A DNA stretch of 64,000 nucleotides from Methanoculleus horonobensis (GTDB taxonomy: Archaea > Halobacteriota > Methanomicrobia > Methanomicrobiales > Methanoculleaceae), in contig NZ_BCNY01000011.1 in NCBI RefSeq assembly GCF_001602375.1, positions 124,001 to 188,000 on the forward strand, in the 5' to 3' direction. Below are positions 1-64,000 of the stretch, piece by piece. Below the pieces are notes generated by a model, which searched no databases, had not been told where the DNA came from, and saw nothing but the letters and a program-made list of their open reading frames with translations. Numbering within the stretch: position 1 is the first letter of the stretch; the number at the start of each line of letters is the position of its first letter. A program made the translations under genes and the position numbers.

Positions 1-217
1 GCAGAATCCGTATCTTCCAACCGATTCCGCATCGGCATGGACTTTTTTCCGTCGACGTCCGGAGAAATATCATCGCGCCGGTTTCCAGGACTTCACACTG
101 CCCTGACCGCTCCCGCTTGACCCAAGGAGATCGCAACAGGAGATCTTCAGGAAATTTCATCGCCCGGGTGCAGAAAAGCGATGAAACACAGAGCAGAGGA
201 ATCAAAAGAGGAGGTAT
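1..217. other. Non-coding or unassigned left edge
   Basis: I see no convincing gene here. The stretch lies downstream of the stop of the leftward transglutaminase-like gene. A short rightward reading frame opens at 181, but it runs antisense to that gene and has arginine/proline-rich composition, so I treat it as a shadow. Confidence 0.4.
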
Positions 218-1426
218 TTATTGCATCGGCAAGATGCCCTGAGGCCGTAACCAGTCGATATCGACGAGAATGCACATTGAACTGTATTCCTCACGCGAAA
301 CATCCAGGCCCAGTAACGATTGATATAATTCCATTCTTGTGGCATCTTCAGCAAGTTCCGCTCTCCCGACGTCGTACGCCTCCTCGAAGTTGTAATCGCT
401 TATCCATGTTGTTTCAAGCGCGTCAATCCCCGTTCCGGACACATCGGTGTCCCATGCGACATATGCGTGATTTGGGGTGATAATGATATACGGCCGCATA
501 CCTATCGCCTCGATTGCAGAGGCAAAGAGGACTGCACCGTCGATGCAGTTCGCGCTCCCTCTTGCTAGAGATTCATCCGGAGGGCTGACCCGCTGTGAAT
601 CGCCTATCCCGAATGCCACCGGCACACTCACGTAACTAAAATTGTAGTCGTATTTCAATGCGTTATAGATGGCTTTGATCTGAAGAGTCGTATAATTCCT
701 CGTGTCGTTGTAGGTGGCTAGAGAGCCGGGACTTGAATACCCCGAAAAACTCCGCTCAAGTCCATAAAACGCATATCTCTCATCGACATCGCTCGTCGCT
801 CGTTCTTTTGCCGTTGCCAATAACTCCGTTACCCCACTGGACTGAGGGGTGACGAATGCCGCGATGAGCCCATGATAGATGCCGACCGTCCCATTTGAAT
901 CTTCAATAGCCCACACCATCTGGTTCATTGGATAGAACGTGATCAGGTACGTCTGTTCGTCGTGAACAACCCAGTCGTCGCCGTTCCAGTATTCAATTTT
1001 GTAGTAAAAGTTTGCGCTGGTTGTTGTCCGAATCTCCTGAATCTTCTCGACGCTTAATTTCGTGTATTGATTATAGGCTTGCGTACTGTTCGCACCAACC
1101 CGCATGAGATTGATAGTCTCGCTACCGTAATCCGGATATTTCGACGTGAGTCGAACTCGAACGGGCGCTGCTGTCGGATTATATATGGTATAAGTTGCAT
1201 CCGGCTTGTTCAAGAACCGTGTAGTTGCTGCGCTATGCCAGGACAAAGGATAGATCGACTTGTATTCTACATAGCTCTGAATAGGGGATTCCTCGTTTCC
1301 CGGCGGCAGATTCTCCGGCTCTTCAGATGCGGAGGCGGAGACGGGTATGGAGCAGGATAGCAGTGAGATGACTGCTATGAGCCAGCATACCGTAAAATAG
1401 CGAAAAGCAGTTATTATGAGGGACAT
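218..1426 (-). CDS. Secreted transglutaminase-like protein
   Basis: A 402-residue protein with an N-terminal hydrophobic signal segment (about residues 7-33, ending in an Ala/Ser-rich cleavage-like region), so probably exported. The C-terminal third carries a papain-like/transglutaminase triad: C294 in SANCIDGA, H320 in PNHAYVAWD and D326. Substrate and reaction are not evident; family members act as cysteine peptidases or crosslinking enzymes on surface proteins. The middle (about 55-180) looks like a beta-rich domain. The ATG at 1426 is preceded by a purine-rich AGAGG. It is divergent from the beta-propeller/PEGA gene at 1688, and both appear to be surface proteins. The family call is solid; the role is unknown. 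Confidence 0.8.
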   Translation of the reverse strand: MSLIITAFRYFTVCWLIAVISLLSCSIPVSASASEEPENLPPGNEESPIQSYVEYKSIYPLSWHSAATTRFLNKPDATYTIYNPTAAPVRVRLTSKYPDYGSETINLMRVGANSTQAYNQYTKLSVEKIQEIRTTTSANFYYKIEYWNGDDWVVHDEQTYLITFYPMNQMVWAIEDSNGTVGIYHGLIAAFVTPQSSGVTELLATAKERATSDVDERYAFYGLERSFSGYSSPGSLATYNDTRNYTTLQIKAIYNALKYDYNFSYVSVPVAFGIGDSQRVSPPDESLARGSANCIDGAVLFASAIEAIGMRPYIIITPNHAYVAWDTDVSGTGIDALETTWISDYNFEEAYDVGRAELAEDATRMELYQSLLGLDVSREEYSSMCILVDIDWLRPQGILPMQ

Positions 1427-1687
1427 GCAATTGCCTCTGGCCGCAGTGTGGATACAATATCTATTATAAATAATTTGCCAGAAATCCGGGTACTCAATAT
1501 CGATTTGGGATTGATTAGTGATCTATTATTTTCAGGCCGGCCGATCGCCAGTTTATTTGGCATTTCCTCGAAGATACCGGTCGACGGGCAGTACAACTGC
1601 ATAAAATGGCGTTCAGTAATGTCCGTACATCACGTCCCATTCATGTAGGATAGTATTATATTGTGGGGTATATATTGTGGGCCGGTG
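1427..1687. promoter_or_regulatory. Divergent intergenic region
   Basis: This AT-rich gap separates two divergent surface-protein genes. TATA-like stretches lie on both sides (ATTATAAATAAT near 1460-1472 for the leftward gene, TATTATATT near 1652-1660 for the rightward gene). No further gene is evident. Confidence 0.4.
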
Positions 1688-3298
1688 ATGATCGGCGTGA
1701 CCAGAATTTGCCATATTGCCGGACTGCTTCTTCTCATGGCCATGATCTCCGTAATCGTTCAGGGGTCGCCGACCGATGAAACCGGCGATATTTCTCCGAT
1801 TGACAGTCGTGACCCGGCATCGTCGACGGATCCCGGGACCGGAGAAAATTTAGGCGGCCCGCAGATAATGCAGATAACTAACCGCACAGGAGACCAGTAT
1901 TTTCCACGCGTGTCAGATAACTGGATAATATGGATAGAAAATGAAAGTGAAGGCACCATGGGCCTGTACTTATACGATATTGCAAACAGGTCCGAGAGAC
2001 GAATTGTGGACTGTTCCCCTTTTCGTACGATACCGGTGATATCCGGCAACTGGATCGGCTGGGTTGAGTCCCGAAACGACTCTTCCGGTCAGTATCTTCC
2101 ATGTGTCTGCGTGTATAGCATTTCGGACGATGGAATCACTCAGGTTACCAGGTACCCCGCCATGCCGTCGCAGACAAGCATATCACGTTCTTCAATGTTC
2201 GACCTCATATCGACGCTGGATATCTCAGACAATGGGATCGTCTGGCATGATAGAAGAAACGGAAACATGGATATCTACTACGCCAACCTGACATCCGGGG
2301 AGGAACAACAGATCACTTCCTCACCTGCCGATCAGACATCTCCGTCGGCCTCTGGTGATTTGATAGTCTGGGCAGAGAAGATCGAGGGGGAATATAGCAA
2401 TATCCACCTCTACAACCTGACCTCGGGTGATCTGAAGCGAATTACCGATTACCCTGCCGTGCGAACAGATCAGGTTGTCTCAGGAGATCACGTCGTCTGG
2501 GCACAGGTAAGACTTTCGGATTACGATATCTGCTGCTACAATATCTCTTCGGGCAATACAACCTGGATTACATCTGAATCAACAGATCAGCGCTGGCCAA
2601 AGCTCTCCGGCGATCTCATCGTCTGGTCCGATAACCGAAGCGGGAACGGTACCGAAATTTACACATACGATCTCTCGGAACAGACCGAAACACAGGTCAC
2701 AAACAACAGTATCGACAAAGTCCAGGCAGATATCGACGGGAGCAACATTGCCTGGATGGAAAACCGGACCGGTCATTATGCTGTTACCCTGTGCTCACTG
2801 GGGAATAGATCAAACACCAAACCCCGGGCATACGCGGTTCAGGTAAACTCCATTCCCCAGGGGGCCGACATCTATGTGAACGGAGAGGTTCGGGGGCGTA
2901 CGCCGTCGACCCTGCAGTTCGATCAATCCGGAAGTCACCCTATCGAGATCGTAAAGAAAGGATTCAAGCCGTATACTGCGACGCTCAATGTCACCGGTTC
3001 CATGGATTACGTGGCAAATCTCCAGCGTGAGGGGGGCACCGCACCGGGTGCCCCTCTACCGGTACTGATGACCGTAACCGTAGACTCGGTCCCGAGAGGT
3101 GCAAACGTCTCAATAGATGGAGTGCATCTTGGAGAGACATTGCTTACCATGGACGGACTGCCTGTCAGGGACTATACGCTTGAGGTAACACGTGAGGGTT
3201 ATCAGCCAAACAGCACGACCGTGAATTCGTCGGAGCCCGTCAACGTCACCCTGATGCCTCAGGAAACGAACGAGATAGATGGAGACGGACTTATGTGA
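1688..3298 (+). CDS. Secreted beta-propeller protein with two PEGA domains
   Basis: A 536-residue exported protein. A signal-like hydrophobic stretch covers about residues 5-25. It is followed by six or so repeats of TolB/WD40-like propeller blades (patterns such as IVWxDxRxGxxxIYxYxL followed by QIT), then two PEGA modules near the C terminus (about 380-450 and 460-520; SIPQGADIYVNGEVRG and SVPRGANVSIDGVHLG). Such combinations are common surface proteins in Methanomicrobiales, probably involved in envelope architecture or ligand binding. I chose ATG 1688 because GGTG lies just upstream; an in-frame TTG at 1661 gives 9 more residues. The stop overlaps the next start (GTGA, 3295-3298), so the two genes are translationally coupled. 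Confidence 0.8.
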   Translation: MIGVTRICHIAGLLLLMAMISVIVQGSPTDETGDISPIDSRDPASSTDPGTGENLGGPQIMQITNRTGDQYFPRVSDNWIIWIENESEGTMGLYLYDIANRSERRIVDCSPFRTIPVISGNWIGWVESRNDSSGQYLPCVCVYSISDDGITQVTRYPAMPSQTSISRSSMFDLISTLDISDNGIVWHDRRNGNMDIYYANLTSGEEQQITSSPADQTSPSASGDLIVWAEKIEGEYSNIHLYNLTSGDLKRITDYPAVRTDQVVSGDHVVWAQVRLSDYDICCYNISSGNTTWITSESTDQRWPKLSGDLIVWSDNRSGNGTEIYTYDLSEQTETQVTNNSIDKVQADIDGSNIAWMENRTGHYAVTLCSLGNRSNTKPRAYAVQVNSIPQGADIYVNGEVRGRTPSTLQFDQSGSHPIEIVKKGFKPYTATLNVTGSMDYVANLQREGGTAPGAPLPVLMTVTVDSVPRGANVSIDGVHLGETLLTMDGLPVRDYTLEVTREGYQPNSTTVNSSEPVNVTLMPQETNEIDGDGLM

Positions 3299-4431
3299 AG
3301 AGAAGCATGCGCCCGAAAGACAGGGGATCCCATGCCTCTCTTAACCGGCCGCTGGAGCGGATAGCCGTTGCAGTCACCCTCTCTGTCCTCGTTTTTGTAA
3401 TCTATTTCGGATTCAGCACAACTACTCCTTACTATTCCCTCTCGGAACTGCATGGTGTCGTTGCCCTCGCTTCGCAGAGCGGAGCAATAGGATTCCAGCT
3501 CATCGGTCTCCGGTACCTTGTTTCCCGGGGAGACAGAGTATTCAAGGATGAATTTCCATCAATTCCCTGCCATCGGGGAGATGCTTGTCCGCATATGACA
3601 ATGAAACTGACACTGCACAGGAATACACATTTTATCAGGTTTATTGCAGCATTTCTTTCGCCGTTTATCATCATCGAATTCGTCAATTTCCTTATAGGGA
3701 ACAAAAGTTTTCTCTATCTCGTGAGCCCATCGTTGTCGAGCATCTTATTTGATATTTTCAACTACGGGGTAACATTCGTCAATTACTTTTTGCTTGGAAC
3801 GATTTTATGGATCCTTTTTAGTGCCGTATCGATGATCGGAGAGATCGGAAGCGCCGAATATGGATTACACGATGCTGTCGATGTCTACTGTCCGGATCGG
3901 ATCGGAGGCCTTTCCCCGGTTAAGAAGTACCTATTTAGCATCCTCTATCTGTTTCTGGCAAGCGTTGCGCTGCTGATGATGGGCAACATCCCTCTACTCT
4001 TAATGCTGGAGAGCATGATTCGTTTTCTTGGCGCCGGATTGTATCTACCCTTCTTCAACATTATTGCTGGCCTCTGTATACTCATACTTCTGTCATTTTT
4101 AGGGACTATCCTGACGATTACCGGATTGAATCGACTCTGTTCCATCTGCCTGAAAAGTCTTGAAGACAGAATCAAGTACATAAACGCGAGATACGATGAT
4201 ATCCAGAAAAGGCTCCTCTCCATCCCGCTAGATGAGTTATATGGATCGGAAGGAGAGGTCGGCAATCTAAGATCGACCATCGACACCTTCGGCACCGAGA
4301 GGGAGAGACTGCTGCAGTGGCATTCACGTTGTAGCGGGGTCAATGCCGGGACGACGATCCGGCTCTTCGTGGCATATATTCCGCCGCTTGTAGCAACAGC
4401 GTTCCAGTTGTTGCAGTTATTCCCTCGATAG
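3295..4431 (+). CDS. Multi-spanning membrane protein, unknown function
   Basis: A 378-residue protein starting at GTG 3295, overlapping the stop of the propeller/PEGA gene by 4 nt. It has about six hydrophobic segments: near residues 22-42, 50-68, 112-135, 155-178, 210-235 and 245-275. A charged, helical, coiled-coil-like section follows (about 285-345), then a C-terminal hydrophobic tail. I do not recognise a family. The coupling suggests it works with the upstream secreted protein, perhaps as its membrane partner, but that is inference. Confidence 0.7.
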   Translation: MKRSMRPKDRGSHASLNRPLERIAVAVTLSVLVFVIYFGFSTTTPYYSLSELHGVVALASQSGAIGFQLIGLRYLVSRGDRVFKDEFPSIPCHRGDACPHMTMKLTLHRNTHFIRFIAAFLSPFIIIEFVNFLIGNKSFLYLVSPSLSSILFDIFNYGVTFVNYFLLGTILWILFSAVSMIGEIGSAEYGLHDAVDVYCPDRIGGLSPVKKYLFSILYLFLASVALLMMGNIPLLLMLESMIRFLGAGLYLPFFNIIAGLCILILLSFLGTILTITGLNRLCSICLKSLEDRIKYINARYDDIQKRLLSIPLDELYGSEGEVGNLRSTIDTFGTERERLLQWHSRCSGVNAGTTIRLFVAYIPPLVATAFQLLQLFPR

Positions 4432-4459
4432 AACCCGGGCCCGGGGCAAAAAGTGAGGA

Positions 4460-5293
4460 TCAGAAGTATGAACCGCCCTTCTCGAAGGCTTCCCGCCGCT
4501 CGCGTGCCATCTGCGCCAGCCGCTCCTCCACCTCCGGGACGCCGAGGACGTAGCCCTTCCAGAGGTCGGTGTAGGGCTCCTCGGGCACGACGATGATCCC
4601 CTTATGCTCCGCGACCCGGTCGAGGATGAGCGCCGCCGCTTTATCGGCGGGATACGCGTCGTCGGGGATCCGCAGTTCGCCCCGGGCCTGTCCGTCGATA
4701 CCCTTGTTGAAGATCGGGGTGGCGATGTTCGCCGGGCAGATCGTCGAGAAGTAGAGCCCTTTATCCGCATACTCGTACTTCAGGCACTCGGTGAGGCCGG
4801 TGACGCCGTACTTCGTCAGGGAGTAGAGCGCCTGGAACGGAGGCGGAACGATGCCCGCTATCGAGCTGGTGTTCACGACGTGCCCGAATCCCTGTTTGAG
4901 CATGATCGGGACGGCGGCATGGACGCCGTAGACGACGCTCCAGATGTTGGTATCGATGATCGCCTTCCAGTCCTCGAGGGTGGCCATCTCGAACGGGATG
5001 GTTCCCCCGACGCCTGCGTTGTTGAAGAGGAGATCCAGCCTGCCCGCCTCTGCCGCCGTACCTTCGATGCCCTTCTGCACCTCTTCCTGCTTCGTCACGT
5101 CCATGACAAGCGGGCGTGCCCGGCCTCCGTATGCGGCGAGCTGCCCCGCGGCCGCAACGACCTTCTCCCGGCTGCGGCCGGCCATGTAGACGGTTGCCCC
5201 CCGCTTCAGGAGCTCTTCGCTGATCGCGTACCCGATCCCGGAGTTCGCGCCGGTGACGATGCAGATCTTGCCCGTATAGTAATTAGAATCCAT
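4460..5293 (-). CDS. Short-chain dehydrogenase/reductase
   Basis: A 277-residue classical SDR. The NAD(P)-binding glycine motif TGANSGIGYAI is near the N terminus, NNAGVGG is the second cofactor element, and the catalytic Ser (NTSSIAG) and YxxxK (YSLTKYG) follow in the expected order. It should oxidise or reduce a small alcohol/carbonyl in the cytoplasm; the substrate is unknown. ATG 5293 is preferred because GGTGAGG precedes it at good spacing; GTG 5302 is the alternative. It lies only 15 bases after the acetoacetate-decarboxylase-family gene on the same strand, so the two form an operon, probably handling the same keto compound. Confidence 0.88.
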   Translation of the reverse strand: MDSNYYTGKICIVTGANSGIGYAISEELLKRGATVYMAGRSREKVVAAAGQLAAYGGRARPLVMDVTKQEEVQKGIEGTAAEAGRLDLLFNNAGVGGTIPFEMATLEDWKAIIDTNIWSVVYGVHAAVPIMLKQGFGHVVNTSSIAGIVPPPFQALYSLTKYGVTGLTECLKYEYADKGLYFSTICPANIATPIFNKGIDGQARGELRIPDDAYPADKAAALILDRVAEHKGIIVVPEEPYTDLWKGYVLGVPEVEERLAQMARERREAFEKGGSYF

Positions 5294-5308
5294 GATCCTC
5301 ACCTGCCC

Positions 5309-6103
5309 TTACTCGATGACCCTCGCGCCCATCGCACGGAGGATGGCCCTTCCCTCGACCATTACCCCCTGCGTCACCCGCTTTATCGGCAGGGCCGCGA
5401 GGCTGTTGACGATGTAGTACTGGGCCGGACTCTGCATCGGGGTCAGTTCTGTCCATTTCAGGCTGCCCTTTCCGACCTCTGCCGTCTCGACCTCCATGCC
5501 CTGGGGGTAGAGGACGAACTGGGAGAGTTCCGCTCCCGGAGCCCCGACCTTCGGGATGTACCGCCACCCGAGGGTGTTCATGGTGAGGAACTGCGACTTC
5601 AGGGCATCGAGATCCCGCCCGGTGATCGATCCTGTCGCCTCGAAGTTCATGTTGAGGAAGGTGTTCCCCTCGTAGCTGACGGTCGTCGCGTAGTGGGGCC
5701 GGACGATATGCAGGTCTTCGATATCCGCATAGATCTTCGGGATGCCGGTCTGCTCCCGCCCCCCGAGGATGGGTGCGGTCTTGTTCTCCCAGACCACCAG
5801 CGTGTAGGCGCCGTCGAGTTCGTCCTTCTTCCCGTGGAACCGGACCGGCGCCGAGACGTTGATCAGGTTGTACTGGCCGCCGTGCATCCAGTTGATCTCG
5901 GTGAATTTGTTGAACGCGACCTGCACCTCGGGCGCCAGGAGTTCGAATCCCTCGGGGATGTAGTTCTCGAGGAGGTCTCTCTCGGTCTCGAAACTGATGA
6001 CGAGACCGGCTGCCTTCTGCGTGACCAGCGTCTCCGGGTCGAATTTGCCGCCTCCGAAGTGAACCGGCATCAAGTAGGTAAAATCGTCCTGTGGTCGGAA
6101 CAT
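5309..6103 (-). CDS. Acetoacetate decarboxylase family protein
   Basis: A 264-residue protein of the acetoacetate decarboxylase (ADC) superfamily. The signature is [17 protein letters not shown], in which the lysine after GIP aligns with the Schiff-base lysine of true ADC. Members decarboxylate acetoacetate or act as related aldolase/dehydratase enzymes, so the exact substrate is uncertain. ATG 6103 is chosen because GGAG sits 7 bases upstream; a longer frame reaches 6229 but its extra N terminus resembles untranslated leader. It is first gene of a two-gene operon with the SDR downstream. A ketone-forming or keto-acid step is odd for a hydrogenotrophic methanogen. Confidence 0.75.
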
Positions 6104-6138
6104 AATGTTCTCCAATATGGAGCATATCATCCTATTGA

Positions 6139-6152
6139 GCATATACTTTTTG
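6139..6152 (-). promoter_or_regulatory. TATA-like promoter for ADC/SDR operon
   Basis: On the minus strand this reads AAAAAGTATATG, a BRE-plus-TATA-like element about 40 bases before the ATG at 6103. It is seen by eye only. Confidence 0.45.
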
Positions 6153-6319
6153 AATCGTGCTTCTCCCGCATCCGATTTAGAAAATAAATCATCTAATGGA
6201 GCGATACTTAGAACGACCGGCGATTTCAACGACTCTCATCAGCGCCATAACGATCGCAGATCGGCGGCGAGCTCCGCCTTCAATGCGGCAGGGGCTCAAC
6301 CGGAGCAGGAATAGATACC

Positions 6320-6330
6320 TATATAAATAT
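6320..6330 (+). promoter_or_regulatory. TATA box for membrane-protein pair
   Basis: TATATAAATAT is a near-ideal archaeal TATA box. It predicts a transcript start near 6347 and a leader of about 60 bases before the ATG at 6410. The rest of the gap 6104-6409 shows nothing else. Confidence 0.55.
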
Positions 6331-6409
6331 CCTGGATGCAGATCAGAGCATTTACTCGATCAACGCCATTAATCCATCTGTTGCCGGATAGAACCGCGGA
6401 GATACAATC

Positions 6410-7042
6410 ATGGAACGTACCAGCCAGCCGGGAGAGAAGACCGGGGCCATTACAAGAGCAGAGTCCGACCTCTCCCTCGAGGTCGTCATCCTGCTCGTCT
6501 TCGGGGTCTTCATGTCCCTCTTCGGCCTGCTGCTCTTCAGGATTCAGACGGGAGAACTGCCGTATGCCCCCGACAGCACCTACGGACTCTTTCTCGTGAT
6601 CGTCTCGTTCCAGGTAATCACGATGGGGAAGACCCCGTTCGGCGACCTCCGGCGCTCGTGGGCGGTCATCCTTCTCGGGGTCGGCACGGCGGTCGTCGGG
6701 ATGGCCGCCTGCTTCATCCCCGGGCTGCTGGCCGGGCCGGTTCGCATCCTCGTCGGAATACTGCTCTTTGCCGGGGGGGCCGCACTCCTCGCGCAGTTGT
6801 TCCTCTCCAGAGATAAGGCCCGGCTGTGGCTGAAAGTCCCGGGGATTCTCCGGCACCTGACGATCGCCTGCATCATCGTCTACGTGATCTCGATCGCCCT
6901 CGGCCTCGTCACGCTCCTGCCCGGGATCACGACCGACTCCGTGACCGCGGTTCTCCTCATCGTCTACGGCATCGGCTTCTTCTACCTCGCCGGGTGCATC
7001 CAGAAGGCCAACCGGCTGTATCCGCCGGAGGGATCGGCGTGA
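6410..7042 (+). CDS. Small integral membrane protein (paralogue 1)
   Basis: A 210-residue protein with a short polar N terminus and about six transmembrane helices. It shares a pattern with the next gene: a helix, a short exposed loop with a PxSPDG/YAPDS-like turn, a helix ending in MGKTPFGDLRRSW (MGQYKRSW in the paralogue), then a helix ending in a FIPGL/IVPGI element. I recognise no named family and propose no function. The stop overlaps the GTG start of the paralogue (GTGA, 7039-7042), so they are co-translated and probably form a heteromeric membrane complex. Confidence 0.75.
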   Translation: MERTSQPGEKTGAITRAESDLSLEVVILLVFGVFMSLFGLLLFRIQTGELPYAPDSTYGLFLVIVSFQVITMGKTPFGDLRRSWAVILLGVGTAVVGMAACFIPGLLAGPVRILVGILLFAGGAALLAQLFLSRDKARLWLKVPGILRHLTIACIIVYVISIALGLVTLLPGITTDSVTAVLLIVYGIGFFYLAGCIQKANRLYPPEGSA

Positions 7043-7647
7043 TCTCGAACGATCCCCGGACAACCACCGGCACCGGCCTGTTCCGGGAGGCGTCCCTCCC
7101 CCTCCCGGTCGCGATCGTCATCCCGGTCGGCGCCCTCCTGATCCTCCTCGGGCTGCTTCTCGTCCCGGTGAACCTCGGACTCATCCCGTTCTCCCCGGAC
7201 GGCCAGCTCGGCCTGCTGCTCGTCATCATGGCCATCCAGATGCTGGCATTGGGCGAGACCCCGATGGGCCAGTACAAACGCTCGTGGCTCCTGATCACCA
7301 TCGGGATCGCATTCGCCGCCATGGGGATCTTCTCCTGCATCGTTCCGGGCATCCTGACCGACGTGATCCGGCAGCTCCTTGCGATCCTGAACATCGCCGG
7401 AGGAGTGATACTCCTTGCAAAACGGTTCCTCCCGATGCTGCAGGGTGCCGGCGAACCAGCGGCCCCTCTCCCGCCGATCCTCAAACGGCTCCTGGTCACC
7501 CTGACGGTCTTGAACGTCGTTGCAGTCGCGTTCGGTACCAGCATGCTGCTGCCGGGCCTCGTCCCGGGGATGGTCATTGCGGGCATCGTCGTGATCAACG
7601 GCCTGCTCCTCTTCGTCCTGGCATCGATCCTCCTGAGACTGGGATGA
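7039..7647 (+). CDS. Small integral membrane protein (paralogue 2)
   Basis: A 202-residue protein with about six transmembrane helices, similar over its length to the preceding gene, so the pair arose by tandem duplication. The GTG at 7039 is preceded by GGAGGG at 7027 and overlaps the upstream stop by 4 nt. The longer upstream extension of this frame runs inside the previous gene and is arginine/proline-rich, so it is not real. Function unknown. The stop (7645-7647) overlaps a possible small gene starting at 7644. Confidence 0.75.
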   Translation: MISNDPRTTTGTGLFREASLPLPVAIVIPVGALLILLGLLLVPVNLGLIPFSPDGQLGLLLVIMAIQMLALGETPMGQYKRSWLLITIGIAFAAMGIFSCIVPGILTDVIRQLLAILNIAGGVILLAKRFLPMLQGAGEPAAPLPPILKRLLVTLTVLNVVAVAFGTSMLLPGLVPGMVIAGIVVINGLLLFVLASILLRLG

Positions 7648-7973
7648 AGCGGCCGCGGCCACACTACCCTTTTCCCCCAAAATCGCTCTCAAGACGTCCC
7701 GGTTCCCTCTACGGGACGGCGTTCAGGTACGCCGACAAGACCCTGAACAACGGCGGGTACACCGGCAGCGTCGAACAGGCGGTCTGTGACCCCCGTGCCG
7801 TCGCTCTCTACTTGAAGGCCGCCTCGAACGGTGCGGCTCCCCTGGACTTCACCCTCTACGTGCCCGCGGGGTTCGGGAGTCTCGCGGGCGTGAAGATCCC
7901 CAATGTGGAGGAGACGGACGATCCGGGCAGGATCTTTACCGCCCGCTTCGCCGGGGGCCGGGAAGTCTGGTAA
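7644..7973 (+). CDS. Possible small protein (109 aa)
   Basis: The frame opens at ATG 7644 with a 4-nt overlap to the upstream stop, the coupling pattern used throughout this chromosome. The first 20 residues are Arg/Pro-rich, but the remainder has protein-like composition (for example DFTLYVPAGFGSLAG and a plausible strand/turn pattern). I recognise no family. It could be the third gene of the operon or a decayed fragment. Confidence 0.35.
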   Translation: MKRPRPHYPFPPKSLSRRPGSLYGTAFRYADKTLNNGGYTGSVEQAVCDPRAVALYLKAASNGAAPLDFTLYVPAGFGSLAGVKIPNVEETDDPGRIFTARFAGGREVW

Positions 7974-8059
7974 AAGCGATCCGGAGCGTCCATACCGGCC
8001 GGGGGCGGTGAAGGGGTATCTCCCCCTTTGCCCCGGCGACCCCGCTCCTCGATTATCTT

Positions 8060-9430
8060 CTATGATTGGTGAACGAAACCCATATCGACGCCGACGAGTC
8101 CGACGACGGCGCCGCTCGCGTCTCTGACCGGGGCATACCCGGAGAGGAGGGTGGTGGTCTCGTTGCCCCACTCTTCCGTATAGAACGCGGGTTCGGCAGA
8201 GGGTTCCGTAAACCCGGCGAGGAACGCAACGTCCTCTTCCGTAGGCACGTAGACGTCGCCTATCACGGTCGCGTAACCGCTGCCGTAGTCGGCATCCACG
8301 ACGTACTCGGTGGCGTTCTCTGCTTTACGCATCGTATAGACGTAGACGACCCCGGGATTCTCGTCCCGGAAGGCATCGAGCCGGTCGCGGATGGCGGTGA
8401 ATGCCGTGGTATTCTCATCGCCGGGCTCGAGCGCCGCCATGGCGTCGCCGTCGATCTCACCCGCAACCTCCGCCGCGAGGGCTTTAACCCGCTCCTGCGT
8501 GATCGGGTTACCCGCCTGGATGCCCGCCATCCCGACGCTGGAGCCGCTCGCGTTCATCACCGGGGCGTACGCGTAAATGACGGAGTAGATCTCGGCGGTG
8601 GGCTCCTCGAAGCCGGCGAGGAGGCCGGCGTCGAGGTCCGTCGGGATGTAGCCGTCGCCTATCGCAACGCCGTCGCTGCTGCCGTAGTCTGCGTCCACGA
8701 CGTACTCGACGGTATTCCCGGTCTTTCGCATCGTATAGACATAGGTGAACCCGGGGTTCGCGGTTCGGAAGGCCTCGAGCTGCTCGCGGATGGCGGTGAA
8801 TGCCGTGGTATTCTCGTCGCCGGGCTTGAGCGCCGCCATGGCGTCGCCGTCGATCTCACCCGCAATCTCCGCCGCGAGGGCTTCGATCCGCTCCTGCTCG
8901 ATCGGGCTGTCCGGTTCGATGCAGACAATGCCAACGACGGTGCCGCTTGCATTCCTCACCGGAGCATACCCGTAGGCGCTGGAGTAGACCTCAGTGTAGG
9001 GCTCCACGAATCCGGCAAGGTAGGGGGCTCCCGGGTCGACAACAGAGGATCCCCCGCCGATTGCGTATGCCCCGAAGGTGCCGTAGTCTGCGTCAACGAC
9101 CACCTCGATGGTGTTCCCGGTCTTACGCATCGTCGAGATGTAGACGATCCCGGGGTTTGCAGACCGGAACGCGTTGAGCCGGTCGCGGATGGCAGTGAAT
9201 GCCGTGGTATTCTCGTCTCCGGGCTCGAGCGCCGCCATAGCATCGCCGTCGATCTCACCCGCAATCTCCACTACGAGAGCCTCCATCTCATCCTGCGTGA
9301 GCACCTTCTGCACCGGCACAATCTCGCCGGGGGCCGGTTCGGTCGCGCCGGGCGCAAATGCGATCATAACCCCTGCTGCAACGACAATCAGCGCAATAAC
9401 TGCGGCTATCAGAACGTTCTGGCCTGTCAT
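8060..9430 (-). CDS. Membrane-anchored protein with three Cache-like repeats
   Basis: A 456-residue protein with one N-terminal transmembrane or signal-anchor helix (about 7-27). Three tandem repeats of roughly 135 residues follow. Each repeat starts with a helix containing EIAGEIDGDAMAAL, continues through GDENTTAFTAIR and a YxxTMRK(T/A)xN strand, and ends with a GYAPVRNASG strand. The fold pattern (helix, then FRxANPGxxYVYTMRK, then a DADYG strand and P/V-rich return) resembles extracytoplasmic Cache/PDC sensory domains. No kinase, cyclase or methyl-accepting domain follows, so it is a binding protein or an orphan sensor. The near identity of the repeats at nucleotide level points to recent internal duplication. 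Confidence 0.75.
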   Translation of the reverse strand: MTGQNVLIAAVIALIVVAAGVMIAFAPGATEPAPGEIVPVQKVLTQDEMEALVVEIAGEIDGDAMAALEPGDENTTAFTAIRDRLNAFRSANPGIVYISTMRKTGNTIEVVVDADYGTFGAYAIGGGSSVVDPGAPYLAGFVEPYTEVYSSAYGYAPVRNASGTVVGIVCIEPDSPIEQERIEALAAEIAGEIDGDAMAALKPGDENTTAFTAIREQLEAFRTANPGFTYVYTMRKTGNTVEYVVDADYGSSDGVAIGDGYIPTDLDAGLLAGFEEPTAEIYSVIYAYAPVMNASGSSVGMAGIQAGNPITQERVKALAAEVAGEIDGDAMAALEPGDENTTAFTAIRDRLDAFRDENPGVVYVYTMRKAENATEYVVDADYGSGYATVIGDVYVPTEEDVAFLAGFTEPSAEPAFYTEEWGNETTTLLSGYAPVRDASGAVVGLVGVDMGFVHQS

Positions 9431-9564
9431 ATCAGATATTCCTTCAGGGATCTATTGCAAACGTGAAAGGTTAAAGATTCGCAAATCTCTCGCGGCTATT
9501 TGCGATTTCGAGGAGGATTTCTGGCGGATGCCTGACGGGATATCAATAGATATGAGGTTCGGCG

Positions 9565-10344
9565 CTATCCGGTGATGCGGCCGGGGGTATTTGCAGGAAC
9601 CTCCGCTCCCGAGAGCGCCGGGCATCCGGTGACGCAGAGGCTGCACCGGATCGTCGCCGCCCGGGCGACGAGCGGCGCGAGCGGGGCCAGACCCCCGACC
9701 AGGAACCGCCGCCGGAGCAGCCATTTCACGGCCGGGACGACCGGGGGCAAAACCCATGCACACACCGTCCGGCACCGGAACGCATCGAGACCGTCCGGGC
9801 CGATCGCCCCTTCCGGGCATGCACGGCGACAGGCCCCGCACCCGGTGCAGAGCGGCGCAACCTCGCCGCCGGCCCCGTCTTCTCGTTCGAACTCCGGGGC
9901 ACCGGGGCCGGCCACGACGCCGGAGAGCAGCAGCCGCGGGCCGAAACGGCGGTTGAGGAGGAGGGTGTTCATGCCGATCTCCCCGAGCCCCGCGGCCGCC
10001 GCGATCTTCTTCAGGCGGACGACGCCCTGCACCTTCCCCTCGACGACCCGCACAGGGAGGTAGAGCGGGACGGGGCGGGACGCGATATCCTCCGCACCCA
10101 GGAGACCGGCGAGCCGCCGGGCGGTGCCGTCCAGGCTCTCGGCGATCCGGAGCATCTCCCGGGTCTTCTCACCCGGCGGCATCCGGTACACCGGGGCGGG
10201 GACTTCTTTTCCGAAGACGATCACGGATTGGGCGGCCGGGAGGAACTGCAGCACCGATACCCTGTCCGCATCAGGGAGTTCCTCAAGCCCGACCCGGGCG
10301 AAGGCGTCGATGCCCTCATCCCCAAAGAACTTCGCACAGTCCAT
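9565..10344 (-). CDS. 4Fe-4S (ferredoxin-type) epoxyqueuosine-reductase-like protein
   Basis: A 259-residue protein related to the QueG/corrinoid-type Fe-S proteins. The N-terminal half has GLGEIGMNTLLLNRRFGPR, the loop typical of QueG-like folds. It is followed by one complete ferredoxin motif CTGCGACRRACP and a second, irregular cysteine set (CRTVC and CSLCVTGCP). It probably mediates electron transfer in the cytoplasm; such proteins are abundant in methanogens and not necessarily queuosine enzymes. The start is ambiguous: ATG 10344 has AGGA at about -10, and ATG 10383 would add 13 residues. It stands alone. Confidence 0.7.
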   Translation of the reverse strand: MDCAKFFGDEGIDAFARVGLEELPDADRVSVLQFLPAAQSVIVFGKEVPAPVYRMPPGEKTREMLRIAESLDGTARRLAGLLGAEDIASRPVPLYLPVRVVEGKVQGVVRLKKIAAAAGLGEIGMNTLLLNRRFGPRLLLSGVVAGPGAPEFEREDGAGGEVAPLCTGCGACRRACPEGAIGPDGLDAFRCRTVCAWVLPPVVPAVKWLLRRRFLVGGLAPLAPLVARAATIRCSLCVTGCPALSGAEVPANTPGRITG

Positions 10345-10786
10345 CCCGGCACTTCCTGGAGAGTATAGACGTGAATGCCTCATCAGGATATTGGTGGAGG
10401 GTGCCTGCCACACTCCGGGCGCCCGGTCCGGCGAACCGCGCCGGCCGTTTAATCATTTCACCCGAGAGAGACGAGGATCCGTCGATAAACGGCGTGAGAA
10501 TTACGCAAATCCGGAACGGAGCGGGAATAATGCGCCGTTCGAGAAATAACTATAAATAGCACCAGGGAGCATAACTAAGCGAAGACGAACGCCGGTGATA
10601 AACCTGAGATGTAACCCCGATCGCACCCCTACTGTTGTCGAATTGAAATTGGAAGGCATTTCCAGCACGCATCCGCCCACCGGCGCTCCGCAGATCCTCG
10701 ACCCGGCACCGTGCTACCCGGCTTGCAGGCCGTGAGCCTCTACGGATCCCATTCTATAGCAAAGCCTTGCGAGGTCAACTACACCT
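10345..10786. promoter_or_regulatory. Long leader/promoter region upstream of GNAT-hyf operon
   Basis: A roughly 440-base gap. A clear TATA box, TATAAATA, sits at 10551-10558 on the plus strand. This would give a leader of about 200 bases before the ATG at 10787, long enough to hold a structured RNA. I could not match the leader to a known riboswitch consensus. Confidence 0.45.
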
Positions 10787-11419
10787 ATGATCCCCGAAAT
10801 ACCAGAGTACACCAACCGTTCTTACGATGAGGACAGATCTCTCCTCACACTCGAGAGTATCGCTGCCGAGGACTCCCGGACTTCCGGAGGCCTGAGGAGA
10901 AGATTCCTCAAGCCGGCTGCACTGCAGCCGGCCGCCGGGGTCGAAGGTTCCCTCGTGGTTCGCGAACTCTTCCCCCACGAATTCCCGCACGTCGAAGAAG
11001 AGGTCTGGAGCCACTACCGCGACCGGAGAGCGCATCCGGGCAGCGACCGGATCTTCGGAGCCCTGAACGGCGGATGCCTCCTCGGCGCCGTCCGATGCCG
11101 CAGGCACCCCGACGGCTGCGAGGTGGACCGGCTCTCCGTCCTTCCGGAGTACCGGGATCAGGGAATCGACCGGCAGCTGATGGATCTTCTCGTCCGCGAA
11201 TGCGGCGAACGGGACATCCTGTACCTGCATTCCCAGACCGGGCTCATCACCTTCTACGCGTCCTTCGGCTTCTCCCCCGTCTCCGGGCGGGAACTCCCGA
11301 AGACGATCCGTGAGCGGTTCATCTTCCATACCGGGGAGATGGACGCACTCGGGGTCACGCCCATGAGGCGGGACCCGGGTGCACAGGCCGGAGAAGACCA
11401 GCGGATGCGATCAGAGTGA
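10787..11419 (+). CDS. GNAT family N-acetyltransferase
   Basis: A 210-residue protein. Its C-terminal part has a GNAT acetyl-CoA-binding region: VDRLSVLPEYRDQGIDRQLM corresponds to motif A (normally Q/RxxGxG/A; here RDQGID), followed by an FYASFGF helix typical of motif B. The first 60 residues are not recognisable. The substrate is unknown. The stop overlaps the start of the hyfB-type gene by 4 nt (GTGA, 11416-11419), so this acetyltransferase is translationally coupled to the hydrogenase-like operon and is its first gene. It may modify a subunit of that complex, which is speculative. Confidence 0.75.
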   Translation: MIPEIPEYTNRSYDEDRSLLTLESIAAEDSRTSGGLRRRFLKPAALQPAAGVEGSLVVRELFPHEFPHVEEEVWSHYRDRRAHPGSDRIFGALNGGCLLGAVRCRRHPDGCEVDRLSVLPEYRDQGIDRQLMDLLVRECGERDILYLHSQTGLITFYASFGFSPVSGRELPKTIRERFIFHTGEMDALGVTPMRRDPGAQAGEDQRMRSE

Positions 11420-13353
11420 TTCTCTCCCTCCTGGCCGCCGGCTTCTCCCTGCTCCTCCTCGGCACGATCCTCCCCCTCCTCATCCGGCGGGAGGACACGC
11501 CGGTCCGCACCGCCTCGCTCACGGCGACCCTGCTCGGGTCGGCCTTACTCACGGGAGCCGCACTCCCGGTGCTCTTCCACGCCACGACCGTCACCGCGAC
11601 GCTCTGGCAGATGCTCCCCGGGATCGACTTCACCATCGTGCTCGACCGGCTCTCGGCCCTCTTCCTCCTCATCCTGGGCGTCGTCGGGATCGCCGATGCG
11701 GTATACTCCTTCGGCTACGTGGAACACTGCAACCGTCCGACCCGCAGGAACCTCCTCGTCTCCCAGATGAACCTCTTCATCCTCTCGATGGGGATGGTGA
11801 TCCTGGCCGGAACCACGGTTCAGTTCCTCGTCTTCTGGGAGATGATGGCGATTGCGTCGCTCTTCCTCGTCCTGTACGACGTTGAAGACGAAGGCGTCGG
11901 GCGGGCGGGCCTCTTCTACGCGGTGATGTCCCAGGTCTCCACGGTCTTCCTCTTCATCGGGTTCATCCTCCTTTATAGCGAGACAGGCACGTTCGCCCTC
12001 GTCCCGGCGGCGCCGGTCGCCTCCCCCGCAGCCATCGCGGCGTTCCTCTGCCTCTTTGTCGGCTTCTCGGTCAAGGCGGGCATCGTCCCGTTCCACAAAT
12101 GGCTTCCGTACGCCCACCCGGCCAGCCCCTCGAACATCTCCGCCCTGATGTCGGGCGTGATGCTGAAGGTCGCCGTCTACGGGCTTGTGCGGGCAGTCCT
12201 CGATATATTCACGCTCGATTTCGCCATAGGCGCCGTCATCCTCCTCTTCGGCACCGCGAGCGCAATCCTCGGGATCATCTACGCGTACAAAGAGACCGAT
12301 ATCAAATGTCTCCTCGCCAACCACAGCATCGAGAACATCGGGATCATCTTCAGCGGGATCGGTCTTGCCGTGATCTTCACCGACCTCGGGATGCCGGCGC
12401 TCTCGACGCTCAGCCTCCTTGCAGCCCTCTTCCACTCCTTCAACCACGCCCTCTTCAAGAGCCTCCTCTTCATGACGGCGGGATCGGTCGTCGCCGCCAC
12501 CCACACCCGGAACGTGGAGGAGATGGGGGGGCTCGTCCACCGGATGCCGCTCACCGCAGGCCTCTTCTGCACCGGGGCCGTCGCCATCGCCGCGTTCCCG
12601 CCGCTGAACGGGTTCGTCAGCGAACTGATGCTCTTCGAGTCGTTCTTCTTCGGCCTCCAGGCCGTCGACCCGCTCGCGAAGGTTCTCCTCATCTCCACCC
12701 TCTCGCTCCTCTCCCTGACGGGAGCCCTGACGGCGGCCTGTTTCGTCAAGGTCTTCGGGATCGCCTTCCTCGCCCATCCCCGGTCGGCCAGCGCCGCGGA
12801 GGCAGAGGAACCGTGCAGCCCGATGCTCCTCGGCCCCGCGATCCTGGCCGGCCTCTGCATTGTTGCGGGTGTCGGCTCGTTCCAGATCTTCTCCGCCCTC
12901 GGCTACGACCTCCCCCTGCCCGACATGCTGGTCGTCGGCACGCTGATGGCCGCCACCCTCGCCGTCGTCTTCCTCGCGATGACGAGGAACGCCCCAAAGA
13001 CCCGGGTCTCGGAGACCTGGGGATGCGGCATCCTCTCCCAGAACAGCCGGATGGAGTTTACGGAGACGGGGTACGCTGAACCCGTGGTCACCATATTCTC
13101 CCCGATATACCGGAAGGAGAAGAAGATCGAGAAGACCTGGCTCGACCCCGACCGGGCGATCGTGGCGGGAGCCCGGATCGAGATCTCGCTCATCAAGTTC
13201 TTCGAGGAGTACCTCTACCTCCCGATCGCCCGGGGAGCCCTCGCCGTCTCTTCGCGCGTCCAGCGATTCCACGCGGGAACCCTGGACACCTACATGCTCT
13301 ACACCTTCGTCATCATCGTCGTCCTGGTGCTCGGGCTGGGGTGGTTCATATGA
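11416..13353 (+). CDS. hyfB: Hydrogenase-4 subunit B-like (NuoL/Mrp antiporter-type) protein
   Basis: A 645-residue membrane protein of the NuoL/HyfB antiporter family with 14-16 helices. The conserved core is present: MSQVSTVFLFIGF, then FSVKAGIVPFHKWLPYAHPA with its channel lysine, SNISALMSGVMLKVAVYGL, and NHSIENIGII. The histidine-rich HSFNHALFKSLLF region also matches. It should move H+ or Na+ across the membrane. The GTG start at 11416 overlaps the GNAT stop; the stop overlaps the next ATG (13350). The proton-path residues appear intact, unlike the redox subunits encoded downstream. Confidence 0.9.
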   Translation: MILSLLAAGFSLLLLGTILPLLIRREDTPVRTASLTATLLGSALLTGAALPVLFHATTVTATLWQMLPGIDFTIVLDRLSALFLLILGVVGIADAVYSFGYVEHCNRPTRRNLLVSQMNLFILSMGMVILAGTTVQFLVFWEMMAIASLFLVLYDVEDEGVGRAGLFYAVMSQVSTVFLFIGFILLYSETGTFALVPAAPVASPAAIAAFLCLFVGFSVKAGIVPFHKWLPYAHPASPSNISALMSGVMLKVAVYGLVRAVLDIFTLDFAIGAVILLFGTASAILGIIYAYKETDIKCLLANHSIENIGIIFSGIGLAVIFTDLGMPALSTLSLLAALFHSFNHALFKSLLFMTAGSVVAATHTRNVEEMGGLVHRMPLTAGLFCTGAVAIAAFPPLNGFVSELMLFESFFFGLQAVDPLAKVLLISTLSLLSLTGALTAACFVKVFGIAFLAHPRSASAAEAEEPCSPMLLGPAILAGLCIVAGVGSFQIFSALGYDLPLPDMLVVGTLMAATLAVVFLAMTRNAPKTRVSETWGCGILSQNSRMEFTETGYAEPVVTIFSPIYRKEKKIEKTWLDPDRAIVAGARIEISLIKFFEEYLYLPIARGALAVSSRVQRFHAGTLDTYMLYTFVIIVVLVLGLGWFI

Positions 13354-14291
13354 ACGGCTCCTTCGTCGTCTTCGCACTGCTGAACATCGGGTTCGTCCTC
13401 CTGGTCTCGCCGCTCTTCATGAGCCTGATCAAGATAGTGAAGGCCCGGGCACAGGGTCGGCGCGGACCGCGTCTCCTGCAAACATACTACAACCTCGCCA
13501 AACTCGCGAGGAAGGAGACGATCTACTCCCCGGTCTCCTCGTGGGTCATGCGGGCCACGCCGTGCGTCTGCCTGAGCATGGCCGTCGTCGCGGCGCTCTT
13601 CGTGCCTCTGCTCTACATCCCCGAACCGGTGAGCGGGTTCGGGAACGTCATCCTCTTCCTCTACCTGCTGGGACTGGCCCGGTTCTTCACGGCGCTCTCC
13701 GGCCTCGACGCCGGGAGCACCTTCGGGGGAATGAGTTCCTCGCGGGATATGAGTCTTGCAGCCGTCATCGAACCGACCTCCATCGTCGTCATGGCGGCGC
13801 TCGCCGTCGTGGCCCGGTCGCTGAACTTCCTTGAGATCGGGCGGAACACCGCGGGAATGCTCTTCCCGGCATCCGCGACGATGCTCCTCATCGGGATCTC
13901 GCTCTTCATCATCCTGGTCGTCGAGACCGGCCGGATTCCGGTCGACAACCCCGAGACCCACCTCGAACTGACGATGGTGCACGAGGGCATGGTTCTCGAA
14001 CAGTCGGGAAGAAACCTCGCCCTGCTGGAATACGCCGGCGCCATCAAGCAGACGCTCCTCATCGCCATCATGGTCTCGGTGCTGATGCCGTTCGGGCTCG
14101 TGACCGAACTCTCGGTGGCGGGCGTTCTCTTCGCCATGGCCCTCTTCGTGGTGAAAGGATCGGTCGTCTCGGTGATCCTCGGCCTCTTTGAGTCGTCGAT
14201 AGCCAAGATGCGGTTCTTCTCCCTCCCGAACCTCTTCATCATCGCCTACTTCTTCTCGGTACTCACGATCTTCATTGAGGTGTTTGCATGA
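13350..14291 (+). CDS. hyfC: Hydrogenase-4 subunit C-like (NuoH-type) protein
   Basis: A 313-residue membrane protein of the NuoH/HyfC family, the subunit that anchors the peripheral arm. Conserved features include the first cytoplasmic loop KARAQGRRGPRLLQTYYNLAK, SLAAVIEPT with a membrane glutamate, and VETGRIPVDNPETHLELTMVHE, the most characteristic stretch of the family. ATG 13350 forms an ATGA overlap with hyfB; a GTG at 13341 would be an alternative start. The loop that normally contacts the NuoB-like subunit is retained, so the membrane-to-peripheral arm interface may be preserved. Confidence 0.9.
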   Translation: MNGSFVVFALLNIGFVLLVSPLFMSLIKIVKARAQGRRGPRLLQTYYNLAKLARKETIYSPVSSWVMRATPCVCLSMAVVAALFVPLLYIPEPVSGFGNVILFLYLLGLARFFTALSGLDAGSTFGGMSSSRDMSLAAVIEPTSIVVMAALAVVARSLNFLEIGRNTAGMLFPASATMLLIGISLFIILVVETGRIPVDNPETHLELTMVHEGMVLEQSGRNLALLEYAGAIKQTLLIAIMVSVLMPFGLVTELSVAGVLFAMALFVVKGSVVSVILGLFESSIAKMRFFSLPNLFIIAYFFSVLTIFIEVFA

Positions 14292-14995
14292 TAGAAACTC
14301 CCTTCGTCGACGGCATCGTCCGGTTCATCTTCGTCGCAATCGTCATCACGGCCGTCTTCCTGATCTCGGCCCGGTCGCTCCCCTTCCTGCTCCAGACCTA
14401 CCGGATGCAGTCGCTCCTCCTTGCGGCGCTCGCGGTGGCCATCTTCTTCGCGGAAGGACACACGGTTCTCCTCTGGATAGCCGTCCTCACGGTCGCGAGC
14501 AAGGTGCTCGTCATCCCGTACTTCATCGGGGAGATCCAGGAACGGATCAGCATCCGCCGCGACCTGGAGTTCCGGTACCTGTCGCCGGCAAGCTCGATCA
14601 TGGTCTCGATAGCGCTGATCGTCGGCGTCTACCTCTCGCTCGGCAACATCCTCTCGCCGGTCTACGCGGACGCCGAACCGCTGTTCTTCTTCGGCGCGGT
14701 CGTCGGCATATCGCTGATGCTGATGGGGATGCTCGTCCTCTTCTCGAGAACGAAGGCGATCACCAAGGTGCTCGGCTACCTCTCGATGGAGAACGGCGTC
14801 CTCATCTTCGGCATCTGCGTCACCGAACTCCCGTTCATCATGGACGTCATGATCATGATCGACCTCATCATCCTGGTACTCCTGACGACAATCCTCACCG
14901 TCGGCATCGATTCGACGATTGAAACCTACGAAGAGAAGATACGGCAATACTCGCTCTGGAACTCGCTCTGGAGTACACGGGAGGATGCGCCATGA
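14288..14995 (+). CDS. hyfE: Hydrogenase-4 subunit E-like (NuoK-type) membrane protein
   Basis: A 235-residue membrane protein with about seven helices. Its C-terminal half resembles NuoK/MrpC (KVLGYLSMENGVLIFGICVTELP contains the conserved glutamate in a helix). HyfE-type proteins are the extended form of this subunit and contribute to the ion path. Start ATG 14288 overlaps the hyfC stop by 4 nt, and its stop overlaps hyfF in the same way (14992-14995). It forms part of the six-gene hydrogenase-like set. Confidence 0.87.
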   Translation: MIETPFVDGIVRFIFVAIVITAVFLISARSLPFLLQTYRMQSLLLAALAVAIFFAEGHTVLLWIAVLTVASKVLVIPYFIGEIQERISIRRDLEFRYLSPASSIMVSIALIVGVYLSLGNILSPVYADAEPLFFFGAVVGISLMLMGMLVLFSRTKAITKVLGYLSMENGVLIFGICVTELPFIMDVMIMIDLIILVLLTTILTVGIDSTIETYEEKIRQYSLWNSLWSTREDAP

Positions 14996-16473
14996 TCCTG
15001 GCCTACCTGCTCATCGCGCTTGTGGCGATCGTCGGGTTCGTGCTGATCCCGTCCCGCCGCGTCCTGCACTTCCTCGCCGCCGCCCAGAGCGCCGCGGCCC
15101 TCGCCGCAACAGGCGTCCTCATCATGACCGTCCACCTGCCCGCGGCCGATCTCGGCCCGGGAACCGGGATCTTCTTCGCGGATCACCTGGGGGTGTTCCT
15201 CGCCGCCGTCTCCGGCATCGTCTTCTTCTTCGCAAGCCTCTATGCGGGAGGATACACCGAGCGGCTGATGGAGACGGGCGAACTCAACCCGAACAATCTC
15301 AGGCTCTTCTACAGCGGCCTTGCACTCCTCCAGACCTTCGTCACCCTCGCGTTCTTTGCGAACAATCTCGGGGTCTTCTGGATCTTCGCCGAACTGACGA
15401 CGGTCTTCTCCGCCCTGCTCGTGGCGATCCTGGCTGCGCGGGAGAACATCGACGCCGCACTGAAGTACATCTTCATCGCCTCCGCCGCGATGCTCTTCTC
15501 GTTCACCGGCATCATCTTCCTCTTCGAGGCGGCACGGAGCGTCCTCGGCGAGGGGACGCTTGCCTGGACGACGCTGATGGAGCACGCCTCCGCGCTGCCG
15601 CCGACGCTGCTCTTTGCCGCGTTCGTCCTCCTCTTCATCGGGTTCGCCGCGAAATCGGGTGTCTTCCCGTTCCACACCTGGCTTCCCGAGGCCCACTCCA
15701 AGGCCCCGTCGGCCGTGAGCGCCGTCCTCTCGGGCGTCCTCCTGAACGTCGGGATCTACGGGATCATCAGGATCTTCGCTCTCGTCCACCAGACGGCGTT
15801 CGCGGAGAAGGTCTCCCTGCTCCTGATGGCAGCAGGTCTCCTCTCGGTCGGGATCGCGGCCTTCGCGATGCTCTACCAGACGAACCTGAAGAAACTGATC
15901 GCGTTCTCGAGCATCGAGAACATGGGTCTCCTCCTCATCGGGATCGCCGTCGCATCGCCTCTCGCGATCTTCTGGGTGGTCGTCCACATGCTCGCGCACT
16001 CGCTCACGAAGGCGTCGCTCTTCCTCTCGGCCGGGATCCTTCACCGGCAGTACCGGAGCCACGACCCGGGGGCGGACGACCGGATCGTCGACGTCTTCGA
16101 CCTGCAGCCCTCGGCGGCCTGGGGCGTGATCATCGGCACCCTTGCCATCGCCGGGGTGCCGCCGTTCCCCATCTTCTTCACCAAGTTCTTCCTGCTCGTC
16201 CAGGTGGCGACCGTCTCCCCCTGGCTCCTTGCGGCGACGCTGCTTTTGATCCTGGTCGCGGTCGCGGGGATGGCACGGTTCCTGATCCGCGAGTTCTCGG
16301 CCGGATCGACTGAGAGCACCCCGAGACCGAGCAGGTACGCCGTTCCGCTCGGGATGCGCCTCTCGTTTGTCCTGCTCATCGTCATCATCGCCGTCCAGGG
16401 CCTCTGGTTCCCGGCGGCGGAGGTCTCGGTGATAACCGATATCGTCGCCGAACTCGGGTTCGGAGGTGTCTGA
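14992..16473 (+). CDS. hyfF: Hydrogenase-4 subunit F-like (NuoM/N antiporter-type) protein
   Basis: A 493-residue, 14-helix antiporter-family protein, the second in the operon. Key elements are present: NNLGVFWIFAELTTVFSALLV with a conserved membrane Glu, FAAKSGVFPFHTWLPEAHSKAP, and KKLIAFSSIENMGLLLIG. It should translocate H+ or Na+ together with HyfB. It overlaps hyfE by 4 nt; hyfG begins immediately downstream. Confidence 0.9.
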   Translation: MILAYLLIALVAIVGFVLIPSRRVLHFLAAAQSAAALAATGVLIMTVHLPAADLGPGTGIFFADHLGVFLAAVSGIVFFFASLYAGGYTERLMETGELNPNNLRLFYSGLALLQTFVTLAFFANNLGVFWIFAELTTVFSALLVAILAARENIDAALKYIFIASAAMLFSFTGIIFLFEAARSVLGEGTLAWTTLMEHASALPPTLLFAAFVLLFIGFAAKSGVFPFHTWLPEAHSKAPSAVSAVLSGVLLNVGIYGIIRIFALVHQTAFAEKVSLLLMAAGLLSVGIAAFAMLYQTNLKKLIAFSSIENMGLLLIGIAVASPLAIFWVVVHMLAHSLTKASLFLSAGILHRQYRSHDPGADDRIVDVFDLQPSAAWGVIIGTLAIAGVPPFPIFFTKFFLLVQVATVSPWLLAATLLLILVAVAGMARFLIREFSAGSTESTPRPSRYAVPLGMRLSFVLLIVIIAVQGLWFPAAEVSVITDIVAELGFGGV

Positions 16474-16474
16474 C

Positions 16475-18049
16475 GTGACAGAAGGAGCGATGGTTGCCGA
16501 GGCCGGGACGCTCGCCCACGGCACCGTCCCCGAAGAGATCCGGCCGGGAGAGGTTCTCGTCCGGGTCGCGCCCGCCGACGTCGTCGGGGTCTGCCGGACG
16601 GCCGCGGAACAGGGCTTCGAACTCGCCGACCTCACCTGCGTCGAGGGGTTCGACCGGGAGGGAACGGCCGGCCTGCTCTACTGCATGGAGAAGGCGGGCG
16701 TCCCGGGAACCCTCACGATCGTCTGCACCCTCGACGGCGAAACTGCCCCGTCGGTGGACTCCGTCTTCTCGTCGGCGTCGTGGTACGAACGAAAGATCCG
16801 CGACCTCTTCGGGATCGACTTCCCGGATGCGTTCGACCGGCGGAGGCTCGTCCTCCACGAGTGTTACCCGGAGGGGTTCCACCCGATGAAGAAGTCGGTT
16901 CAGAACAGGCCGTTCTCGCCGAGGACGGTCATCCCGCCGGAGGAGGAGTATCAATTCATGCCGGTCGAGGGGAAGGGCGTGTACCAGATCCCGGTCGGGC
17001 CGGTGCACGCCGGGATCATCGAGCCGGGCCACTTCAGGTTCAGCGCGGTCGGGGAGACCGTCGTGAACCTCGAGGTGCGGATGTTCTACAAGCACCGGGG
17101 GATCGAGAAACTTGCCGAGGGAAAGATGCCGGACGAGTGCGTCGCCGTCGCGGAAGCGGTCAGCGGCGACGAGAGCGTCGCGAACGCCCTCGGGTTCTCT
17201 CTTGCGGTCGAACGGATCGCGGGTATCGCCGTCCCCGACCGTGCGGAATATCTCAGGACGATCTACGCCGAACTCGAGCGGATCCACTCCCATCTCGGGA
17301 GCCTGGCCGGGATGCTCGTGGACGTCGCCTACCCCGTGGGCGCGAGCCGGTTCACGGTGCTCCGCGAAGAGATCTTCCGCCTCAACCGCGACCTGACCGG
17401 GTCGCGGTTCATGCGGGGCGCCGTCAGGATCGGCGGCGTGAGCGTGGACCCATCAGACGACCGGCTCCGGGCGCTATCCTACTTCCTGCCCGGTGCGGAG
17501 GAGCGGTTCCGGGAGTCGCTCCGGGTCGTCCTCGCCTCGCCGACGGTCATCGACCGGTTTGCGACGACCGGGGTCATCGAGCCGCGGTTCATCCGCCCGC
17601 TCCACATCACCGGTCCCGCCGCACGTGCCTCGGGCTCAGTCCGCGACGTCCGCCGCGACCACCCCTACGGCGCCTACGCCGGCCTCGCCATACCGGTGCG
17701 GATGCTCACGGGCGGGGACGTGCTCGCCCGGTTCAGCCTCCGGGCGTCCGAGGTGATGGACTCGCTCGCGACGATCCGGGCATGCCTCGAACGCCTGCCG
17801 GACGGCCCGGCGACGGCGGAGACGGGCCGCGTGCCGGACGGGTATGCCCGGGCAATGGTCGAGTCCGCCCGCGGGCAGAGCGTCCACCATGTCCGGATAA
17901 AGGAGGGCAGGATCGACCGCTACTCGGTCAGGACGGCGTCCTTCTGCAACTGGCAGGCGATCCAGCACGCGGTGATGGGCAACATCGTGGCGGACTTCCC
18001 GGTGATCAACAAGAGTCTCGACCTCTCCTACGCGGGGACGGATCTCTGA
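16475..18049 (+). CDS. hyfG: HyfG-like fused NuoC-NuoD protein lacking NiFe ligands
   Basis: A 524-residue fusion of a NuoC-like domain (about 1-150; SWYERKIRDLFGIDFPDA is the NuoC signature) and a NuoD/hydrogenase large-subunit domain (about 165-524; KHRGIEKLAE and ELERIHSHLG). In genuine group-4 hydrogenases two CxxC pairs hold the NiFe centre. Here the N-terminal pair is replaced (VSGDES at 229-234: Ser230, Glu233), and the C-terminal pair becomes SLDLSYAGTDL (514-524: Ser518, Gly521, in place of the usual DPCxxC). It cannot bind NiFe in the usual way. GTG 16475 is chosen because GGAGG lies 8 bases upstream; GTG 16466 is possible. Confidence 0.88.
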   Translation: MTEGAMVAEAGTLAHGTVPEEIRPGEVLVRVAPADVVGVCRTAAEQGFELADLTCVEGFDREGTAGLLYCMEKAGVPGTLTIVCTLDGETAPSVDSVFSSASWYERKIRDLFGIDFPDAFDRRRLVLHECYPEGFHPMKKSVQNRPFSPRTVIPPEEEYQFMPVEGKGVYQIPVGPVHAGIIEPGHFRFSAVGETVVNLEVRMFYKHRGIEKLAEGKMPDECVAVAEAVSGDESVANALGFSLAVERIAGIAVPDRAEYLRTIYAELERIHSHLGSLAGMLVDVAYPVGASRFTVLREEIFRLNRDLTGSRFMRGAVRIGGVSVDPSDDRLRALSYFLPGAEERFRESLRVVLASPTVIDRFATTGVIEPRFIRPLHITGPAARASGSVRDVRRDHPYGAYAGLAIPVRMLTGGDVLARFSLRASEVMDSLATIRACLERLPDGPATAETGRVPDGYARAMVESARGQSVHHVRIKEGRIDRYSVRTASFCNWQAIQHAVMGNIVADFPVINKSLDLSYAGTDL

Positions 18050-18059
18050 GGTGACGAGA

Positions 18060-18563
18060 ATGCTGCCGATACTAAAAAACATCATCTGTAAAAAGCCGAC
18101 CGAAGAGATCCCTCTCCGCGATCCGGAGTTCGAGGCGGTCGGAAGGAACCTGAAGAGAGCCGTCGACGCCCGGATGAGGCGGAGCCTCGCCATCCGCGAG
18201 CTCGATTCCGGGAGCGACAACGCGACCGAGATCGAGATCAACCTCCTCTCGTCGCCGCATTACGATCTGGAGCGGTTCGGCGTCTCGTTCGTCGCGTCGC
18301 CCCGCCACGCGGATCTCCTCCTCGTCACGGGCGCCGTGACGCGGAACATGGAGGTTGCGGTGAAGAAGACCTACGAGGCGATGCCCGCCCCGAAGTATGT
18401 CGTCGCGGTCGGCGACGACGCATGCGACGGCGGGATCTACCGGGAGACCTACGCGGTTCTCGGCGGGGTCGATGCCGTCCTCCCCGTCGACCTGAAGATC
18501 CCGGGCAACCCGCCCGAACCGATCGAGATCCTGCGGGGGATCCTCGCGCTGATGACCAATTGA
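18060..18563 (+). CDS. hyfI: HyfI-like (NuoB-type) subunit lacking 4Fe-4S ligands
   Basis: A 167-residue protein clearly homologous to HyfI/HycG/NuoB: YDLERFGVSFVASPRHADLL, LLVTGAVTRNM, GGIYRETYAVLGGVD and LPVDLKIPGNPPEP align with the family. The four cysteines that bind the proximal cluster are all substituted: the CxxC becomes D53-N-A-T56, the third Cys is Asp120 (GDD), and the fourth is Asn150 (PGN instead of PGC). One nearby cysteine (GDDACDGG) is two residues off the expected site. ATG 18060 follows GAGGTG with 7-base spacing; GTG 18051 is the alternative. It is the last gene of the operon; no ferredoxin-like HyfA/HyfH gene follows. Confidence 0.88.
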   Translation: MLPILKNIICKKPTEEIPLRDPEFEAVGRNLKRAVDARMRRSLAIRELDSGSDNATEIEINLLSSPHYDLERFGVSFVASPRHADLLLVTGAVTRNMEVAVKKTYEAMPAPKYVVAVGDDACDGGIYRETYAVLGGVDAVLPVDLKIPGNPPEPIEILRGILALMTN

Positions 18564-18574
18564 AGGGCGCCGGT

Positions 18575-18880
18575 TCAACCCGGGCCCCGCTCCCCCTCCA
18601 TCCTCTTCGCCTTCATCTCCTTTGCCCGGCCGATGAGGTACTCGAGTTCCACGAGTTCCCCGGCACTCCCGCAGGCGCCCCTGCTGCATGCCTCGTCGTG
18701 CAGCCTCCAGCACTCCTGCTCGATACGCTTGAGATCGTCCATCGAGTAGCGGTGGTAGCGGGCAAGGATATCTCCATGCTCGCGGACGAACACGGCGATC
18801 TCTTCGAGGAGAGGTGTTCTGTCCGCTCTCGCCGGCGACCCTGCCGTGCACCGGCCGGCCCCGGGCGTGGTTCGCTCCAT
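18575..18880 (-). CDS. Hypothetical small charged protein
   Basis: A 101-residue frame with helical, charged composition from residue 25 on (for example YHRYSMDDLKRIEQECWRLH, then a Lys/Arg-rich C terminus) and four cysteines. The composition looks like a real protein rather than a shadow. It is convergent with the hyfI-like gene, and the ribosome-binding site is weak. No family recognised. Confidence 0.45.
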   Translation of the reverse strand: MERTTPGAGRCTAGSPARADRTPLLEEIAVFVREHGDILARYHRYSMDDLKRIEQECWRLHDEACSRGACGSAGELVELEYLIGRAKEMKAKRMEGERGPG

Positions 18881-18923
18881 ATCACGCTCTCGCCCCGCGA
18901 GGAGTTATCCCTTCCGGAGCCGG

Positions 18924-19310
18924 TCACTCCCGGCTGATCCGAGAGAAGAGTCCCTTCACGCTCCCGGCAACGGTGAAGGCCACGCCCTGCACCCAGACCG
19001 TAAAGAAGTCCAGGGCGACGGATGCGAGCGACTCGTCGGGGAACATGCGGTTACGCACGTTCCGCAGCGAAAAACACGCGAGCAGCATCCACACGGTCGC
19101 GACGAGCCCCTGGCCGACCATCGAGATCCAGAGCCCGAGGGTGGCGAAGACCAGCGCCATGCTGTAGCCGAGGAGGCTCGTGAAGAGCGCCGAGAAGAAG
19201 TTCAGCACGGCGCCGCGCGACAACACGTCGCGGAGCTGCGGCAGGAGCATGACCGCGAAGAGTATCGTGATGCCGGTTATTGCAAAATCCTGCCAGGTCG
19301 TATTGATCAC
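18924..19310 (-). CDS. Hypothetical small membrane protein
   Basis: A 128-residue protein starting at GTG 19310 with three to four hydrophobic segments (about 12-28, 38-60, 62-84 and 100-118) and a basic C terminus. Residues such as DFFTVWVQGVAFTVAGSVKG suggest an amphipathic last helix. No family or partner is evident. It lies between the small charged protein and the divergently composed lipoprotein gene, all on the minus strand. Confidence 0.65.
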   Translation of the reverse strand: MINTTWQDFAITGITILFAVMLLPQLRDVLSRGAVLNFFSALFTSLLGYSMALVFATLGLWISMVGQGLVATVWMLLACFSLRNVRNRMFPDESLASVALDFFTVWVQGVAFTVAGSVKGLFSRISRE

Positions 19311-19381
19311 GCCGTCCCGTGCACCCGCGGTGCAGCCCGAAGGTATCGACTTCCGGACATATCAGTCCACCATATTCGCGC

Positions 19382-21568
19382 TCAGAGCACCGCCGTCTTC
19401 AGGTACTCCTTCTCCGCGGCGATCGCCCGCTCCCGCCACTCGACGGGGAGCCGCGCGTACCGCTCGTCGAACCCCGGCGAGACGAACAGCCCGGTGCCAC
19501 CGTCTTCGAGCGTCCAGACCTCCCTTCCCGGCGTGAACGTGCCGTCGACCTCGTTCTCCACCGCGTGACAGACGATCGTGTCGATCTTTTTTACCACCGA
19601 CGCGGCGACGAGGTTCGGCGCGAGGTAGGACTGGTCGGTGTCCTCGCCGATGAGGTAGACGTCGCCGGTCTCCCGGGCGGCATCCACGATCCCGGTGTTT
19701 CCGGAGCCCGCGATCATCAGGATGACGTCGACGCCGTCGCTACGGAGGCCGCGGGCGAGGTCACCCGCACGCTCCGGCATCCCGAACCCCTCGAAACTCT
19801 CGCCGACGTAACGAACCGTGACGTTCACGTCAGGATCGCGTGCCTTCGCCCCCGCCCGGAACCCCTCGACGAACGGGTCGGTGACCGCGACCGGCGCACC
19901 GGCAATCGCGCCGATCCGCCCGGTCTCGCTCAGATCCGCCGCCATCACGCCCGCGAGGTACGAGGCGCCGAACGGCACCATCACGACGTCGCAGGCGTTC
20001 GGGAGACCGAAGTCGGCCTGCTCGAGGGTGAAGAACCGGATATCGGGGTGCTTCTCGGCCCACTCCCGGGAGGCGTCGGTGAACTGGAACCCCTCGGTGA
20101 TCACGAGGTCGGGCTTCTCGGTGAAGTTCTGCTCCGCGAAGACGGCGTCGAGGAGCGCGAGGTCGTCGTAGGAGAACTCGCGTTTGGTGAGTTCGAACGC
20201 CTCCTTCGCTCGGAAGAGGCCGCGATACGCGGAGTCGGCATACGATCGGTCGCCCTTCACCAGCGGGTAGACCATCCAGACGACCGGCCCGGCGCCGGTA
20301 GCGGCCGCCGGGTCGTAGGAGAGGCCGGGGAGGGCCGCCGTTACGTCCGCGGAGGGGACGGGGGTGCTCTCGCAGAAGATCCCGCCTTCGACCGTCCAGT
20401 GGGCATAGTAGCCGACGAGCGGCCCGGCGGAGGGCGTCTCGGAGAACCGGAGAGGGCCGGAGGCGCCGGTGACGGACGGGTGGGCGCCCGCCCGGATCAT
20501 CGCCGCGGCCTCGACCGCCTCCTGCGGATCCCAGCCTTTGACGGTGCCGTCGCCGGAGACGACCCACCGGAGGGACTCGGCGGGCGTCTCGGCCGGAACC
20601 GCCTCCTGCCGCGCCGCGGTGTAGACGGCAAGGAGGAGGGCGTCGTAGGTCTGTGCGGCAAACGGCGGCGGCGCTTCGCCGAAGATCTCCTCGTAGGCGA
20701 CCGCGTAGCCGGTCGAGGGGTCGGGGGAGAGCGAGGTGCCCCGGATGCCCTCCGCCCGTTCGCCGAGGTTCGCGAGCAGGTAGGGCGAGCGGCAGGCATC
20801 GGTCAGGAAGAGGCCGGTGGGCGAGCCCGTCGCGGCGAGTGCATCGGAGAGCCTGACCGCGTCCTCGGGGTACAGGGCGGCAACGACCGTATCGGGCTCT
20901 TCTTCCCCGATCCGGGCGGCAACCGCGGCGAAGTCGCTCGAGTTGTCGATCGAGGACGAGCCGGCGATCCGGATCCCGTTCATCGCGGCCGCCGCCGGGG
21001 CAAGCCGTGCGAACGTCTCCCCGTATGTCGTGTTCGCGGTGACGAGCGAGATGTTTCCGACGCCGTCCTCCCGGAGGGCCCGGAAGATTGCCTCGACCTG
21101 CCGGCCGTCGGCGGGGCAGGTTCTCCAGAAGAGGTTCTTCTCCTTGAATCCGGCGGTGACGAGTCCCGTGGTGACGCTCGGGGAGATGAGGAGTTTGCCC
21201 TGCCCGGTGACGATCGGAGCGATCTCTCCGAGTTCCGCGCTCGTCGCGGGGCCGATGACGACCTCGATATCGTCGCGCCCGGCCAGTTCCTCCGCGTACG
21301 CGGAGATGTCGCCGGCGCTCGTGTCCCGGTAGACGACCTCGATGGCGCGTCCGTCAAGACCGCCGTGACGGTTCATCTCGTTCACCGCCCAGGCGAGCCC
21401 GTCGAGGGAGTGGGTGGCGAGCGATCCGTTCGCGGGCAGCAGGACGCCGATCCGGACGGGGCCGGGATCGGCCGCGGCGGCGCATCCGGCGAAGAGGATC
21501 GCGAGCGTGACGATACCAAAGAGCGTGAGAGCCAGAATAAAGCCGGGGAACGGGGATCTTGTGGTCAT
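19382..21568 (-). CDS. Lipoprotein fusing LivK-like and BMP/PnrA-like substrate-binding domains
   Basis: A 728-residue exported lipoprotein. A signal peptide ends in the lipobox LFAGC (Cys near residue 28). The N-terminal domain (about 35-390) is a branched-chain-amino-acid-type periplasmic binding fold: VRIGVLLPANGSLA, then IEVVIGPATSAELGEIAPI. The C-terminal domain (about 400-725) is BMP/PnrA-like: DLVITEGFQFTDASREWAEK, GRIGAIAGAPVAVTDPFVEG, and DVYLIGEDTDQSYLAP. BMP proteins bind nucleosides; LivK types bind amino acids, amides or urea. Both on one chain is unusual. No ABC permease or ATPase gene is adjacent, so it may serve as a sensor or partner of a distant transporter. Confidence 0.8.
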   Translation of the reverse strand: MTTRSPFPGFILALTLFGIVTLAILFAGCAAAADPGPVRIGVLLPANGSLATHSLDGLAWAVNEMNRHGGLDGRAIEVVYRDTSAGDISAYAEELAGRDDIEVVIGPATSAELGEIAPIVTGQGKLLISPSVTTGLVTAGFKEKNLFWRTCPADGRQVEAIFRALREDGVGNISLVTANTTYGETFARLAPAAAAMNGIRIAGSSSIDNSSDFAAVAARIGEEEPDTVVAALYPEDAVRLSDALAATGSPTGLFLTDACRSPYLLANLGERAEGIRGTSLSPDPSTGYAVAYEEIFGEAPPPFAAQTYDALLLAVYTAARQEAVPAETPAESLRWVVSGDGTVKGWDPQEAVEAAAMIRAGAHPSVTGASGPLRFSETPSAGPLVGYYAHWTVEGGIFCESTPVPSADVTAALPGLSYDPAAATGAGPVVWMVYPLVKGDRSYADSAYRGLFRAKEAFELTKREFSYDDLALLDAVFAEQNFTEKPDLVITEGFQFTDASREWAEKHPDIRFFTLEQADFGLPNACDVVMVPFGASYLAGVMAADLSETGRIGAIAGAPVAVTDPFVEGFRAGAKARDPDVNVTVRYVGESFEGFGMPERAGDLARGLRSDGVDVILMIAGSGNTGIVDAARETGDVYLIGEDTDQSYLAPNLVAASVVKKIDTIVCHAVENEVDGTFTPGREVWTLEDGGTGLFVSPGFDERYARLPVEWRERAIAAEKEYLKTAVL

Positions 21569-21785
21569 GACAGTGTCCGGGCGCCTGTGATCGGCGGTAG
21601 ATCGATGTACTTCGGCACGGGTTCAGATATGATTTTTTATTCGGTTCCGGCGCCGGATACGGCGGGATCGGATTCGGGCGAATAGCGTTGAGCAATGTAA
21701 CGCCAGACTCTCTACCGCCGCCGGGCACCTTGAAAATGACAGAGACGACCACAAACTAAATACAATCCTGAAATCAGGATGATAT

Positions 21786-22538
21786 ATGGAAACCCATCCA
21801 GTTTTTAAGATTTTTGAATCGTTTCCCCGGCAGGGGGCCGGGGATGATGAGCACACGGAAAAGGCATTTTCAATCATCCGAGAACCACCTGGAGGAGGTG
21901 GTGAGATCCTTGATGTTGGTTGCGGGAAGGGTGTACAGACGATGGCCCTTGCCCGCCTGTGCCCGTCCTGCAGGATAATCGCGACAGATATACACCAGCC
22001 TTTCCTCGATGCGGTGGATGAAAAAATTGCAGCCGAAGGTTTCTCCGGGAGAGTCAAGACGGTCTGTGCATCTATGGACGATCTTCCCTTTGGAGAGGAG
22101 TCTTTCGACATTATATGGGCTGAAGGATGTTCATCCATCATAGGCATCGAGAATGCCGTCAGGTACTGGAAAAAACTTCTGAAACAGGGGGGATACATGA
22201 TGATCTCGGATATATTCTGGTTTACGGAGACCCCCTCTGATGAGGCACGGGAATTCTTCGCCGAATTCCATCCGGCAATGATGATCGAAGAGAAAGGATC
22301 TGAGATCATCCGGAATGCCGGGCTTGAGCTGGTTGGATCCTTCAGGCTCCCTTCACGAGTATGGGAAGAAAGTTTCTACGGTAAACTGAGGGAGAAGTTT
22401 GGAGAACTCGAAGAGGAATATGCAGATGATGAGGTCGCCCTGATGGTAATCGAGGGGTTGAAACGGCAGACCAAAATCTTTGAGAAATACCCGGATGAGT
22501 TTGGGAATACATATTATGTGATGAGAAAACCGTTGTGA
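21786..22538 (+). CDS. Class I SAM-dependent methyltransferase
   Basis: A 250-residue protein. Motif I is EILDVGCGKGVQ, followed by an acidic end of strand 2 (ATDIHQP), then DDLPFGEESFDIIWAEG (motif post-II/III) and YWKKLLKQGGYMMISDIFW. This is the Methyltransf_11/25 type acting on a small molecule or lipid. The C-terminal 70 residues are charged. Stand-alone gene with its own upstream gap; substrate unknown. Confidence 0.85.
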   Translation: METHPVFKIFESFPRQGAGDDEHTEKAFSIIREPPGGGGEILDVGCGKGVQTMALARLCPSCRIIATDIHQPFLDAVDEKIAAEGFSGRVKTVCASMDDLPFGEESFDIIWAEGCSSIIGIENAVRYWKKLLKQGGYMMISDIFWFTETPSDEAREFFAEFHPAMMIEEKGSEIIRNAGLELVGSFRLPSRVWEESFYGKLREKFGELEEEYADDEVALMVIEGLKRQTKIFEKYPDEFGNTYYVMRKPL

Positions 22539-22754
22539 AGAATAGTAGATGAGAATAATTCCTGCAAATCTAATTTTTCTCAACATCCCCCGCAGCCGGT
22601 GGGTTGTCATGCACGACAATTCAGGTCTCGCGTTTACCGCCCTTATCGTCCACCGGCTCCTGCACCGGAAGTTCTTGCATATCGACAGGTACCTTGCCCG
22701 AGATAAAACGAGCAATGCAGAACCGCCGGGCGACCAATAACGTGAAGGGGCGCC

Positions 22755-23234
22755 CTACCGGCCTTCGTCCAGGGCTTTCACCATCACGTAGTAGTCCAGC
22801 CTTCTCCCGTTCCCGACGGGGATATACTCCTCGCACTCCGTCGTGTAGCCAAGCCCGTCGTAGAACCGCTTCGACGGCAGCGAGGCGGAGAGATCGACTT
22901 TTCGTATCCCGCAGCGGAGCGCCTCCCGCTCCAGCGCATGCATCAGCAGGGCGCCGTATCCCCGGCGCTGGCGGGAAGGGTGGACGAAGACCCGCTTGAT
23001 CGTCGTGCCGAGCAGGGTGCCGGTGCCGACGATCCGATCGGCAGGCTCGATGACGAAGGTGCAGCCCCGGTCGGCGTCCGCTGAGATCTGCTCCACGGTA
23101 TGGTAATCGAGAAAGTAGTCTATCGCTTCCCGCGGGTAGCTCTTCGCATACGAGACCTCTATCGTCTCGGCAACAAGCCGGCTCACGTCCTCTAAGTCCC
23201 CGGGACTGAATCTCCGGAGCGGGATATCTTCCAT
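22755..23234 (-). CDS. GNAT family N-acetyltransferase
   Basis: A 159-residue GNAT protein. Motif A is VFVHPSRQRRGYGALLMHALE with the Q/RxxGxG/A acetyl-CoA loop. An N-terminal helix (DLEDVSRLVAETIEVSYAKSYP) resembles motif C, and the C terminus contains AGIRKVDLSASL-like beta-4/alpha-4 elements (here CGIRKVDLSASLPSKRFYDGLGY). Substrate unknown. It is transcribed leftward; downstream is a 200-base gap (22539-22754) with no supported gene. Confidence 0.87.
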   Translation of the reverse strand: MEDIPLRRFSPGDLEDVSRLVAETIEVSYAKSYPREAIDYFLDYHTVEQISADADRGCTFVIEPADRIVGTGTLLGTTIKRVFVHPSRQRRGYGALLMHALEREALRCGIRKVDLSASLPSKRFYDGLGYTTECEEYIPVGNGRRLDYYVMVKALDEGR

Positions 23235-23413
23235 GATCCTCGCGAGAGAGATAGCGCACCTTACGGGATAATCGTTCCGGGGCGACCGTTTACGCTATCC
23301 GTCACCGGAAAAGATAATGACGCGATTCTGTGGGGTGCACTGCGACCCGACCGGAGCTGGATAAGTATAATCTGCCTGGAGCGCCCACATACGCATATTC
23401 TGGAGTGTGCGGC

Positions 23414-23623
23414 ATGGGAGTGCAATACATCTGCGATGCGGAAGGGAGGAAGACCGACGTTATCGTGCCCATCGATCTCTGGGAGAGTCTGACCGCCGAA
23501 AAAGTTGCAGACAAACCGATCGGGGTTGCCGAGCCCGCAAGATACAGGGGCATATACCGCGACCTGGATCTCGACCTGGAGGCCGAGGTTCGAAACCTGC
23601 GAGACGAGTGGAACCGGACATGA
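23414..23623 (+). CDS. Antitoxin of VapBC-type pair
   Basis: A 69-residue protein whose stop overlaps the start of the PIN toxin gene (ATGA, 23620-23623), the arrangement of a type II antitoxin. The N-terminal half (MGVQYICDAEGRKTDVIVPI) has the strand-rich pattern seen in antitoxins of the DUF2281/Phd-like kind, and the C-terminal half (DLDLDLEAEVRNLRDEW) is acidic and would wrap the toxin. It should bind DNA at its own promoter and neutralise VapC. Confidence 0.72.
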   Translation: MGVQYICDAEGRKTDVIVPIDLWESLTAEKVADKPIGVAEPARYRGIYRDLDLDLEAEVRNLRDEWNRT

Positions 23624-24009
23624 AGCGGTACCTGCTCGATACAAACATTCTCATCTACTATCTTGCAGATGCTGTTCAGCCGGAAAACGTGAATGAGATC
23701 GAAGACATGCTCACTTCTTCGTTCCGAATCTCGATCATCACGAAGATCGAGTTTCTCGGGTGGAAAAAGCATACTCCGGAAGGATACGCACTGGCGCAGG
23801 ACTTTATCCGCTCGGCGGAAGTATATCCACTGACTGACACAATTGCCGATCGCGCCGTTCACCTGCGCCGGACGTGCGGGATGAAACTCCCCGATGCGGT
23901 CATTGCAGCCACTGCTCTCACCCATGAATGCGCACTCGTCACCCGAAACGAGAGTGATTTTTCCGGGATCTGCGAACTTGAGATCGTAAACCCGCTCCGC
24001 GACGAATAA
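23620..24009 (+). CDS. vapC: VapC-type PIN-domain toxin
   Basis: A 129-residue PIN-domain endoribonuclease. The acidic catalytic set is visible: D7 in YLLDTNILIYYL, the glutamate in ITKIEFLGW, D in MKLPDAVIAATAL, and NESDF near the C terminus. VapC toxins cleave tRNA or rRNA when freed from antitoxin. It is coupled to the upstream antitoxin by a 4-nt overlap. Both genes look intact, in contrast to the hicA toxins farther right. Confidence 0.88.
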   Translation: MKRYLLDTNILIYYLADAVQPENVNEIEDMLTSSFRISIITKIEFLGWKKHTPEGYALAQDFIRSAEVYPLTDTIADRAVHLRRTCGMKLPDAVIAATALTHECALVTRNESDFSGICELEIVNPLRDE

Positions 24010-24064
24010 ACCAGACGGGGGGACGGGATGTGCGAGTCAGTCCAACGGAGGATGGAATGCAGGG

Positions 24065-24664
24065 TCACGATTCGCCGCCGGGAACAATTCTCGATATCGC
24101 CGCGAGCCAGGCATGGTGTCCTTCGGGCTGGATGCTGTTCTCGAAGACCGCCGGCCGGATGGAGTTGATCCGCCACCCGTCCCGGAAGGAATCCCGGATC
24201 TCCCCCTCCGTGATCCTCCTCGGCAGAGGGTACTCGCCGGGATTCTGGTCGCCAAAGCAGAGCATGAAGTACCGCCCGCCGGGCGCGAGGACGGCTGCGA
24301 GGTTATCCACGAAGACCGGCCGGTCTTCGTCGGAGAGGGTGTGGAAGAAGCCGGAATCGATGACGGTGTCAAACGTCCTGCCGAGCCCAAAGAGGTCCAG
24401 TGCGTCATGGACGAGGAACTGCGCCTTCAGCCCTCTTTTGGCCGCCTTCTCCTCGGCTCTCCTGATCGCAAGAGCGGCGGTGTCGATCCCGAGCACCTCA
24501 TGCCCTTCCTCCGCAAAAAAGAGTGCGTGATCCCCCGTTCCGCACCCCACGTCCAGGACGGAGCCGGTAACCTCTCCCGCCCGGGCGAGTTCGACGAACG
24601 CCTTCTGGGGCCGGCCGATCTCCCAGGGGGGCGTGCCCTGGTAGACCGAGTCGAAGATATCCAT
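24065..24664 (-). CDS. Class I SAM-dependent methyltransferase (TehB/thiopurine-like)
   Basis: A 199-residue methyltransferase. N-terminal PPWEIGRPQKAFVELA precedes motif I SVLDVGCGTGDHALFFA and an acidic strand-2 end GIDTA. FDTVIDSGFFHTLSDEDRP and GGRYFMLCFGD follow. The WEIGRPQ start plus FFHTL region resemble the TehB/thiopurine S-methyltransferase group, which methylate metalloid oxyanions, halides or thiols. ATG 24664 starts the protein; nearby genes do not suggest a pathway. Confidence 0.85.
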   Translation of the reverse strand: MDIFDSVYQGTPPWEIGRPQKAFVELARAGEVTGSVLDVGCGTGDHALFFAEEGHEVLGIDTAALAIRRAEEKAAKRGLKAQFLVHDALDLFGLGRTFDTVIDSGFFHTLSDEDRPVFVDNLAAVLAPGGRYFMLCFGDQNPGEYPLPRRITEGEIRDSFRDGWRINSIRPAVFENSIQPEGHHAWLAAISRIVPGGES

Positions 24665-24845
24665 ACGTTACATTGATCCGGGAACGATTTAACCGGTTCC
24701 GTGGCGTTCAAACAGGTGGCAACCTGAATAACAGTTCCGGGGGGCAGGCAGCCACTTCCGTATCTTCGCGAAGTGCTTCTCCCGCCGGATACCTGCTTTG
24801 AGTGGTCTGCCGCTCCACCGTCACCGCACCGCCCCCCAAACGTCC

Positions 24846-26531
24846 TCACGTCAACAACCGGGCAAGGAGCCCCGGCACCAGTTCCCCCGATCCCGTGATC
24901 GCCCGGACGATCCCGGCGACGACCGATCTCTCTTCCGGCTGCAGTTTCGTGTAATACAGCCGTGTGTCGCTCGCCTCGACGATCTCTACGGCATCCGCGA
25001 CCGGTTTCAAGAATCCCTCGAACCCGGCGCCCCCGGACGCGACGACCCCGCGAACGGCGCTTTTGATCACGGAGACCCGCCCCTCACCGACGAGCCCTTT
25101 CAGGAAATCCGCCGTGATCCGCCGCACCGTGCCCTGGTTCAGGTCTTCCGCGTGCCTGTAAGCCTCACCAATCAGGGAGAGGCCGTTCGTCTCGTTTCCG
25201 TTCAGGAGTTCCTCGCGTGCGCGATCGAGCGAGACCTGCATCAATTGCGCTCTCTGAGCCGGATCTCCCGGTTGCCCCTGCGTCTCCCCGATCGCCGCCA
25301 GCGCATCGGCTCGTTCCCCGGCGGTATACGGAACCGACGGCTCTTGCAGGGATTCGCCCTCCATGACCGGCGGCCGCTCGTGCCAGGCGTCTAAAAATTC
25401 GATGAAGGTTCCTATCCTGTCCCGGCCGGCGGGTCTTCGCATCGCCCGCCAGAGCCAGAAGAGGCGATCCCGGACCTCGTACGACGTCCGCTTCCTCATC
25501 GGCCGGGAGACGACGTAGCCGTCCGCCTCCAGCCTCCGGAGCTGCGCGTTCACCGTCGCCGGGTTCAGCCGGGCACGCTCCGCGATATCCTTCGGCGTAA
25601 GGGGGGTATCCGCGCTGAGAACGGTATCGAAGATGATCCTCCGCTGCCCGGAAAGCCTCCCGAACACCTCCCGGTAGTAGGGCGTCTGCTCGTCCATCAT
25701 CCTGAAGAAGACGGCCCCCATATCATCGGTGCCGCATCGGGAGAAGGTCTCGTACACCTGAACGGCCACCCGCGGACTGCCGCCGGCGAGGTGCAGCAGC
25801 CCCTCGATGCCGGGCTCGTAATCGGGGAAGTTCTCGATGAAGGCGGTGTTGCCGTCCAGCCGTGCAGCCCTCTGCATGAGTTCCTTCGCTTCGGCGGGTT
25901 CGAGTCCCCGGAGGTGAAAGACCCGGAAGAAGTTGTAGAACGGCTCGTCGTGATCTGATATCCCGGGGAAGAGCGACGGTGCCGACGCAACCACCGAGAA
26001 GAGATCCGTCCGCTGGAATATCGACCGCAGCGCCCGGATCTCGCTTTTGTCCATCTGGATGAAGAGTTCGTGCACGTTATCGGCGAATACCGCGATCTGT
26101 CTCCCTCCGGCGGCCGCTTCGGTGAGGGTATCGACCGCAACGTCCAGGACCAGGGGGTCGTCGTCGAGCGCGGCGATCGCTGACGTATCGATCCCCATCT
26201 CCGCGAGCACCCGGAGGAAGAAGTCGGACGCCCTGAATATCGAGTACTCCTCCTCCGCGAGTCTCACGGGGATAACCTGCCCGGAGAGCTCGTCCTGCAC
26301 CCGGTGGTAGAGCAGGTTCAGCAGGTGCGACTTTCCGGCGCCGTGGGAGCCGGTCAGGATGAAGAACCGCGGCGTTCCGCTCCGGGACGCCCGATCCAGG
26401 TCTTCCAGCATCTCCCCGAGGAGGTTCTCCCGGCCGACGAGGAGGTAGCGGAGCGTCTCGCTATCCAGCGCCCCGGGGGAGTAGCGGCAGGCGGCGGCGC
26501 TACCCGGTGCGGGACTTCCTACAGGCAACAT
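24846..26531 (-). CDS. AAA ATPase with winged-helix domain
   Basis: A 561-residue protein. An AAA+/STAND-like ATPase domain has Walker A GSHGAGKSH at residues 61-69 and a Walker-B-like strand IAVFADNVHEL in which the usual DE is DN. An archaeal winged helix follows (about 312-350; PLTPKDIAERARLNPATVNAQL), then a long helical C-terminal half. This resembles Orc1/Cdc6-like or archaeal 'ATPase (AAA+)-wHTH' proteins of unknown function. Two tandem palindromes just upstream suggest it binds its own promoter. A short C-terminal remnant of a related gene lies at 55229-55278. Confidence 0.75.
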   Translation of the reverse strand: MLPVGSPAPGSAAACRYSPGALDSETLRYLLVGRENLLGEMLEDLDRASRSGTPRFFILTGSHGAGKSHLLNLLYHRVQDELSGQVIPVRLAEEEYSIFRASDFFLRVLAEMGIDTSAIAALDDDPLVLDVAVDTLTEAAAGGRQIAVFADNVHELFIQMDKSEIRALRSIFQRTDLFSVVASAPSLFPGISDHDEPFYNFFRVFHLRGLEPAEAKELMQRAARLDGNTAFIENFPDYEPGIEGLLHLAGGSPRVAVQVYETFSRCGTDDMGAVFFRMMDEQTPYYREVFGRLSGQRRIIFDTVLSADTPLTPKDIAERARLNPATVNAQLRRLEADGYVVSRPMRKRTSYEVRDRLFWLWRAMRRPAGRDRIGTFIEFLDAWHERPPVMEGESLQEPSVPYTAGERADALAAIGETQGQPGDPAQRAQLMQVSLDRAREELLNGNETNGLSLIGEAYRHAEDLNQGTVRRITADFLKGLVGEGRVSVIKSAVRGVVASGGAGFEGFLKPVADAVEIVEASDTRLYYTKLQPEERSVVAGIVRAITGSGELVPGLLARLLT

Positions 26532-26554
26532 GCTGCACCCAATGAATAGGATGT

Positions 26555-26586
26555 ATAACAGATGTGTTATATAACAATTTTGTTAT
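26555..26586. promoter_or_regulatory. Two adjacent ATAACA-N4-TGTTAT palindromes
   Basis: Two perfect 16-bp palindromes, ATAACA-GATG-TGTTAT (26555-26570) and ATAACA-ATTT-TGTTAT (26571-26586), abut each other 24 bases upstream of the AAA/winged-helix gene. The spacing of 16 bp is close to one and a half helical turns. They look like an operator for a dimeric winged-helix protein, most simply the gene's own product. Confidence 0.65.
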
Positions 26587-26676
26587 GTTCTGGAGATCCG
26601 GGGGGGGGCGGCTCATGGTGCGGTAAAAAGTAGAGGTTCCACCAGCTCAGGAGCGGACCGCCTCCAGTAGAGTGGT

Positions 26677-27069
26677 TCACTTTTGCAGCGTCTGGATCTG
26701 GATGAGGTTGCCGCAGGTGTCGTCGAAGGCCGCTATGGTCACCCGGTCGAGAATATCGGTCGGCTCCGTCGTGAATTTCACGCCCTGCGCTTTCAGCCCC
26801 TCATACTCCGCACGGACGTCCTCGACGCCGAAGGACGCGGCGGGGATGTCTTGTTCGAATATTCCTTTCTGGTACGCCTGTGCCACCGGATTGTCGTTCG
26901 GTTCGAGCAGCAGCTCGGTCCCGTTCCGGTCGTCGGGGGAGACGACGGTAAGCCACCGGTAGCCTTCGGCGGAGACGTCGCTCTTCTTCACGAAGCCGAG
27001 CGTTTCAGTGTAGAATTTCAGAGCCCTCTCCTGATCGTTCACAAATATACTGGCCAGTATGATCTTCAT
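26677..27069 (-). CDS. VOC-family (glyoxalase/bleomycin-resistance-like) protein
   Basis: A 130-residue protein of the vicinal oxygen chelate fold: IILASIFVNDQERALKFYTETLGF starts module one, and FGVEDVRAEYEGLKAQGVKF plus DDTCGNLIQIQ form module two. Members include lyases, dioxygenases and drug-binding proteins, so the substrate cannot be named. The expected first metal ligand (usually His/Gln in strand 1) is replaced by serine or valine, so it may be a binding protein. Confidence 0.82.
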   Translation of the reverse strand: MKIILASIFVNDQERALKFYTETLGFVKKSDVSAEGYRWLTVVSPDDRNGTELLLEPNDNPVAQAYQKGIFEQDIPAASFGVEDVRAEYEGLKAQGVKFTTEPTDILDRVTIAAFDDTCGNLIQIQTLQK

Positions 27070-27215
27070 GGTCGTCCATATCCGGAGAACTATATGCCTG
27101 TTTCGGCAACCGGTCGATCCGATGCACGCTTCAGAGGGGCAGTGCAGGAGACGGATTGATGACCCGCACTACAACGGCCGGGAAAGAGAGAGTGCAGGCC
27201 CGCTCATTTTCAATA

Positions 27216-27866
27216 TCACCGGATGCCGGAAGCGTATTCCCGCAGGTATGCGACGGCCAGTTCGTATGCCGAACTGACCTTCTCCCGCTCAATCCCCGGC
27301 ACGCCGCATGCCACGATATGAACCGTCGTTGTGGCGAGGGTGATCTTTGTTGCATCGGAGTCGCGGTACGGGTAGACGGCGACGATCGCATCCTCATCCG
27401 TCAGGATGACCTGGTTTTTATGGAGCGTGACGGGTGCGGCCATCCCGATGCCGAGGAACTCCTCGCCCTCTCCTGCAAATCGCATCGCGAGATCCCCACC
27501 CAGGGTATCGGCATCGAACGCCGCAATGGGTATGCCAGTCCGGACTGAGGCCAGGTTATAGGCATCCACCGCGGTGTTGATCGCCGGGAGCATCTTCCCG
27601 GCCAGGATCCTTCGGACAAGCGCTTCTGAAGCGGGCCGCGTCTTGGTCGGATCGATGCCCACCTTCCAGAAGAAGTCCCGATAAGCCCTGAAGAGGGGCT
27701 CATCCTTGATCCTCTCCAGCGTATACCGTTCTCTTACCAGGCGGATGGTCTCGTCGCTCAGGCCGTTCAGGGCCGGACTCTTCTCCTGAATCGACAGCGG
27801 CCCGACATCACCCTCTGCAACCGAGAGACCGGGGAAGGCGGCAAGAATCTCCTTATGAATCTCCAT
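27216..27866 (-). CDS. B3/B4 tRNA-binding-domain protein
   Basis: A 216-residue stand-alone B3/B4 domain, the editing-like fold of the phenylalanyl-tRNA synthetase beta subunit. The order KVGIDPTKTRPASEALVRRIL, then INTAVDAYNLASVRTGIPIAAFD, then DLAMRFAGEGEEF is characteristic. Free B3/B4 proteins are thought to clear mischarged tRNA or bind amino acids. ATG 27866 is preferred over an upstream GTG/ATG extension to 27950 whose residues are not family-like. Confidence 0.8.
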   Translation of the reverse strand: MEIHKEILAAFPGLSVAEGDVGPLSIQEKSPALNGLSDETIRLVRERYTLERIKDEPLFRAYRDFFWKVGIDPTKTRPASEALVRRILAGKMLPAINTAVDAYNLASVRTGIPIAAFDADTLGGDLAMRFAGEGEEFLGIGMAAPVTLHKNQVILTDEDAIVAVYPYRDSDATKITLATTTVHIVACGVPGIEREKVSSAYELAVAYLREYASGIR

Positions 27867-28017
27867 GGCTCGTACCGTTCCTGCTGGATTGATTGAGCAT
27901 CTCCAGCCTTGAGGAACGAACCATTCCGACGATGGAGATGCTCGCGTCAACGTTTCTTTCTGCCTTCAATCGTATTGACCTTTTTTGAATCCGGGGGAGA
28001 TCAGGCCCGGAGGAGGC

Positions 28018-28263
28018 TCACCCCCCGCCGAACACCTTCACGATCACCGCCACCACCCCGCCCACGACCCCGCCGGCCCCGGCGCCGATCGTCGAAACCC
28101 TCCGCTCTTCCCCCGCTTTCTCCGCCCGCCAGCCCTCCAAACCCCGGATCCGGCCCTCGAACTCCTCATCCTGCGCCTCCATTCTCTGCAGGGTTCTGCA
28201 TATCCACTTCACATCCCGGTTCGTCTCGTAGACGAGCTCCCGGGTGGTCTTCTCCTCGGTCAT
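28018..28263 (-). CDS. Small coiled-coil protein with C-terminal hydrophobic anchor
   Basis: An 81-residue protein. Residues 1-52 are highly charged and helical (for example RDVKWICRTLQRMEAQDEEF), and the end is a Gly/Val-rich hydrophobic tail (about 59-78). The layout resembles XhlA/holin-like or small phage membrane proteins, but sequence alone does not prove it. It sits at the left edge of the accessory region. Confidence 0.55.
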   Translation of the reverse strand: MTEEKTTRELVYETNRDVKWICRTLQRMEAQDEEFEGRIRGLEGWRAEKAGEERRVSTIGAGAGGVVGGVVAVIVKVFGGG

Positions 28264-28428
28264 CCTGGTTATCCTCCCGGGGGACTATAGGGGGTCGGGG
28301 ACAAAAAGGCTGACCGTAATGGTTATATTCAAGAATCCGGGCTCGATCCGGGCTTCCCGATAAAGTCAGGCTGATACCCTCCCGGGTCTACCCTATAGTT
28401 GTCTGTCATATTCCCGGGAACATGCAGG

Positions 28429-28538
28429 CACGGAAGACGCTTCGCGTCTTCCTAACAGGCACAACCAGATGGTTGAGCCGTGCCACGGAAGATGCTTCGC
28501 GTCTTCCTAACAGGCACGACCCAGAGGGTTGTGCCGTG
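28429..28538 (+). repeat. Tandem 55-bp double-hairpin repeat
   Basis: Two tandem 55-bp copies (28429-28483 and 28484-28538). Each holds a strong hairpin, GGAAGA(C/T)GC-TTC-GCGTCTTCC, followed by TAACA and a second hairpin built on GGCAC(A/G)ACC...GGTT(G)(A/T)GCC. Compensatory changes in the second stem (CAACC/GGTTG versus CGACCC/GGGTTG) suggest that RNA or DNA structure is maintained. The repeat ends 14 bases before the ATG at 28553. Confidence 0.75.
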
Positions 28539-28552
28539 AGGAGTGAAAAACC

Positions 28553-29059
28553 ATGGCAGACTTCGTTCAGACTACCGTGAACAAAACGGCGGTCCGGGAC
28601 CTCGCCGTCCCGATCGTCAGCGTAACGTCGTTTAACAACCTCATCCAGTCCGTCATCGACGACAACCCGTTCGGGTGCGTCGGGTATACGGGCGCCGACG
28701 GGCAGCCGGTGGCCGCAATCGTCCGCAACCGCGAGCACTACACCGCGAAGGTGAACTTCCTCGACGGTGAGGGCAAGCGCGTCGGGACCGTCTCGATCCA
28801 GTCCCCGACGATCGCCGCCTTCGAGGCGAACGCCGCCGAGGTCATGGACAACGCGGCCCTCGCAACGGCGATGGGCGGCGAGGCCGTCCGGAACGGCCCC
28901 GGCGAGACCTACTACGCGCAGCTCAAGTGCCACGACCCCACGGGCGACGACTACTACGTCACCTTCACCCGCAAGACCGTCCGGCTCTCGTCCTACCAGG
29001 ACGACGCCATCCGGAACGCGGTCGAGACCTGGGCCGACACCGTTGGGACGCTGGAGTGA
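28553..29059 (+). CDS. Hypothetical protein (168 aa) behind structured repeat
   Basis: A 168-residue cytoplasmic-looking protein, mixed alpha/beta, with no recognised motif. The sequence is well behaved (for example VAAIVRNREHYTAKVNFLDG and DDYYVTFTRKTVRLSSYQDD) and the start has GGAG 12 bases upstream, so it is a real gene. Its leader consists of the tandem double-hairpin repeat, which could act as a regulatory RNA. It may be a structural or accessory protein of the integrated element; function unknown. Confidence 0.75.
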   Translation: MADFVQTTVNKTAVRDLAVPIVSVTSFNNLIQSVIDDNPFGCVGYTGADGQPVAAIVRNREHYTAKVNFLDGEGKRVGTVSIQSPTIAAFEANAAEVMDNAALATAMGGEAVRNGPGETYYAQLKCHDPTGDDYYVTFTRKTVRLSSYQDDAIRNAVETWADTVGTLE

Positions 29060-29233
29060 GGGGGACAGAAGTCCCCACTCAATTTTTCTCAATGCCGGAG
29101 CACAGATCGCCCCGGTAAACAACTCCTCTTCAGGCAGAGGCGTATAGATTAAAGTGCCGGAGGATCAGCATGCCCGGAGGCGAGGCCGCCTTGATCTCTT
29201 CCGGGAACCCCAGGAAAACAAACGGGCAACAGA

Positions 29234-29458
29234 CTACAGGAGCGCCCGGAACTCGTCGACGGTGATCCCGGCCTGGAAAAGAATCGTCTGAAGGGTCTAG
29301 GGCGCAAGGGTCTTTTTGGAATGCAGGGGAACAGTGACGATGACGTCACGCTACGCGTGATAGAGGTAATGGTGGCTTCCCCGGGTGCCGACCTCCTCGA
29401 ACCCGGCTTTCCTGAGAGCACTGACCACCTTTGCACCGGTGGTTCTCGGAAGTTTCAT
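29234..29458 (-). pseudogene. hicA: hicA toxin with two in-frame TAG codons
   Basis: Reading from ATG 29458 gives a 74-codon HicA frame: KLPRTTGAKVVSALRKAGFE, then VGTRGSHHYLYHA, a TAG (29351-29353, codon 36), RDVIVTVPLHSKKTLAP, a second TAG (29297-29299, codon 54), TLQTILFQAGITVDEFRALL, then TAG. The frame is otherwise intact, so two point mutations have killed the dsRNA-binding toxin. It overlaps the hicB stop by 4 nt (29455-29458), the normal hicBA coupling. Confidence 0.85.
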
Positions 29459-29688
29459 ATCCCGGCGTTGGTCGTGTTCAGGGGAACGGAGATCTCAACC
29501 GGGATTGGTCTGCCGAGTTTCCGGGCCACCTCGACGTATCCCGCGATCGCCTCCTCGATATGCGTCAGCGCCTCATCCCAGGTAGACCCCTCGCTGACAC
29601 ATCCCGGAAGGGACGGTACCGTTACGGTATACCCTCCCTCCTCATTCTGCTCCATAAGAACCGTATAACGGAGACGAGTTTCCGACAT
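29455..29688 (-). CDS. hicB: HicB-type antitoxin
   Basis: A 77-residue HicB/UPF0150 antitoxin: SETRLRYTVLMEQNEEGGYT, then VTVPSLPGCVSEGSTWDEAL and a helix THIEEAIAGYVEVARKLG. ATG 29688 is preceded by GGAGGGG at good spacing; longer upstream frame ignored. HicB neutralises HicA mRNA interferase, but the partner gene downstream carries two stop codons, leaving an orphan antitoxin. Confidence 0.85.
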   Translation of the reverse strand: MSETRLRYTVLMEQNEEGGYTVTVPSLPGCVSEGSTWDEALTHIEEAIAGYVEVARKLGRPIPVEISVPLNTTNAGI

Positions 29689-29843
29689 GCGACCCCTCCA
29701 GTGGAGAATTGTCCATGAGACTATATAGGGATTATGGCGGCGATTCTGCAGTCGGTGCGGCTCGCGAAGTTCGCGGTTGCCCCCCTCACTTTCATCCCGC
29801 GCCCGGCTCCTCGTTAACAACCCTCTTTTCTCCAGACTGACGT

Positions 29844-31001
29844 ATGACGCACTCCTCCCTCCTCCGCTCCGACGAGACGCTCTTCCGCGACCCCGAGGTC
29901 TTCGAGTTCACGTATCTCCCGGGAGAGATCCACCACCGCGACGCCCAGGTCAGGGAACTCGCTTGGCTCCTCCGGCCGGCGCTCCGGGGCGGGAGCGCGG
30001 GGAGCGCTGTCCTCCGCGGCCCGCCGGGGACCGGGAAGACCACCACCGTCCGGCGGATCTTTCGCGAGATCCGGGAGGAGACAAAGAGGATCGTCCCGGT
30101 CTACGTCAACTGCCGTCACGACCGTACGCCGCTCGCCGTCTACCGGAGTATCTTCAAACAGATCTTCGGCTACGCCCCGCCGCCGACCGGCCGGCACCTC
30201 GACGGCGTCAAAGAGGGGATCGCCGCCCGGCTCCACGGCGAGGATGCGGCGCTTGTTGTCTGCCTCGACGACGCAAACTACCTCATCGCAGCCGGAACCT
30301 CTAATCTCCTCCTCTACCAGATCCTCCGGCTCTACGAGAAGTGGGACGTCAAAAAGCCCGGAGTCTTTGCAGTCGCAGGCGACCTCGCCCTGAACCTCTA
30401 CGCCGAGGCCGATGCGAGCGTCCGGTCGGTCTTCCATCCTCTGGAGGTCTTCTTCCCACCTTACGACAGGGGCGAGATCCGCGAGATCCTCACCGACCGC
30501 ATCAAGCAGGGGCTTTATCCCGGGGTGATGCCGGCATCCCTCCTCGACCGTATCGCCGGCATCGCCGCCGGCGAACAGGATGTCCGTGTCGGGATCGACC
30601 TCGTTCGGGCAGCAGTCCTCCGGGCGGAGAAGGACGGCCGCCGCCGGGTCACCGCGGGCGACGTGACGGTCGCAGCCCGGACGGTCGTGGCGCCGGTGCT
30701 CCGGACCCGTGCCGCGGAACTCTCGCCGGGCGAGCGGGCGCTGCTCTCCCGGATCGCGGAGCGGTCGCGGGAAGGGGGCGATATGATGTCGGGGGCGGTC
30801 TTCGAGGCGGCACGGGATTACTTCCCGATCGGGAAGACGACGTACCATGAGCACCTGACAGGGCTCTCGAAGGCCGGGATCATCGATCTCGTGCCCGGAA
30901 CGGGGCGCGGGCGGGGCCGGGCGATTCGTCTCCGGTATGATCCCGAGGATGTGGCTGCCGCATGCAGTTTCCCGGACAAATCAGGATCTCTCATCCCCTG
31001 A
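29844..31001 (+). CDS. Orc1/Cdc6-family replication initiator-like ATPase
   Basis: A 385-residue protein of the archaeal Orc1/Cdc6 family: N-terminal region FEFTYLPGEIHHRDAQVREL, Walker A GPPGTGKTT (59-67), and a Walker B strand VVCLDDAN in which the canonical LDE is LDD. A sensor region and lid (FPPYDRGEIREILTDRI) follow, then a C-terminal winged helix (about 300-375; FPIGKTTYHEHLTGLSKAGII). It should bind origin repeats and load helicase. Located beside a primase-helicase operon, it more likely serves an integrated plasmid or virus than the chromosome. Confidence 0.83.
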   Translation: MTHSSLLRSDETLFRDPEVFEFTYLPGEIHHRDAQVRELAWLLRPALRGGSAGSAVLRGPPGTGKTTTVRRIFREIREETKRIVPVYVNCRHDRTPLAVYRSIFKQIFGYAPPPTGRHLDGVKEGIAARLHGEDAALVVCLDDANYLIAAGTSNLLLYQILRLYEKWDVKKPGVFAVAGDLALNLYAEADASVRSVFHPLEVFFPPYDRGEIREILTDRIKQGLYPGVMPASLLDRIAGIAAGEQDVRVGIDLVRAAVLRAEKDGRRRVTAGDVTVAARTVVAPVLRTRAAELSPGERALLSRIAERSREGGDMMSGAVFEAARDYFPIGKTTYHEHLTGLSKAGIIDLVPGTGRGRGRAIRLRYDPEDVAAACSFPDKSGSLIP

Positions 31002-31179
31002 AATTCTCGGCGGGATTGAGCAGCTCTCGATGATTCTCCGGTTTCACGATCTCCCGGTAAAGTAACGCTTATATGTGGCCGGTTGTCCTGTCCGGAGCCA
31101 TAGGCTCACCCTTTTAACCGGCAGTTCCTGATGATGGTGTATGCGCCGGAGAGAACGCCGGTGCGTGAGGTACAGAACC

Positions 31180-31431
31180 ATGCAGCAGAGAAGAGACGAA
31201 CCGAGAACCAGCGGCGGCAGCCCGGACCAGAAGTGTGACCGCACCGTCGGCCAGGCCGCCACTGGTACATCTTCACCGGAAGAGATAAACGTCTCCCCGG
31301 TGCCGCTCTTCCTCGTCCCGCGAGCGGTCGCGGACGAGATCCGGCGGCACGGCCGGGCGGTGCGGGAGATCAACGTCCGCCGGACGCGGAACCACCAGTA
31401 CGCGATCAGCGTCGAGCGGGGGCGGCCATGA
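31180..31431 (+). CDS. Hypothetical protein of primase operon
   Basis: An 83-residue basic protein with polar N terminus and an ordered C-terminal half (VPLFLVPRAVADEIRRHGRA, then VRRTRNHQYAISVERG). ATG 31180 follows GAGGT; ATG 31141 is a possible longer start. Its stop overlaps the next gene by 4 nt (31428-31431), making it first in a three-gene coupled operon with the primase-helicase. Function unknown. Confidence 0.6.
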   Translation: MQQRRDEPRTSGGSPDQKCDRTVGQAATGTSSPEEINVSPVPLFLVPRAVADEIRRHGRAVREINVRRTRNHQYAISVERGRP

Positions 31432-31769
31432 TTTCGGAGGCGGGCACCCTCGCCTGCACCGCCGCGGGCGGACTCATCGTCCACATCGAGGCGGAGCGCT
31501 GTCGGATTGCACCCGAGGACGCGAAGGCACTCATCTTCTTCGGCCGGCCGGCCCCGATCATGCGGGAGCGGGTGCGGCGGACGGGCGGGATCGTCACCTC
31601 ATCCGTGACGATCGAAGGACATGCGGCGGTCAACCCGGCCGGACGGGCAGTGGTGATCCAGACCCGCGCCGGTTGCTGGATCATCCCGTTCGTCTCCTTC
31701 CAGCGGGTGGCTCGCGGGGAAGCCGCGAGCGCCCCCCTCTTTCCACTGACCCTGGAGGCAGGCGCTTGA
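31428..31769 (+). CDS. Hypothetical protein of primase operon (duplicated family)
   Basis: A 113-residue protein with beta-strand-rich pattern: GGLIVHIEAERCRIAPEDAK, IFFGRPAPI, TIEGHAAVNPAGRAVVIQTR, and WIIPFVSFQRVARGE. No known family. A diverged, frame-disrupted second copy lies at about 35464-35770. It sits between the small basic protein and the primase-helicase, overlapping both starts by 4 nt, so it is likely an accessory of the replication module. Confidence 0.7.
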   Translation: MISEAGTLACTAAGGLIVHIEAERCRIAPEDAKALIFFGRPAPIMRERVRRTGGIVTSSVTIEGHAAVNPAGRAVVIQTRAGCWIIPFVSFQRVARGEAASAPLFPLTLEAGA

Positions 31770-34660
31770 AAGAAGAGATCCGCCGGACTGTGAAACTCCT
31801 CGCCCCCGAAGGCGGGGTGGTCGAGGTCCGGGCGCTTGCCGACGGCGTCACCCATTCGGGCTACTTCGACGACTATACTCTGTTCGCGGAGCAGGTCGAA
31901 GCCCTCGATGCCGATCCCTCGGTCGCCGGGATCTATGTCACCCTGAACACCGTGAACCCCGCCCTCCTCGCCCGCCGGGCAAACCGGATCAAGATGCGGC
32001 TCACCCGGAAGGACGCGACGACCGCCGACGCCGATATCCTCCGGCGGCGCTGGCTCCCGGTCGACATCGACCCGGTCCGGCCGAGCGGGGTCTCGTCGAC
32101 GGACGCCGAGCACGCGGCTGCGCTCGCTATGGCCGAGCGGATCGCGGGCTATCTCGCGGAACAGGGGTTCCCGGCGCCCATATTGGCCGATTCCGGGAAC
32201 GGGGCGCACCTGCTCTACAGGATCGACCTTCCAAACGACGAGGCGGCAACGGAGATTGTCAGGAGCACTCTCGCGACCCTCGACGCCCTCTTCTCGAACG
32301 AGGCCGTGACCGTCGATACCGCGAACCACAACGCCGCCCGGATCTGGAAACTCTACGGCACGCTCTCCCGGAAGGGCGACAACACGCCGGAGCGGCCGCA
32401 CCGGCGGGCGAAGATCCTCACGGTTCCACCTGAGATCGCTATTGTTCCCAAGGAACGGCTCCGGCACCTCGCAGGGCTCATCCCCCGTGGAGAACCGAAG
32501 AAGAAGGGATCCGGCATCGACCTCGCCGCCTGGCTCCTCGACCACGGCATCGCCGTGCGGAGCACGAGACCCTACCGGGGCGGCACCCTCTACGTCCTCG
32601 CCGAGTGCCCGTTCTCATCGGCGCATAAGGACGGAGCGTTTGCGATCCAGTTTGCGAACGGCGCGATCTTCGCCGGCTGTCACCACGCGAGCTGCGGCGG
32701 GGGAGCGCAGCGGTGGCCGGAACTCCGGGAGAGGTATGAGCCGACACGGGTGCCAGAGCCAGAGAAGGAGGAGGCACCGGCACCGACGGACGGCGAGCAC
32801 CGTCACCGGGCGATGGAGATCCTCCGGCACGGCGATCCGCTCGCCTTCCTCCTCGTGACCTTCAACCGGAACCACGTCGGCGACCGGACGGTGGCGGAGT
32901 GCCTGGCGATGTCCCTTGCCTCGCAATCCGTCGAGAACACGAACGGGCTGCACGTCGCCGTCTCCGGGAACTCCGGGAAGGGGAAGACCCACGCCTGCAC
33001 GACGATGCAGAACCTCGTCCCGGAGGCCTACCGGCTCAGGGGCACCGTCTCGGACAAGGCGCTCTACTACGACGACGACCTCCGGCCCGGCACCGTCCTC
33101 CTCTTCGACGACGTCTCGCTCTCCGAGGACCTCCAGGAAGTCCTCAAATCGGCGACCACGAACTTCCGCCAGCCGATCGAGCACCGGACCCTGACGACCG
33201 AGCGGAAACTCCGGGTCTGCACCATCCCGGAGCGGTGTGTCTGGTGGCTCGCGAAGGTCGAGGATATGGGCGACGACCAGGTGATGAACCGGATGCTGAC
33301 GGCCTGGATCGACGACTCCATCGAGCAGGACAGGCGGGTGCTCGAACACATGAAAGAGGTCGAGGCGACCGGCCCGCTCCCCACGGAGGAGGAGGACGTT
33401 CTCGTCTGCCGGGCGATCTGGGAGGGTGTCAAAGGGGAGATCCTTCCCGTCCGGATACCGTTCGCCCGGCGGGTCCAGTTCTCGGCGACCCAGAACCGCC
33501 GGAACCCGGGCATGCTCTTCGACCTGATCAAGTGCCATGCACGGCTCTTCTACCAGCAGCGGGACCGGGGGGAGGATGGGGCGGTGATCGCCCGGCCGGA
33601 GGACTTCGCGGCGGCGGCAACACTGTATGCCGCTCTCTCGGGGACGGCCGGGGGCCAGGAGACCAAACTGACGAAGAACGAGGCGGCGGCGCTGGAGACG
33701 GTCGCCGGGATGGGGATCGAGGTCTTCACCATCCGGCAGCTCCAGAGCGCTCTCGGCCTCTCCTACCAGAGGACCTACCGGCTGCTCCACGGCTACAACA
33801 ACAACCGGGCCGTGTATGCGGGCCTGCTGGAGAAATGCCCGGCGGTGAGTTACATCGACGCGACGGTGACCGGGGAGATGCTCGGGGTCGGGGAGACCGT
33901 CCGGCGGCGGGAGCACTACTTCTCGTTTGACCTGGAGGTCTACCGGGCCTGGAGCGGGGGGGCCACGGTCTGGCTGGACGACGACCCGGACGGCGGTTCT
34001 CAGGGTTTCACATCTTCACCGGGTTTTCACCAGAATTCCGGGGAGAGTGTAAACGAAGACCCCGGCCATAATGGAGGGGATTGTTCTCTAGGAGAGGTAT
34101 GTACTGAGATGTGTATTGATAAGAGTAACAAGTTACACCCGTTACCGGGAACGGAGAGCCTGCCTGCAGGAGCGGGTGACCCGTCTTCGGGTCTCTGTGA
34201 TATCGGTAGCGGTGAAAAGATCCCGGCTATTCCGGAGGAGAACAGGCCGATCCGGGAACGGGCTCCACCAGAGGGATTTTTGGTGTGTAAATCAGGGTGT
34301 GATGGTGTGAAAACGGGTGTAATTGTGCAACCCTCGGACTACATCCCCCTCCCGGTGGAGAAGGACGAGCCCTGCCACGTTTGCGGCCGGCGGCCGACGT
34401 CGTCGGTGAGACGGGGCGGCGGGGGGGAGTACCTCTGCTACGACTGTTTGAAGAAGGGAAAGCGGCCCGGAAAGGTGCAGCCGCTCCCGGGGGTCCTTGA
34501 CCACCGGACGTTTGCACGGGCGAAGGTCGAACTCGGCCGGTGCGACGTCTGCGGGGCGGGGAAGGCGGTCTACCGCTCGCGGGAGGCGCAGGCGAAGGTC
34601 TGCGAGGGGTGTTATGCGAGGCTGGTGCGGGAGTGGAATACGGGGGAGGGGGTGCGGTGA
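31766..34660 (+). CDS. Primase-helicase with C-terminal zinc ribbons
   Basis: A 964-residue protein beginning at TTG 31766 (TTGA overlap with the upstream stop; GGAGG at 31754). The N-terminal domain is AEP-primase-like: D100-I-D102 in LPVDIDP as metal site, and DSGNGAHLLYRIDL (142-155). A zinc-binding linker follows (C281, C305, C310). A helicase/ATPase domain has Walker A GNSGKGKTH (401-409) and Walker B VLLFDDVS (about 440). Then come a winged-helix-like region (TIRQLQSALGLSYQRTYRLL) and two C-terminal zinc ribbons (CHVCGRRP...CYDC; CDVCGAGK...CEGC). This is the replication enzyme of an integrated plasmid or virus. The final ~160 bp is duplicated at 41421-41580. Confidence 0.8.
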   Translation: MKEEIRRTVKLLAPEGGVVEVRALADGVTHSGYFDDYTLFAEQVEALDADPSVAGIYVTLNTVNPALLARRANRIKMRLTRKDATTADADILRRRWLPVDIDPVRPSGVSSTDAEHAAALAMAERIAGYLAEQGFPAPILADSGNGAHLLYRIDLPNDEAATEIVRSTLATLDALFSNEAVTVDTANHNAARIWKLYGTLSRKGDNTPERPHRRAKILTVPPEIAIVPKERLRHLAGLIPRGEPKKKGSGIDLAAWLLDHGIAVRSTRPYRGGTLYVLAECPFSSAHKDGAFAIQFANGAIFAGCHHASCGGGAQRWPELRERYEPTRVPEPEKEEAPAPTDGEHRHRAMEILRHGDPLAFLLVTFNRNHVGDRTVAECLAMSLASQSVENTNGLHVAVSGNSGKGKTHACTTMQNLVPEAYRLRGTVSDKALYYDDDLRPGTVLLFDDVSLSEDLQEVLKSATTNFRQPIEHRTLTTERKLRVCTIPERCVWWLAKVEDMGDDQVMNRMLTAWIDDSIEQDRRVLEHMKEVEATGPLPTEEEDVLVCRAIWEGVKGEILPVRIPFARRVQFSATQNRRNPGMLFDLIKCHARLFYQQRDRGEDGAVIARPEDFAAAATLYAALSGTAGGQETKLTKNEAAALETVAGMGIEVFTIRQLQSALGLSYQRTYRLLHGYNNNRAVYAGLLEKCPAVSYIDATVTGEMLGVGETVRRREHYFSFDLEVYRAWSGGATVWLDDDPDGGSQGFTSSPGFHQNSGESVNEDPGHNGGDCSLGEVCTEMCIDKSNKLHPLPGTESLPAGAGDPSSGLCDIGSGEKIPAIPEENRPIRERAPPEGFLVCKSGCDGVKTGVIVQPSDYIPLPVEKDEPCHVCGRRPTSSVRRGGGGEYLCYDCLKKGKRPGKVQPLPGVLDHRTFARAKVELGRCDVCGAGKAVYRSREAQAKVCEGCYARLVREWNTGEGVR

Positions 34661-34765
34661 ACACGTCAGATATCAGACACACCAAAACAGACGATGTCCG
34701 ATATGTCCGATAAATGTCCGTTATCTTGCAGGGTATACTCTCGACAGATCAGGCTTTCCCGGGAC

Positions 34766-34818
34766 GCGATGGCACGGGAGGCTATCGAGCTCTCCATTGA
34801 GCATCTCCAGGAGAAGAA
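34766..34818 (+). pseudogene. hicB: hicB fragment
   Basis: A short piece reads MAREAIELSIEHLQEK, matching the helix of the intact hicB at 37526-37783 (MAREATELYIEHLLEK). It is cut where the 316-bp direct repeat begins (34814). Confidence 0.65.
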
Positions 34819-35129
34819 GGAACCGGTGATCGAGGGGGCTCACCCTCTACCGACCGCTACGTAGATCGCTGAAGACCGTGACGGGGGAATCGGGAGCCCA
34901 TCCTCCCGGAGCCCCTCGATGTGGAACTCAATCGCCTCGTGCATCCGCTCTTCCACTTCCTCGCGGGTCGCTCCGGTCGCCACGCACCGACGGCGAGATC
35001 CGGGGAGTATGCCGAGTAATTGCCGTCGGTCTGCTCGACGATGACAAGAAATCGATACATTATTCAATCCTTTCAGCCCTGCCTGTTTGAGAACGCTGTT
35101 CAGCGTTCCCGGAGCAAGAACGTCTGCCA
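34814..35129. repeat. 316-bp direct repeat, copy A
   Basis: This block recurs at 37827-38142 in the same orientation, exactly 3013 bp away, with about 95% identity by eye and no obvious gaps. It contains the whole frameshifted minus-strand hicB and the last part of hicA. A ~40-bp piece of its left end (CCGGTGATCGAGG through CCGCTACGTAG) also occurs at 40488-40528. Confidence 0.85.
34840..35060 (-). pseudogene. hicB: hicB antitoxin with frameshift (copy A)
   Basis: From ATG 35060 the frame reads MYRFLVIVEQTDGNYSAYSPDL, then loses register near 34990. The rest of a HicB domain continues in another frame: CVATGATREEVEERMHEAIE and FHIEGLREDGLPIP. A single-base loss in the GGTGCGTG region before CVATG explains it. 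The same lesion is in copy B, so it preceded the duplication, unless the shift is programmed. Confidence 0.8.
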
Positions 35130-35299
35130 GGTGCCCGGCGATGGTGATCCGGCCTGTGCGATGTTCCAGAGGGAACGGAGCATGAGCAACCGGAGGTTGC
35201 GAGGTTTGACGGATGCTTATACTGCCGGTGGCTACCCCGGGTCGCCACCAGGTACCACCCGTCCGCTTCGATCATCTTTATGCAGTCTTTCACTTTCAT
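35075..35299 (-). pseudogene. hicA: hicA toxin disrupted by a ~47-bp palindromic insertion
   Basis: ATG 35299 (AGGGA upstream) opens a good HicA: MKVKDCIKMIEADGWYLVAT, RGSHRQYKHP. After that the frame is broken by a 3n+1 insertion (35158-35205). The remainder appears in the next register as TGRITIAGHLADVLAPGTLN and SVLKQAGLKG, just before the hicB start. The toxin cannot be made as one chain. Its C-terminal part also lies in repeat copy B (38074-38121). Confidence 0.82.
35158..35205 (+). mobile_element. Short double-palindrome insertion element, copy 1
   Basis: Inserted in hicA. It consists of GTTCC-AGA-GGGAAC, a spacer GGAGCATGA, and GCAACC-GGA-GGTTGC, flanked by GCGAT and GAGGT. A related element (40842-40888, opposite strand) splits another hicA. 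Similar order, spacing and end sequences (GCGA..., ...GGAG..TGAGCA, ...GAGGT) indicate a common family. Confidence 0.65.
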
Positions 35300-35463
35300 T
35301 CTTTCCCTGCCTATTTTACCTTACGTCGATCGAAACCTCCGGGAGCCCCGGGTGGCCGCTATGCTGTTTGCCCCGTATGAAATACTGTATGAGGAGGTTC
35401 ATGTTTCTTGCGTTCCGATCCAACCTCCAGCCCGTATCGAGAGACTCGCATCCGGTTTCATTC

Positions 35464-35859
35464 CCGCGGGCGGGCTCGTCGTCGACGTGGAGGGGGAACG
35501 CTACCGGATCGAGGCCGGGGATGTGAAGAGTTTGATCTTTTCCGGCCGGCCGGAGTCGGAAACCTTTGGTTTTCTCCCGCTCCGGTCATGAAGAACCATC
35601 GCGCGCCGGTCGTGCGGGAGCGGCATGAAGGCGGAACTTGATTGACAATCGAGGGGCATGCGGCGGTGCATCCCGCCGGGAGAGCGGTGGTGATCCGGAC
35701 CCGGGCGGGGGCCTGGATCGTCCCGTTCGTCTCGTTCCGGCGGGTGGCGTGTGGGGAGGCTGTATCCGCCCCGCTCTTCCCCTCGTGCGGGGCTGTCCAA
35801 TGCGCGGTGAAGTTCGCCGGGCGATCGAGGTTCTCGCCGGCGGCGGATACATGATGTGA
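35464..35859 (+). pseudogene. Decayed second copy of the 113-aa primase-operon protein
   Basis: One frame reads GGLVVDVEGERYRIEAGDVK and SLIFSGRPES, matching the first half of the intact gene at 31428-31769. The second half appears in another frame from about 35642: TIEGHAAVHPAGRAVVIRTR, AGAWIVPFVSFRRVACGE. The middle is degenerate. It shows that part of the replication module was duplicated into this region. Confidence 0.7.
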
Positions 35860-36035
35860 TATGGTAGCGCGACGACACCCCTCTTGCGAGAGGATGCCGC
35901 GATCGACCGGCATTAGATTCTTCTTCACTCCCGAGAGATTACTCAGAAAGAAATCAGAGGCGTATAGAGGGGAGACATGGCAGTCGAAAAGATCGGCGCT
36001 CGGACTCGTCTGGGAGCATCTATAAGAGCAGCAGC

Positions 36036-37529
36036 ATGAACCCCGTCCGCATCTTCATCAGCAGCGTGCAGAAGGAGTTCGCCGACGAGCGGGCGGCTCT
36101 CCGCGACTACCTGCGGGGCGACGCACTGATGCGGCGGTTCTCCGAGGTCTTCCTCTTTGAGGAACTTCCGGCCGCCGACCGCCGCACCGACGTTGCATAC
36201 CTCGACGAAGTCCGGCGCTGCGACATTTATGTCGGGCTCTTCGGGAACGACTATGGTTACGAGAACACCGGAGGGCTCTCCCCGACCGAGCGGGAGTTCG
36301 ACCTCGCCACCGCCGAGGGGAAGTACCGGCTCATCTACGTCAGGGGCACGGACGACGCCGCCCGCCACCCGAAGATGCGTGCGCTTGTTCGCAGGGCGGA
36401 GGGCGGGCTGATCCGGAAGCGGTTTAACACCCCCTCGGAACTGGTCGCCGGGCTGTATGCGGCGCTCGTTGAGTACCTGGAGGAGAAGCAGCTCATCCGC
36501 TCCAGCCCCTTCGACGCGGCCCCGTGCATGAAGGCGACGCTCGACGACCTGGATCCCAAACGGATGGCGTGGTTCATCCGCACGGCCCGAGCGACCCGCC
36601 GGTTCCCCATCGCCCCCGATGCCTCTCCCCACGACCTGCTGGAGCACCTGAACCTGCTCGACGACGGCCGGGTGACGAACGCCGCGGCCCTCCTCTTCGG
36701 TAAACAACCGCAACGGTTCCTGATCTCCTCCGAGATCAAGTGCGCCCACTTCCACGGCACCGAGGTGGCCAAACCGATCCCCTCATACCAGGTCTACAAG
36801 GGTACGGTCTTCGATCTTGTGGACGCGGCGGCGGATTTCGTCTTGAGCAAGATCGCCCTCTCGGTAGGCACCCGCGAGGCCGGCCCGCAGGCCCCGGTGC
36901 GCTACGAGATCCCGAAGGAGGTTGTGGCGGAGGCGATCGTGAACGCCGTTGCCCACCGCGACTACACGAGCAACGGCAGTGTCCAGGTGATGCTCTTCTC
37001 CGACCGCCTGGAGATCTGGAACCCCGGCATCCTCCCGCCGTCCCTGACGCTCGAAAAACTCCGGCAGGCCCACGGGTCGGTGCCGGCGAACCCCCTCCTC
37101 GCCGAACCGATGTATCTCGCCGGCTACATCGAGCGGATGGGCACGGGGACGCGGGACATGATCCGGCACTGCACCGAGGCCGGGCTGCCCGAGCCGGAGT
37201 TTGCCGTCAGCGATGGGTTCCGGACGATTATTCGCCGGACTCTGGCTCCCGGCCAGACACCACAGCCAGAGTCACAGCCAGAGTCACTTGAAGCGAGAGT
37301 TCTGGTGCTCCTGAGTGTTGCCCCCAGGTCTAAAGCAGAATTATCAAGGGGGCTCGGACAGAAAGAGATCTCCGGTCAGCTGAATAAGGTCGTCCGTCAA
37401 CTACTGGCCGATCAGATGCTCGAGTACACCATCCCTGAGAAACCCGGCAGTCGGCATCAGAAGTACCGCCTGACTGAGAAGGGTCGGGCTACGGCAGCGA
37501 AACACGGTTCCGGAGGAGACACTCCGTGA
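36036..37529 (+). CDS. DUF4062 domain plus GHKL-type ATPase (RecG-like/AlbA-type) protein
   Basis: A 497-residue protein. Residues 1-150 are a DUF4062 domain (VRIFISSVQKEFADERAALR ... CDIYVGLFGNDYG), which occurs in NTPase and defence-type proteins. Residues about 180-400 match the AlbA_2/HATPase_c_4 'ATP-dependent DNA helicase RecG-like' regulators: EAIVNAVAHRDYTSNGSVQV, LEIWNPGILP and ERMGTGTRDMIRHC. A winged helix ends the chain (about 425-490). It may be a transcriptional regulator or a defence effector. The stop overlaps a hicB start by 4 nt, tying it to a toxin-antitoxin pair. Confidence 0.78.
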   Translation: MNPVRIFISSVQKEFADERAALRDYLRGDALMRRFSEVFLFEELPAADRRTDVAYLDEVRRCDIYVGLFGNDYGYENTGGLSPTEREFDLATAEGKYRLIYVRGTDDAARHPKMRALVRRAEGGLIRKRFNTPSELVAGLYAALVEYLEEKQLIRSSPFDAAPCMKATLDDLDPKRMAWFIRTARATRRFPIAPDASPHDLLEHLNLLDDGRVTNAAALLFGKQPQRFLISSEIKCAHFHGTEVAKPIPSYQVYKGTVFDLVDAAADFVLSKIALSVGTREAGPQAPVRYEIPKEVVAEAIVNAVAHRDYTSNGSVQVMLFSDRLEIWNPGILPPSLTLEKLRQAHGSVPANPLLAEPMYLAGYIERMGTGTRDMIRHCTEAGLPEPEFAVSDGFRTIIRRTLAPGQTPQPESQPESLEARVLVLLSVAPRSKAELSRGLGQKEISGQLNKVVRQLLADQMLEYTIPEKPGSRHQKYRLTEKGRATAAKHGSGGDTP

Positions 37530-37783
37530 GCCCTGCCGGCAAGCATGAAGCGAGAGGCTTGCACTACCGTATCCTCCTCCGGAAGGAACCGGAGGGCGGG
37601 TATACCGTCACCGTGCCGACCCTTCCGGGGTGCGTCACCTTCGGGGAGACCGTCGACGAGGCGATAGCGATGGCACGGGAGGCTACCGAGCTCTACATCG
37701 AGCATCTCCTGGAAAAGGGCGAGGAGGTTCCCACCGAGGAAGGGCTCCTGGAATACACCCTCACCGTTGAAGCCCATGCCTGA
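37526..37783 (+). CDS. hicB: HicB-type antitoxin (intact)
   Basis: An 85-residue HicB: LHYRILLRKEPEGGYTVTVP, then TLPGCVTFGETVDEAIAMAR and ELYIEHLLEKGEEVP. GTG 37526 overlaps the upstream stop (GTGA) and has GGAGG 10 bases before. Partial copies of this gene occur at 34766-34818 and 39750-39891. Its hicA partner is truncated directly downstream. Confidence 0.85.
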   Translation: MSPAGKHEARGLHYRILLRKEPEGGYTVTVPTLPGCVTFGETVDEAIAMAREATELYIEHLLEKGEEVPTEEGLLEYTLTVEAHA

Positions 37784-37827
37784 ACTTCCGGCACTCACAG
37801 CCCTGGACGTCATCTGGATTCTGTAAA
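37777..37827 (+). pseudogene. hicA: hicA start truncated at repeat boundary
   Basis: ATG 37777 opens MPELPALTALDVIWIL then stops (TAA), in the position and with the sequence expected of a HicA N terminus following hicB. After the stop the sequence becomes repeat copy B. The toxin was cut by the recombination that placed the repeat here. Confidence 0.65.
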
Positions 37828-38142
37828 AGAAGGAACCGGTGATCGAGGAGGCTCACCCTCTACCGACCGCTACGTAGATCGCTGAAGACCGTGACGGTGG
37901 AATCGGGGGCCCGTCCTCCCGGAGCCCTTCGATGTGGAACTCAATCGCTTCGTGCATCCGCTCTTCCACTTCCTCGCGGGTCGCTCCGGTCGCCACGCAC
38001 CGACGGCGAGATCCGGGGAGTATGCCGAGTAGTTGCCGTCGGTCTGCTCGACGATGACAAGAAATCGATACATTATTCAATCCTTTCAGCCCTGCCTGTT
38101 TGAGAACGCTGTTCAGCGTTCCTGGAGCGAGATCGTCCGCCG
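37827..38142. repeat. 316-bp direct repeat, copy B
   Basis: Second copy of the block at 34814-35129, same orientation. It ends two bases before the stop of the MazF-like toxin gene, so the right junction lies exactly at that gene's end. Confidence 0.85.
37853..38073 (-). pseudogene. hicB: hicB antitoxin with frameshift (copy B)
   Basis: Same structure as copy A: MYRFLVIVEQTDGNYSAYSPDL in one frame, CVATGATREEVEERMHEAIE in another, with the break at the same base. Only a few substitutions separate the copies. The last ~16 codons of hicA precede it (38074-38121); the rest of hicA is absent. Confidence 0.8.
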
Positions 38143-38143
38143 G

Positions 38144-38479
38144 TTATTCCAGCAATAACAGATCCTTCAACAGAACGCTTATCGCTTCCATATCTTCGAC
38201 CGAACATCGCCCGATCTTTTTGACGAAACGGTCTTCTGAGAGGGCAACGATCTGGAAGACCAGCGCCGCACTGTTGGAGGAGAGCCCGTTCTGTGAACTC
38301 TTCTCGATGCCGTAGGTGTGCGGGAACGAAAAAGCCGCCGGAGTCGTCGTGAGCGGAACCACGATTGTCATCCCCCCGTAAGAGACGGCGAGCACCACGG
38401 CGGGCCGGAGCCCGCTCTGCTCGTGCCCCCGTGCGTCGGTGAGATCGACGAACCAGATATCGCCCCTGCTCCGGCCCAT
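38144..38479 (-). CDS. PemK/MazF-type toxin
   Basis: A 111-residue MazF/PemK-family endoribonuclease: SRGDIWFVDLTDARGHEQSG, LRPAVVLAVSYGGMTIVVPLT (conserved R and PxT), and SSNSAALVFQIVALSEDRF. It should cleave mRNA at short motifs when unopposed. It is last in a minus-strand operon of three genes, one base after the 179-aa protein that is likely the antitoxin. Confidence 0.87.
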   Translation of the reverse strand: MGRSRGDIWFVDLTDARGHEQSGLRPAVVLAVSYGGMTIVVPLTTTPAAFSFPHTYGIEKSSQNGLSSNSAALVFQIVALSEDRFVKKIGRCSVEDMEAISVLLKDLLLLE

Positions 38480-38480
38480 C

Positions 38481-39020
38481 CTAATGCCTCATCGACCGGA
38501 TACCGGCCCGCTGCCACTCCCCTAGCTCGGCGTCGAGCGCCGCTTTCTCTTCGTCGGTGGGGACGAAGAGGTACTGCTTTGCCCGGTTGACGCCCTTGAC
38601 GATCTGCTCATTTGAGTAGAAGGACTTCATCCTCCGGACCATCCGGTATGCCTGCTCCGGCGGCTGGCGCATCTCGTAGGCCAGGTACCCGTAGGTCGCC
38701 CCGATCTCAAGCAGGGACGGGCTTTTATCGAAGAGGCCGGTGAGCCCGGCAACGGCATCCGCCTCGGCGGGAGAGAGCGTGCTCTCCGTTTCGCACCGGG
38801 AAAACTCATCGGCGTGCTGGTAGTACTCCCGCGCAAGGTTCGGCGAGTACGGCCCCCGGACGTAGAGGCGGAACGGATACACGAACTCGACGCCCTTCAG
38901 CCTCAGCAGGTAGACGAGCTTCTGGGCGATGAGCCGGTGCTCGAACAGATCCGTATTCATCCGGAATCCCGCTTCCCGGAAGCAGGCAATGACTTTGCTT
39001 CTATCGTTCACAGGTATCAC
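38481..39020 (-). CDS. Putative antitoxin, SocA/Panacea-like
   Basis: A 179-residue protein. RLIAQKLVYLLRLKGVEF and FRLYVRGPYSPNLAREYYQ resemble the 'phage-associated'/SocA-Panacea antitoxin fold (QKLVYL followed by GPYS). Its position directly upstream of the MazF-like toxin supports an antitoxin role. It overlaps the HTH gene by 20 nt, so all three are co-translated. The family assignment comes from motif memory only. Confidence 0.6.
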   Translation of the reverse strand: MIPVNDRSKVIACFREAGFRMNTDLFEHRLIAQKLVYLLRLKGVEFVYPFRLYVRGPYSPNLAREYYQHADEFSRCETESTLSPAEADAVAGLTGLFDKSPSLLEIGATYGYLAYEMRQPPEQAYRMVRRMKSFYSNEQIVKGVNRAKQYLFVPTDEEKAALDAELGEWQRAGIRSMRH

Positions 39021-39342
39021 CCTCGCAGCCCAGGAGTTTGCAGAGCCAGCCCCGGACGCGCCGCCACTCGGCGAGTCCTTCCGGGGTGATGGCGTAGAGC
39101 TCCAGTTCCTTCCCTTCGAGCGTCACCTTCTCGGAGCGGAGGTACCCCATCTCGACAAGTTTCTTGAGGTTTGCGTAGAGCACGCCGTCGCTCAGGTTCA
39201 GCCCGGCCTTGAGCTGCCGTGCGGTGGCCCCGTCATCGCCGAGTTCGGAGAGCGCCCAGAGTATCTCCAGGCGCACCCGGGAGATGAGAGCGCTGTTCAC
39301 GTCCTCGGACTCTTCCACGATTGCTATGAGATCGTCAGGCAT
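39001..39342 (-). CDS. Winged-helix transcriptional regulator
   Basis: A 113-residue DNA-binding protein: SALISRVRLEILWALSELG, GATARQLKAGLNLSDGVLYA (recognition helix) and YLRSEKVTLEGKELELYAIT (wing), of the ArsR/PadR type. The C-terminal tail has two cysteines. First gene of the operon with the putative antitoxin and MazF-like toxin; probably the operon's repressor. Confidence 0.83.
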   Translation of the reverse strand: MPDDLIAIVEESEDVNSALISRVRLEILWALSELGDDGATARQLKAGLNLSDGVLYANLKKLVEMGYLRSEKVTLEGKELELYAITPEGLAEWRRVRGWLCKLLGCEGDTCER

Positions 39343-39488
39343 AGGCGACTTTCAACTTTGAGTAGATGTTGGAGCGGGAGGTGATAAAGGATGTGGAGAT
39401 CTGCGGATTGCTCCGCTATGGAGTAAAGGCCCGGCTTGGTGTGGGCAAGCTGCACATTGTGGAGAAAGGTAGGACGTTTTTCAGGCAA

Positions 39489-39617
39489 TCACTTCTTAGA
39501 TCTGCCGGACTTCGTGGCCGTGTTGTTCGGGTTGAGCTGATTTGCCCTGTTGTCCGCTGCTGCTTTGTGTGAGGGGTTGTTGGGGTTCTTAACGTCGGCA
39601 CGCTGATTCTTTGCCAT
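39489..39617 (-). CDS. Very small Asn-rich protein (42 aa)
   Basis: ATG 39617 with AGG upstream opens a 42-residue protein, MAKNQRADVKNPNNPSHKAA then DNRANQLNPNNTATKSGRSK. The pattern of two NPNN repeats and a basic tail looks like a deliberately conserved small protein rather than noise. I recall similar Asn/Pro repeats in small archaeal proteins but cannot name a family. Confidence 0.5.
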   Translation of the reverse strand: MAKNQRADVKNPNNPSHKAAADNRANQLNPNNTATKSGRSKK

Positions 39618-39749
39618 ACAACCTGCTTGTTTCGATTCTTCATATGCTTTTTCGTCGACCCAAAAAAGGATGGTCCCCCTATGGGGACAGGCACAGACGC
39701 CCACTATGCCCCCATCGGGGCCTGTACCATTCACGAGCGGGGTTATAAT

Positions 39750-39891
39750 ATGATGAGAAGCCTGAATTACCGTATCCTCCTCCGAAAAGAGCCGGAAGGC
39801 GAGTATACTGTTATTGTGCCGACGCTCGCCCGTGCTTGCGTCACCTTCGGGGAGATCGTCGACGAGGCGATAGCGATGGCTCGGGAGGCCG
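39750..39891 (+). pseudogene. hicB: hicB fragment, 3' end lost
   Basis: From ATG 39750/39753 the sequence follows the intact hicB at 37526 (LNYRILLRKEPEGEYTVIVP, FGEIVDEAIAMAREA) with a local disruption of PTLPGC to PTLARAC. It ends abruptly at 39891, where the RelE-like toxin gene begins on the other strand. Confidence 0.7.
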
Positions 39892-40182
39892 TCAGAACCA
39901 TCCATACCGTTTGTGCGCCTGCTCGATCGACATCACGGCAAGAACATGAACCTCCAGCTCCTGCTCATGGATGCGATAGAATGCCGTGAATGTCCGGCTG
40001 ATATGAAGTCGATAGGTATCTTCCCGCCCGTGCACGTGCAGGCGCTCCTTGTCGCTTCCGCTGCCGGGATACGGATCGTCCTGGAGGGTTTTCAGCTGCT
40101 CCATGACTATCCGCCGGCTCTTTGCGCTGAGGCTCCGGATGCTCTCAAGGGCCTTTTTGTTAATCAGTATCCGGAACGTCAA
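39892..40182 (-). CDS. RelE/ParE-type toxin
   Basis: A 96-residue RelE-fold toxin: FRILINKKALESIRSLSAKS, then a DDPYPGSGSDKERL loop, DTYRLHISRTFTAFYRI and EQELEVHVLAVMSIEQAHKR. The R/H/Y set at the C terminus fits the ribosome-dependent nuclease or gyrase-binding class. TTG 40182 is inferred as start; the gene overlaps the antitoxin end by 23 nt, the normal coupling. Both genes look intact. Confidence 0.8.
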   Translation of the reverse strand: MTFRILINKKALESIRSLSAKSRRIVMEQLKTLQDDPYPGSGSDKERLHVHGREDTYRLHISRTFTAFYRIHEQELEVHVLAVMSIEQAHKRYGWF

Positions 40183-40363
40183 ACTCCAGCTCCACGAAAT
40201 CCCCTTCGGCCTCGATGCGATCCATATCCTCGATGAACCGGCGCTTCTTCTCCTGCTCGACCATGGAGGAGAGGAGATCATCGAAGGTCTGGCCGGGGTG
40301 CTTCAGCTCGGAGATCTCCGCCCATACCCCTTCCGAGACGGGAATCCTCTTGGTTGCAGCCAT
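40160..40363 (-). CDS. Antitoxin of RelE-type pair
   Basis: A 67-residue protein: AATKRIPVSEGVWAEISEL, then HPGQTFDDLLSSMVEQEKKR and an acidic tail DFVELEFDVPD. The N terminus forms a ribbon-helix-helix-like DNA-binding piece, and the acidic tail would mask the toxin. ATG 40363 is chosen; a GTG-rich extension to 40387 overlaps the operator. Confidence 0.75.
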   Translation of the reverse strand: MAATKRIPVSEGVWAEISELKHPGQTFDDLLSSMVEQEKKRRFIEDMDRIEAEGDFVELEFDVPDTD

Positions 40364-40369
40364 GGTAGT

Positions 40370-40396
40370 ATTGTAAGTGCTTACCATATTTACAAT
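40370..40396. promoter_or_regulatory. Inverted repeat operator of the RelBE-like pair
   Basis: ATTGTAA (40370-40376) and TTACAAT (40390-40396) form a perfect inverted repeat seven bases upstream of the antitoxin ATG, matching the autoregulation typical of these operons. Confidence 0.55.
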
Positions 40397-40423
40397 GTTG
40401 CACGCGAGTGAGCCGAGGGAAAG

Positions 40424-40678
40424 ATGAGTGAGTTCCGACGGTTCAGGGGGTGTCTGACCGCTACCAGGATTCTAAAAAAGAAGGGGCCGGTGATCGAGGG
40501 GCTCATCCTCTACCGACCGCTACGTAGGGTGAAAGGGAGCCACCACCTCTTTTATCACCCGGAGACAAAGCGCCGGGCCGTCGTCCCGGTGCACGGGCGG
40601 GACCATCCGACCGGCACGCTTCTGGAGATCCTCAAGCAGGCCGGGATTGAGCGGGAGGAGATTAGAGATCTGTTGTAA
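40424..40678 (+). CDS. hicA: hicA-like gene with altered N terminus
   Basis: The C-terminal two thirds are a good HicA: RRVKGSHHLFYHPETKRRAV, VPVHGRDHPTGTLLEILKQA, GIEREEIRDLL. The N-terminal part is irregular. LKKKG is followed by PVIEGLILYRPLR, which matches the left end of the 316-bp repeat (40488-40528) rather than a HicA helix. It may be non-functional; no intact hicB is adjacent. Confidence 0.5.
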   Translation: MSEFRRFRGCLTATRILKKKGPVIEGLILYRPLRRVKGSHHLFYHPETKRRAVVPVHGRDHPTGTLLEILKQAGIEREEIRDLL

Positions 40679-40739
40679 AACTTCAACCTGTTATACAGGA
40701 CAGGTTCAGCGCGGCCTGCGGCCAGCCGAGAAGGCCCTC

Positions 40740-41016
40740 TCAAAGATACCGGGCAAAATCCTCAGGATCGATCTTCGCCAGCTTCAGGACGCTGCGAAGT
40801 GTACCGATCTTCAGTTCGTTGTGCAGCGGGACAACTGTCCCTACCTCACACCTTGCGGTGCTCAAACTCCTTTCTTTCAGACAGTCGCACTTTCCCGTTG
40901 GGCGTCTCTTTTGAAAGGCGAACATGGCTCCCGGATTGCCCGCTTACGATGAATCCATACTGTTTCGAGAGTATCTTTATCACTGCCTCGCCTGAGATGG
41001 GTTTAAGCCCGGGCAC
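40740..41016 (-). pseudogene. hicA: hicA toxin disrupted by a ~47-bp palindromic insertion
   Basis: From GTG 41016 the frame reads LKPISGEAVIKILSKQYGFI, VSGQSGSHVRLSKETPNGKV, then runs into an insertion (40842-40888) and a stop. The C terminus continues in the next register: TVVPLHNELKIGTLRSVLKL, AKIDPEDFARYL. Removing 46 or 49 bases restores one continuous 75-76 residue HicA. It overlaps the intact hicB upstream by 14 nt. Confidence 0.82.
40842..40888 (-). mobile_element. Short double-palindrome insertion element, copy 2
   Basis: On the minus strand: GCGACTGTCTGAAAG, GGAGTTTGAGCACCGCAAGG, TGTGAGGT. It aligns with copy 1 (35158-35205, read on the plus strand) at both ends and the GGAG-xx-TGAGCA core, and retains the second hairpin (CACC-GCAA-GGTG). 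Relative to hicA it is oriented opposite to copy 1. Confidence 0.6.
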
Positions 41017-41215
41017 CCTCGGCCACCTCGAACGTCGTGATGATCGGCCGCCTCCCGTCTTCCAGCGGGAATTCTTCTAAGTACAGTTCCGTAGCCTCTT
41101 TGAGGTTGGCCACCGCCTCTTCAACCGTCCTGCCCTGGCTGACGGTGCCGACCTCGGGGCACTCCGCGACGCACATATCCTCTTCCCTGTAAAGCACGGC
41201 CGTGAACGTCCTCAT
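41003..41215 (-). CDS. hicB: HicB-type antitoxin (intact)
   Basis: A 70-residue HicB/UPF0150 protein: MRTFTAVLYREEDMCVAECP, EVGTVSQGRTVEEAVANLKE, ATELYLEEFPLEDG. ATG 41215 has GGTGAG just upstream. Its partner hicA, overlapping by 14 nt, is interrupted. Confidence 0.85.
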   Translation of the reverse strand: MRTFTAVLYREEDMCVAECPEVGTVSQGRTVEEAVANLKEATELYLEEFPLEDGRRPIITTFEVAEGARA

Positions 41216-41323
41216 GATCTCACCGATAGAATAGCATCTCTCTTTGTCGTGATAATACTTGACCAACAGATCCTGGCCGGTTGTCTCGTCTGTTATGAGT
41301 GGGCACACGATGCCTCGGGGAAG

Positions 41324-41372
41324 AATGAACGATGAATGAACGATGAATGAACGATGAATGAACGATGAATGA
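41324..41372. repeat. Tandem 11-bp repeat
   Basis: About four and a half copies of GATGAATGAAC stand in a row. It looks like a slippage array; it precedes the copied zinc-ribbon sequence and provides in-frame ATG codons. Confidence 0.8.
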
Positions 41373-41580
41373 GGCCGGAAGTGCTGGAAATGGAGTGAGG
41401 AAGATCTCTGATTTCCCGGTCCACCGGATGTTTGAGCGGGTGAAGGTCGACCTCGGCCGGTGCGACGTCTGCGGGACGGGGAAGGCGGTCTACCGCTCGC
41501 GGGAGGCGCAGGCGAAGGTCTGTGAGGGGTGTTATGCGAGGCTGGTGCGGGAGTGGAATAAGGGGGAGGGGGTGCGGTGA
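41365..41580 (+). CDS. Zinc-ribbon fragment duplicated from primase-helicase C terminus
   Basis: A 71-residue frame; from about residue 18 it is nearly identical to the end of the primase-helicase (CDVCGTGKAVYRSREAQAKV, CEGCYARLVREWN). The ~160-bp block 41421-41580 matches 34501-34660 with only about a dozen differences. It could be a stand-alone zinc-ribbon protein or only a recombination scar. Confidence 0.5.
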   Translation: MNEAGSAGNGVRKISDFPVHRMFERVKVDLGRCDVCGTGKAVYRSREAQAKVCEGCYARLVREWNKGEGVR

Positions 41581-41607
41581 CGGGCTCTCTTCAGGAGTCA
41601 TCTTCAG

Positions 41608-41787
41608 ATGGCGTGCAGTGCTGAAAAACCGCGCCGGAAGATACTTGCGATTCCGTATGCCAAGTGGAAGAAGATGGGGTTCTCCAAGGGGACACTATTT
41701 TACCTGAAGAAGAACGCGCGGGACGGTAAACCGTTCACGATGAACAAGCATGTGCGGGAGCGGCTGGAGCAGTGGAATATGCCGTAA
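41608..41787 (+). CDS. Small ORF resembling the C-terminal tail of some Cas1 proteins
   Basis: A 59-residue frame, with RKILAIPYAKWKKMGFSKGT, LFYLKKNARDGKPFTMNKHV and RERLEQWNM. I recall this WKKxGFSKGTLxYxKxN...KPFxxNxHVxERL pattern from the tail of archaeal Cas1 endonucleases, but no Cas1 catalytic part, other cas gene or CRISPR array lies here. It may be a broken cas1 remnant or a free module. The GC drops sharply just after it. Confidence 0.4.
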   Translation: MACSAEKPRRKILAIPYAKWKKMGFSKGTLFYLKKNARDGKPFTMNKHVRERLEQWNMP

Positions 41788-42167
41788 TATTCTGTTCCAT
41801 ACCTAGCTGTACAAAGGTTTTTAGTCCTATGTATGTTGACTATAGGGGATTGAATCACTCATCAGCCCCCTCTTTTAAGAAACGCTTCATTTCAGAGAAA
41901 GCAAATGTCGCTAATAATTTATATGTGCAAATGCTCATGGGTTTCTATGACTCAAAACAGCAAACAGACTAGACTTTATATCCCGCAATTTATTTGTATT
42001 CGGAATATTCGTAGTTTTTATAATATTTTTCCTCGCCTTTTTAGCAGGTCAGCCAAATTTTGGAATCGGGCTGACTGTTGGGTCAATACTTACAAAAATT
42101 GTTGATTACTATTTTGAAAAGCCTAAAGTAAAATGATTTTGTTGCCTAAAACGGGTGGGGATCCCCA
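41788..42167 (+). other. Left edge of AT-rich island; possible broken small membrane gene
   Basis: The sequence turns abruptly AT-rich. A frame from ATG 41829 (MYVDYRGLNH...) stops at 41972. In another register the sequence continues as a convincing membrane segment (LFVFGIFVVFIIFFLAFLAG, then GIGLTVGSILTKIVDYYFEK) ending at 42136. Together they look like one small membrane protein split by a frameshift; no family recognised. Confidence 0.3.
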
Positions 42168-42190
42168 ACATAAATGGATCCACTTTATGT
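42157..42190. promoter_or_regulatory. Palindromes upstream of radical SAM gene
   Basis: GGGGATCCCC (42157-42166) is a perfect palindrome, immediately followed by an inverted repeat ACATAAA (42168-42174) / TTTATGT (42184-42190). They lie 32-65 bases upstream of the ATG at 42222 and may be operator sites for the island. Confidence 0.45.
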
Positions 42191-42221
42191 AGGATCCCAT
42201 CATTCTTGTTTACGGAGATAT

Positions 42222-43289
42222 ATGTCTAAACATATCCTTCTCGTCGAGCCCGACTATTATTCTCAGTTTCCCCCCATTGGATTATTAAAGTTGTCCAGTT
42301 ATCACAAAAATAAGGGGAATACCACCGAGTTAATCAGAGGGTGTAAATCCCCTGAAAAAAAACCGGACGCGATCTACATTACAAGTCTGTTCACATGGAC
42401 TTGGAAACCCGTTTGGGATGCAGTAAAATATTACAAAATGTGCTTTCCTGATTCTGAAGTCTGGCTCGGGGGAATCTATGCATCAGTACTACCAGAACAC
42501 GCACAGTTATCTGGAGCCGATCATATCTTCAGAGGTATTTTTCCTGAAGCAGAGGAGCTTCTGCCAGATTACAATTTAAGACCTAGTTGGGACGGTAGTA
42601 TTATTTTCTCATCGAGAGGCTGCAATAGGAAGTGTGGGTTTTGTGCTGTACCACGAATTGAAGGGAAATTAAATTCAGCAAAACCCTCGATTAAAAAGTA
42701 TGTTTGGCCGTCCCATACAAAAATAATCTTCTTTGACAACAATTTCCTCTGGAATCCGTACAAAGATCAAATATTCGAAGAACTTCGCGAAATTGGTCGA
42801 TTAGTAGACTTTAACCAGGGATTAGACGCGAGACTGATAACCGATGAAATTGCTCAAAACCTGAGTACACTTCCATTAGATATGAAAGCCGGAGTAAGAA
42901 TTGCTTATGATTCGGGAGAACAGAAGTCATCTGTTGAAGGAGCAATTCAGAGGCTACAAGAGAATGGAATATCAAAAAGGAAAGTTTTCGTGTATACATT
43001 GTTCAACTATAATGATAGCCCTGAAGAATTTTTAGAACGGGTTATAAATATTCTCAACTGGGGAGCCATCTGTTATCCGATGAGATATGAACCAGTATGC
43101 GCACTTGAAAAAAATCAATACATATCACCAAATTGGACAAAAGAGCAGTTAGAGGCTGTGCAAAAGGCTCGGCGTGTAATTGGGTTCAACGGTATTTTCC
43201 CACCCTATAAAGCTCTTATTAATAAATTTGAAAGTGCTGGGAATTTTGATGAAGCATTTGAATTGAGAGAACCAAAGGTGAACGAATAA
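42222..43289 (+). CDS. Radical SAM protein of defence island
   Basis: A 355-residue radical SAM enzyme. The N-terminal part (1-115) resembles the B12-binding-like Rossmann domain that precedes many radical SAM cores (HILLVEPDYYSQFPPIGLLK). The cluster motif is C134-x3-C138-x2-C141 in SSRGCNRKCGFCAVP. Downstream FFDNNFLW and a TIM-barrel-like pattern follow. ATG 42222 has GGAG 5 bases upstream. The chemistry is unknown; methylthiolation, methylation and ring-forming chemistry are all possible. It lies in tandem, with no gap, before a DGQHR protein (next ATG at 43290), suggesting one transcript and one modification pathway. Confidence 0.82.
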   Translation: MSKHILLVEPDYYSQFPPIGLLKLSSYHKNKGNTTELIRGCKSPEKKPDAIYITSLFTWTWKPVWDAVKYYKMCFPDSEVWLGGIYASVLPEHAQLSGADHIFRGIFPEAEELLPDYNLRPSWDGSIIFSSRGCNRKCGFCAVPRIEGKLNSAKPSIKKYVWPSHTKIIFFDNNFLWNPYKDQIFEELREIGRLVDFNQGLDARLITDEIAQNLSTLPLDMKAGVRIAYDSGEQKSSVEGAIQRLQENGISKRKVFVYTLFNYNDSPEEFLERVINILNWGAICYPMRYEPVCALEKNQYISPNWTKEQLEAVQKARRVIGFNGIFPPYKALINKFESAGNFDEAFELREPKVNE

Positions 43290-44714
43290 ATGATCTGTGC
43301 ATGCTGTGGAATGGAAATTGTAGGGAAATCTTATGGACCATATCATGATGACCAATACTATTGCAAACGATGTTGGGATGACCCAAGTTTGTTCTTCGCA
43401 GACAAACCAGTCACTGTTTTACAAGACTTTTTACGAGAAGGTTCGAATCTTACAGTGGAAAATCTAAACCTCATTGAGGTTATCGACCAATATCGAAAAC
43501 AATCGGTCAATCCGAAAAAAGGCCTCTTAAAAATTTGGGAACAGATACTTGGTAAATGTTTCATTGAAATACCCGTTATTCAAGCACACCAAATGAATAT
43601 TACCCTTTATTTCGGAAAAATCAAGGCATATGAACTGTTACTATTATCCTCTGTGGATCAATGGACAGAGAGTGAATGCATTGGGTATCAGCGTGTTCAG
43701 TTCAAATCGAAGAGGAAAGAAATCAAGGATTACTTAAAGATGTGCCCGATCCCACTCGTTCCGGCTATCCTTGGAAGTATCAATGAAGGGGAATTTCTAT
43801 CGACCAACGAACATTTCGGTACACTGAGATTTCCAGTTCTCCCTGGAGCAATCTCTTTGCTAGATGGTCAACAGCGGACAGGTGGTTTTGATGAACTGTT
43901 TTACGAATTCAAGGGATATCTTAAGAAAAACCCCTCGAATATAAAAACAGATATAATTGAGAAATACTTTGATTTGTTCAATTTCGAACTTCCAATTGTC
44001 TTCCTTGATTCTGCTGATATCGCAAAGAAAATTAACCTGATTGAAACGAATTCGAAACACGTGGAACCCTTGGACGTTGAAAGGGCCTTCTTTATAATTA
44101 TCAACAAAACCCAGAAGGCTGTTAACGCATCGCTCAAAGATGAGCTAGCCTACAAAACAATAGAGGCCGGGATAAGAGGCATACCTGTTATCGAAAAAGA
44201 CATGTGGAGAACAGAGATTATACCCATTGCAAACTATCTGAATGGGGAAAATGGCCCTCTAAATTGTCTTATTAACTTGGGGGGCATCCCGGGACTTAAG
44301 AAACCGATTCAACTGAATGGATTTGTTACTTCACTCAAAATGCTTTTTATCTCCAATGATTCCTTTAAAGAACTAGACGCAGAAACAAAAAGCAAATTTT
44401 TATGTGCGTATTGGGAGACAATCCGAGATTTATTCCCGGATGCATTCGACAGGCAACACTACGATAAATACCTGCTAACCAAATCAATTGGAATATATTC
44501 TTTGAACTATTTAGCAAATGACGTTTTCAACCAGTGCATCAGTAATGGACTAGACCCTTGCGATAAACAAACAATCGCGGGATATCTTTACCCACTCAAA
44601 GGGTTCGATTGGAGCGTAGAATCGTCTCCGTTTACTTATTTAGCAGGAAAAAAGGGAGTGAAAAAAGCAAAAGAAATGATGTCAGAGTTTATTTGTACCC
44701 ACTCCCATGCTTAA
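43290..44714 (+). CDS. DGQHR-domain (DndB-like/ParB-like) protein with N-terminal zinc finger
   Basis: A 474-residue protein. The N terminus has a zinc-ribbon pair (C3/C6 and C25/C28). The core includes LLDGQQRTGGF (D192-R196), the DGQHR signature that DndB and relatives share with ParB-like nuclease folds, and helical C-terminal segments. DGQHR proteins regulate or guide DNA modification (phosphorothioate DndB, deazapurine DpdB). It starts immediately after the radical SAM stop, so the two are a unit. Whether it binds, nicks or senses modified DNA cannot be told from sequence. Confidence 0.7.
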   Translation: MICACCGMEIVGKSYGPYHDDQYYCKRCWDDPSLFFADKPVTVLQDFLREGSNLTVENLNLIEVIDQYRKQSVNPKKGLLKIWEQILGKCFIEIPVIQAHQMNITLYFGKIKAYELLLLSSVDQWTESECIGYQRVQFKSKRKEIKDYLKMCPIPLVPAILGSINEGEFLSTNEHFGTLRFPVLPGAISLLDGQQRTGGFDELFYEFKGYLKKNPSNIKTDIIEKYFDLFNFELPIVFLDSADIAKKINLIETNSKHVEPLDVERAFFIIINKTQKAVNASLKDELAYKTIEAGIRGIPVIEKDMWRTEIIPIANYLNGENGPLNCLINLGGIPGLKKPIQLNGFVTSLKMLFISNDSFKELDAETKSKFLCAYWETIRDLFPDAFDRQHYDKYLLTKSIGIYSLNYLANDVFNQCISNGLDPCDKQTIAGYLYPLKGFDWSVESSPFTYLAGKKGVKKAKEMMSEFICTHSHA

Positions 44715-44752
44715 AAGATGTGCTTTCACTAGTGGGCACCTCTATTCTTAAT

Positions 44753-45646
44753 GAGGTCATCCCAATCTTCTCCCGATCATGACACTACATGCCAAGTGGA
44801 TCAATCCCATGAATGAGCGTTCATATCGCTCGTAACGTGGAACGATCATCTTAAACGCCTCAATCCAACTGAAGAACCGCTCTATTGCACTGCGCATTTT
44901 ATAGAGTTCTAGATCAAACCAGAATGGCCTCCCTCGTTTTGGATGTCTCCGGGATCTCCGGTTGACCGGGATATTGCTCTTGATTCCTCGTTTCCGGTTG
45001 TACTGGCGAATCTCTCGGGCATCATAGGCTGCATCTGCCGAGAGGATCGTGGGGTGATCCTGCACCTCCGGAATCTCAAATGCTTCGAGGATTGGTTCAT
45101 AGAGCTGTGAACCATGGACATTGGCAGGTGAAACCGTGCAGACAAGCGGGAGACCGTTCCGATCGACCAGAGCACTCAGTTTGTTCCCATTTACCTTTTT
45201 ATAGCCATCATAGCCAGTCGATTCCCCTTTTTGTTTGAATATCCTTGGTGTCCGTCGCACAGTGCGAGAGATCGACACGGAAACTGCCCTGCAGTTTCCT
45301 GTCAGGAAAATCTCTGATTTTCCGTGTTTTTCGGATCTCGTGCCCGGATTGGAGCAGGTCGAGGATGATCGCCTGGTACACTCCCTTCTCGCATAATTCA
45401 AGGTGGTACCGATGAACCGTTGATTTGGTGCCGTAGTTCGCCGGAACATCGTGCCAGGTGCAGCCGGTGGTCAGGACGTATAGGATGCCGTTGAACAACC
45501 CGCGGGGGTCACGCCGCGGTCGACCGATGTGCGGCTTTGTTGGAGGGAGGTATTTCCGGACAATCGCCCAGAGATCGTCGTCAATTTCCCGGAAGGCTAT
45601 ACCCCGGAGTATTATATAAGAGGCCTTATAGGTTTGGGACGACCTC
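44753..45646 (-). mobile_element. IS5-family insertion sequence, decayed
   Basis: An element of about 894 bp bounded by imperfect 13-bp inverted repeats (GAGGTCATCCCAA at 44753-44765; TTGGGACGACCTC at 45634-45646). Its GC-richness contrasts with the AT-rich island, so it came from elsewhere after the island arrived. No clear target duplication is visible. It separates the radical SAM/DGQHR pair from the DISARM-like operon. Confidence 0.75.
44757..45585 (-). pseudogene. IS5-type transposase, frameshifted
   Basis: Two frames join into one DDE transposase. The first half (45208-45585) has DDLWAIVRKYLPPTKPHIGR, CTWHDVPANYGTKSTVHRY, then SHCATDTKDIQTKRG. The second half (44757 to about 45230) has GYDGYKKVNGNKLSALVDRN, LSADAAYDAREIRQYN and FFSWIEAFKMIVPRYER. 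The break falls at a run AAAAAGGGG and requires +1, not the usual -1 slip, so it is likely a mutation. No ATG is found at the N terminus either. Confidence 0.85.
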
Positions 45647-45754
45647 TCTGTATGACCACGTTTTTCGCAGTATACCTTATCTCCAATGGTACATGTTCGA
45701 TACGAATAAGTATCATTTATATATGTCGAAGAGGAGGTTTAAATACGTGAAACT

Positions 45755-48700
45755 ATGGACGTCGCTTCAGAATATCGGTTTGCTGACAACCTTGTCCAAT
45801 ATATAGCAGCTAGAATGTCTGGAACCCACGATGATGATTCTATCATCAGTGAAAAGCCGAGTAAATATTTCATTCTCGGATGCCTTGCGGCCCAACGGCT
45901 TAGGGACCGTATTAATGAAGTTGATGAGCCCGATAACTATGATTCAGACAAAAAAGCTGCCTCAATTCGAGCTCAACAAAGCCGAGTGTCCTTATTATTA
46001 ACTAAAAGCAGCATAACTGAAGAGTCTAGTCTTTCAATAACTGCTACAGGTCACGTATATTATAAGGTCCGGCCAGATCGCAATGAAGAGGAAACAACTC
46101 AGCGTTACCTCTGGAAGAAGTGTCCTTTCATTCATTCGTGCCATGTAAATGTACTACCTTTAGTTTCTCAAGCCGAGTGTCATCAGAACTCTTTCACCGA
46201 GCATTTTAACTTTGCCGAAACTATTGGCGTTATCAATAGCGATCCGTCAAAGAAAACCAGTGTTCCACTAGGGACTTGGCAAGCGGATATCTCTGTGCAA
46301 ATAAATGAATACGATGAAGAACGGTTGATTATCACAATCACTTTTTGTAATAAAAGTGTGGAGCCAGAATCAGTGGACGACTTTGAGCGAACATTGTTTA
46401 ATTGCCTGATCAAAGTCAAGCTAGATTCCCTTATCACGAGTGAGTTTCAAGATGAGTATCTTTACGAAGGGCATCACCAGAAGTACCATTACGATTTCCG
46501 TACGATTAATTGCCAAGCAAGTTGGATTTCAGAGGGTGAGTCCTTTATAACTCACCATTATGGTTATTTTGAACAAGAAAACGTTAGACCTAAAGAATCT
46601 ACTAAGGGTATTACGTTTCAATTCAATGATTTAATTTGTGACGAAACAGCAGTTCCAATTCTGGATAACTTCTTACATGAGCTGGATCTAACATACAAGA
46701 CATATAGAGACGCCTTTCCTGATGGTGTAGACGATCATGAATACAAGCCGCGGGAAGGGCATAAGGAGAGAACTTGGGGTGAACAACTACAGCAGATATC
46801 TCACTTTAAAGACCTTCTTGGACGTGTCAGTCAAGGAGTGAATTTAATCAAGTGTGACCCTAAAGCCAAAGAGGCATTTTATAAGACAAATCTGTCTTTT
46901 GATAATTATTACAGTAATAATGGCACCCCGGGAGCCGGTTGGCGAATATTTCAGTTGACCTTTATCCTTGCAAGCCTCCCTTCTGTTGTACAAGAAATTT
47001 ATCTTGATACAGTTGATGTGCTACACGTCGATACTGGAGGAGGAAAATCTGAGGCCTATTTTGGGTTGGTGCTATTCACTGCATTTTATGATAGAATCAA
47101 CAACAAGAAAGAGGGAGTTAGTGCTATTGTAAAGTTTCCTTTGAGAATGCTCTCAATTCAGCAACTAGAGAGATTGTCTAGCCTCATCATTCATGCAGAT
47201 GCAGTCCGTGCGCAACATTCCCAAGTTTTCCCAGGAGAAGTATTCTCTCTTGGTTATTATGTTGGTAATCAAAGTGATGATTTTCCAAAGACCTACAAGG
47301 AGGTCAAGAAGAAGTTATATTCTGGGAAATCACTTTTAACGCCAGCTCCAGAATCACTGATTGTATCTAAGTGTCCCTTATGTGCAGCAGAACTGAATAG
47401 TAAAGTAAGACTAATTGACGACCCTGCACGAAGTAGAGTGATTCATAAGTGTGATCAGTGCAATAAGGAGTTCTATATCTACTTTAGCGACTACGAAATC
47501 TTCCGTTGGAGACCCACTGTTATAGTATCTACTGTCGATAAATGGGCCAGTTTGGCTCAGCAAAGGCGAGTTAGAGCTCTCCTTGGAGGTAGAGGCAGTC
47601 TATGCTCAGAGGGTCATGGGTTCATAATCTCGGGAAACAATTGTCAAACTAATAGTAAAGATGAAGCATTCCATTGTGAGCACATTGGTGAATCGCGTCC
47701 TAGTTCAGATGGGCCACGTTTGTCAATTCAAGATGAAATGCACTTACTACGAGAGGGATTCGGAACAATATCTTCTCATTTTGAAGGCCTCATCGAATCG
47801 ATAGTCAAACATACGTCTGGTCGACAGTTGAAACATATCTCAATGAGTGCGACGTTAAATGGTACATCTGGTCAGATACAGGAATTATATCTGAAAAACA
47901 CCTTTGTCATTCCGGGAAGGTGTCCTGAAGGTGTCGGTAGCAGTGATGATGTTTTCTTTGAGAGAAGAACCGGCCCAAAAAGGGTTATCTATGGGTTTAA
48001 GCCGAATCTAAGAGATAATCACTATGCGACATTGAGAACTTTACTTCACTATGCGGAATTCATAATCAACGCGCAGTCTAGCCTAAACACGGATCCAGAT
48101 GGCTTCTGTGAAGAATACTTATTAGAGAGTGTTAACAGTGCGCAGGTATTGATAAAACAATTTATTATCCCCTTAACATATCATTTGAAAAAACAGGATG
48201 CATATGACATGCAGCGCCTACAAGATGCTGTGGTTGCAGAACCACTCACTCAGCATTATGGTGCAGGTGTCGAAGGTGTACCGTTAACAGGTGATGACTC
48301 TTTAGAGGAGTTAAAACAAACTATCGATGATATCAAGAGTTATGTTGCTGAGTATTCTCCCGACCTAATTGAAAATCATCAGTTCACTCTAAAGCCAATC
48401 TACTCAACGTCTGTTGTCTCTCACGGTGTAGACCTTGAAGAGTTAAATTTTATGGTGTTTCAAGGAATTCCGTATTCTACAGCTGAATACATCCAAGCTC
48501 TTTCAAGGGTTGGCAGGAAACATCTAGGGATTGTCCTTGTTTGGTTTTATCCAAATCGGGTTCGTGATGATAGTTTTTTCAGGAATTTTTCTCGATATCA
48601 TGACACATTAGACCATCAAGTTAGACCAGTCCCCATAAATAGGTCCTCTCGATTGGGTGTATATCAGACATTAAACTCAATGTTTTGTGCAAGTGTGTTG

Positions 48701-49039
48701 ACTTATATGTCAGATCTTAAAGGAAAGCCACTATATCAAAAGCGAGATATTGCTGACCTTACCCTAGAAGATAAAGAAAGAATTGTGCAATTTATGTATA
48801 ATGCTTACGGCAGCAACGTTCTGGATGTAAACCTCCGAAAGGAGGTAGAAGAACGGATCAATGAAGTTGTTTTAGGTCAAGGTAGTAATTCTGACTTCTT
48901 CCCAAAATTACTAGCTAAAACGGGAGATCAACTATATAGAAATCAGTCTGGGATGAGAGGAATACAGAATAACTTGGGACTAGTTCTGGTTGAAGAAGAT
49001 CGAAGATATTTGACAGAAAGGAGGGAATCAAATGAATAA
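45755..49039 (+). CDS. drmA: DrmA-like DISARM helicase
   Basis: A 1094-residue helicase. Walker A DTGGGKSE (D426-E433), DEMH box (660-663), SMSATL (motif III) and a C-terminal helicase half with STSVVSHGVDLEELNFMVFQ, then AEYIQALSRVGRK (motif VI near 914-923) are all present. Size, glycine-rich Walker A and its position before a DUF1998 gene match DrmA, the helicase of DISARM. Four cysteines (C374-like region, CPLCAAEL...CDQCNKEF) form a zinc insert. ATG 45755 is used; GAGGAGG lies upstream at 45731. It overlaps drmB by 8 nt. Confidence 0.82.
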   Translation: MDVASEYRFADNLVQYIAARMSGTHDDDSIISEKPSKYFILGCLAAQRLRDRINEVDEPDNYDSDKKAASIRAQQSRVSLLLTKSSITEESSLSITATGHVYYKVRPDRNEEETTQRYLWKKCPFIHSCHVNVLPLVSQAECHQNSFTEHFNFAETIGVINSDPSKKTSVPLGTWQADISVQINEYDEERLIITITFCNKSVEPESVDDFERTLFNCLIKVKLDSLITSEFQDEYLYEGHHQKYHYDFRTINCQASWISEGESFITHHYGYFEQENVRPKESTKGITFQFNDLICDETAVPILDNFLHELDLTYKTYRDAFPDGVDDHEYKPREGHKERTWGEQLQQISHFKDLLGRVSQGVNLIKCDPKAKEAFYKTNLSFDNYYSNNGTPGAGWRIFQLTFILASLPSVVQEIYLDTVDVLHVDTGGGKSEAYFGLVLFTAFYDRINNKKEGVSAIVKFPLRMLSIQQLERLSSLIIHADAVRAQHSQVFPGEVFSLGYYVGNQSDDFPKTYKEVKKKLYSGKSLLTPAPESLIVSKCPLCAAELNSKVRLIDDPARSRVIHKCDQCNKEFYIYFSDYEIFRWRPTVIVSTVDKWASLAQQRRVRALLGGRGSLCSEGHGFIISGNNCQTNSKDEAFHCEHIGESRPSSDGPRLSIQDEMHLLREGFGTISSHFEGLIESIVKHTSGRQLKHISMSATLNGTSGQIQELYLKNTFVIPGRCPEGVGSSDDVFFERRTGPKRVIYGFKPNLRDNHYATLRTLLHYAEFIINAQSSLNTDPDGFCEEYLLESVNSAQVLIKQFIIPLTYHLKKQDAYDMQRLQDAVVAEPLTQHYGAGVEGVPLTGDDSLEELKQTIDDIKSYVAEYSPDLIENHQFTLKPIYSTSVVSHGVDLEELNFMVFQGIPYSTAEYIQALSRVGRKHLGIVLVWFYPNRVRDDSFFRNFSRYHDTLDHQVRPVPINRSSRLGVYQTLNSMFCASVLTYMSDLKGKPLYQKRDIADLTLEDKERIVQFMYNAYGSNVLDVNLRKEVEERINEVVLGQGSNSDFFPKLLAKTGDQLYRNQSGMRGIQNNLGLVLVEEDRRYLTERRESNE

Positions 49040-50975
49040 ATTTGAGCACTCTATCCCCGAAAGTAGCGCTTTCTTCCAGGGGCATATCGATCAGTACTTT
49101 TCTAAAAGTAAGATGAGTTATCAGGTCATTTTAAATTTTGAGGATCGAATTCAGGCCGATAACTTTAACGTCCCGAAATTCCGTCCAATCTTCTGTAGAA
49201 TAATCAACAAATTCATTGCTTTAAGGGCTAGAGATGGTTGGGAGCAACATCAAATTCTTTCTGACCAACTCAAGTTACAAGCGGTAAAATTTGTAGATAA
49301 TATAAAAGAAGAGATTTCAGGTTATTATAGGATTGAGTCGAGAACAGCAATTTGCAGAAAAAAATTACCTAATAATCAATATTGTAACCATTATTTCGAA
49401 TTGGGTGAACCAAGAGGATGCGGGCATAACAGCACCGAACCTTTTAAACAAATTACATTTATCGCATACTGTGACGAATGTGGGAGAACGGCTCCACTCC
49501 ATTGGATGACGAACCTTCGAAATAACTGTCCAACATGTCATGCAGAAAGAAGCCTAAATATTCTTCTCTGGGATAAATCGGACTCAATATCTACATACAA
49601 AGTAAAATGTACTCAATGTGGTCACGAAGCAAAGTTGTACTTCATATCTTGCGATCATTATATCAGAAATTCACAGAAAACGTTGTCCATCAAACCACGA
49701 AGACGATTCAAAGGTGTTGCAATAAGGGCTTCAACAATAATTCATCCTCTTGTGTATTCTATTCCAGATATTCCTAATGGAGAGGAAATTGATAATTCCG
49801 GGAGGCGGAATACACAAGGGAGAAATTTTTCAGAAGCTTTTCACGCATTATTCCCTGAATTCGAGGGAGAACACCACCTTTTTTTGCCCGAATTTAGGGC
49901 TAATGTGATCAATACTGAGGAATTCTGGGTTTTATCAAGAATCATCACTTCATGTGATGATTTAAATTTAGACGTTCAGATAAAAACCCAATGGTCACAA
50001 ACCCAATTTATAAATTTAATGAAAACTGTAATAAAAACCGCTAACCACCTTATCGATGCGGGAGGTGATTCAGCTACGGTTATAGCGCGATATGGCATTA
50101 ATTTAATAGAACGTGCTTTAACCAATACGAATGATATAGATTTTGATGAAAACGACTTACAGGGAATATACTTAGGTATGCATCCATCCAGTGGGCAGAA
50201 TGCTGATTCACCATTACTCCCAAAAAAACAGCTCATACCAAACTTAAAACCAAATGACTATCCCCAGTTTCTAAAGAGGTTTGGATTAAAGGAGATAATG
50301 CATATTGCGAATTTCAACATGGTTCAAGCCGTTCTAGGAACGATTAAAGGTTCGACACGGCGAGAACCTCTTCTTTTTGATCCAGTTTTCACAGGAGTTG
50401 GCGATTCCAGAAGACCGACAGTATTTGTAAGGGAATTTTTAACGGAAGGAATTCTTTTCCATCTCGATTATGGCAAAATTTTGGAGTGGGCTGAAGCAAA
50501 CAAAATGTACATCGATGAGAGTCTTCAAACTGATCTTAATGACAATAATGAGGAGACTCGATATCGATCTTTAATAACTTATAACAATGAATTTAAAGAC
50601 GCTGTTTACACTCTGTTGCATACATATTCTCACATGTTAATTCAGCAATCAACTATAAATACAGGATTAGATATCCAAAGTCTTGCGGAGATTGTTTATC
50701 CAAAAAGTGCATCATTTTTCATATACTCAACAAGTAGCATTAACATTGGCGGACTTGAAGACACATATCACTATCATCTTGAAGATTGGCTTCATAGAAC
50801 CGTCGACCTCGCTTTGGATTGCCCACAAGATCCGGCATGTATGATCCATGAGGGCGGTTCCTGTAACGCTTGTAGTTATCTCCCGGAGTTTGTGTGTGAG
50901 AACTTCAACCAAAACCTTGATCGATCAGCCTTAATCGGAGGACCCAGGTACACTCGTGGGTATCTTTCGCAATGA
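49032..50975 (+). CDS. drmB: DrmB-like DUF1998 protein
   Basis: A 647-residue protein. Several zinc-knuckle pairs in the N-terminal third (CDECGRTAP...CPTC; CTQCGHEA...C) precede a C-terminal DUF1998 domain (about 525-640): LLHTYSHMLIQQSTINTGLD, ASFFIYSTSSINIGGLED, then C-rich CPQDPACMIHEGGSCNACSY. This architecture is DrmB, the partner of DrmA in the DISARM core that blocks and processes entering DNA. Start overlaps drmA by 8 nt; stop overlaps drmC by 4 nt (ATGA). Confidence 0.83.
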   Translation: MNKFEHSIPESSAFFQGHIDQYFSKSKMSYQVILNFEDRIQADNFNVPKFRPIFCRIINKFIALRARDGWEQHQILSDQLKLQAVKFVDNIKEEISGYYRIESRTAICRKKLPNNQYCNHYFELGEPRGCGHNSTEPFKQITFIAYCDECGRTAPLHWMTNLRNNCPTCHAERSLNILLWDKSDSISTYKVKCTQCGHEAKLYFISCDHYIRNSQKTLSIKPRRRFKGVAIRASTIIHPLVYSIPDIPNGEEIDNSGRRNTQGRNFSEAFHALFPEFEGEHHLFLPEFRANVINTEEFWVLSRIITSCDDLNLDVQIKTQWSQTQFINLMKTVIKTANHLIDAGGDSATVIARYGINLIERALTNTNDIDFDENDLQGIYLGMHPSSGQNADSPLLPKKQLIPNLKPNDYPQFLKRFGLKEIMHIANFNMVQAVLGTIKGSTRREPLLFDPVFTGVGDSRRPTVFVREFLTEGILFHLDYGKILEWAEANKMYIDESLQTDLNDNNEETRYRSLITYNNEFKDAVYTLLHTYSHMLIQQSTINTGLDIQSLAEIVYPKSASFFIYSTSSINIGGLEDTYHYHLEDWLHRTVDLALDCPQDPACMIHEGGSCNACSYLPEFVCENFNQNLDRSALIGGPRYTRGYLSQ

Positions 50976-51775
50976 TTAATCCTAGTGTTCATAAAAGGAT
51001 CATGGAGTATATCCAATCATACCTATCAGAACATGATACTGCTACGATAGAAGATTTGCTACGTAATTACCATAAGTCAGCTCCAATAAGCGAGTTCGAA
51101 TTAAAGCGAGTAATAACCACAGGAATTGAGGAGGGGTACCTAAAAGCTGAAAAAAGTGCTGCAGATAAGTACAGCACTTTAATATCTCAAATTAAAACCT
51201 ATCAACCAGAGGAGTTACTAAACTCAGTTGTCGTTGTAATCTCGAAGCCTAGACTACGTGAACTTAGCTTATCTGGAATTGAGTATCGTAATCAGTTTAT
51301 TGAAACTACCGAGTGTTTTCAACAAGTTATTTCATCTGCAAATTATACATTACGAATATGTTCACCTTTTTTACAAAAGGATGTAATTCAGGAGGATGCA
51401 TATCCTGAATTAGAGCACCACCTATCGGAGGCGCTGCTTAGGGGTGTAAAGGTTCGAATATTAACTCGAGAACTTATTGAAAGGCGATATGCTGAAGTGT
51501 CCTGGATAAAAGAACTCGCCAGAGCATTAGAGTTAGAGAATAGTGTCACAATTGTTGATTACCATCATATCTCTGATACTGGAAAAGTGATTTCAAGTAC
51601 GCACGCCAAGATGCTAATTGCCGACAGTGATGTTGCGTACATCGGAAGTGCAGAGTTAAGACGTAATAGTCTAATTGCCAACTTCGAAGTCGGATGTTTA
51701 CTTTCTGGCCCCGTCGTATTTGGGGTTTGTGAAGTGTTTGATTCTATGTATTCTAACGGACGCGTTGTTCTATGA
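50972..51775 (+). CDS. drmC: DrmC-like phospholipase-D-fold nuclease
   Basis: A 267-residue protein. The N-terminal ~70 residues are a small helical (winged-helix-like) domain; the rest is a single PLD domain, with a CSPFLQKD strand and the HxK signature STHAKMLIADSDVAYIGSAE near residues 210-229. Fits DrmC, the PLD nuclease of DISARM; a single HKD motif would need a dimer. It is coupled to drmB and to the next gene by ATGA overlaps. Confidence 0.82.
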   Translation: MINPSVHKRIMEYIQSYLSEHDTATIEDLLRNYHKSAPISEFELKRVITTGIEEGYLKAEKSAADKYSTLISQIKTYQPEELLNSVVVVISKPRLRELSLSGIEYRNQFIETTECFQQVISSANYTLRICSPFLQKDVIQEDAYPELEHHLSEALLRGVKVRILTRELIERRYAEVSWIKELARALELENSVTIVDYHHISDTGKVISSTHAKMLIADSDVAYIGSAELRRNSLIANFEVGCLLSGPVVFGVCEVFDSMYSNGRVVL

Positions 51776-54700
51776 ATAAGCTACGCTCGATGGAATATAT
51801 TGACAAGGATCATACCGAAGAAATATTAAATATCGAGAATAATAGGCTATCTTCAACATTATCTCCGTTCTCGTTGGAAATTATTAACGCAGTTTTTACT
51901 CATCAAATCACAGTGATACTGTCCCAAGGCTCACTGAATATCACACCTCTAGTCGCATGTTTATACGCATATAATCAGAATCATGATGTACTAATAGGCA
52001 TACCGAAAGCGAGATTTGATGAAGTTTATAAAGGATACACTCGAACTTATTTTTCACTAACATATCGAAAAGCCATTAACAACATCCTTTCTAATCCCTT
52101 CTTTTTCTATACAGACATGTTTTGGTGTAAAGGAAGGGTTGATGCTTCAAACAATGTTTTAACGAATATCGACATCGAGACCAACCCAACTTATGGTAGA
52201 AGAGATTTCAAGGAGAGATACAACAGTTTAATGAAACAAAAACTAGTTAATGGTCTAACTAATCAAAATCCGATTTTACTGAATATACCAATTGAAACTT
52301 CTCTCCCCTCAAACATCATTGGAGAAAGTAAGATCACTTTCTTAATGACTGAATATAAGTCACTTAATTATGACCCCCACCTAATTATTTTTGAATCAAT
52401 TAACGAAAGACAATTTGAATTCGAACACTTACTAGGAATTTCTGAAAACATTAGAATCTCAGGCAAGAAGTTGTTACTCCATTTTTCTTGGCCATATCTG
52501 CATGGATTAAATTCATTTATAGGCAAATTAAGGGAAACTTATCAGGATAACATTGCAGTGTTTCATTTCGGAAAACGACTTTGCTTTGAACTGAAGGAGA
52601 CGCTTAATAAGCCTCCAGAATCGCTTTTACATCTCTCACTAGAGGGGAACCAGTGGGATAGTGTATACTACCCAGATGAAAGCACATTACCTTCGATAGA
52701 AGTCTACTTGCCTTATGTAGAACAGATTAGCAAAGATTGCGATACTGTTAGTATTGCTGACATGACGTGGCCATTTGACGAGGTTTTGCGGGATATATGG
52801 CGAATGAGTATAACTGAAGATGCATTTTCGAACGTGGTAAAGAATATCTTGAAATTCCCTCCTGTGATAGATGCATTTCTTCACCCATCTGAGCTCAAAG
52901 TTAAGAGTTACATTGAAGCCATACACTCTTGGAGATATATCCCGATAAAGGAATATTTACTAGATCAAACATCCATCGATGAAAATCATGTTCTCCCCGT
53001 TTATGGCATCTTTTCAGATTTAGACTCCTGTAAAGATTTCTCTCGTTACCTCCGTGGCCTTCATACCAACGCTTCACCAAGTAAAAAAACGCTCTTTCAG
53101 ATGCTTCTTTTTGAATATCTTCAAAATAGCATAAATCAACTGGTCAATACTAGTAATGATTCAGATCTACAAAGTTCTTTAACCAAATTTATTATTGCAA
53201 GGACCCATCCATATTTTGAAACTCGTAGAGGTATCTTCGATTCGATCCAATATTTCTTCTCAGGGATAAGTACAATATTAAGCCATGATGCATTACCAAG
53301 AGCAGTAAGAAAAGGAAAGAAAATCTATGTAAAGATCCATACAAAAGAGTTTGAAGTATTTAATGGGAAAAGACTGATTGTTGATAGATTTTCTTTTGAG
53401 CAAGTATTAACCCAATATCTAAGATTACCATTGGAAGTATCTCAAAACGTTAGAGGTGAGTCGCTAACCCTTTTAGTTTCGGTTAAACTGTGTGAACGTT
53501 ATATTAAACTCGGAAGAACCTCTCGTGGAATGGAGGCAAAGAAACAATTTCTTGACAGACTCTATATCTACAGGTTAGATGTTGAACCAGATGGTAGTTT
53601 CTCTGAGTTTATCCTTTCAAACATCGCTGTAAAATCCAATATCTATTCCAACAAATTTGAAGTGTCTCTTGACGTAAGCGTGAATGGTCCGGGTTGTACA
53701 AAGCAGGCAACGGTCGCTATGCAATTTTCACATCAGGACTTATCGAGTTTAAGTAGATTAAACAAAGATACGATACAACAATCTATTTTACTGGTTCCAG
53801 GGCCTGTTCCATTTCAAACGATTACAGATAGTGGCATCATCATTACCAAAGGATATGCATCATTGCTACTACCATTCAAAAAAACAATTCTCTTTTCGTA
53901 CCCAGGAATCAATTTTAAACGCATATCCCGACAAATATGGGTGCTTGAACAACTATATAAGGAAGAGTTAACTGACGTATCCAGAAGAGATCTTTCATAC
54001 TCCCTTCAGCAAACCCATAAATGCCACATAATTGAACTACCAACGTTACGTGAGCAATCTGATGGATCCCTTGACCAGTTAATTAATGGGGATACGCCCT
54101 TTGACGCTGCAGTAAGGGAAGAGTTGACCAATGAATGCACTGCACGTGATGATGATGAAAAACAAGAGATCAGCACTCTAAAAGATATTTGGCAGAAATT
54201 GAAAGCGGATTCAGCGCAAAAAGGGTTGCCATCACCTCAAAGCAGGCCATTTTATTCGAATTGCGATCTGTTGCCGATTCGTGTTCGATTTGAAAACGGC
54301 ACTGTGGAACAAATTGCCTTTTCAAGAGGTACACTCATTCGAAGGAAAATCAATGGTAAGTATCTACTTTGCCCCATTGAGGATCTTAACATCGGTGACG
54401 AAATCCTGTGCGTTGAAACAAGTGATAAAATGAGTATTGATAATTATGTGCTGAAAGACTATTTCGATGACCAAGATTTGTCAATGGAGCAGATTTTAGA
54501 ACCATTTACTTGCCTTAAACTCTTTTATCATGCTCTACATTCAATAAATCTACAACAATCTTGTTCCATTTCCGAACTGAGAAACCTCTACTGGCTCCCG
54601 GACAAAGATAAAGAAGTATTAATCAGAACGATTTCCTCTTCTTTAAATCAATATGTTGAGGATAACCAGGAGAATAACTTTGAAAGCAATAATTTTTGGT

Positions 54701-55101
54701 ATCCAGTTATTTCGATGGACGAGCTAAAGAAAGTATTTGGTAAGAATGGCAATCGAATAACTTACTCAAAAACATTTCGGATAGCAAAAAGATTAGGTAT
54801 TTCTATTGCAGAGAATACCTTTAATCAATACTGTTCTCTAGCATTAAATGAAGAAAATCATTATTTCTTCAAAAACTCAAAGGATTTACTTGCTCTCGGT
54901 CGATTAATGAAACATACTGAAATCTGCAATGATTATGAGACAATCAATGATATGGGTCGAAAAGTTGGCAGGATCTTACAAATAATCGGTCAGAGCATTT
55001 CAAGAGTGACTAGTGGGAACTCAGAATTACTTAACGAATTGGATATCGGGATTGAGAAAGTAATTAAGAAATGCATAATTATCGACAAAATTGATTCATG
55101 A
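51772..55101 (+). CDS. drmE: Large protein, probable DrmE-like DISARM component
   Basis: A 1109-residue protein, last in the four-gene coupled unit (ATGA with drmC). The N-terminal half has an ATPase/helicase-like flavour (HQITVILSQGSLNITPLVAC) without a canonical Walker A. The centre and C terminus are unique; NGKYLLCPIEDLNIGDEILC near residues 860-885 is the most distinctive stretch. Class 2 DISARM has a large uncharacterised protein DrmE with the same partners, so I assign it by context plus size. I do not recognise a catalytic domain, and the assignment is not certain. Confidence 0.6.
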   Translation: MNKLRSMEYIDKDHTEEILNIENNRLSSTLSPFSLEIINAVFTHQITVILSQGSLNITPLVACLYAYNQNHDVLIGIPKARFDEVYKGYTRTYFSLTYRKAINNILSNPFFFYTDMFWCKGRVDASNNVLTNIDIETNPTYGRRDFKERYNSLMKQKLVNGLTNQNPILLNIPIETSLPSNIIGESKITFLMTEYKSLNYDPHLIIFESINERQFEFEHLLGISENIRISGKKLLLHFSWPYLHGLNSFIGKLRETYQDNIAVFHFGKRLCFELKETLNKPPESLLHLSLEGNQWDSVYYPDESTLPSIEVYLPYVEQISKDCDTVSIADMTWPFDEVLRDIWRMSITEDAFSNVVKNILKFPPVIDAFLHPSELKVKSYIEAIHSWRYIPIKEYLLDQTSIDENHVLPVYGIFSDLDSCKDFSRYLRGLHTNASPSKKTLFQMLLFEYLQNSINQLVNTSNDSDLQSSLTKFIIARTHPYFETRRGIFDSIQYFFSGISTILSHDALPRAVRKGKKIYVKIHTKEFEVFNGKRLIVDRFSFEQVLTQYLRLPLEVSQNVRGESLTLLVSVKLCERYIKLGRTSRGMEAKKQFLDRLYIYRLDVEPDGSFSEFILSNIAVKSNIYSNKFEVSLDVSVNGPGCTKQATVAMQFSHQDLSSLSRLNKDTIQQSILLVPGPVPFQTITDSGIIITKGYASLLLPFKKTILFSYPGINFKRISRQIWVLEQLYKEELTDVSRRDLSYSLQQTHKCHIIELPTLREQSDGSLDQLINGDTPFDAAVREELTNECTARDDDEKQEISTLKDIWQKLKADSAQKGLPSPQSRPFYSNCDLLPIRVRFENGTVEQIAFSRGTLIRRKINGKYLLCPIEDLNIGDEILCVETSDKMSIDNYVLKDYFDDQDLSMEQILEPFTCLKLFYHALHSINLQQSCSISELRNLYWLPDKDKEVLIRTISSSLNQYVEDNQENNFESNNFWYPVISMDELKKVFGKNGNRITYSKTFRIAKRLGISIAENTFNQYCSLALNEENHYFFKNSKDLLALGRLMKHTEICNDYETINDMGRKVGRILQIIGQSISRVTSGNSELLNELDIGIEKVIKKCIIIDKIDS

Positions 55102-55590
55102 ATAGCCGTTAAATTCCCCGATGCAGTAACAAAAGATACTATTTCCGAAATTTGTCCCGCGATGGTTATGCTCAAGCAAGACAAGATCGACCACGCGAGA
55201 CCCCCAAATCAAAAAAATCCGGCGAAACCTAGACCCCCGGCACCAACTCCTCCAACCCCGCGATCACCCGGACAAAGTGAGTATCCGTGATAATAGGATA
55301 TATTGCGCTATTTGTTTGAGGATAACCATGTAAGCCCCTTTGTAGGCTTTACTTCAATTCAAAGCAGAAGTTTCTCGGAGTGACACACCCGTGTTTCCCC
55401 CCGCCATCATCGCCCCTTCTTCAGTGTCTCCATCCCTTCAAACGAGCCGATGAAAGCCAGATCTACAAGGATACGAAACTCGCATGTACCCCGTTCGTAT
55501 ATCGCCAAAAATTCATCGAAAAGAATCCTCCTGCCGCAGGCAGGGTAGGGCATCGCCGTAAACCAATCAGATTTATTTCTCAGAACAGTA
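55102..55590. other. Right edge of island with gene remnants
   Basis: GC rises again through this gap. At 55229-55278 the minus strand reads FVRVIAGLEELVPGV then stop, matching the C terminus of the AAA ATPase at 24846 (IVRAITGSGELVPGL). A further minus-strand frame about 55416-55550 (RILFDEFLAIYERGTCEFRI, then LVDLAFIGSFEGMETLKKGR) is protein-like but startless. Both look like fragments left at the island boundary, next to tRNA-Ala. Confidence 0.45.
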
Positions 55591-55662
55591 TGGACCGAGC
55601 GGGAATTGAACCCGCGGCCTCTACCATGCCAAGGTAGCGATCTACCCCTGATCTATCGGCCC
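55591..55662 (-). tRNA. tRNA-Ala (anticodon GGC)
   Basis: A 72-nt cloverleaf on the minus strand. The acceptor pairs GGGCCGA with TCGGTCC, then A73. The anticodon stem CTACC/GGTAG holds loop TTGGCAT, so the anticodon is GGC. The T arm is GCGGG-TTCAATT-CCCGC. CCA is not encoded. It flanks the right end of the transferred island and is a plausible integration landmark, although I found no repeated 3' end on the other side. Confidence 0.93.
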
Positions 55663-55720
55663 CTGTTACCCTACAATGTTGATCGTGATCACATAATAAG
55701 GATTGGGGCAGGCCGGCCCC

Positions 55721-56854
55721 CTATCCCTCCCCGGCAAGGGTCGAAAGCCGCGAGAGCACCCGTTCCCGCGCATCCTCCATCTTCGGGCGCACCAGGGCGA
55801 TGCCGTTCTTGATGCAGGGGGCGAGGAGCGGCACCGCGCCCTTCGGCGCCGGGGTCCGGGCGGGGAGGACGAGGCGCCGGCCGGCGGGGAGGTCGTAGAC
55901 CTGCTTTGCGCTGCTCCGCTTCCCGCGCTTCGCGTAGGGCCGGCCCTTCATCTCCACGATGTCCATCGAAAAGTCGATCACCGGGGCGTTCGCTATCGCG
56001 CCCCCGACGCCGAAGGCGTCGCCGATATCGCGGTAGGCGGCGACCTCGGCGCGCGACAGCCCGCCCGAGAGGAAGATCTTCACGTCCGGGTAGCCGTTGA
56101 CGTCGAGCTCCCAGCGCACCTCCTCGACGATCGCCCGCATGTCCCCCCGGCGCGACCGCGGCGTGTCGAGCCGCACCGCCGTCGCCCCCGAAGCCGCCGC
56201 CCGGACCGCCTCGTCCGTCTCGTCGGAGAAGGTGTCCGCGAGCATGATCCGCGGCACCTCCGGGCCGGCACCCTGGGCGAACGCGAGCCAGGCGTCCTCC
56301 TGCTCCGGGTAGCACATGATGAACGCGTGCGGCATCGTCCCCGCGAGCGGGATCCCGTCCGGCGCACAGGTGTTGCTCGCCCCGTCCACCCCGCCGATCC
56401 AGGCCGCCCGCTCGATCATCGCCGCGATCGCCGGGTGCTGGCGGCGGGAGCCGAAGGAGAAGACCGGGCGGCCGCCCGCGGCCAGCTTCATGTGGGCCGC
56501 CGCCGAGGCCACTCCTGAAGCGTGGCAGAGGAACCCGAGGATGGCCGTCTCGTAGACCGCGAAGTCCCGGTAGCGGCCGGAGATCCGGAGCACCGGCTCG
56601 TTCGGATAAAAGATCGAGCCCTCCGGCATCGCGTCCACGTCCACCGGGAGACCTTCGAGCAGGTTGATGACGTCGTCAAGCCCGCAGAAGACCCCCCAGG
56701 GGTCGGGGAGCGCCGCCGCCGTCACCTCCATCGTGACGTGCGGGTTGATGCCGTCCCGCTCCATCACCTCCACGACCCGCCGGAAGTAGATGTCCGTACA
56801 CTCACCGTTCTTGATGGCATCCTCGCCGACCATCAGAAACCGTCCCATGATCAT
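55721..56854 (-). CDS. pncB: Nicotinate phosphoribosyltransferase
   Basis: A 377-residue NAPRTase. FSFGSRRQHPAIAAMIERAA, the catalytic His region following GSRR, and VRLDTPRSRRGDMRAIVEEV, then IFLSGGLSRAEVAAY (phosphate-binding SGG) mark the family. It makes nicotinate mononucleotide from nicotinate and PRPP for NAD salvage. The C terminus is enriched in basic/cysteine-containing residues as in archaeal homologues. Start ATG 56854 or 56848. It is divergent from the purine/methylthio salvage operon. Confidence 0.9.
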   Translation of the reverse strand: MIMGRFLMVGEDAIKNGECTDIYFRRVVEVMERDGINPHVTMEVTAAALPDPWGVFCGLDDVINLLEGLPVDVDAMPEGSIFYPNEPVLRISGRYRDFAVYETAILGFLCHASGVASAAAHMKLAAGGRPVFSFGSRRQHPAIAAMIERAAWIGGVDGASNTCAPDGIPLAGTMPHAFIMCYPEQEDAWLAFAQGAGPEVPRIMLADTFSDETDEAVRAAASGATAVRLDTPRSRRGDMRAIVEEVRWELDVNGYPDVKIFLSGGLSRAEVAAYRDIGDAFGVGGAIANAPVIDFSMDIVEMKGRPYAKRGKRSSAKQVYDLPAGRRLVLPARTPAPKGAVPLLAPCIKNGIALVRPKMEDARERVLSRLSTLAGEG

Positions 56855-56993
56855 TGCGGTTGTCGCGATGGCGTAAATCCTTATTGAACCGATCCGGCGG
56901 CACCGGAACGGTGATCCTTTTTTGCTGGGACATCAAAGCAGTAAGGAGAATGTCATACGGAGAAGCGTATGCCGCTGTAGTGGAGAGGATCTA

Positions 56994-57665
56994 GTGCTCG
57001 GAATCATCGGGGGCACCAGCCTCCTCTTCGCCGACCTGCCGGCGCTCGAGAAGACCATCGTGCCCACCCCCTACGGAAAGGCGGAGGTGCATACCGGAGA
57101 GTTCGCGCTCCTCCTGCGCCACCAGCACAACCTCCCCCCGCACCGGATCAACTACCCCGCGTGCCTTGCCGCGCTCGCCGTCCTCGGGGTCGATGAGATC
57201 ATCGCCTTCGGCTCCGCCGGATCCCTGAAACAGGAGATCCCGCCGGGCTCGATCGTCATCCCCACCGACTTCCTGAGCGTCACCGACATCCCGTCCATCC
57301 ACGAGTGCTCGATCGGCCACGTCCGGCCGGAACTGGACGGTGATCTCGTCCGCACCCTGGCCGAACTGGTGCCGGACGCCCGGACGGGCGGCGTCTACGC
57401 CCAGACCCGCGGGCCGCGGATCGAGACGGTCGCCGAGGTCAGAGCGCTTGCCCGCGCAGCGGATATCGTCGGGATGACGGTTGCGAGCGAAGCGACGCTC
57501 GCCCTCGAACTCGGGATGCGGTTCGCCGCCGTCTGCACCGTGGACAACTACGCGAACGGCCTCGGGGAAGAGACCCTGACCTACGAGCACATCCTCGCGA
57601 CCTCGCGGGCGAACTGCCGCAGAACCGAGATCATCCTCGAAAAGATTGTGGAGAGACTTGCATGA
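56994..57665 (+). CDS. Methylthioadenosine/methylthioinosine phosphorylase-type purine nucleoside phosphorylase
   Basis: A 223-residue MTAP/PNP-family enzyme: LGIIGGTSLL (phosphate loop), RHQHNLPPHRINYPACLAAL, EIIAFGSAGSL, then VGMTVASEATLALELGMRFA and VDNYANG. It phosphorolyses 6-oxopurine nucleosides. Beside a deaminase for 5'-deoxyadenosine/MTA/SAH, it best fits methylthioinosine phosphorylase. GTG 56994 follows GGAGAGG; the longer frame to 56922 is not used. The stop overlaps dadD by 4 nt. Confidence 0.85.
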   Translation: MLGIIGGTSLLFADLPALEKTIVPTPYGKAEVHTGEFALLLRHQHNLPPHRINYPACLAALAVLGVDEIIAFGSAGSLKQEIPPGSIVIPTDFLSVTDIPSIHECSIGHVRPELDGDLVRTLAELVPDARTGGVYAQTRGPRIETVAEVRALARAADIVGMTVASEATLALELGMRFAAVCTVDNYANGLGEETLTYEHILATSRANCRRTEIILEKIVERLA

Positions 57666-58969
57666 ACGAGATATTCACGGCCCGGGGATCCGTCCTGATC
57701 GCCGGGGTCGCCATCGACGGATCGACCGTTGATATCGCGATCGACGAGACCGGCGCCATCGCCGCGATCGGGAAGGACGCCAGAACGACCATCGACGCCG
57801 AGATCGTCATCGACGGCTCCGACCGGGTCGCCGTCCCCGGCTTCGTGAACACCCATACCCACGCCGCGATGAGCCTGCTGCGGGGCTACGCCGACGACAT
57901 GATCCTGCAGGACTGGCTCGCGCAGAAGATCTGGCCGCTCGAGGCCCACCTCACCGGCGACGACGTCTACGCCGGCACCAGACTCGCGTGCCTGGAGATG
58001 ATCAGGAGCGGCACCGTCGCGTTCAACGACATGTACTTCTTCATGGACCGGGCGGCCGCCGCGGCCGACGAGATGGGCATGCGGGCGACGTTCGCCTACG
58101 GGTTCATCGACCTCGGGATGGAGGAGAAGCGGGAGGCCGAGATCAAAGCGACGGAAACCCTCGTCGCCCACGTCAAATCGCTCGATAACCCGCGGATCAG
58201 AGCGGCCGTCGGGCCCCACTCCGTCTACACCGTCTCCCCCGAGGGGCTCTCCTGGTGCGGCGAATACGCGGCCGAGCAGAATATCGGCATCCACGTCCAC
58301 CTCTCCGAGACCGAGAAGGAGGTCGCCGACTGCGTCGCCCAGTTCGGCAAACGCCCCGCATACCTCCTCGACGAATGCGGCTGCCTCACCCCCCGGACGG
58401 TCGCCGCGCACTGCTGCTGGCTCGACGAGGCCGAGTGCCGGCTCCTTGGAGAGCGCGGCGTCACCGCCTCCCACAACCCGGCGAGCAACATGAAACTCGC
58501 CGTCAACCGGGCGATGCCCTACCACTGGCTGAGACAGTACGGGGCGAACGTCGCCCTCGGAACCGACGGCTGTTCCTCGAACAACAACCTGGATCTCATG
58601 GAGGAGATGAAGTTCGCAGCGCTCCTCCAGAAGTTCGCCTGGAACTCGCCGACCCTGCTCCCCGCCGGCGAGGCGATCGGCATGGCGACCGCGGCGGGCG
58701 CCCGGGCGCTCGGCACCGGCCCCGGCACCCTGACCGTCGGCGCACCGGCCGACATCGTCCTCCTCGACGCCCGTGCGGCCTGCAACACCCCGCTCTTCCA
58801 CCCCGACTCGAACGCCGTCTACGCCTGCAGCGGCGGCGTGGTCATGACCGTCCTCTGCCAGGGAAGGATCCTGATGCACGAGCGGGAGGTTCCCGGAGAA
58901 GAGGAGATCGTCCGCGAGGCAGGAGAGACCGCCCGGTCGCTCGTCGCGCGGGCAGAAGAGGCCCAATAA
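57662..58969 (+). CDS. dadD: 5'-deoxyadenosine/S-adenosylhomocysteine deaminase
   Basis: A 435-residue amidohydrolase of the MtaD/DadD family. The metal-binding HTHAAM (about 61-66), HVHLSETEKEV, AAHCCWLDEAEC and LGTDGCSSNNNLDLMEEMKF follow in order. It deaminates 5'-deoxyadenosine, methylthioadenosine and SAH to inosine forms; the phosphorylase upstream then cleaves the product. This removes inhibitors formed by radical SAM and methyl-transfer reactions, which are heavy in methanogens. Confidence 0.9.
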   Translation: MNEIFTARGSVLIAGVAIDGSTVDIAIDETGAIAAIGKDARTTIDAEIVIDGSDRVAVPGFVNTHTHAAMSLLRGYADDMILQDWLAQKIWPLEAHLTGDDVYAGTRLACLEMIRSGTVAFNDMYFFMDRAAAAADEMGMRATFAYGFIDLGMEEKREAEIKATETLVAHVKSLDNPRIRAAVGPHSVYTVSPEGLSWCGEYAAEQNIGIHVHLSETEKEVADCVAQFGKRPAYLLDECGCLTPRTVAAHCCWLDEAECRLLGERGVTASHNPASNMKLAVNRAMPYHWLRQYGANVALGTDGCSSNNNLDLMEEMKFAALLQKFAWNSPTLLPAGEAIGMATAAGARALGTGPGTLTVGAPADIVLLDARAACNTPLFHPDSNAVYACSGGVVMTVLCQGRILMHEREVPGEEEIVREAGETARSLVARAEEAQ

Positions 58970-58980
58970 CTTTTTTTTTT
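58970..58980 (+). terminator. Poly-T terminator after dadD
   Basis: Ten consecutive T (58971-58980) directly follow the stop of dadD, a typical archaeal intrinsic terminator. The convergent gene ends at 58979-58981. Confidence 0.6.
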
Positions 58981-59824
58981 ATCGCGGCCTTCGCGACTCG
59001 CAGGGCACGCCGGTCTGGCAGAAACCGCAACTCGCGACCGGGAGGCCGAGTTCGCCCTCGACGAAGGGCATCGCCGTCTCCCGGAGGTACGCGAAGCACC
59101 GCTCCTTGTCGTGCCCCTCCGCCGAGATCGCGCCCGCGGGGCAGCGGCGGATGCAGGCGTCGCACCCGGAGGAGCGGAGGCAGTATGCAGTCCTGTCCCC
59201 GTACGGCCGCGGCGTCGCGGGAAGATCTATCGCGGCCACGACCGACCCGAATCGCACCGCCTTGCCCCGCTCCGTGATCAGGCCGTCGCAGAGGCCGAAG
59301 GTGCCGAGGGCTGAAGCGTAGGCGGCGTGCCGCTCCGACCAGCGCGAGGCGATCCCGAACCGCGCCGAGGTCTCCCGCCCGAACGCCGGGAGCCTGGCCG
59401 GGGCGACGGCCGGGTACCCGGCATCGACGAGCACCCGGGCGAGACGGTCGCGGAGAAGGTCGTTCACCGCCTCCCCGTAGTGGCGGGCAAGGCTCCAGCG
59501 CCGCGAGGGAAGAGCCGTGCACGCACGGTGGTCGCGCCGTGTCGCAGCGGTCTGCGGCAGCGCCCAGACGACGACGGCGAGGTCGGACGCCGCGACGTCC
59601 ATCTCCGGAAACCCGCTACAGAGCGCCTCAAGCGGCGTCCAGTGAAACCGTCCGATCGTCTCCTGGAACTCGGTATACAGCGGGTCGTCGCCGCGGGAGA
59701 CGCCGATGAGCGGGCTGTCCCAGGCGGGCTCAGCGCAGTCCGGGCCGAGCCGGTTTACGTCCGGGTCGGCGAGGACTGAACGGATCTCCTCGAAGATCTC
59801 CCGGACGCCGAACGAGTCGTGCAT
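58979..59824 (-). CDS. QueG-like 4Fe-4S protein
   Basis: A 281-residue protein of the epoxyqueuosine-reductase-like/Fe-S family. YASALGTFGLCDGLITERGK is the characteristic QueG-like loop. It has one ferredoxin-type motif GCDACIRRCP and a second set with CFAY...CGFCQTGVPC. Cobalamin/Fe-S reductive chemistry is possible; function in methanogens unknown. A second such protein lies at 9565-10344. Ends convergently with dadD. Confidence 0.78.
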   Translation of the reverse strand: MHDSFGVREIFEEIRSVLADPDVNRLGPDCAEPAWDSPLIGVSRGDDPLYTEFQETIGRFHWTPLEALCSGFPEMDVAASDLAVVVWALPQTAATRRDHRACTALPSRRWSLARHYGEAVNDLLRDRLARVLVDAGYPAVAPARLPAFGRETSARFGIASRWSERHAAYASALGTFGLCDGLITERGKAVRFGSVVAAIDLPATPRPYGDRTAYCLRSSGCDACIRRCPAGAISAEGHDKERCFAYLRETAMPFVEGELGLPVASCGFCQTGVPCESRRPR

Positions 59825-59863
59825 GATAAGAACGCGTCGTCCGGGATAAAAAAGGTGGGACGG

Positions 59864-61564
59864 TTACGCCGTCTCGATATTCGACTCGTCTTCGAGGCCG
59901 AGTTCCTCGATCGCCATCTCGCGCATCTTGAACTTCATGATCTTGCCCGAGACCGTCATCGGGAAGTCGTCGACGAACTTGACGTAGCGCGGGATCTTGA
60001 AATGCGCAATCTTGCCGCGGCAGAACTCCTTCACCTCTGCCTCCGTCAGGACCGCGCCGTTGTCGGGCTTGATCCAGGCCATCAGCTCCTCGCCGTACTT
60101 CTGGTCGGGCACCCCGATCACGTAGGCGTCGGCGATATGCGGGTGATTGTGGAGGAACTCCTCGATCTCGCGCGGGTAGATGTTCTCCCCGCCGCGGATC
60201 ACCATATCCTTCAGGCGGCCGACGATCTTGATGTAGTCCTCCTCGTCCATCGTCCCGAGGTCGCCGGTATGGTTCCAGCCGTGCTCGTCGATCGTCGCCC
60301 GGGTGGCGTTCGGGTTGTTGTAGTAGCAGCGCATCACGCAGTAGCCCCGGGCGCAGATCTCGCCGGTCTCGCCGCGGGGAAGGATCTTCTTCGTGTGGGG
60401 ATCGACGATCTTGATCTCCGTGTGGGGGAACGGCCTCCCGACGGTGGAGACGCGCCGCTCCAGGGGATCGACGGTCGTCGTCATCGTGACGCCGGGAGAG
60501 GTCTCCGTCTGCCCGTAGACGATCACGATCTCGGACATGTTCATCTTCTTGTTGACCTCCCGCATCACCTCGGTCGGGCAGGGCGACCCGGCCATGATCC
60601 CGGTGCGGAGCGTCTCAAGCCGGTACTTCGGGAAGTCCGGGTGGGAGAGTTCCGCGATGAACATCGTCGGCACGCCGTGGACCGCCGTACACCGCTCGTC
60701 CTGGATGGCCTGGAGAACCGATTCGGCGTTGAAGACCGGCGCAGGCAGCACCATCGCGGCGCCGTGGGTGACGCTCGCCATGTTCGAGAGAACCATACCG
60801 AAACAGTGGTAGAACGGCACCGGGATGCAGAGCCGGTCTTCGTGGGTGAACTTCATCCCCTCGCCGATGATGAAGCCGTTATTCAGGATGTTGTGATGGG
60901 TCAGGACGACGCCCTTCGGGAACCCGGTCGTCCCGCTGGTGTACTGGATGTTGACCGCATCGTCGAAGTCGAGCGACGCCTCCCGCTCCCGGAGTTCCTC
61001 GGGGTTGATGAGGTCGGCCTTCTCCATCAGGTCGTCCCAGGTGTACATCCCGTTGTAGGGGATATCGCCGAGGAAGACGACGTTTTTGAGGAACGGGAAC
61101 TTGTCGCTGTTGATCCGGCCGGGCTTCGCCTCGAACGCCTCCGGGCAGGACTCGTAGAACATCCCGACGTAGTCGGAGGTCTTGAACCGCCCCTGGATGA
61201 GGAGGGTCTGGACCTCGGACTGCTTCATGGCATACTCGAACTCATACGTCCGGTATGCCGGGTTGATGTTCACCATGATGGCGCCGATCTTTGCGGTGGC
61301 GAACTGGGTGAGCACCCACTCCGCGTAGTTCAGCGCCCATATGGCGACCCGGTCCCCGCGCTCCACGTCGAGCGCCATGAGGGCGCGCGCCAGGGTATCG
61401 ACGCGCTCGAGAAACTCCGCATACGTCCACCGGAGATCCTGGTGGACGGAGACGAGTGCTTCGCTGTCCGGATGCTCCGCTGCTATACGATTCAGCATCT
61501 CACCGATGGTGATGCCGAGCAGGGGTATCTGCGAGTTCCCACACGCGTAACTGCCCTCAACCAT
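59864..61564 (-). CDS. AMP-binding acyl-CoA synthetase
   Basis: A 566-residue adenylate-forming ligase. P-loop-like YTSGTTGFPKGVVLTHHN, YGQTETSPGV (motif A5), TGDLGTMDEEDYIKIVGRLK and the C-terminal GKIMKFKMRE catalytic lysine are present. It activates a fatty or short-chain acid to its CoA thioester (FadD-like). Hydrogenotrophic methanogens do not degrade fatty acids, so the likely role is acid uptake for lipid or amino-acid synthesis; this is inference. The start is the ATG at 61564. Confidence 0.9.
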   Translation of the reverse strand: MVEGSYACGNSQIPLLGITIGEMLNRIAAEHPDSEALVSVHQDLRWTYAEFLERVDTLARALMALDVERGDRVAIWALNYAEWVLTQFATAKIGAIMVNINPAYRTYEFEYAMKQSEVQTLLIQGRFKTSDYVGMFYESCPEAFEAKPGRINSDKFPFLKNVVFLGDIPYNGMYTWDDLMEKADLINPEELREREASLDFDDAVNIQYTSGTTGFPKGVVLTHHNILNNGFIIGEGMKFTHEDRLCIPVPFYHCFGMVLSNMASVTHGAAMVLPAPVFNAESVLQAIQDERCTAVHGVPTMFIAELSHPDFPKYRLETLRTGIMAGSPCPTEVMREVNKKMNMSEIVIVYGQTETSPGVTMTTTVDPLERRVSTVGRPFPHTEIKIVDPHTKKILPRGETGEICARGYCVMRCYYNNPNATRATIDEHGWNHTGDLGTMDEEDYIKIVGRLKDMVIRGGENIYPREIEEFLHNHPHIADAYVIGVPDQKYGEELMAWIKPDNGAVLTEAEVKEFCRGKIAHFKIPRYVKFVDDFPMTVSGKIMKFKMREMAIEELGLEDESNIETA

Positions 61565-61619
61565 TCTGTATAAATGGGCACGGGTACGGTTATATGATTA
61601 CTGGTTTTTTCCGAGCGTA

Positions 61620-61635
61620 ATCCTTATACTGCATG
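61620..61635 (+). promoter_or_regulatory. TATA-like promoter of tRNA-Trp
   Basis: ATCCTTATACTGC sits 28-40 bases before the tRNA 5' end, the expected spacing for an archaeal TATA box and start. Confidence 0.45.
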
Positions 61636-61659
61636 GCCATCTAAGGTATAGAGAGCAAG

Positions 61660-61813
61660 GGGGTCGTGGCCTAGTCCGGAATGGCGACGGGCTCCAGCGG
61701 TCTTTGCACGTGATGAACAATGGGTCTCCTGATAACAAGATGATGACCCGTTGGAGCACTGATGCATGTTCGGAGAGACCCGTCGATCGTGAGTTCAAAT
61801 CTCACCGACCCCA
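61660..61813 (+). tRNA. tRNA-Trp (CCA) with intron
   Basis: Acceptor GGGGTCG pairs with CGACCCC, and anticodon CCA (61694-61696) lies in a loop closed by ACGGG/CCCGT. The T arm is GTGAG-TTCAAAT-CTCAC. An intron of about 80 nt (approximately 61698-61777) sits after position 37, the standard archaeal site, excised by the splicing endonuclease at a bulge-helix-bulge. Confidence 0.93.
61711..61762 (+). ncRNA. Box C/D guide RNA inside the tRNA-Trp intron
   Basis: Box C TGATGA (61711-61716), D' CTGA (61729-61732), C' TGATGA (61741-61746) and D CTGA (61759-61762) are all perfect. The guide upstream of D (TGGAGC) pairs with GCTCCA of the 5' exon, setting C34 at the fifth position. The guide upstream of D' (GGGTCTC) pairs with GAGACCC at the 3' splice site, setting position 39. 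This matches the known self-guided 2'-O-methylation of pre-tRNA-Trp in euryarchaea. Confidence 0.88.
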
Positions 61814-61854
61814 CATTCTTACGATTCTAACCCGATACCGCAGGGTATCGACGT

Positions 61855-62409
61855 TCATTCCGACTTCTTCTCCTCCTCTGCGGCCGCGGCCGCCCGGTGC
61901 CGGTCGCTCTCCCGGTACGTCAGCGCCGATATGTCGCCGTCGCTCTCGATGTAGGCGACCCGCACCGTCTCAATCCCATCGATCCCTCTTGCGCGGAGTG
62001 CGATGGACGGGACGTCCGGAGCTCGAGCACTCGAAGAGTGCGAGCCGTTCGATGAGGTCGTCGTGGGTCATCAGTTCCCGCCTGAGGCTTCGTTCGATCA
62101 CGCGGCCGTTCTTGAGCGGCCCCGGCGAGACGATGCTGCGAAACCGCCTGCTCCTGTACTGCCCGAAGGAGACGAGCACCGAGAGGGTGAGAAGCGTCGA
62201 CGCGCTGCAAGGAGCGAGCCGTCGCCCGCGGTGAACGCCTCCGCGGTACTCTCGGATATGATGAGGAGGAGGATCAGGTCGAAGGGGGTCAGCTGCCCGA
62301 ACTCGTGCCTGCCGATGAGCCGCATGACGAGCAGGAGGAAGAAGTAGATCACCGTCGCCCGGAGGATGAGTTCAACGACCGGCGTCTGGAGGACGAAAAG
62401 TTCCGACAT
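61855..62409 (-). pseudogene. YetF/DUF421 membrane protein, frameshifted
   Basis: From ATG 62409: ELILRATVIYFFLLLVMRLI, GRHEFGQLTPFDLILLLIIS (DUF421 signature), to GDGSLLAA. Then the register changes near 62205 to STLLTLSVLVSFGQYRSRRF, GRVIERSLRRELMTHDDLIE, and again near 62030 to GIDGIETVRVAYIESDGDIS ending at 61855. All parts are recognisable, so it is a recent pseudogene with at least two frameshifts. Confidence 0.8.
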
Positions 62410-62573
62410 GAGCGTGAGTGAACCGTGGTCGGATTATACCTACCCCTGTCCTGCGAGAGACGCCTTCACCCGGTCTCCTGAGCCGGATCTTCTGGAGATA
62501 AGGGTATCGCCCCGACCGGGAGGTCTTTAATACCTGCCTCACCAATATTTCAGCACTATCTGAGGGTATCCAT

Positions 62574-63755
62574 ATGTATCTCATCGGTGAAGCACTGGTT
62601 GGAGATGGCGCAGAACTTGCGCACATCGATCTGTTAATCGGAAACAAAGAGGGCGCGGTAGGACAGGCGTTCGCGAACTCCATCTCGCAGCTCTCCAGGG
62701 GCCACACCCCGCTCCTCGCGGTCGTCAGGCCGAACCTGCCGACGAAACCCTCGACGCTGATCATCCCGAAGGTCACCCTGAAGAAAGAGTATCAGGTGAA
62801 CCAGATGTTCGGGCCCGTCCAGGCCGCGGTGGCGAAGGCCGTCGCCGACTCGGTCGAGGAGGGCGTCTTTGAGGGAGTCGATATCGAGGACACCGTCATC
62901 ATGGCGAGCGTCTTCGTCCACCCGACCGCAGAGGACTACAACAAGATCTACCGGTTCAACTACGGCGCGATGAAACTCGCGCTCCGCCGGGCACTCGACC
63001 GGTTCCCCGACGTCGAGACGCTCCTGCACGAGAAGGACCGGGCGGCCCACGCGGTCATGGGATTCAAGGTCCAGCGCCTCTGGAACCCGCCGTACCTCCA
63101 GGTCGCCATGGATCTCGTCGACAGGAACCACATGAACAAGGTTCTCGACGAACTGCCCCAGAACGACCACCTGATCATCGAGGCCGGAACGCCGCTGATC
63201 AAGAAGTTCGGCCTCTCGATCATCTCCGAGATCCGCGAACGCCGCCCGAACGCGTTCATCGTTGCGGACTTAAAAACCCTCGACACCGGCAACCTCGAGG
63301 CCCGGATGACCGCCGATGCCGGCGCCGACGCCGTCGTGATCTCCGGTCTCGCGCCGATCTCGACGATCGAGAAGGCGATCGAAGATACCCGCAAGACCGG
63401 CATCTACACGGTCATCGACATGCTCAACGTCGCGAACCCCGTCGCCGTCATCGAGCAGCTGAAGGTGAAGCCGGACGTCGTGGAACTCCACCGCGGCATC
63501 GACGTCGAGGATACCGCCTACGCCTGGGGAGACATCCCGGCGATCAAGAAGGCCGGCGGCGAGCGGCTGCTGGTCGCGACGGCAGGCGGCGTCAGGCAGC
63601 ATGTCGTGAAGGACGCGCTCAAAGCGGGCGCCGATATCCTGGTCGTCGGCCGCGCCATCACCGCGAGCAAGAACATCCAGAACGCAGCGGAAGAGTTCCT
63701 CAAGGAACTGAGCACCGAAGAGATCGACCAGTTCCGCATCATGACCGACTTCTAA
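62574..63755 (+). CDS. fae-hps: Bifunctional formaldehyde-activating enzyme / 3-hexulose-6-phosphate synthase
   Basis: A 393-residue fusion. Residues 1-160 are Fae: IGEALVGDGAELAHIDLLIG, then GHTPLLAVVRPNLPTKPSTL and MFGPVQAAVAKAVADSVEEG. Residues 170-393 are the Hps half of the orotidine-decarboxylase superfamily: DLVDRNHMNKVL, VADLKTLDTGNLEARM (catalytic D-x-K-x-x-D), and VATAGGVRQHVVKDALKAGA. It links formaldehyde (as methylene-tetrahydromethanopterin) to ribulose-5-phosphate/hexulose-6-phosphate, serving pentose synthesis in archaea lacking the oxidative pentose pathway. ATG 62574 has GAGGG upstream. Confidence 0.96.
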   Translation: MYLIGEALVGDGAELAHIDLLIGNKEGAVGQAFANSISQLSRGHTPLLAVVRPNLPTKPSTLIIPKVTLKKEYQVNQMFGPVQAAVAKAVADSVEEGVFEGVDIEDTVIMASVFVHPTAEDYNKIYRFNYGAMKLALRRALDRFPDVETLLHEKDRAAHAVMGFKVQRLWNPPYLQVAMDLVDRNHMNKVLDELPQNDHLIIEAGTPLIKKFGLSIISEIRERRPNAFIVADLKTLDTGNLEARMTADAGADAVVISGLAPISTIEKAIEDTRKTGIYTVIDMLNVANPVAVIEQLKVKPDVVELHRGIDVEDTAYAWGDIPAIKKAGGERLLVATAGGVRQHVVKDALKAGADILVVGRAITASKNIQNAAEEFLKELSTEEIDQFRIMTDF

Positions 63756-63780
63756 AGTCGGCCGATATCTTTTTTCCACC
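63756..63780 (+). terminator. T-rich terminator after fae-hps
   Basis: A T6 run (near 63769-63775) follows the stop by about 15 bases, consistent with an archaeal intrinsic terminator. Confidence 0.4.
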
Positions 63781-63855
63781 GGAGGGTTCCCGGCGTTGCG
63801 GGGACAGAAGCCGTCCCGACATAGGTTGAAGTGAGCAGGACGACAACGAATAACC

Positions 63856-64000
63856 ATGTCGTTTCCCGGCCCGGTGAACGGGCAGGCTCCGGCCGACGAG
63901 GGATCGCCGGAACCCGGGGCGGGCACGGACGGTTACCGGCGGCTGAACCGGAAGTGCATGCTCTCGATGTACATCGACTACGCCATGTGGTATGCGGTTC
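63856..64000 (+). CDS. Start of a gene cut by the window edge
   Basis: ATG 63856 opens a polar N terminus followed by YRRLNRKCMLSMYIDYAMWY, the beginning of a likely membrane segment. This resembles the entry to a PH-like (bPH2) membrane protein, but only 48 residues are visible, so the family is a guess. Confidence 0.45.
   Translation, partial: MSFPGPVNGQAPADEGSPEPGAGTDGYRRLNRKCMLSMYIDYAMWYAV

What the first reader, a model, noticed from the sequence alone, without database searches (positions are those of the whole stretch)
42222..55101. DISARM-like core (drmA, drmB, drmC, drmE) with no methyltransferase, paired with radical SAM and DGQHR proteins
Sequence: four coupled genes encode a DrmA-type helicase, a DUF1998 protein, a PLD nuclease and a 1109-residue protein. 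Directly upstream is a radical SAM enzyme adjacent to a DGQHR protein. No DNA methylase appears anywhere in the island. Established: DISARM normally includes a DNA methylase that marks self. DGQHR proteins (DndB, DpdB) occur in DNA-modification systems. Inference: the radical SAM/DGQHR pair may replace methylation with another self-mark, giving a hybrid defence system. Alternatively the island marks nothing and DrmA-E work alone.
Basis: partly seen in the sequence, partly recalled or inferred. Interest (0 to 1): 0.87.

Follow-up and report, generated by a model that had tools for sequence, protein, structure and literature searches.

The report
Swappable radical-SAM self-marking cassette, archaeal defence
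In a methane-producing archaeon, a virus-defence gene cluster lacks the usual DNA-methylating enzyme and instead carries a two-gene cassette (a radical SAM enzyme plus a DNA-associated helper) that, in related microbes, is repeatedly swapped between different DNA-attack machines, which suggests a still unknown chemical way of marking DNA as self.

Summary
The gene content is as described. A low-GC island beside tRNA-Ala encodes radical SAM (rSAM), DGQHR, DrmA, DrmB, a DrmC-type PLD nuclease and an 1109-aa protein, with no methylase. The name drmE fails: the 1109-aa protein matches no DrmE model, and an IS transposase now sits between the pair and drmA. The proposed link is real. In 232 genomes of the order, all 10 DGQHR loci have the same rSAM directly upstream, and all 10 adjoin a restriction module: drmABC plus the 1109-aa protein (5), PbeA/PbeC genes (3), or a nuclease-like/DndB/HEPN protein (2). 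The pair tree needs 5 partner switches. The 10 Pbe loci without the pair carry phosphorothioation genes; the three with it carry none. Three of four canonical DISARMs in the order carry a methylase. Alphaproteobacterial plasmids have a diverged pair, in one case beside the same nuclease-like/DndB/HEPN partner. The pair therefore sits where a DNA-modification module normally sits. The likeliest reading is that rSAM-DGQHR installs a non-methyl DNA mark and DrmABC restricts unmarked DNA. Linkage and swapping are shown; the mark, its chemistry and antiviral activity are inferred. One relative (G514) has drmA, drmB and the 1109-aa gene without the pair.

The parts
42222..43289 (+). radical SAM enzyme, 355 aa; B12-binding-type Rossmann domain plus radical SAM barrel; CxxxCxxC at C134/C138/C141
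   Evidence: PHROG 9298 E 4.8e-65; motif invariant in 33 homologues; pLDDT 94.2; AprD4 Z 26.3, MgmA 23.1, TsrM 22, MiaB 21
43290..44714 (+). DGQHR (ParB/DndB/DpdB-like) protein, 474 aa, with N-terminal four-cysteine zinc-ribbon-like motif
   Evidence: TIGR03187 E 5.2e-21; DndB 2.5e-8; DpdB 3e-11, far below the DpdB cut-off; alignment
44757..45449 (-). DDE transposase of an insertion sequence, placed between the pair and drmA
   Evidence: DDE_Tnp_1 E 6.6e-18; the short sister intergenic region aligns only to the drmA side
45755..49039 (+). DrmA-type (YprA-family) helicase, 1094 aa; Walker A GGGKS
   Evidence: PADLOC DrmA E 2.6e-92; NF038325 E 3.6e-83, below cut-off
49032..50975 (+). DrmB-family (DUF1998/MZB) protein, 647 aa
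   Evidence: DrmB E 5.6e-24; NF038324 E 4.7e-25, below cut-off
50972..51775 (+). DrmC-type phospholipase-D-fold nuclease, 267 aa, one HKD-type motif (HAKMLIAD)
   Evidence: PLDc_2 E 8.7e-14; DrmC E 8.3e-13
51772..55101 (+). 1109-aa protein in the drmE position; no detectable relation to DrmE; conserved partner in 6 genomes of the order
   Evidence: no DrmE hit; homologues in G080, G466, G282, G486, G514; no similarity to DrmE
55591..55662 (-). tRNA-Ala(GGC) at the right edge of the low-GC island; GC rises from about 0.37 to 0.6 here

Best explanation
The island is a restriction-modification-like antiviral system in which the usual methyltransferase is replaced by an exchangeable two-gene DNA-marking module. 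The DGQHR protein (ParB/DndB fold family, zinc-ribbon N-terminus) engages DNA and presents sites to the adjacent radical SAM enzyme, which makes a radical-based, non-methyltransferase-type change to a nucleotide of host DNA. DrmAB loads on and translocates unmarked invading DNA, the PLD protein DrmC helps to destroy it, and the 1109-aa protein links restriction to recognition. Shown here: gene content, invariable pairing, linkage to restriction modules, repeated partner exchange, occupation of the place of phosphorothioation genes next to PbeA/PbeC and of methylase in a DISARM-like cluster, and the rSAM fold with its intact cluster motif. Inferred: that the substrate is DNA, the chemistry, the roles of DGQHR and of the 1109-aa protein, and antiviral function.
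For: Pairing: the same rSAM is directly upstream of DGQHR in 10 of 10 full-length loci in 9 of 232 genomes. Linkage: DrmABC plus the 1109-aa protein adjacent in 5 loci, in either order (before the pair in G282 and G486, after it in window, G080 and G466); 5 of 6 genomes with the 1109-aa gene hold the pair (hypergeometric 1.4e-7, ignoring relatedness). Replacement: three loci carry PbeA/PbeC-type genes (PADLOC E 5e-223 and 6e-121 for G183; TIGR04095) beside the pair with no dndA/C/D; the 10 Pbe loci without the pair carry DndD-like and IscS/DndA-like genes, most with DndC; DndC is above cut-off in only 1 of the 10 genomes examined, at another locus. PbeABCD activity was shown to depend on DNA modification (PMC6459918). 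Swapping: the pair tree needs 5 partner changes against a minimum of 2, at well-supported nodes. Between the window and M. sediminis, four-fold sites are 28-35% identical in rSAM/DGQHR but 77-84% in drmABC, so the two blocks have separate histories. Bacteria: DGQHR-rSAM-HATPase cassettes in Rhizobium, Mesorhizobium, Bradyrhizobium, Roseomonas and Novosphingobium plasmids, no methylase annotated; in pNL1 beside a 769-aa homologue (31% over 756 aa, E 3e-106) of the archaeal third partner. No C5-methylase genome-wide in 8 of 10 genomes. Dpd precedent: DpdB, a ParB-like ATPase, works with the base-inserting DpdA (PMC12839542).
Against: No chemistry was measured. G514 has drmA, drmB and the 1109-aa gene without drmC, pair or methylase nearby, so that core can persist without a linked mark. 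All genomes carry unlinked N4/N6 methylases. Most phage homologues of the rSAM have no ParB/DGQHR neighbour (4 of 80). The IS element may uncouple the pair from drmA in this strain. DndB is reported as a regulator of phosphorothioation, so DGQHR need not be catalytic. The partner-switch count does not exceed label shuffles; it shows exchange, not preference.
Confidence: 0.6

Rival explanations
1. The pair is a defence module that does not mark DNA: rSAM makes a modified nucleotide or small molecule (viperin-like in logic) or modifies a protein or RNA, and DGQHR senses infection or degrades nucleotides; the restriction modules are co-selected partners or triggers.
For: ParB/Srx proteins have been proposed as nucleotide-degrading effectors (PMC10853773, PMC12839542); prokaryotic viperins are rSAM antiviral enzymes (PMC12926258). 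Close structural neighbours of the rSAM include small-molecule enzymes (AprD4 Z 26.3, OxsB).
Against: Does not explain why the pair stands in for phosphorothioation genes beside PbeA/PbeC and appears with DISARM genes that lack a methylase. Viperin matches only the barrel (Z 9.7) and lacks the B12-type domain.
Confidence: 0.2
2. DrmABC and the 1109-aa protein need no mark (DrmAB selects DNA by structure, such as 5' overhangs), and the pair is an independent defence system parked beside it.
For: DrmAB prefers 5'-overhang DNA, and DISARM can act on phage lacking methylation sites (PMC9142583). G514 lacks the pair.
Against: 5 of 6 genomes with the 1109-aa gene have the pair adjacent, in two different gene orders; all 10 pair loci adjoin a restriction module.
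Confidence: 0.09
3. A methyltransferase encoded elsewhere in the genome supplies the self-mark in trans and the pair has an accessory role.
For: All 10 genomes examined carry unlinked N4/N6 methylase genes.
Against: No methylase in any of the pair loci; 8 of 10 genomes, G183, G282 and G335 among them, have no C5-methylase.
Confidence: 0.08

Closest known systems
DISARM (class 2: drmE-drmA-drmB-drmC-drmMII)
   Same: DrmA, DrmB and DrmC relatives in an overlapping operon with a fourth large gene
   Different: no methylase, no recognisable DrmE, drmA only about 30% identical to canonical DISARM DrmA of the same order; rSAM-DGQHR linked
Dnd-Pbe (DndCDEA-PbeABCD phosphorothioation defence)
   Same: modification module plus separable restriction module; sister loci G183, G335b and G484 have PbeA/PbeC-type genes next to the pair
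   Different: no DndC in those genomes; rSAM-DGQHR stands in its place
Dpd (7-deazaguanine DNA modification)
   Same: a DGQHR/ParB-like protein (DpdB) works with a TIM-barrel base-modifying enzyme; PLD and DUF1998-type helicase genes in the restriction part
   Different: no TGT (DpdA) in the locus; the nearest TGT is 60 kb or more away in the examined genomes; rSAM instead
BRIGADE (PMC12458937)
   Same: archaeal hybrid of a base-modification module with YprA-type helicases and PLD nuclease
   Different: BRIGADE has a 7-deazaguanine biosynthetic cluster and was found only in halophilic archaea; the paper mentions neither radical SAM nor DGQHR
AprD4, MgmA, TsrM, MiaB (radical SAM enzymes)
   Same: whole-length fold, Z 21-26
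   Different: 11-18% identity; different substrates; the rSAM here has no recognisable DxHxxG cobalamin motif and no conserved extra cysteines for an auxiliary cluster

Membership tests
DISARM | DrmA and DrmB core | tested here: met
   PADLOC DrmA E 2.6e-92, DrmB E 5.6e-24; both below the NCBIfam equivalog cut-offs, so divergent
DISARM | DrmC phospholipase-D protein | tested here: met
DISARM | DNA methyltransferase DrmMI or DrmMII in the operon | tested here: not met
   none in the operon or flanks in any of the 5 related loci
DISARM | class gene DrmD or DrmE | tested here: not met
   no model hit, no profile similarity to DrmE; a fold-level relation was not tested
Dpd | DpdA transglycosylase in the cluster | tested here: not met
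   no TGT near any pair locus
Dpd | DpdB | tested here: not met
   41.8 bits against a cut-off of 300
Dnd phosphorothioation | DndC sulfurtransferase | tested here: not met
   below cut-off in the window's genome
BRIGADE | 7-deazaguanine DNA-modification genes in the cluster | tested here: not met
   no TGT in the cluster
Viperin-type antiviral radical SAM | viperin family sequence or fold | tested here: inconclusive
   viperin aligns to the barrel only, Z 9.7 against 26.3 for AprD4
Restriction-modification by DNA marking (function) | a chemical mark on host DNA that depends on the module | not testable with these tools
   needs nucleoside LC-MS/MS or sequencing of native DNA

The most novel reading that the evidence does not exclude
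rSAM-DGQHR is a previously undescribed DNA-modification module, found in methanogens and in Alphaproteobacteria, that marks host DNA by radical chemistry and acts as an exchangeable modification half for at least three unrelated restriction halves (DrmABC, Pbe, and a nuclease-like/DndB/HEPN protein).
Probability: 0.55. Interest if true: 0.93.

Novelty: new variant of a known kind. Interest (0 to 1): 0.8.

Why it matters
Known self-marks in DNA-based immunity are methylation, phosphorothioation and 7-deazaguanine. A radical SAM module that stands in for the first two would be a fourth chemistry, would account for some of the PbeAC loci reported as solitary (165 of 553 with no modification component nearby in PMC6459918), and would show how restriction and modification halves are recombined. 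It is directly testable: one archaeal carrier is a named strain (M. sediminis S3Fa), and a bacterial cassette lies on the conjugative plasmid pNL1 of Novosphingobium aromaticivorans.

Tried and rejected
DGQHR structure: model too weak (mean pLDDT 59.7), not used for fold search. DrmE identity: HMM scans, whole-profile and split-profile hhalign all negative. Integration repeats (att) around tRNA-Ala: none of 18 nt or more; IS terminal repeats not found. DGQHR in viral contigs: none. rSAM in viral contigs: many distant homologues, but neighbour clusters were general phage genes and ParB-like genes were found in only 4 of 80 loci, so phage context says little about substrate. PDB sequence search for the rSAM gave only a single PPR-like helical hairpin at residues 326-353, taken as coincidental. 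Literature: no paper in the held library describes rSAM with DGQHR/DndB in defence; most subscription papers are not held, so absence is not proof.
Full report
What is in the window. The window is G000:C11:124001-188000 of a 2.45-Mb genome. Its nearest relative carrying this system is G080, whose contig of 186,898 bases has the same length as NZ_JXOJ01000003.1, Methanoculleus sediminis S3Fa, in the same genus; the genome is therefore a methanogenic archaeon. A low-GC stretch (about 0.36-0.46 against 0.6-0.68 around it) runs from about 41.5 to 55.5 kb and ends beside tRNA-Ala. It holds rSAM, DGQHR, an insertion-sequence transposase on the other strand, then drmA, drmB, a drmC-type PLD gene and a gene for an 1109-aa protein, the last four overlapping by 4-8 bases. 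All six system ORFs are intact.

Gene identities. DrmA, DrmB and DrmC are recognised by PADLOC (E 2.6e-92, 5.6e-24, 8.3e-13) but lie below the NCBIfam cut-offs for DISARM proteins: divergent relatives. The 1109-aa protein is not recognisable as DrmE by any library. True DrmE (NF038316) occurs in the same order in canonical DISARM loci, and profile comparison between the two families finds nothing. The DGQHR protein passes the TIGR03187 cut-off, has weak DndB and DpdB similarity, and carries a four-cysteine zinc-ribbon-like N-terminus. The rSAM has invariant CxxxCxxC in 33 homologues. Its model is confident (mean pLDDT 94.2) and aligns over its whole length with AprD4 (Z 26.3), MgmA, TsrM and MiaB, that is, with radical SAM enzymes bearing a B12-binding-type domain; no DxHxxG cobalamin motif is visible in the sequence. 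Whether it binds cobalamin is open.

Is the pair linked to the drm genes by more than chance? In 232 genomes of the order, a DGQHR profile finds 10 full-length loci in 9 genomes (plus a weak hit in G401, not followed), and each of the 10 has a 58-75% identical rSAM directly upstream. Five loci (window, G080, G466, G282, G486) have drmABC plus the 1109-aa gene adjacent, with the pair upstream in three and downstream in two. Only six genomes have the 1109-aa gene; five of them hold the pair (hypergeometric 1.4e-7, not corrected for relatedness). The sixth, G514, has drmA, drmB and the 1109-aa gene, no drmC, no pair, and no methylase found nearby: a real exception.

What else does the pair associate with? 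G183, G335 (one copy) and G484 have it next to a PLD-helicase, a DndD/CxC-type ATPase and a small protein. In G183 the first two are PbeA (E 5e-223) and PbeC (E 6e-121), TIGR04095 'DNA phosphorothioation system restriction enzyme'; the G335 small protein matches dnd_assoc_4. In the order, 10 further loci hold the same PLD-helicase and ATPase without the pair; these carry a second, DndD-like ATPase and an IscS/DndA-like gene, and most carry DndC within the stretch read (representatives confirmed). The three loci with the pair have none of these, and DndC is above cut-off in only one of the ten pair-or-core genomes examined, G486, at a separate locus. G335 (second copy) and G452 have the pair followed by a 780-791-aa protein with an ECK-containing, nuclease-like N-terminal region (read from sequence), a DndB domain and a weak HEPN match. 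Xiong et al. showed that PbeABCD restricts only when DNA modification is present, and noted PbeAC loci with no known modification genes (PMC6459918); Rakesh et al. note that such systems can recruit methylases instead (PMC10853773). The rSAM-DGQHR pair fits that empty place.

Exchange. A tree of the concatenated pair needs five changes of partner type over ten loci (minimum two), with near-identical pairs bearing different partners: G282/DrmABC against G183/Pbe, G466/DrmABC against G452/DndB-HEPN, and the two copies in G335. Label shuffles give similar counts, so this shows frequent exchange and not a preference. Between the window and M. sediminis, four-fold degenerate sites agree at 35% and 28% in rSAM and DGQHR, 50% in the 1109-aa gene, and 77-84% in drmABC. 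The drmABC block has thus moved between these lineages separately from the pair. Such mosaicism is what modification and restriction halves of a system would show.

Bacteria. Plasmids of Rhizobium, Mesorhizobium, Bradyrhizobium, Agrobacterium, Roseomonas and Novosphingobium carry an rSAM about 28% identical to this one next to a DGQHR protein; in the loci read an HATPase follows, often with an SNF2-type helicase, ParB-like proteins and a PIN protein, and no annotated methylase. On pNL1 the neighbour of this cassette is a 769-aa protein homologous over 756 aa (E 3e-106) to the archaeal DndB-HEPN partner. The same partnership across the archaeal-bacterial divide argues for a functional unit.

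No methylase. No C5-methylase is encoded in 8 of the 10 genomes examined; G000 and G080 have them on other contigs. N4/N6-methylases exist in all ten genomes, but none lies in the pair loci. No TGT lies near the loci. In the same order, canonical DISARM loci of a different DrmA clade (30% identity) carry true DrmE plus a methylase in three of four cases: G509 (C5, family hit), G049 (C5, by clustering with G509) and G408 (adenine type, family hit); G362 has none in 19 kb. This is the nearest thing to a control.

Mechanism. DrmAB of Serratia is stimulated by unmethylated DNA and loads on 5' overhangs (PMC9142583). In Dpd, a ParB-like protein (DpdB) works with the base-inserting enzyme DpdA (PMC12839542). 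By analogy, DGQHR would hold or open DNA while rSAM changes a nucleotide, and DrmAB with the PLD nuclease would act on unmarked DNA. The steps from 'pair' to 'mark on DNA' are inference. I put 0.6 on it, 0.2 on a non-marking role of the pair, and less on the drm core working alone or on a methylase in trans.

Membership. It is not filed as DISARM, because the methylase and the class gene DrmD/DrmE were tested and not met; it is DISARM-like in its restriction half. It is not Dpd, Dnd or BRIGADE. The closest published hybrids (BRIGADE, PMC12458937) use 7-deazaguanine. No paper in the held library describes this pair in defence; that library lacks most subscription journals.

Noticed in passing
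window 44757-45449 (-): An IS-type DDE transposase sits between DGQHR and drmA; the sister locus has about 250 bp there. It may uncouple transcription of the two halves in this strain.
   Followed up: partly
L175 7627-10662 (G000:C13, about 312.6-315.7 kb): The same genome has a second unusual defence-like island: a DpdA-like TGT (PADLOC E 1.7e-10) followed by a BrxD-like ATPase (2.7e-11), near a Cas4-like 1062-aa protein on the other strand; reminiscent of the TGT-containing BREX-related systems in PMC12839542.
   Followed up: partly
L022 9803-11098: A viral-contig rSAM (48% identity) is fused to an N-terminal zinc ribbon that resembles the one on the archaeal DGQHR protein.
   Followed up: no
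L117 7998-9080 (Marinitoga camini virus 1): An annotated tailed virus encodes an rSAM 48% identical to the window's, listed as hypothetical protein; it could be a counter-defence modification enzyme.
   Followed up: no
L173 7727-10749 (G452:C53): A solo rSAM (48%) followed by an HATPase-type protein, without DGQHR; an HATPase-type protein also lies next to the pair in G282 and on bacterial plasmids.
   Followed up: partly
L154/L155 (G514): drmA, drmB and the 1109-aa gene with no drmC and no pair, followed by a 1275-aa protein that looks like a helicase-nuclease; several transposase-like genes nearby.
   Followed up: partly
window 42222-43289, residues 326-353 of rSAM: The C-terminal hairpin scores against designed PPR repeat proteins (E about 1e-9); only one repeat, probably coincidental.
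   Followed up: no
window 41307-41372: An 11-bp tandem repeat (ACGATGAATGA) at the left edge of the island.
   Followed up: no
window 36036-37529 (+): A 497-aa ORF in the flank has a homologue of about 500 aa in the G080 flank (25460-26962) and homologues in other loci of the order; by sequence it looks like a DUF4062/ATP-binding protein, suggesting a defence hotspot.
   Followed up: no
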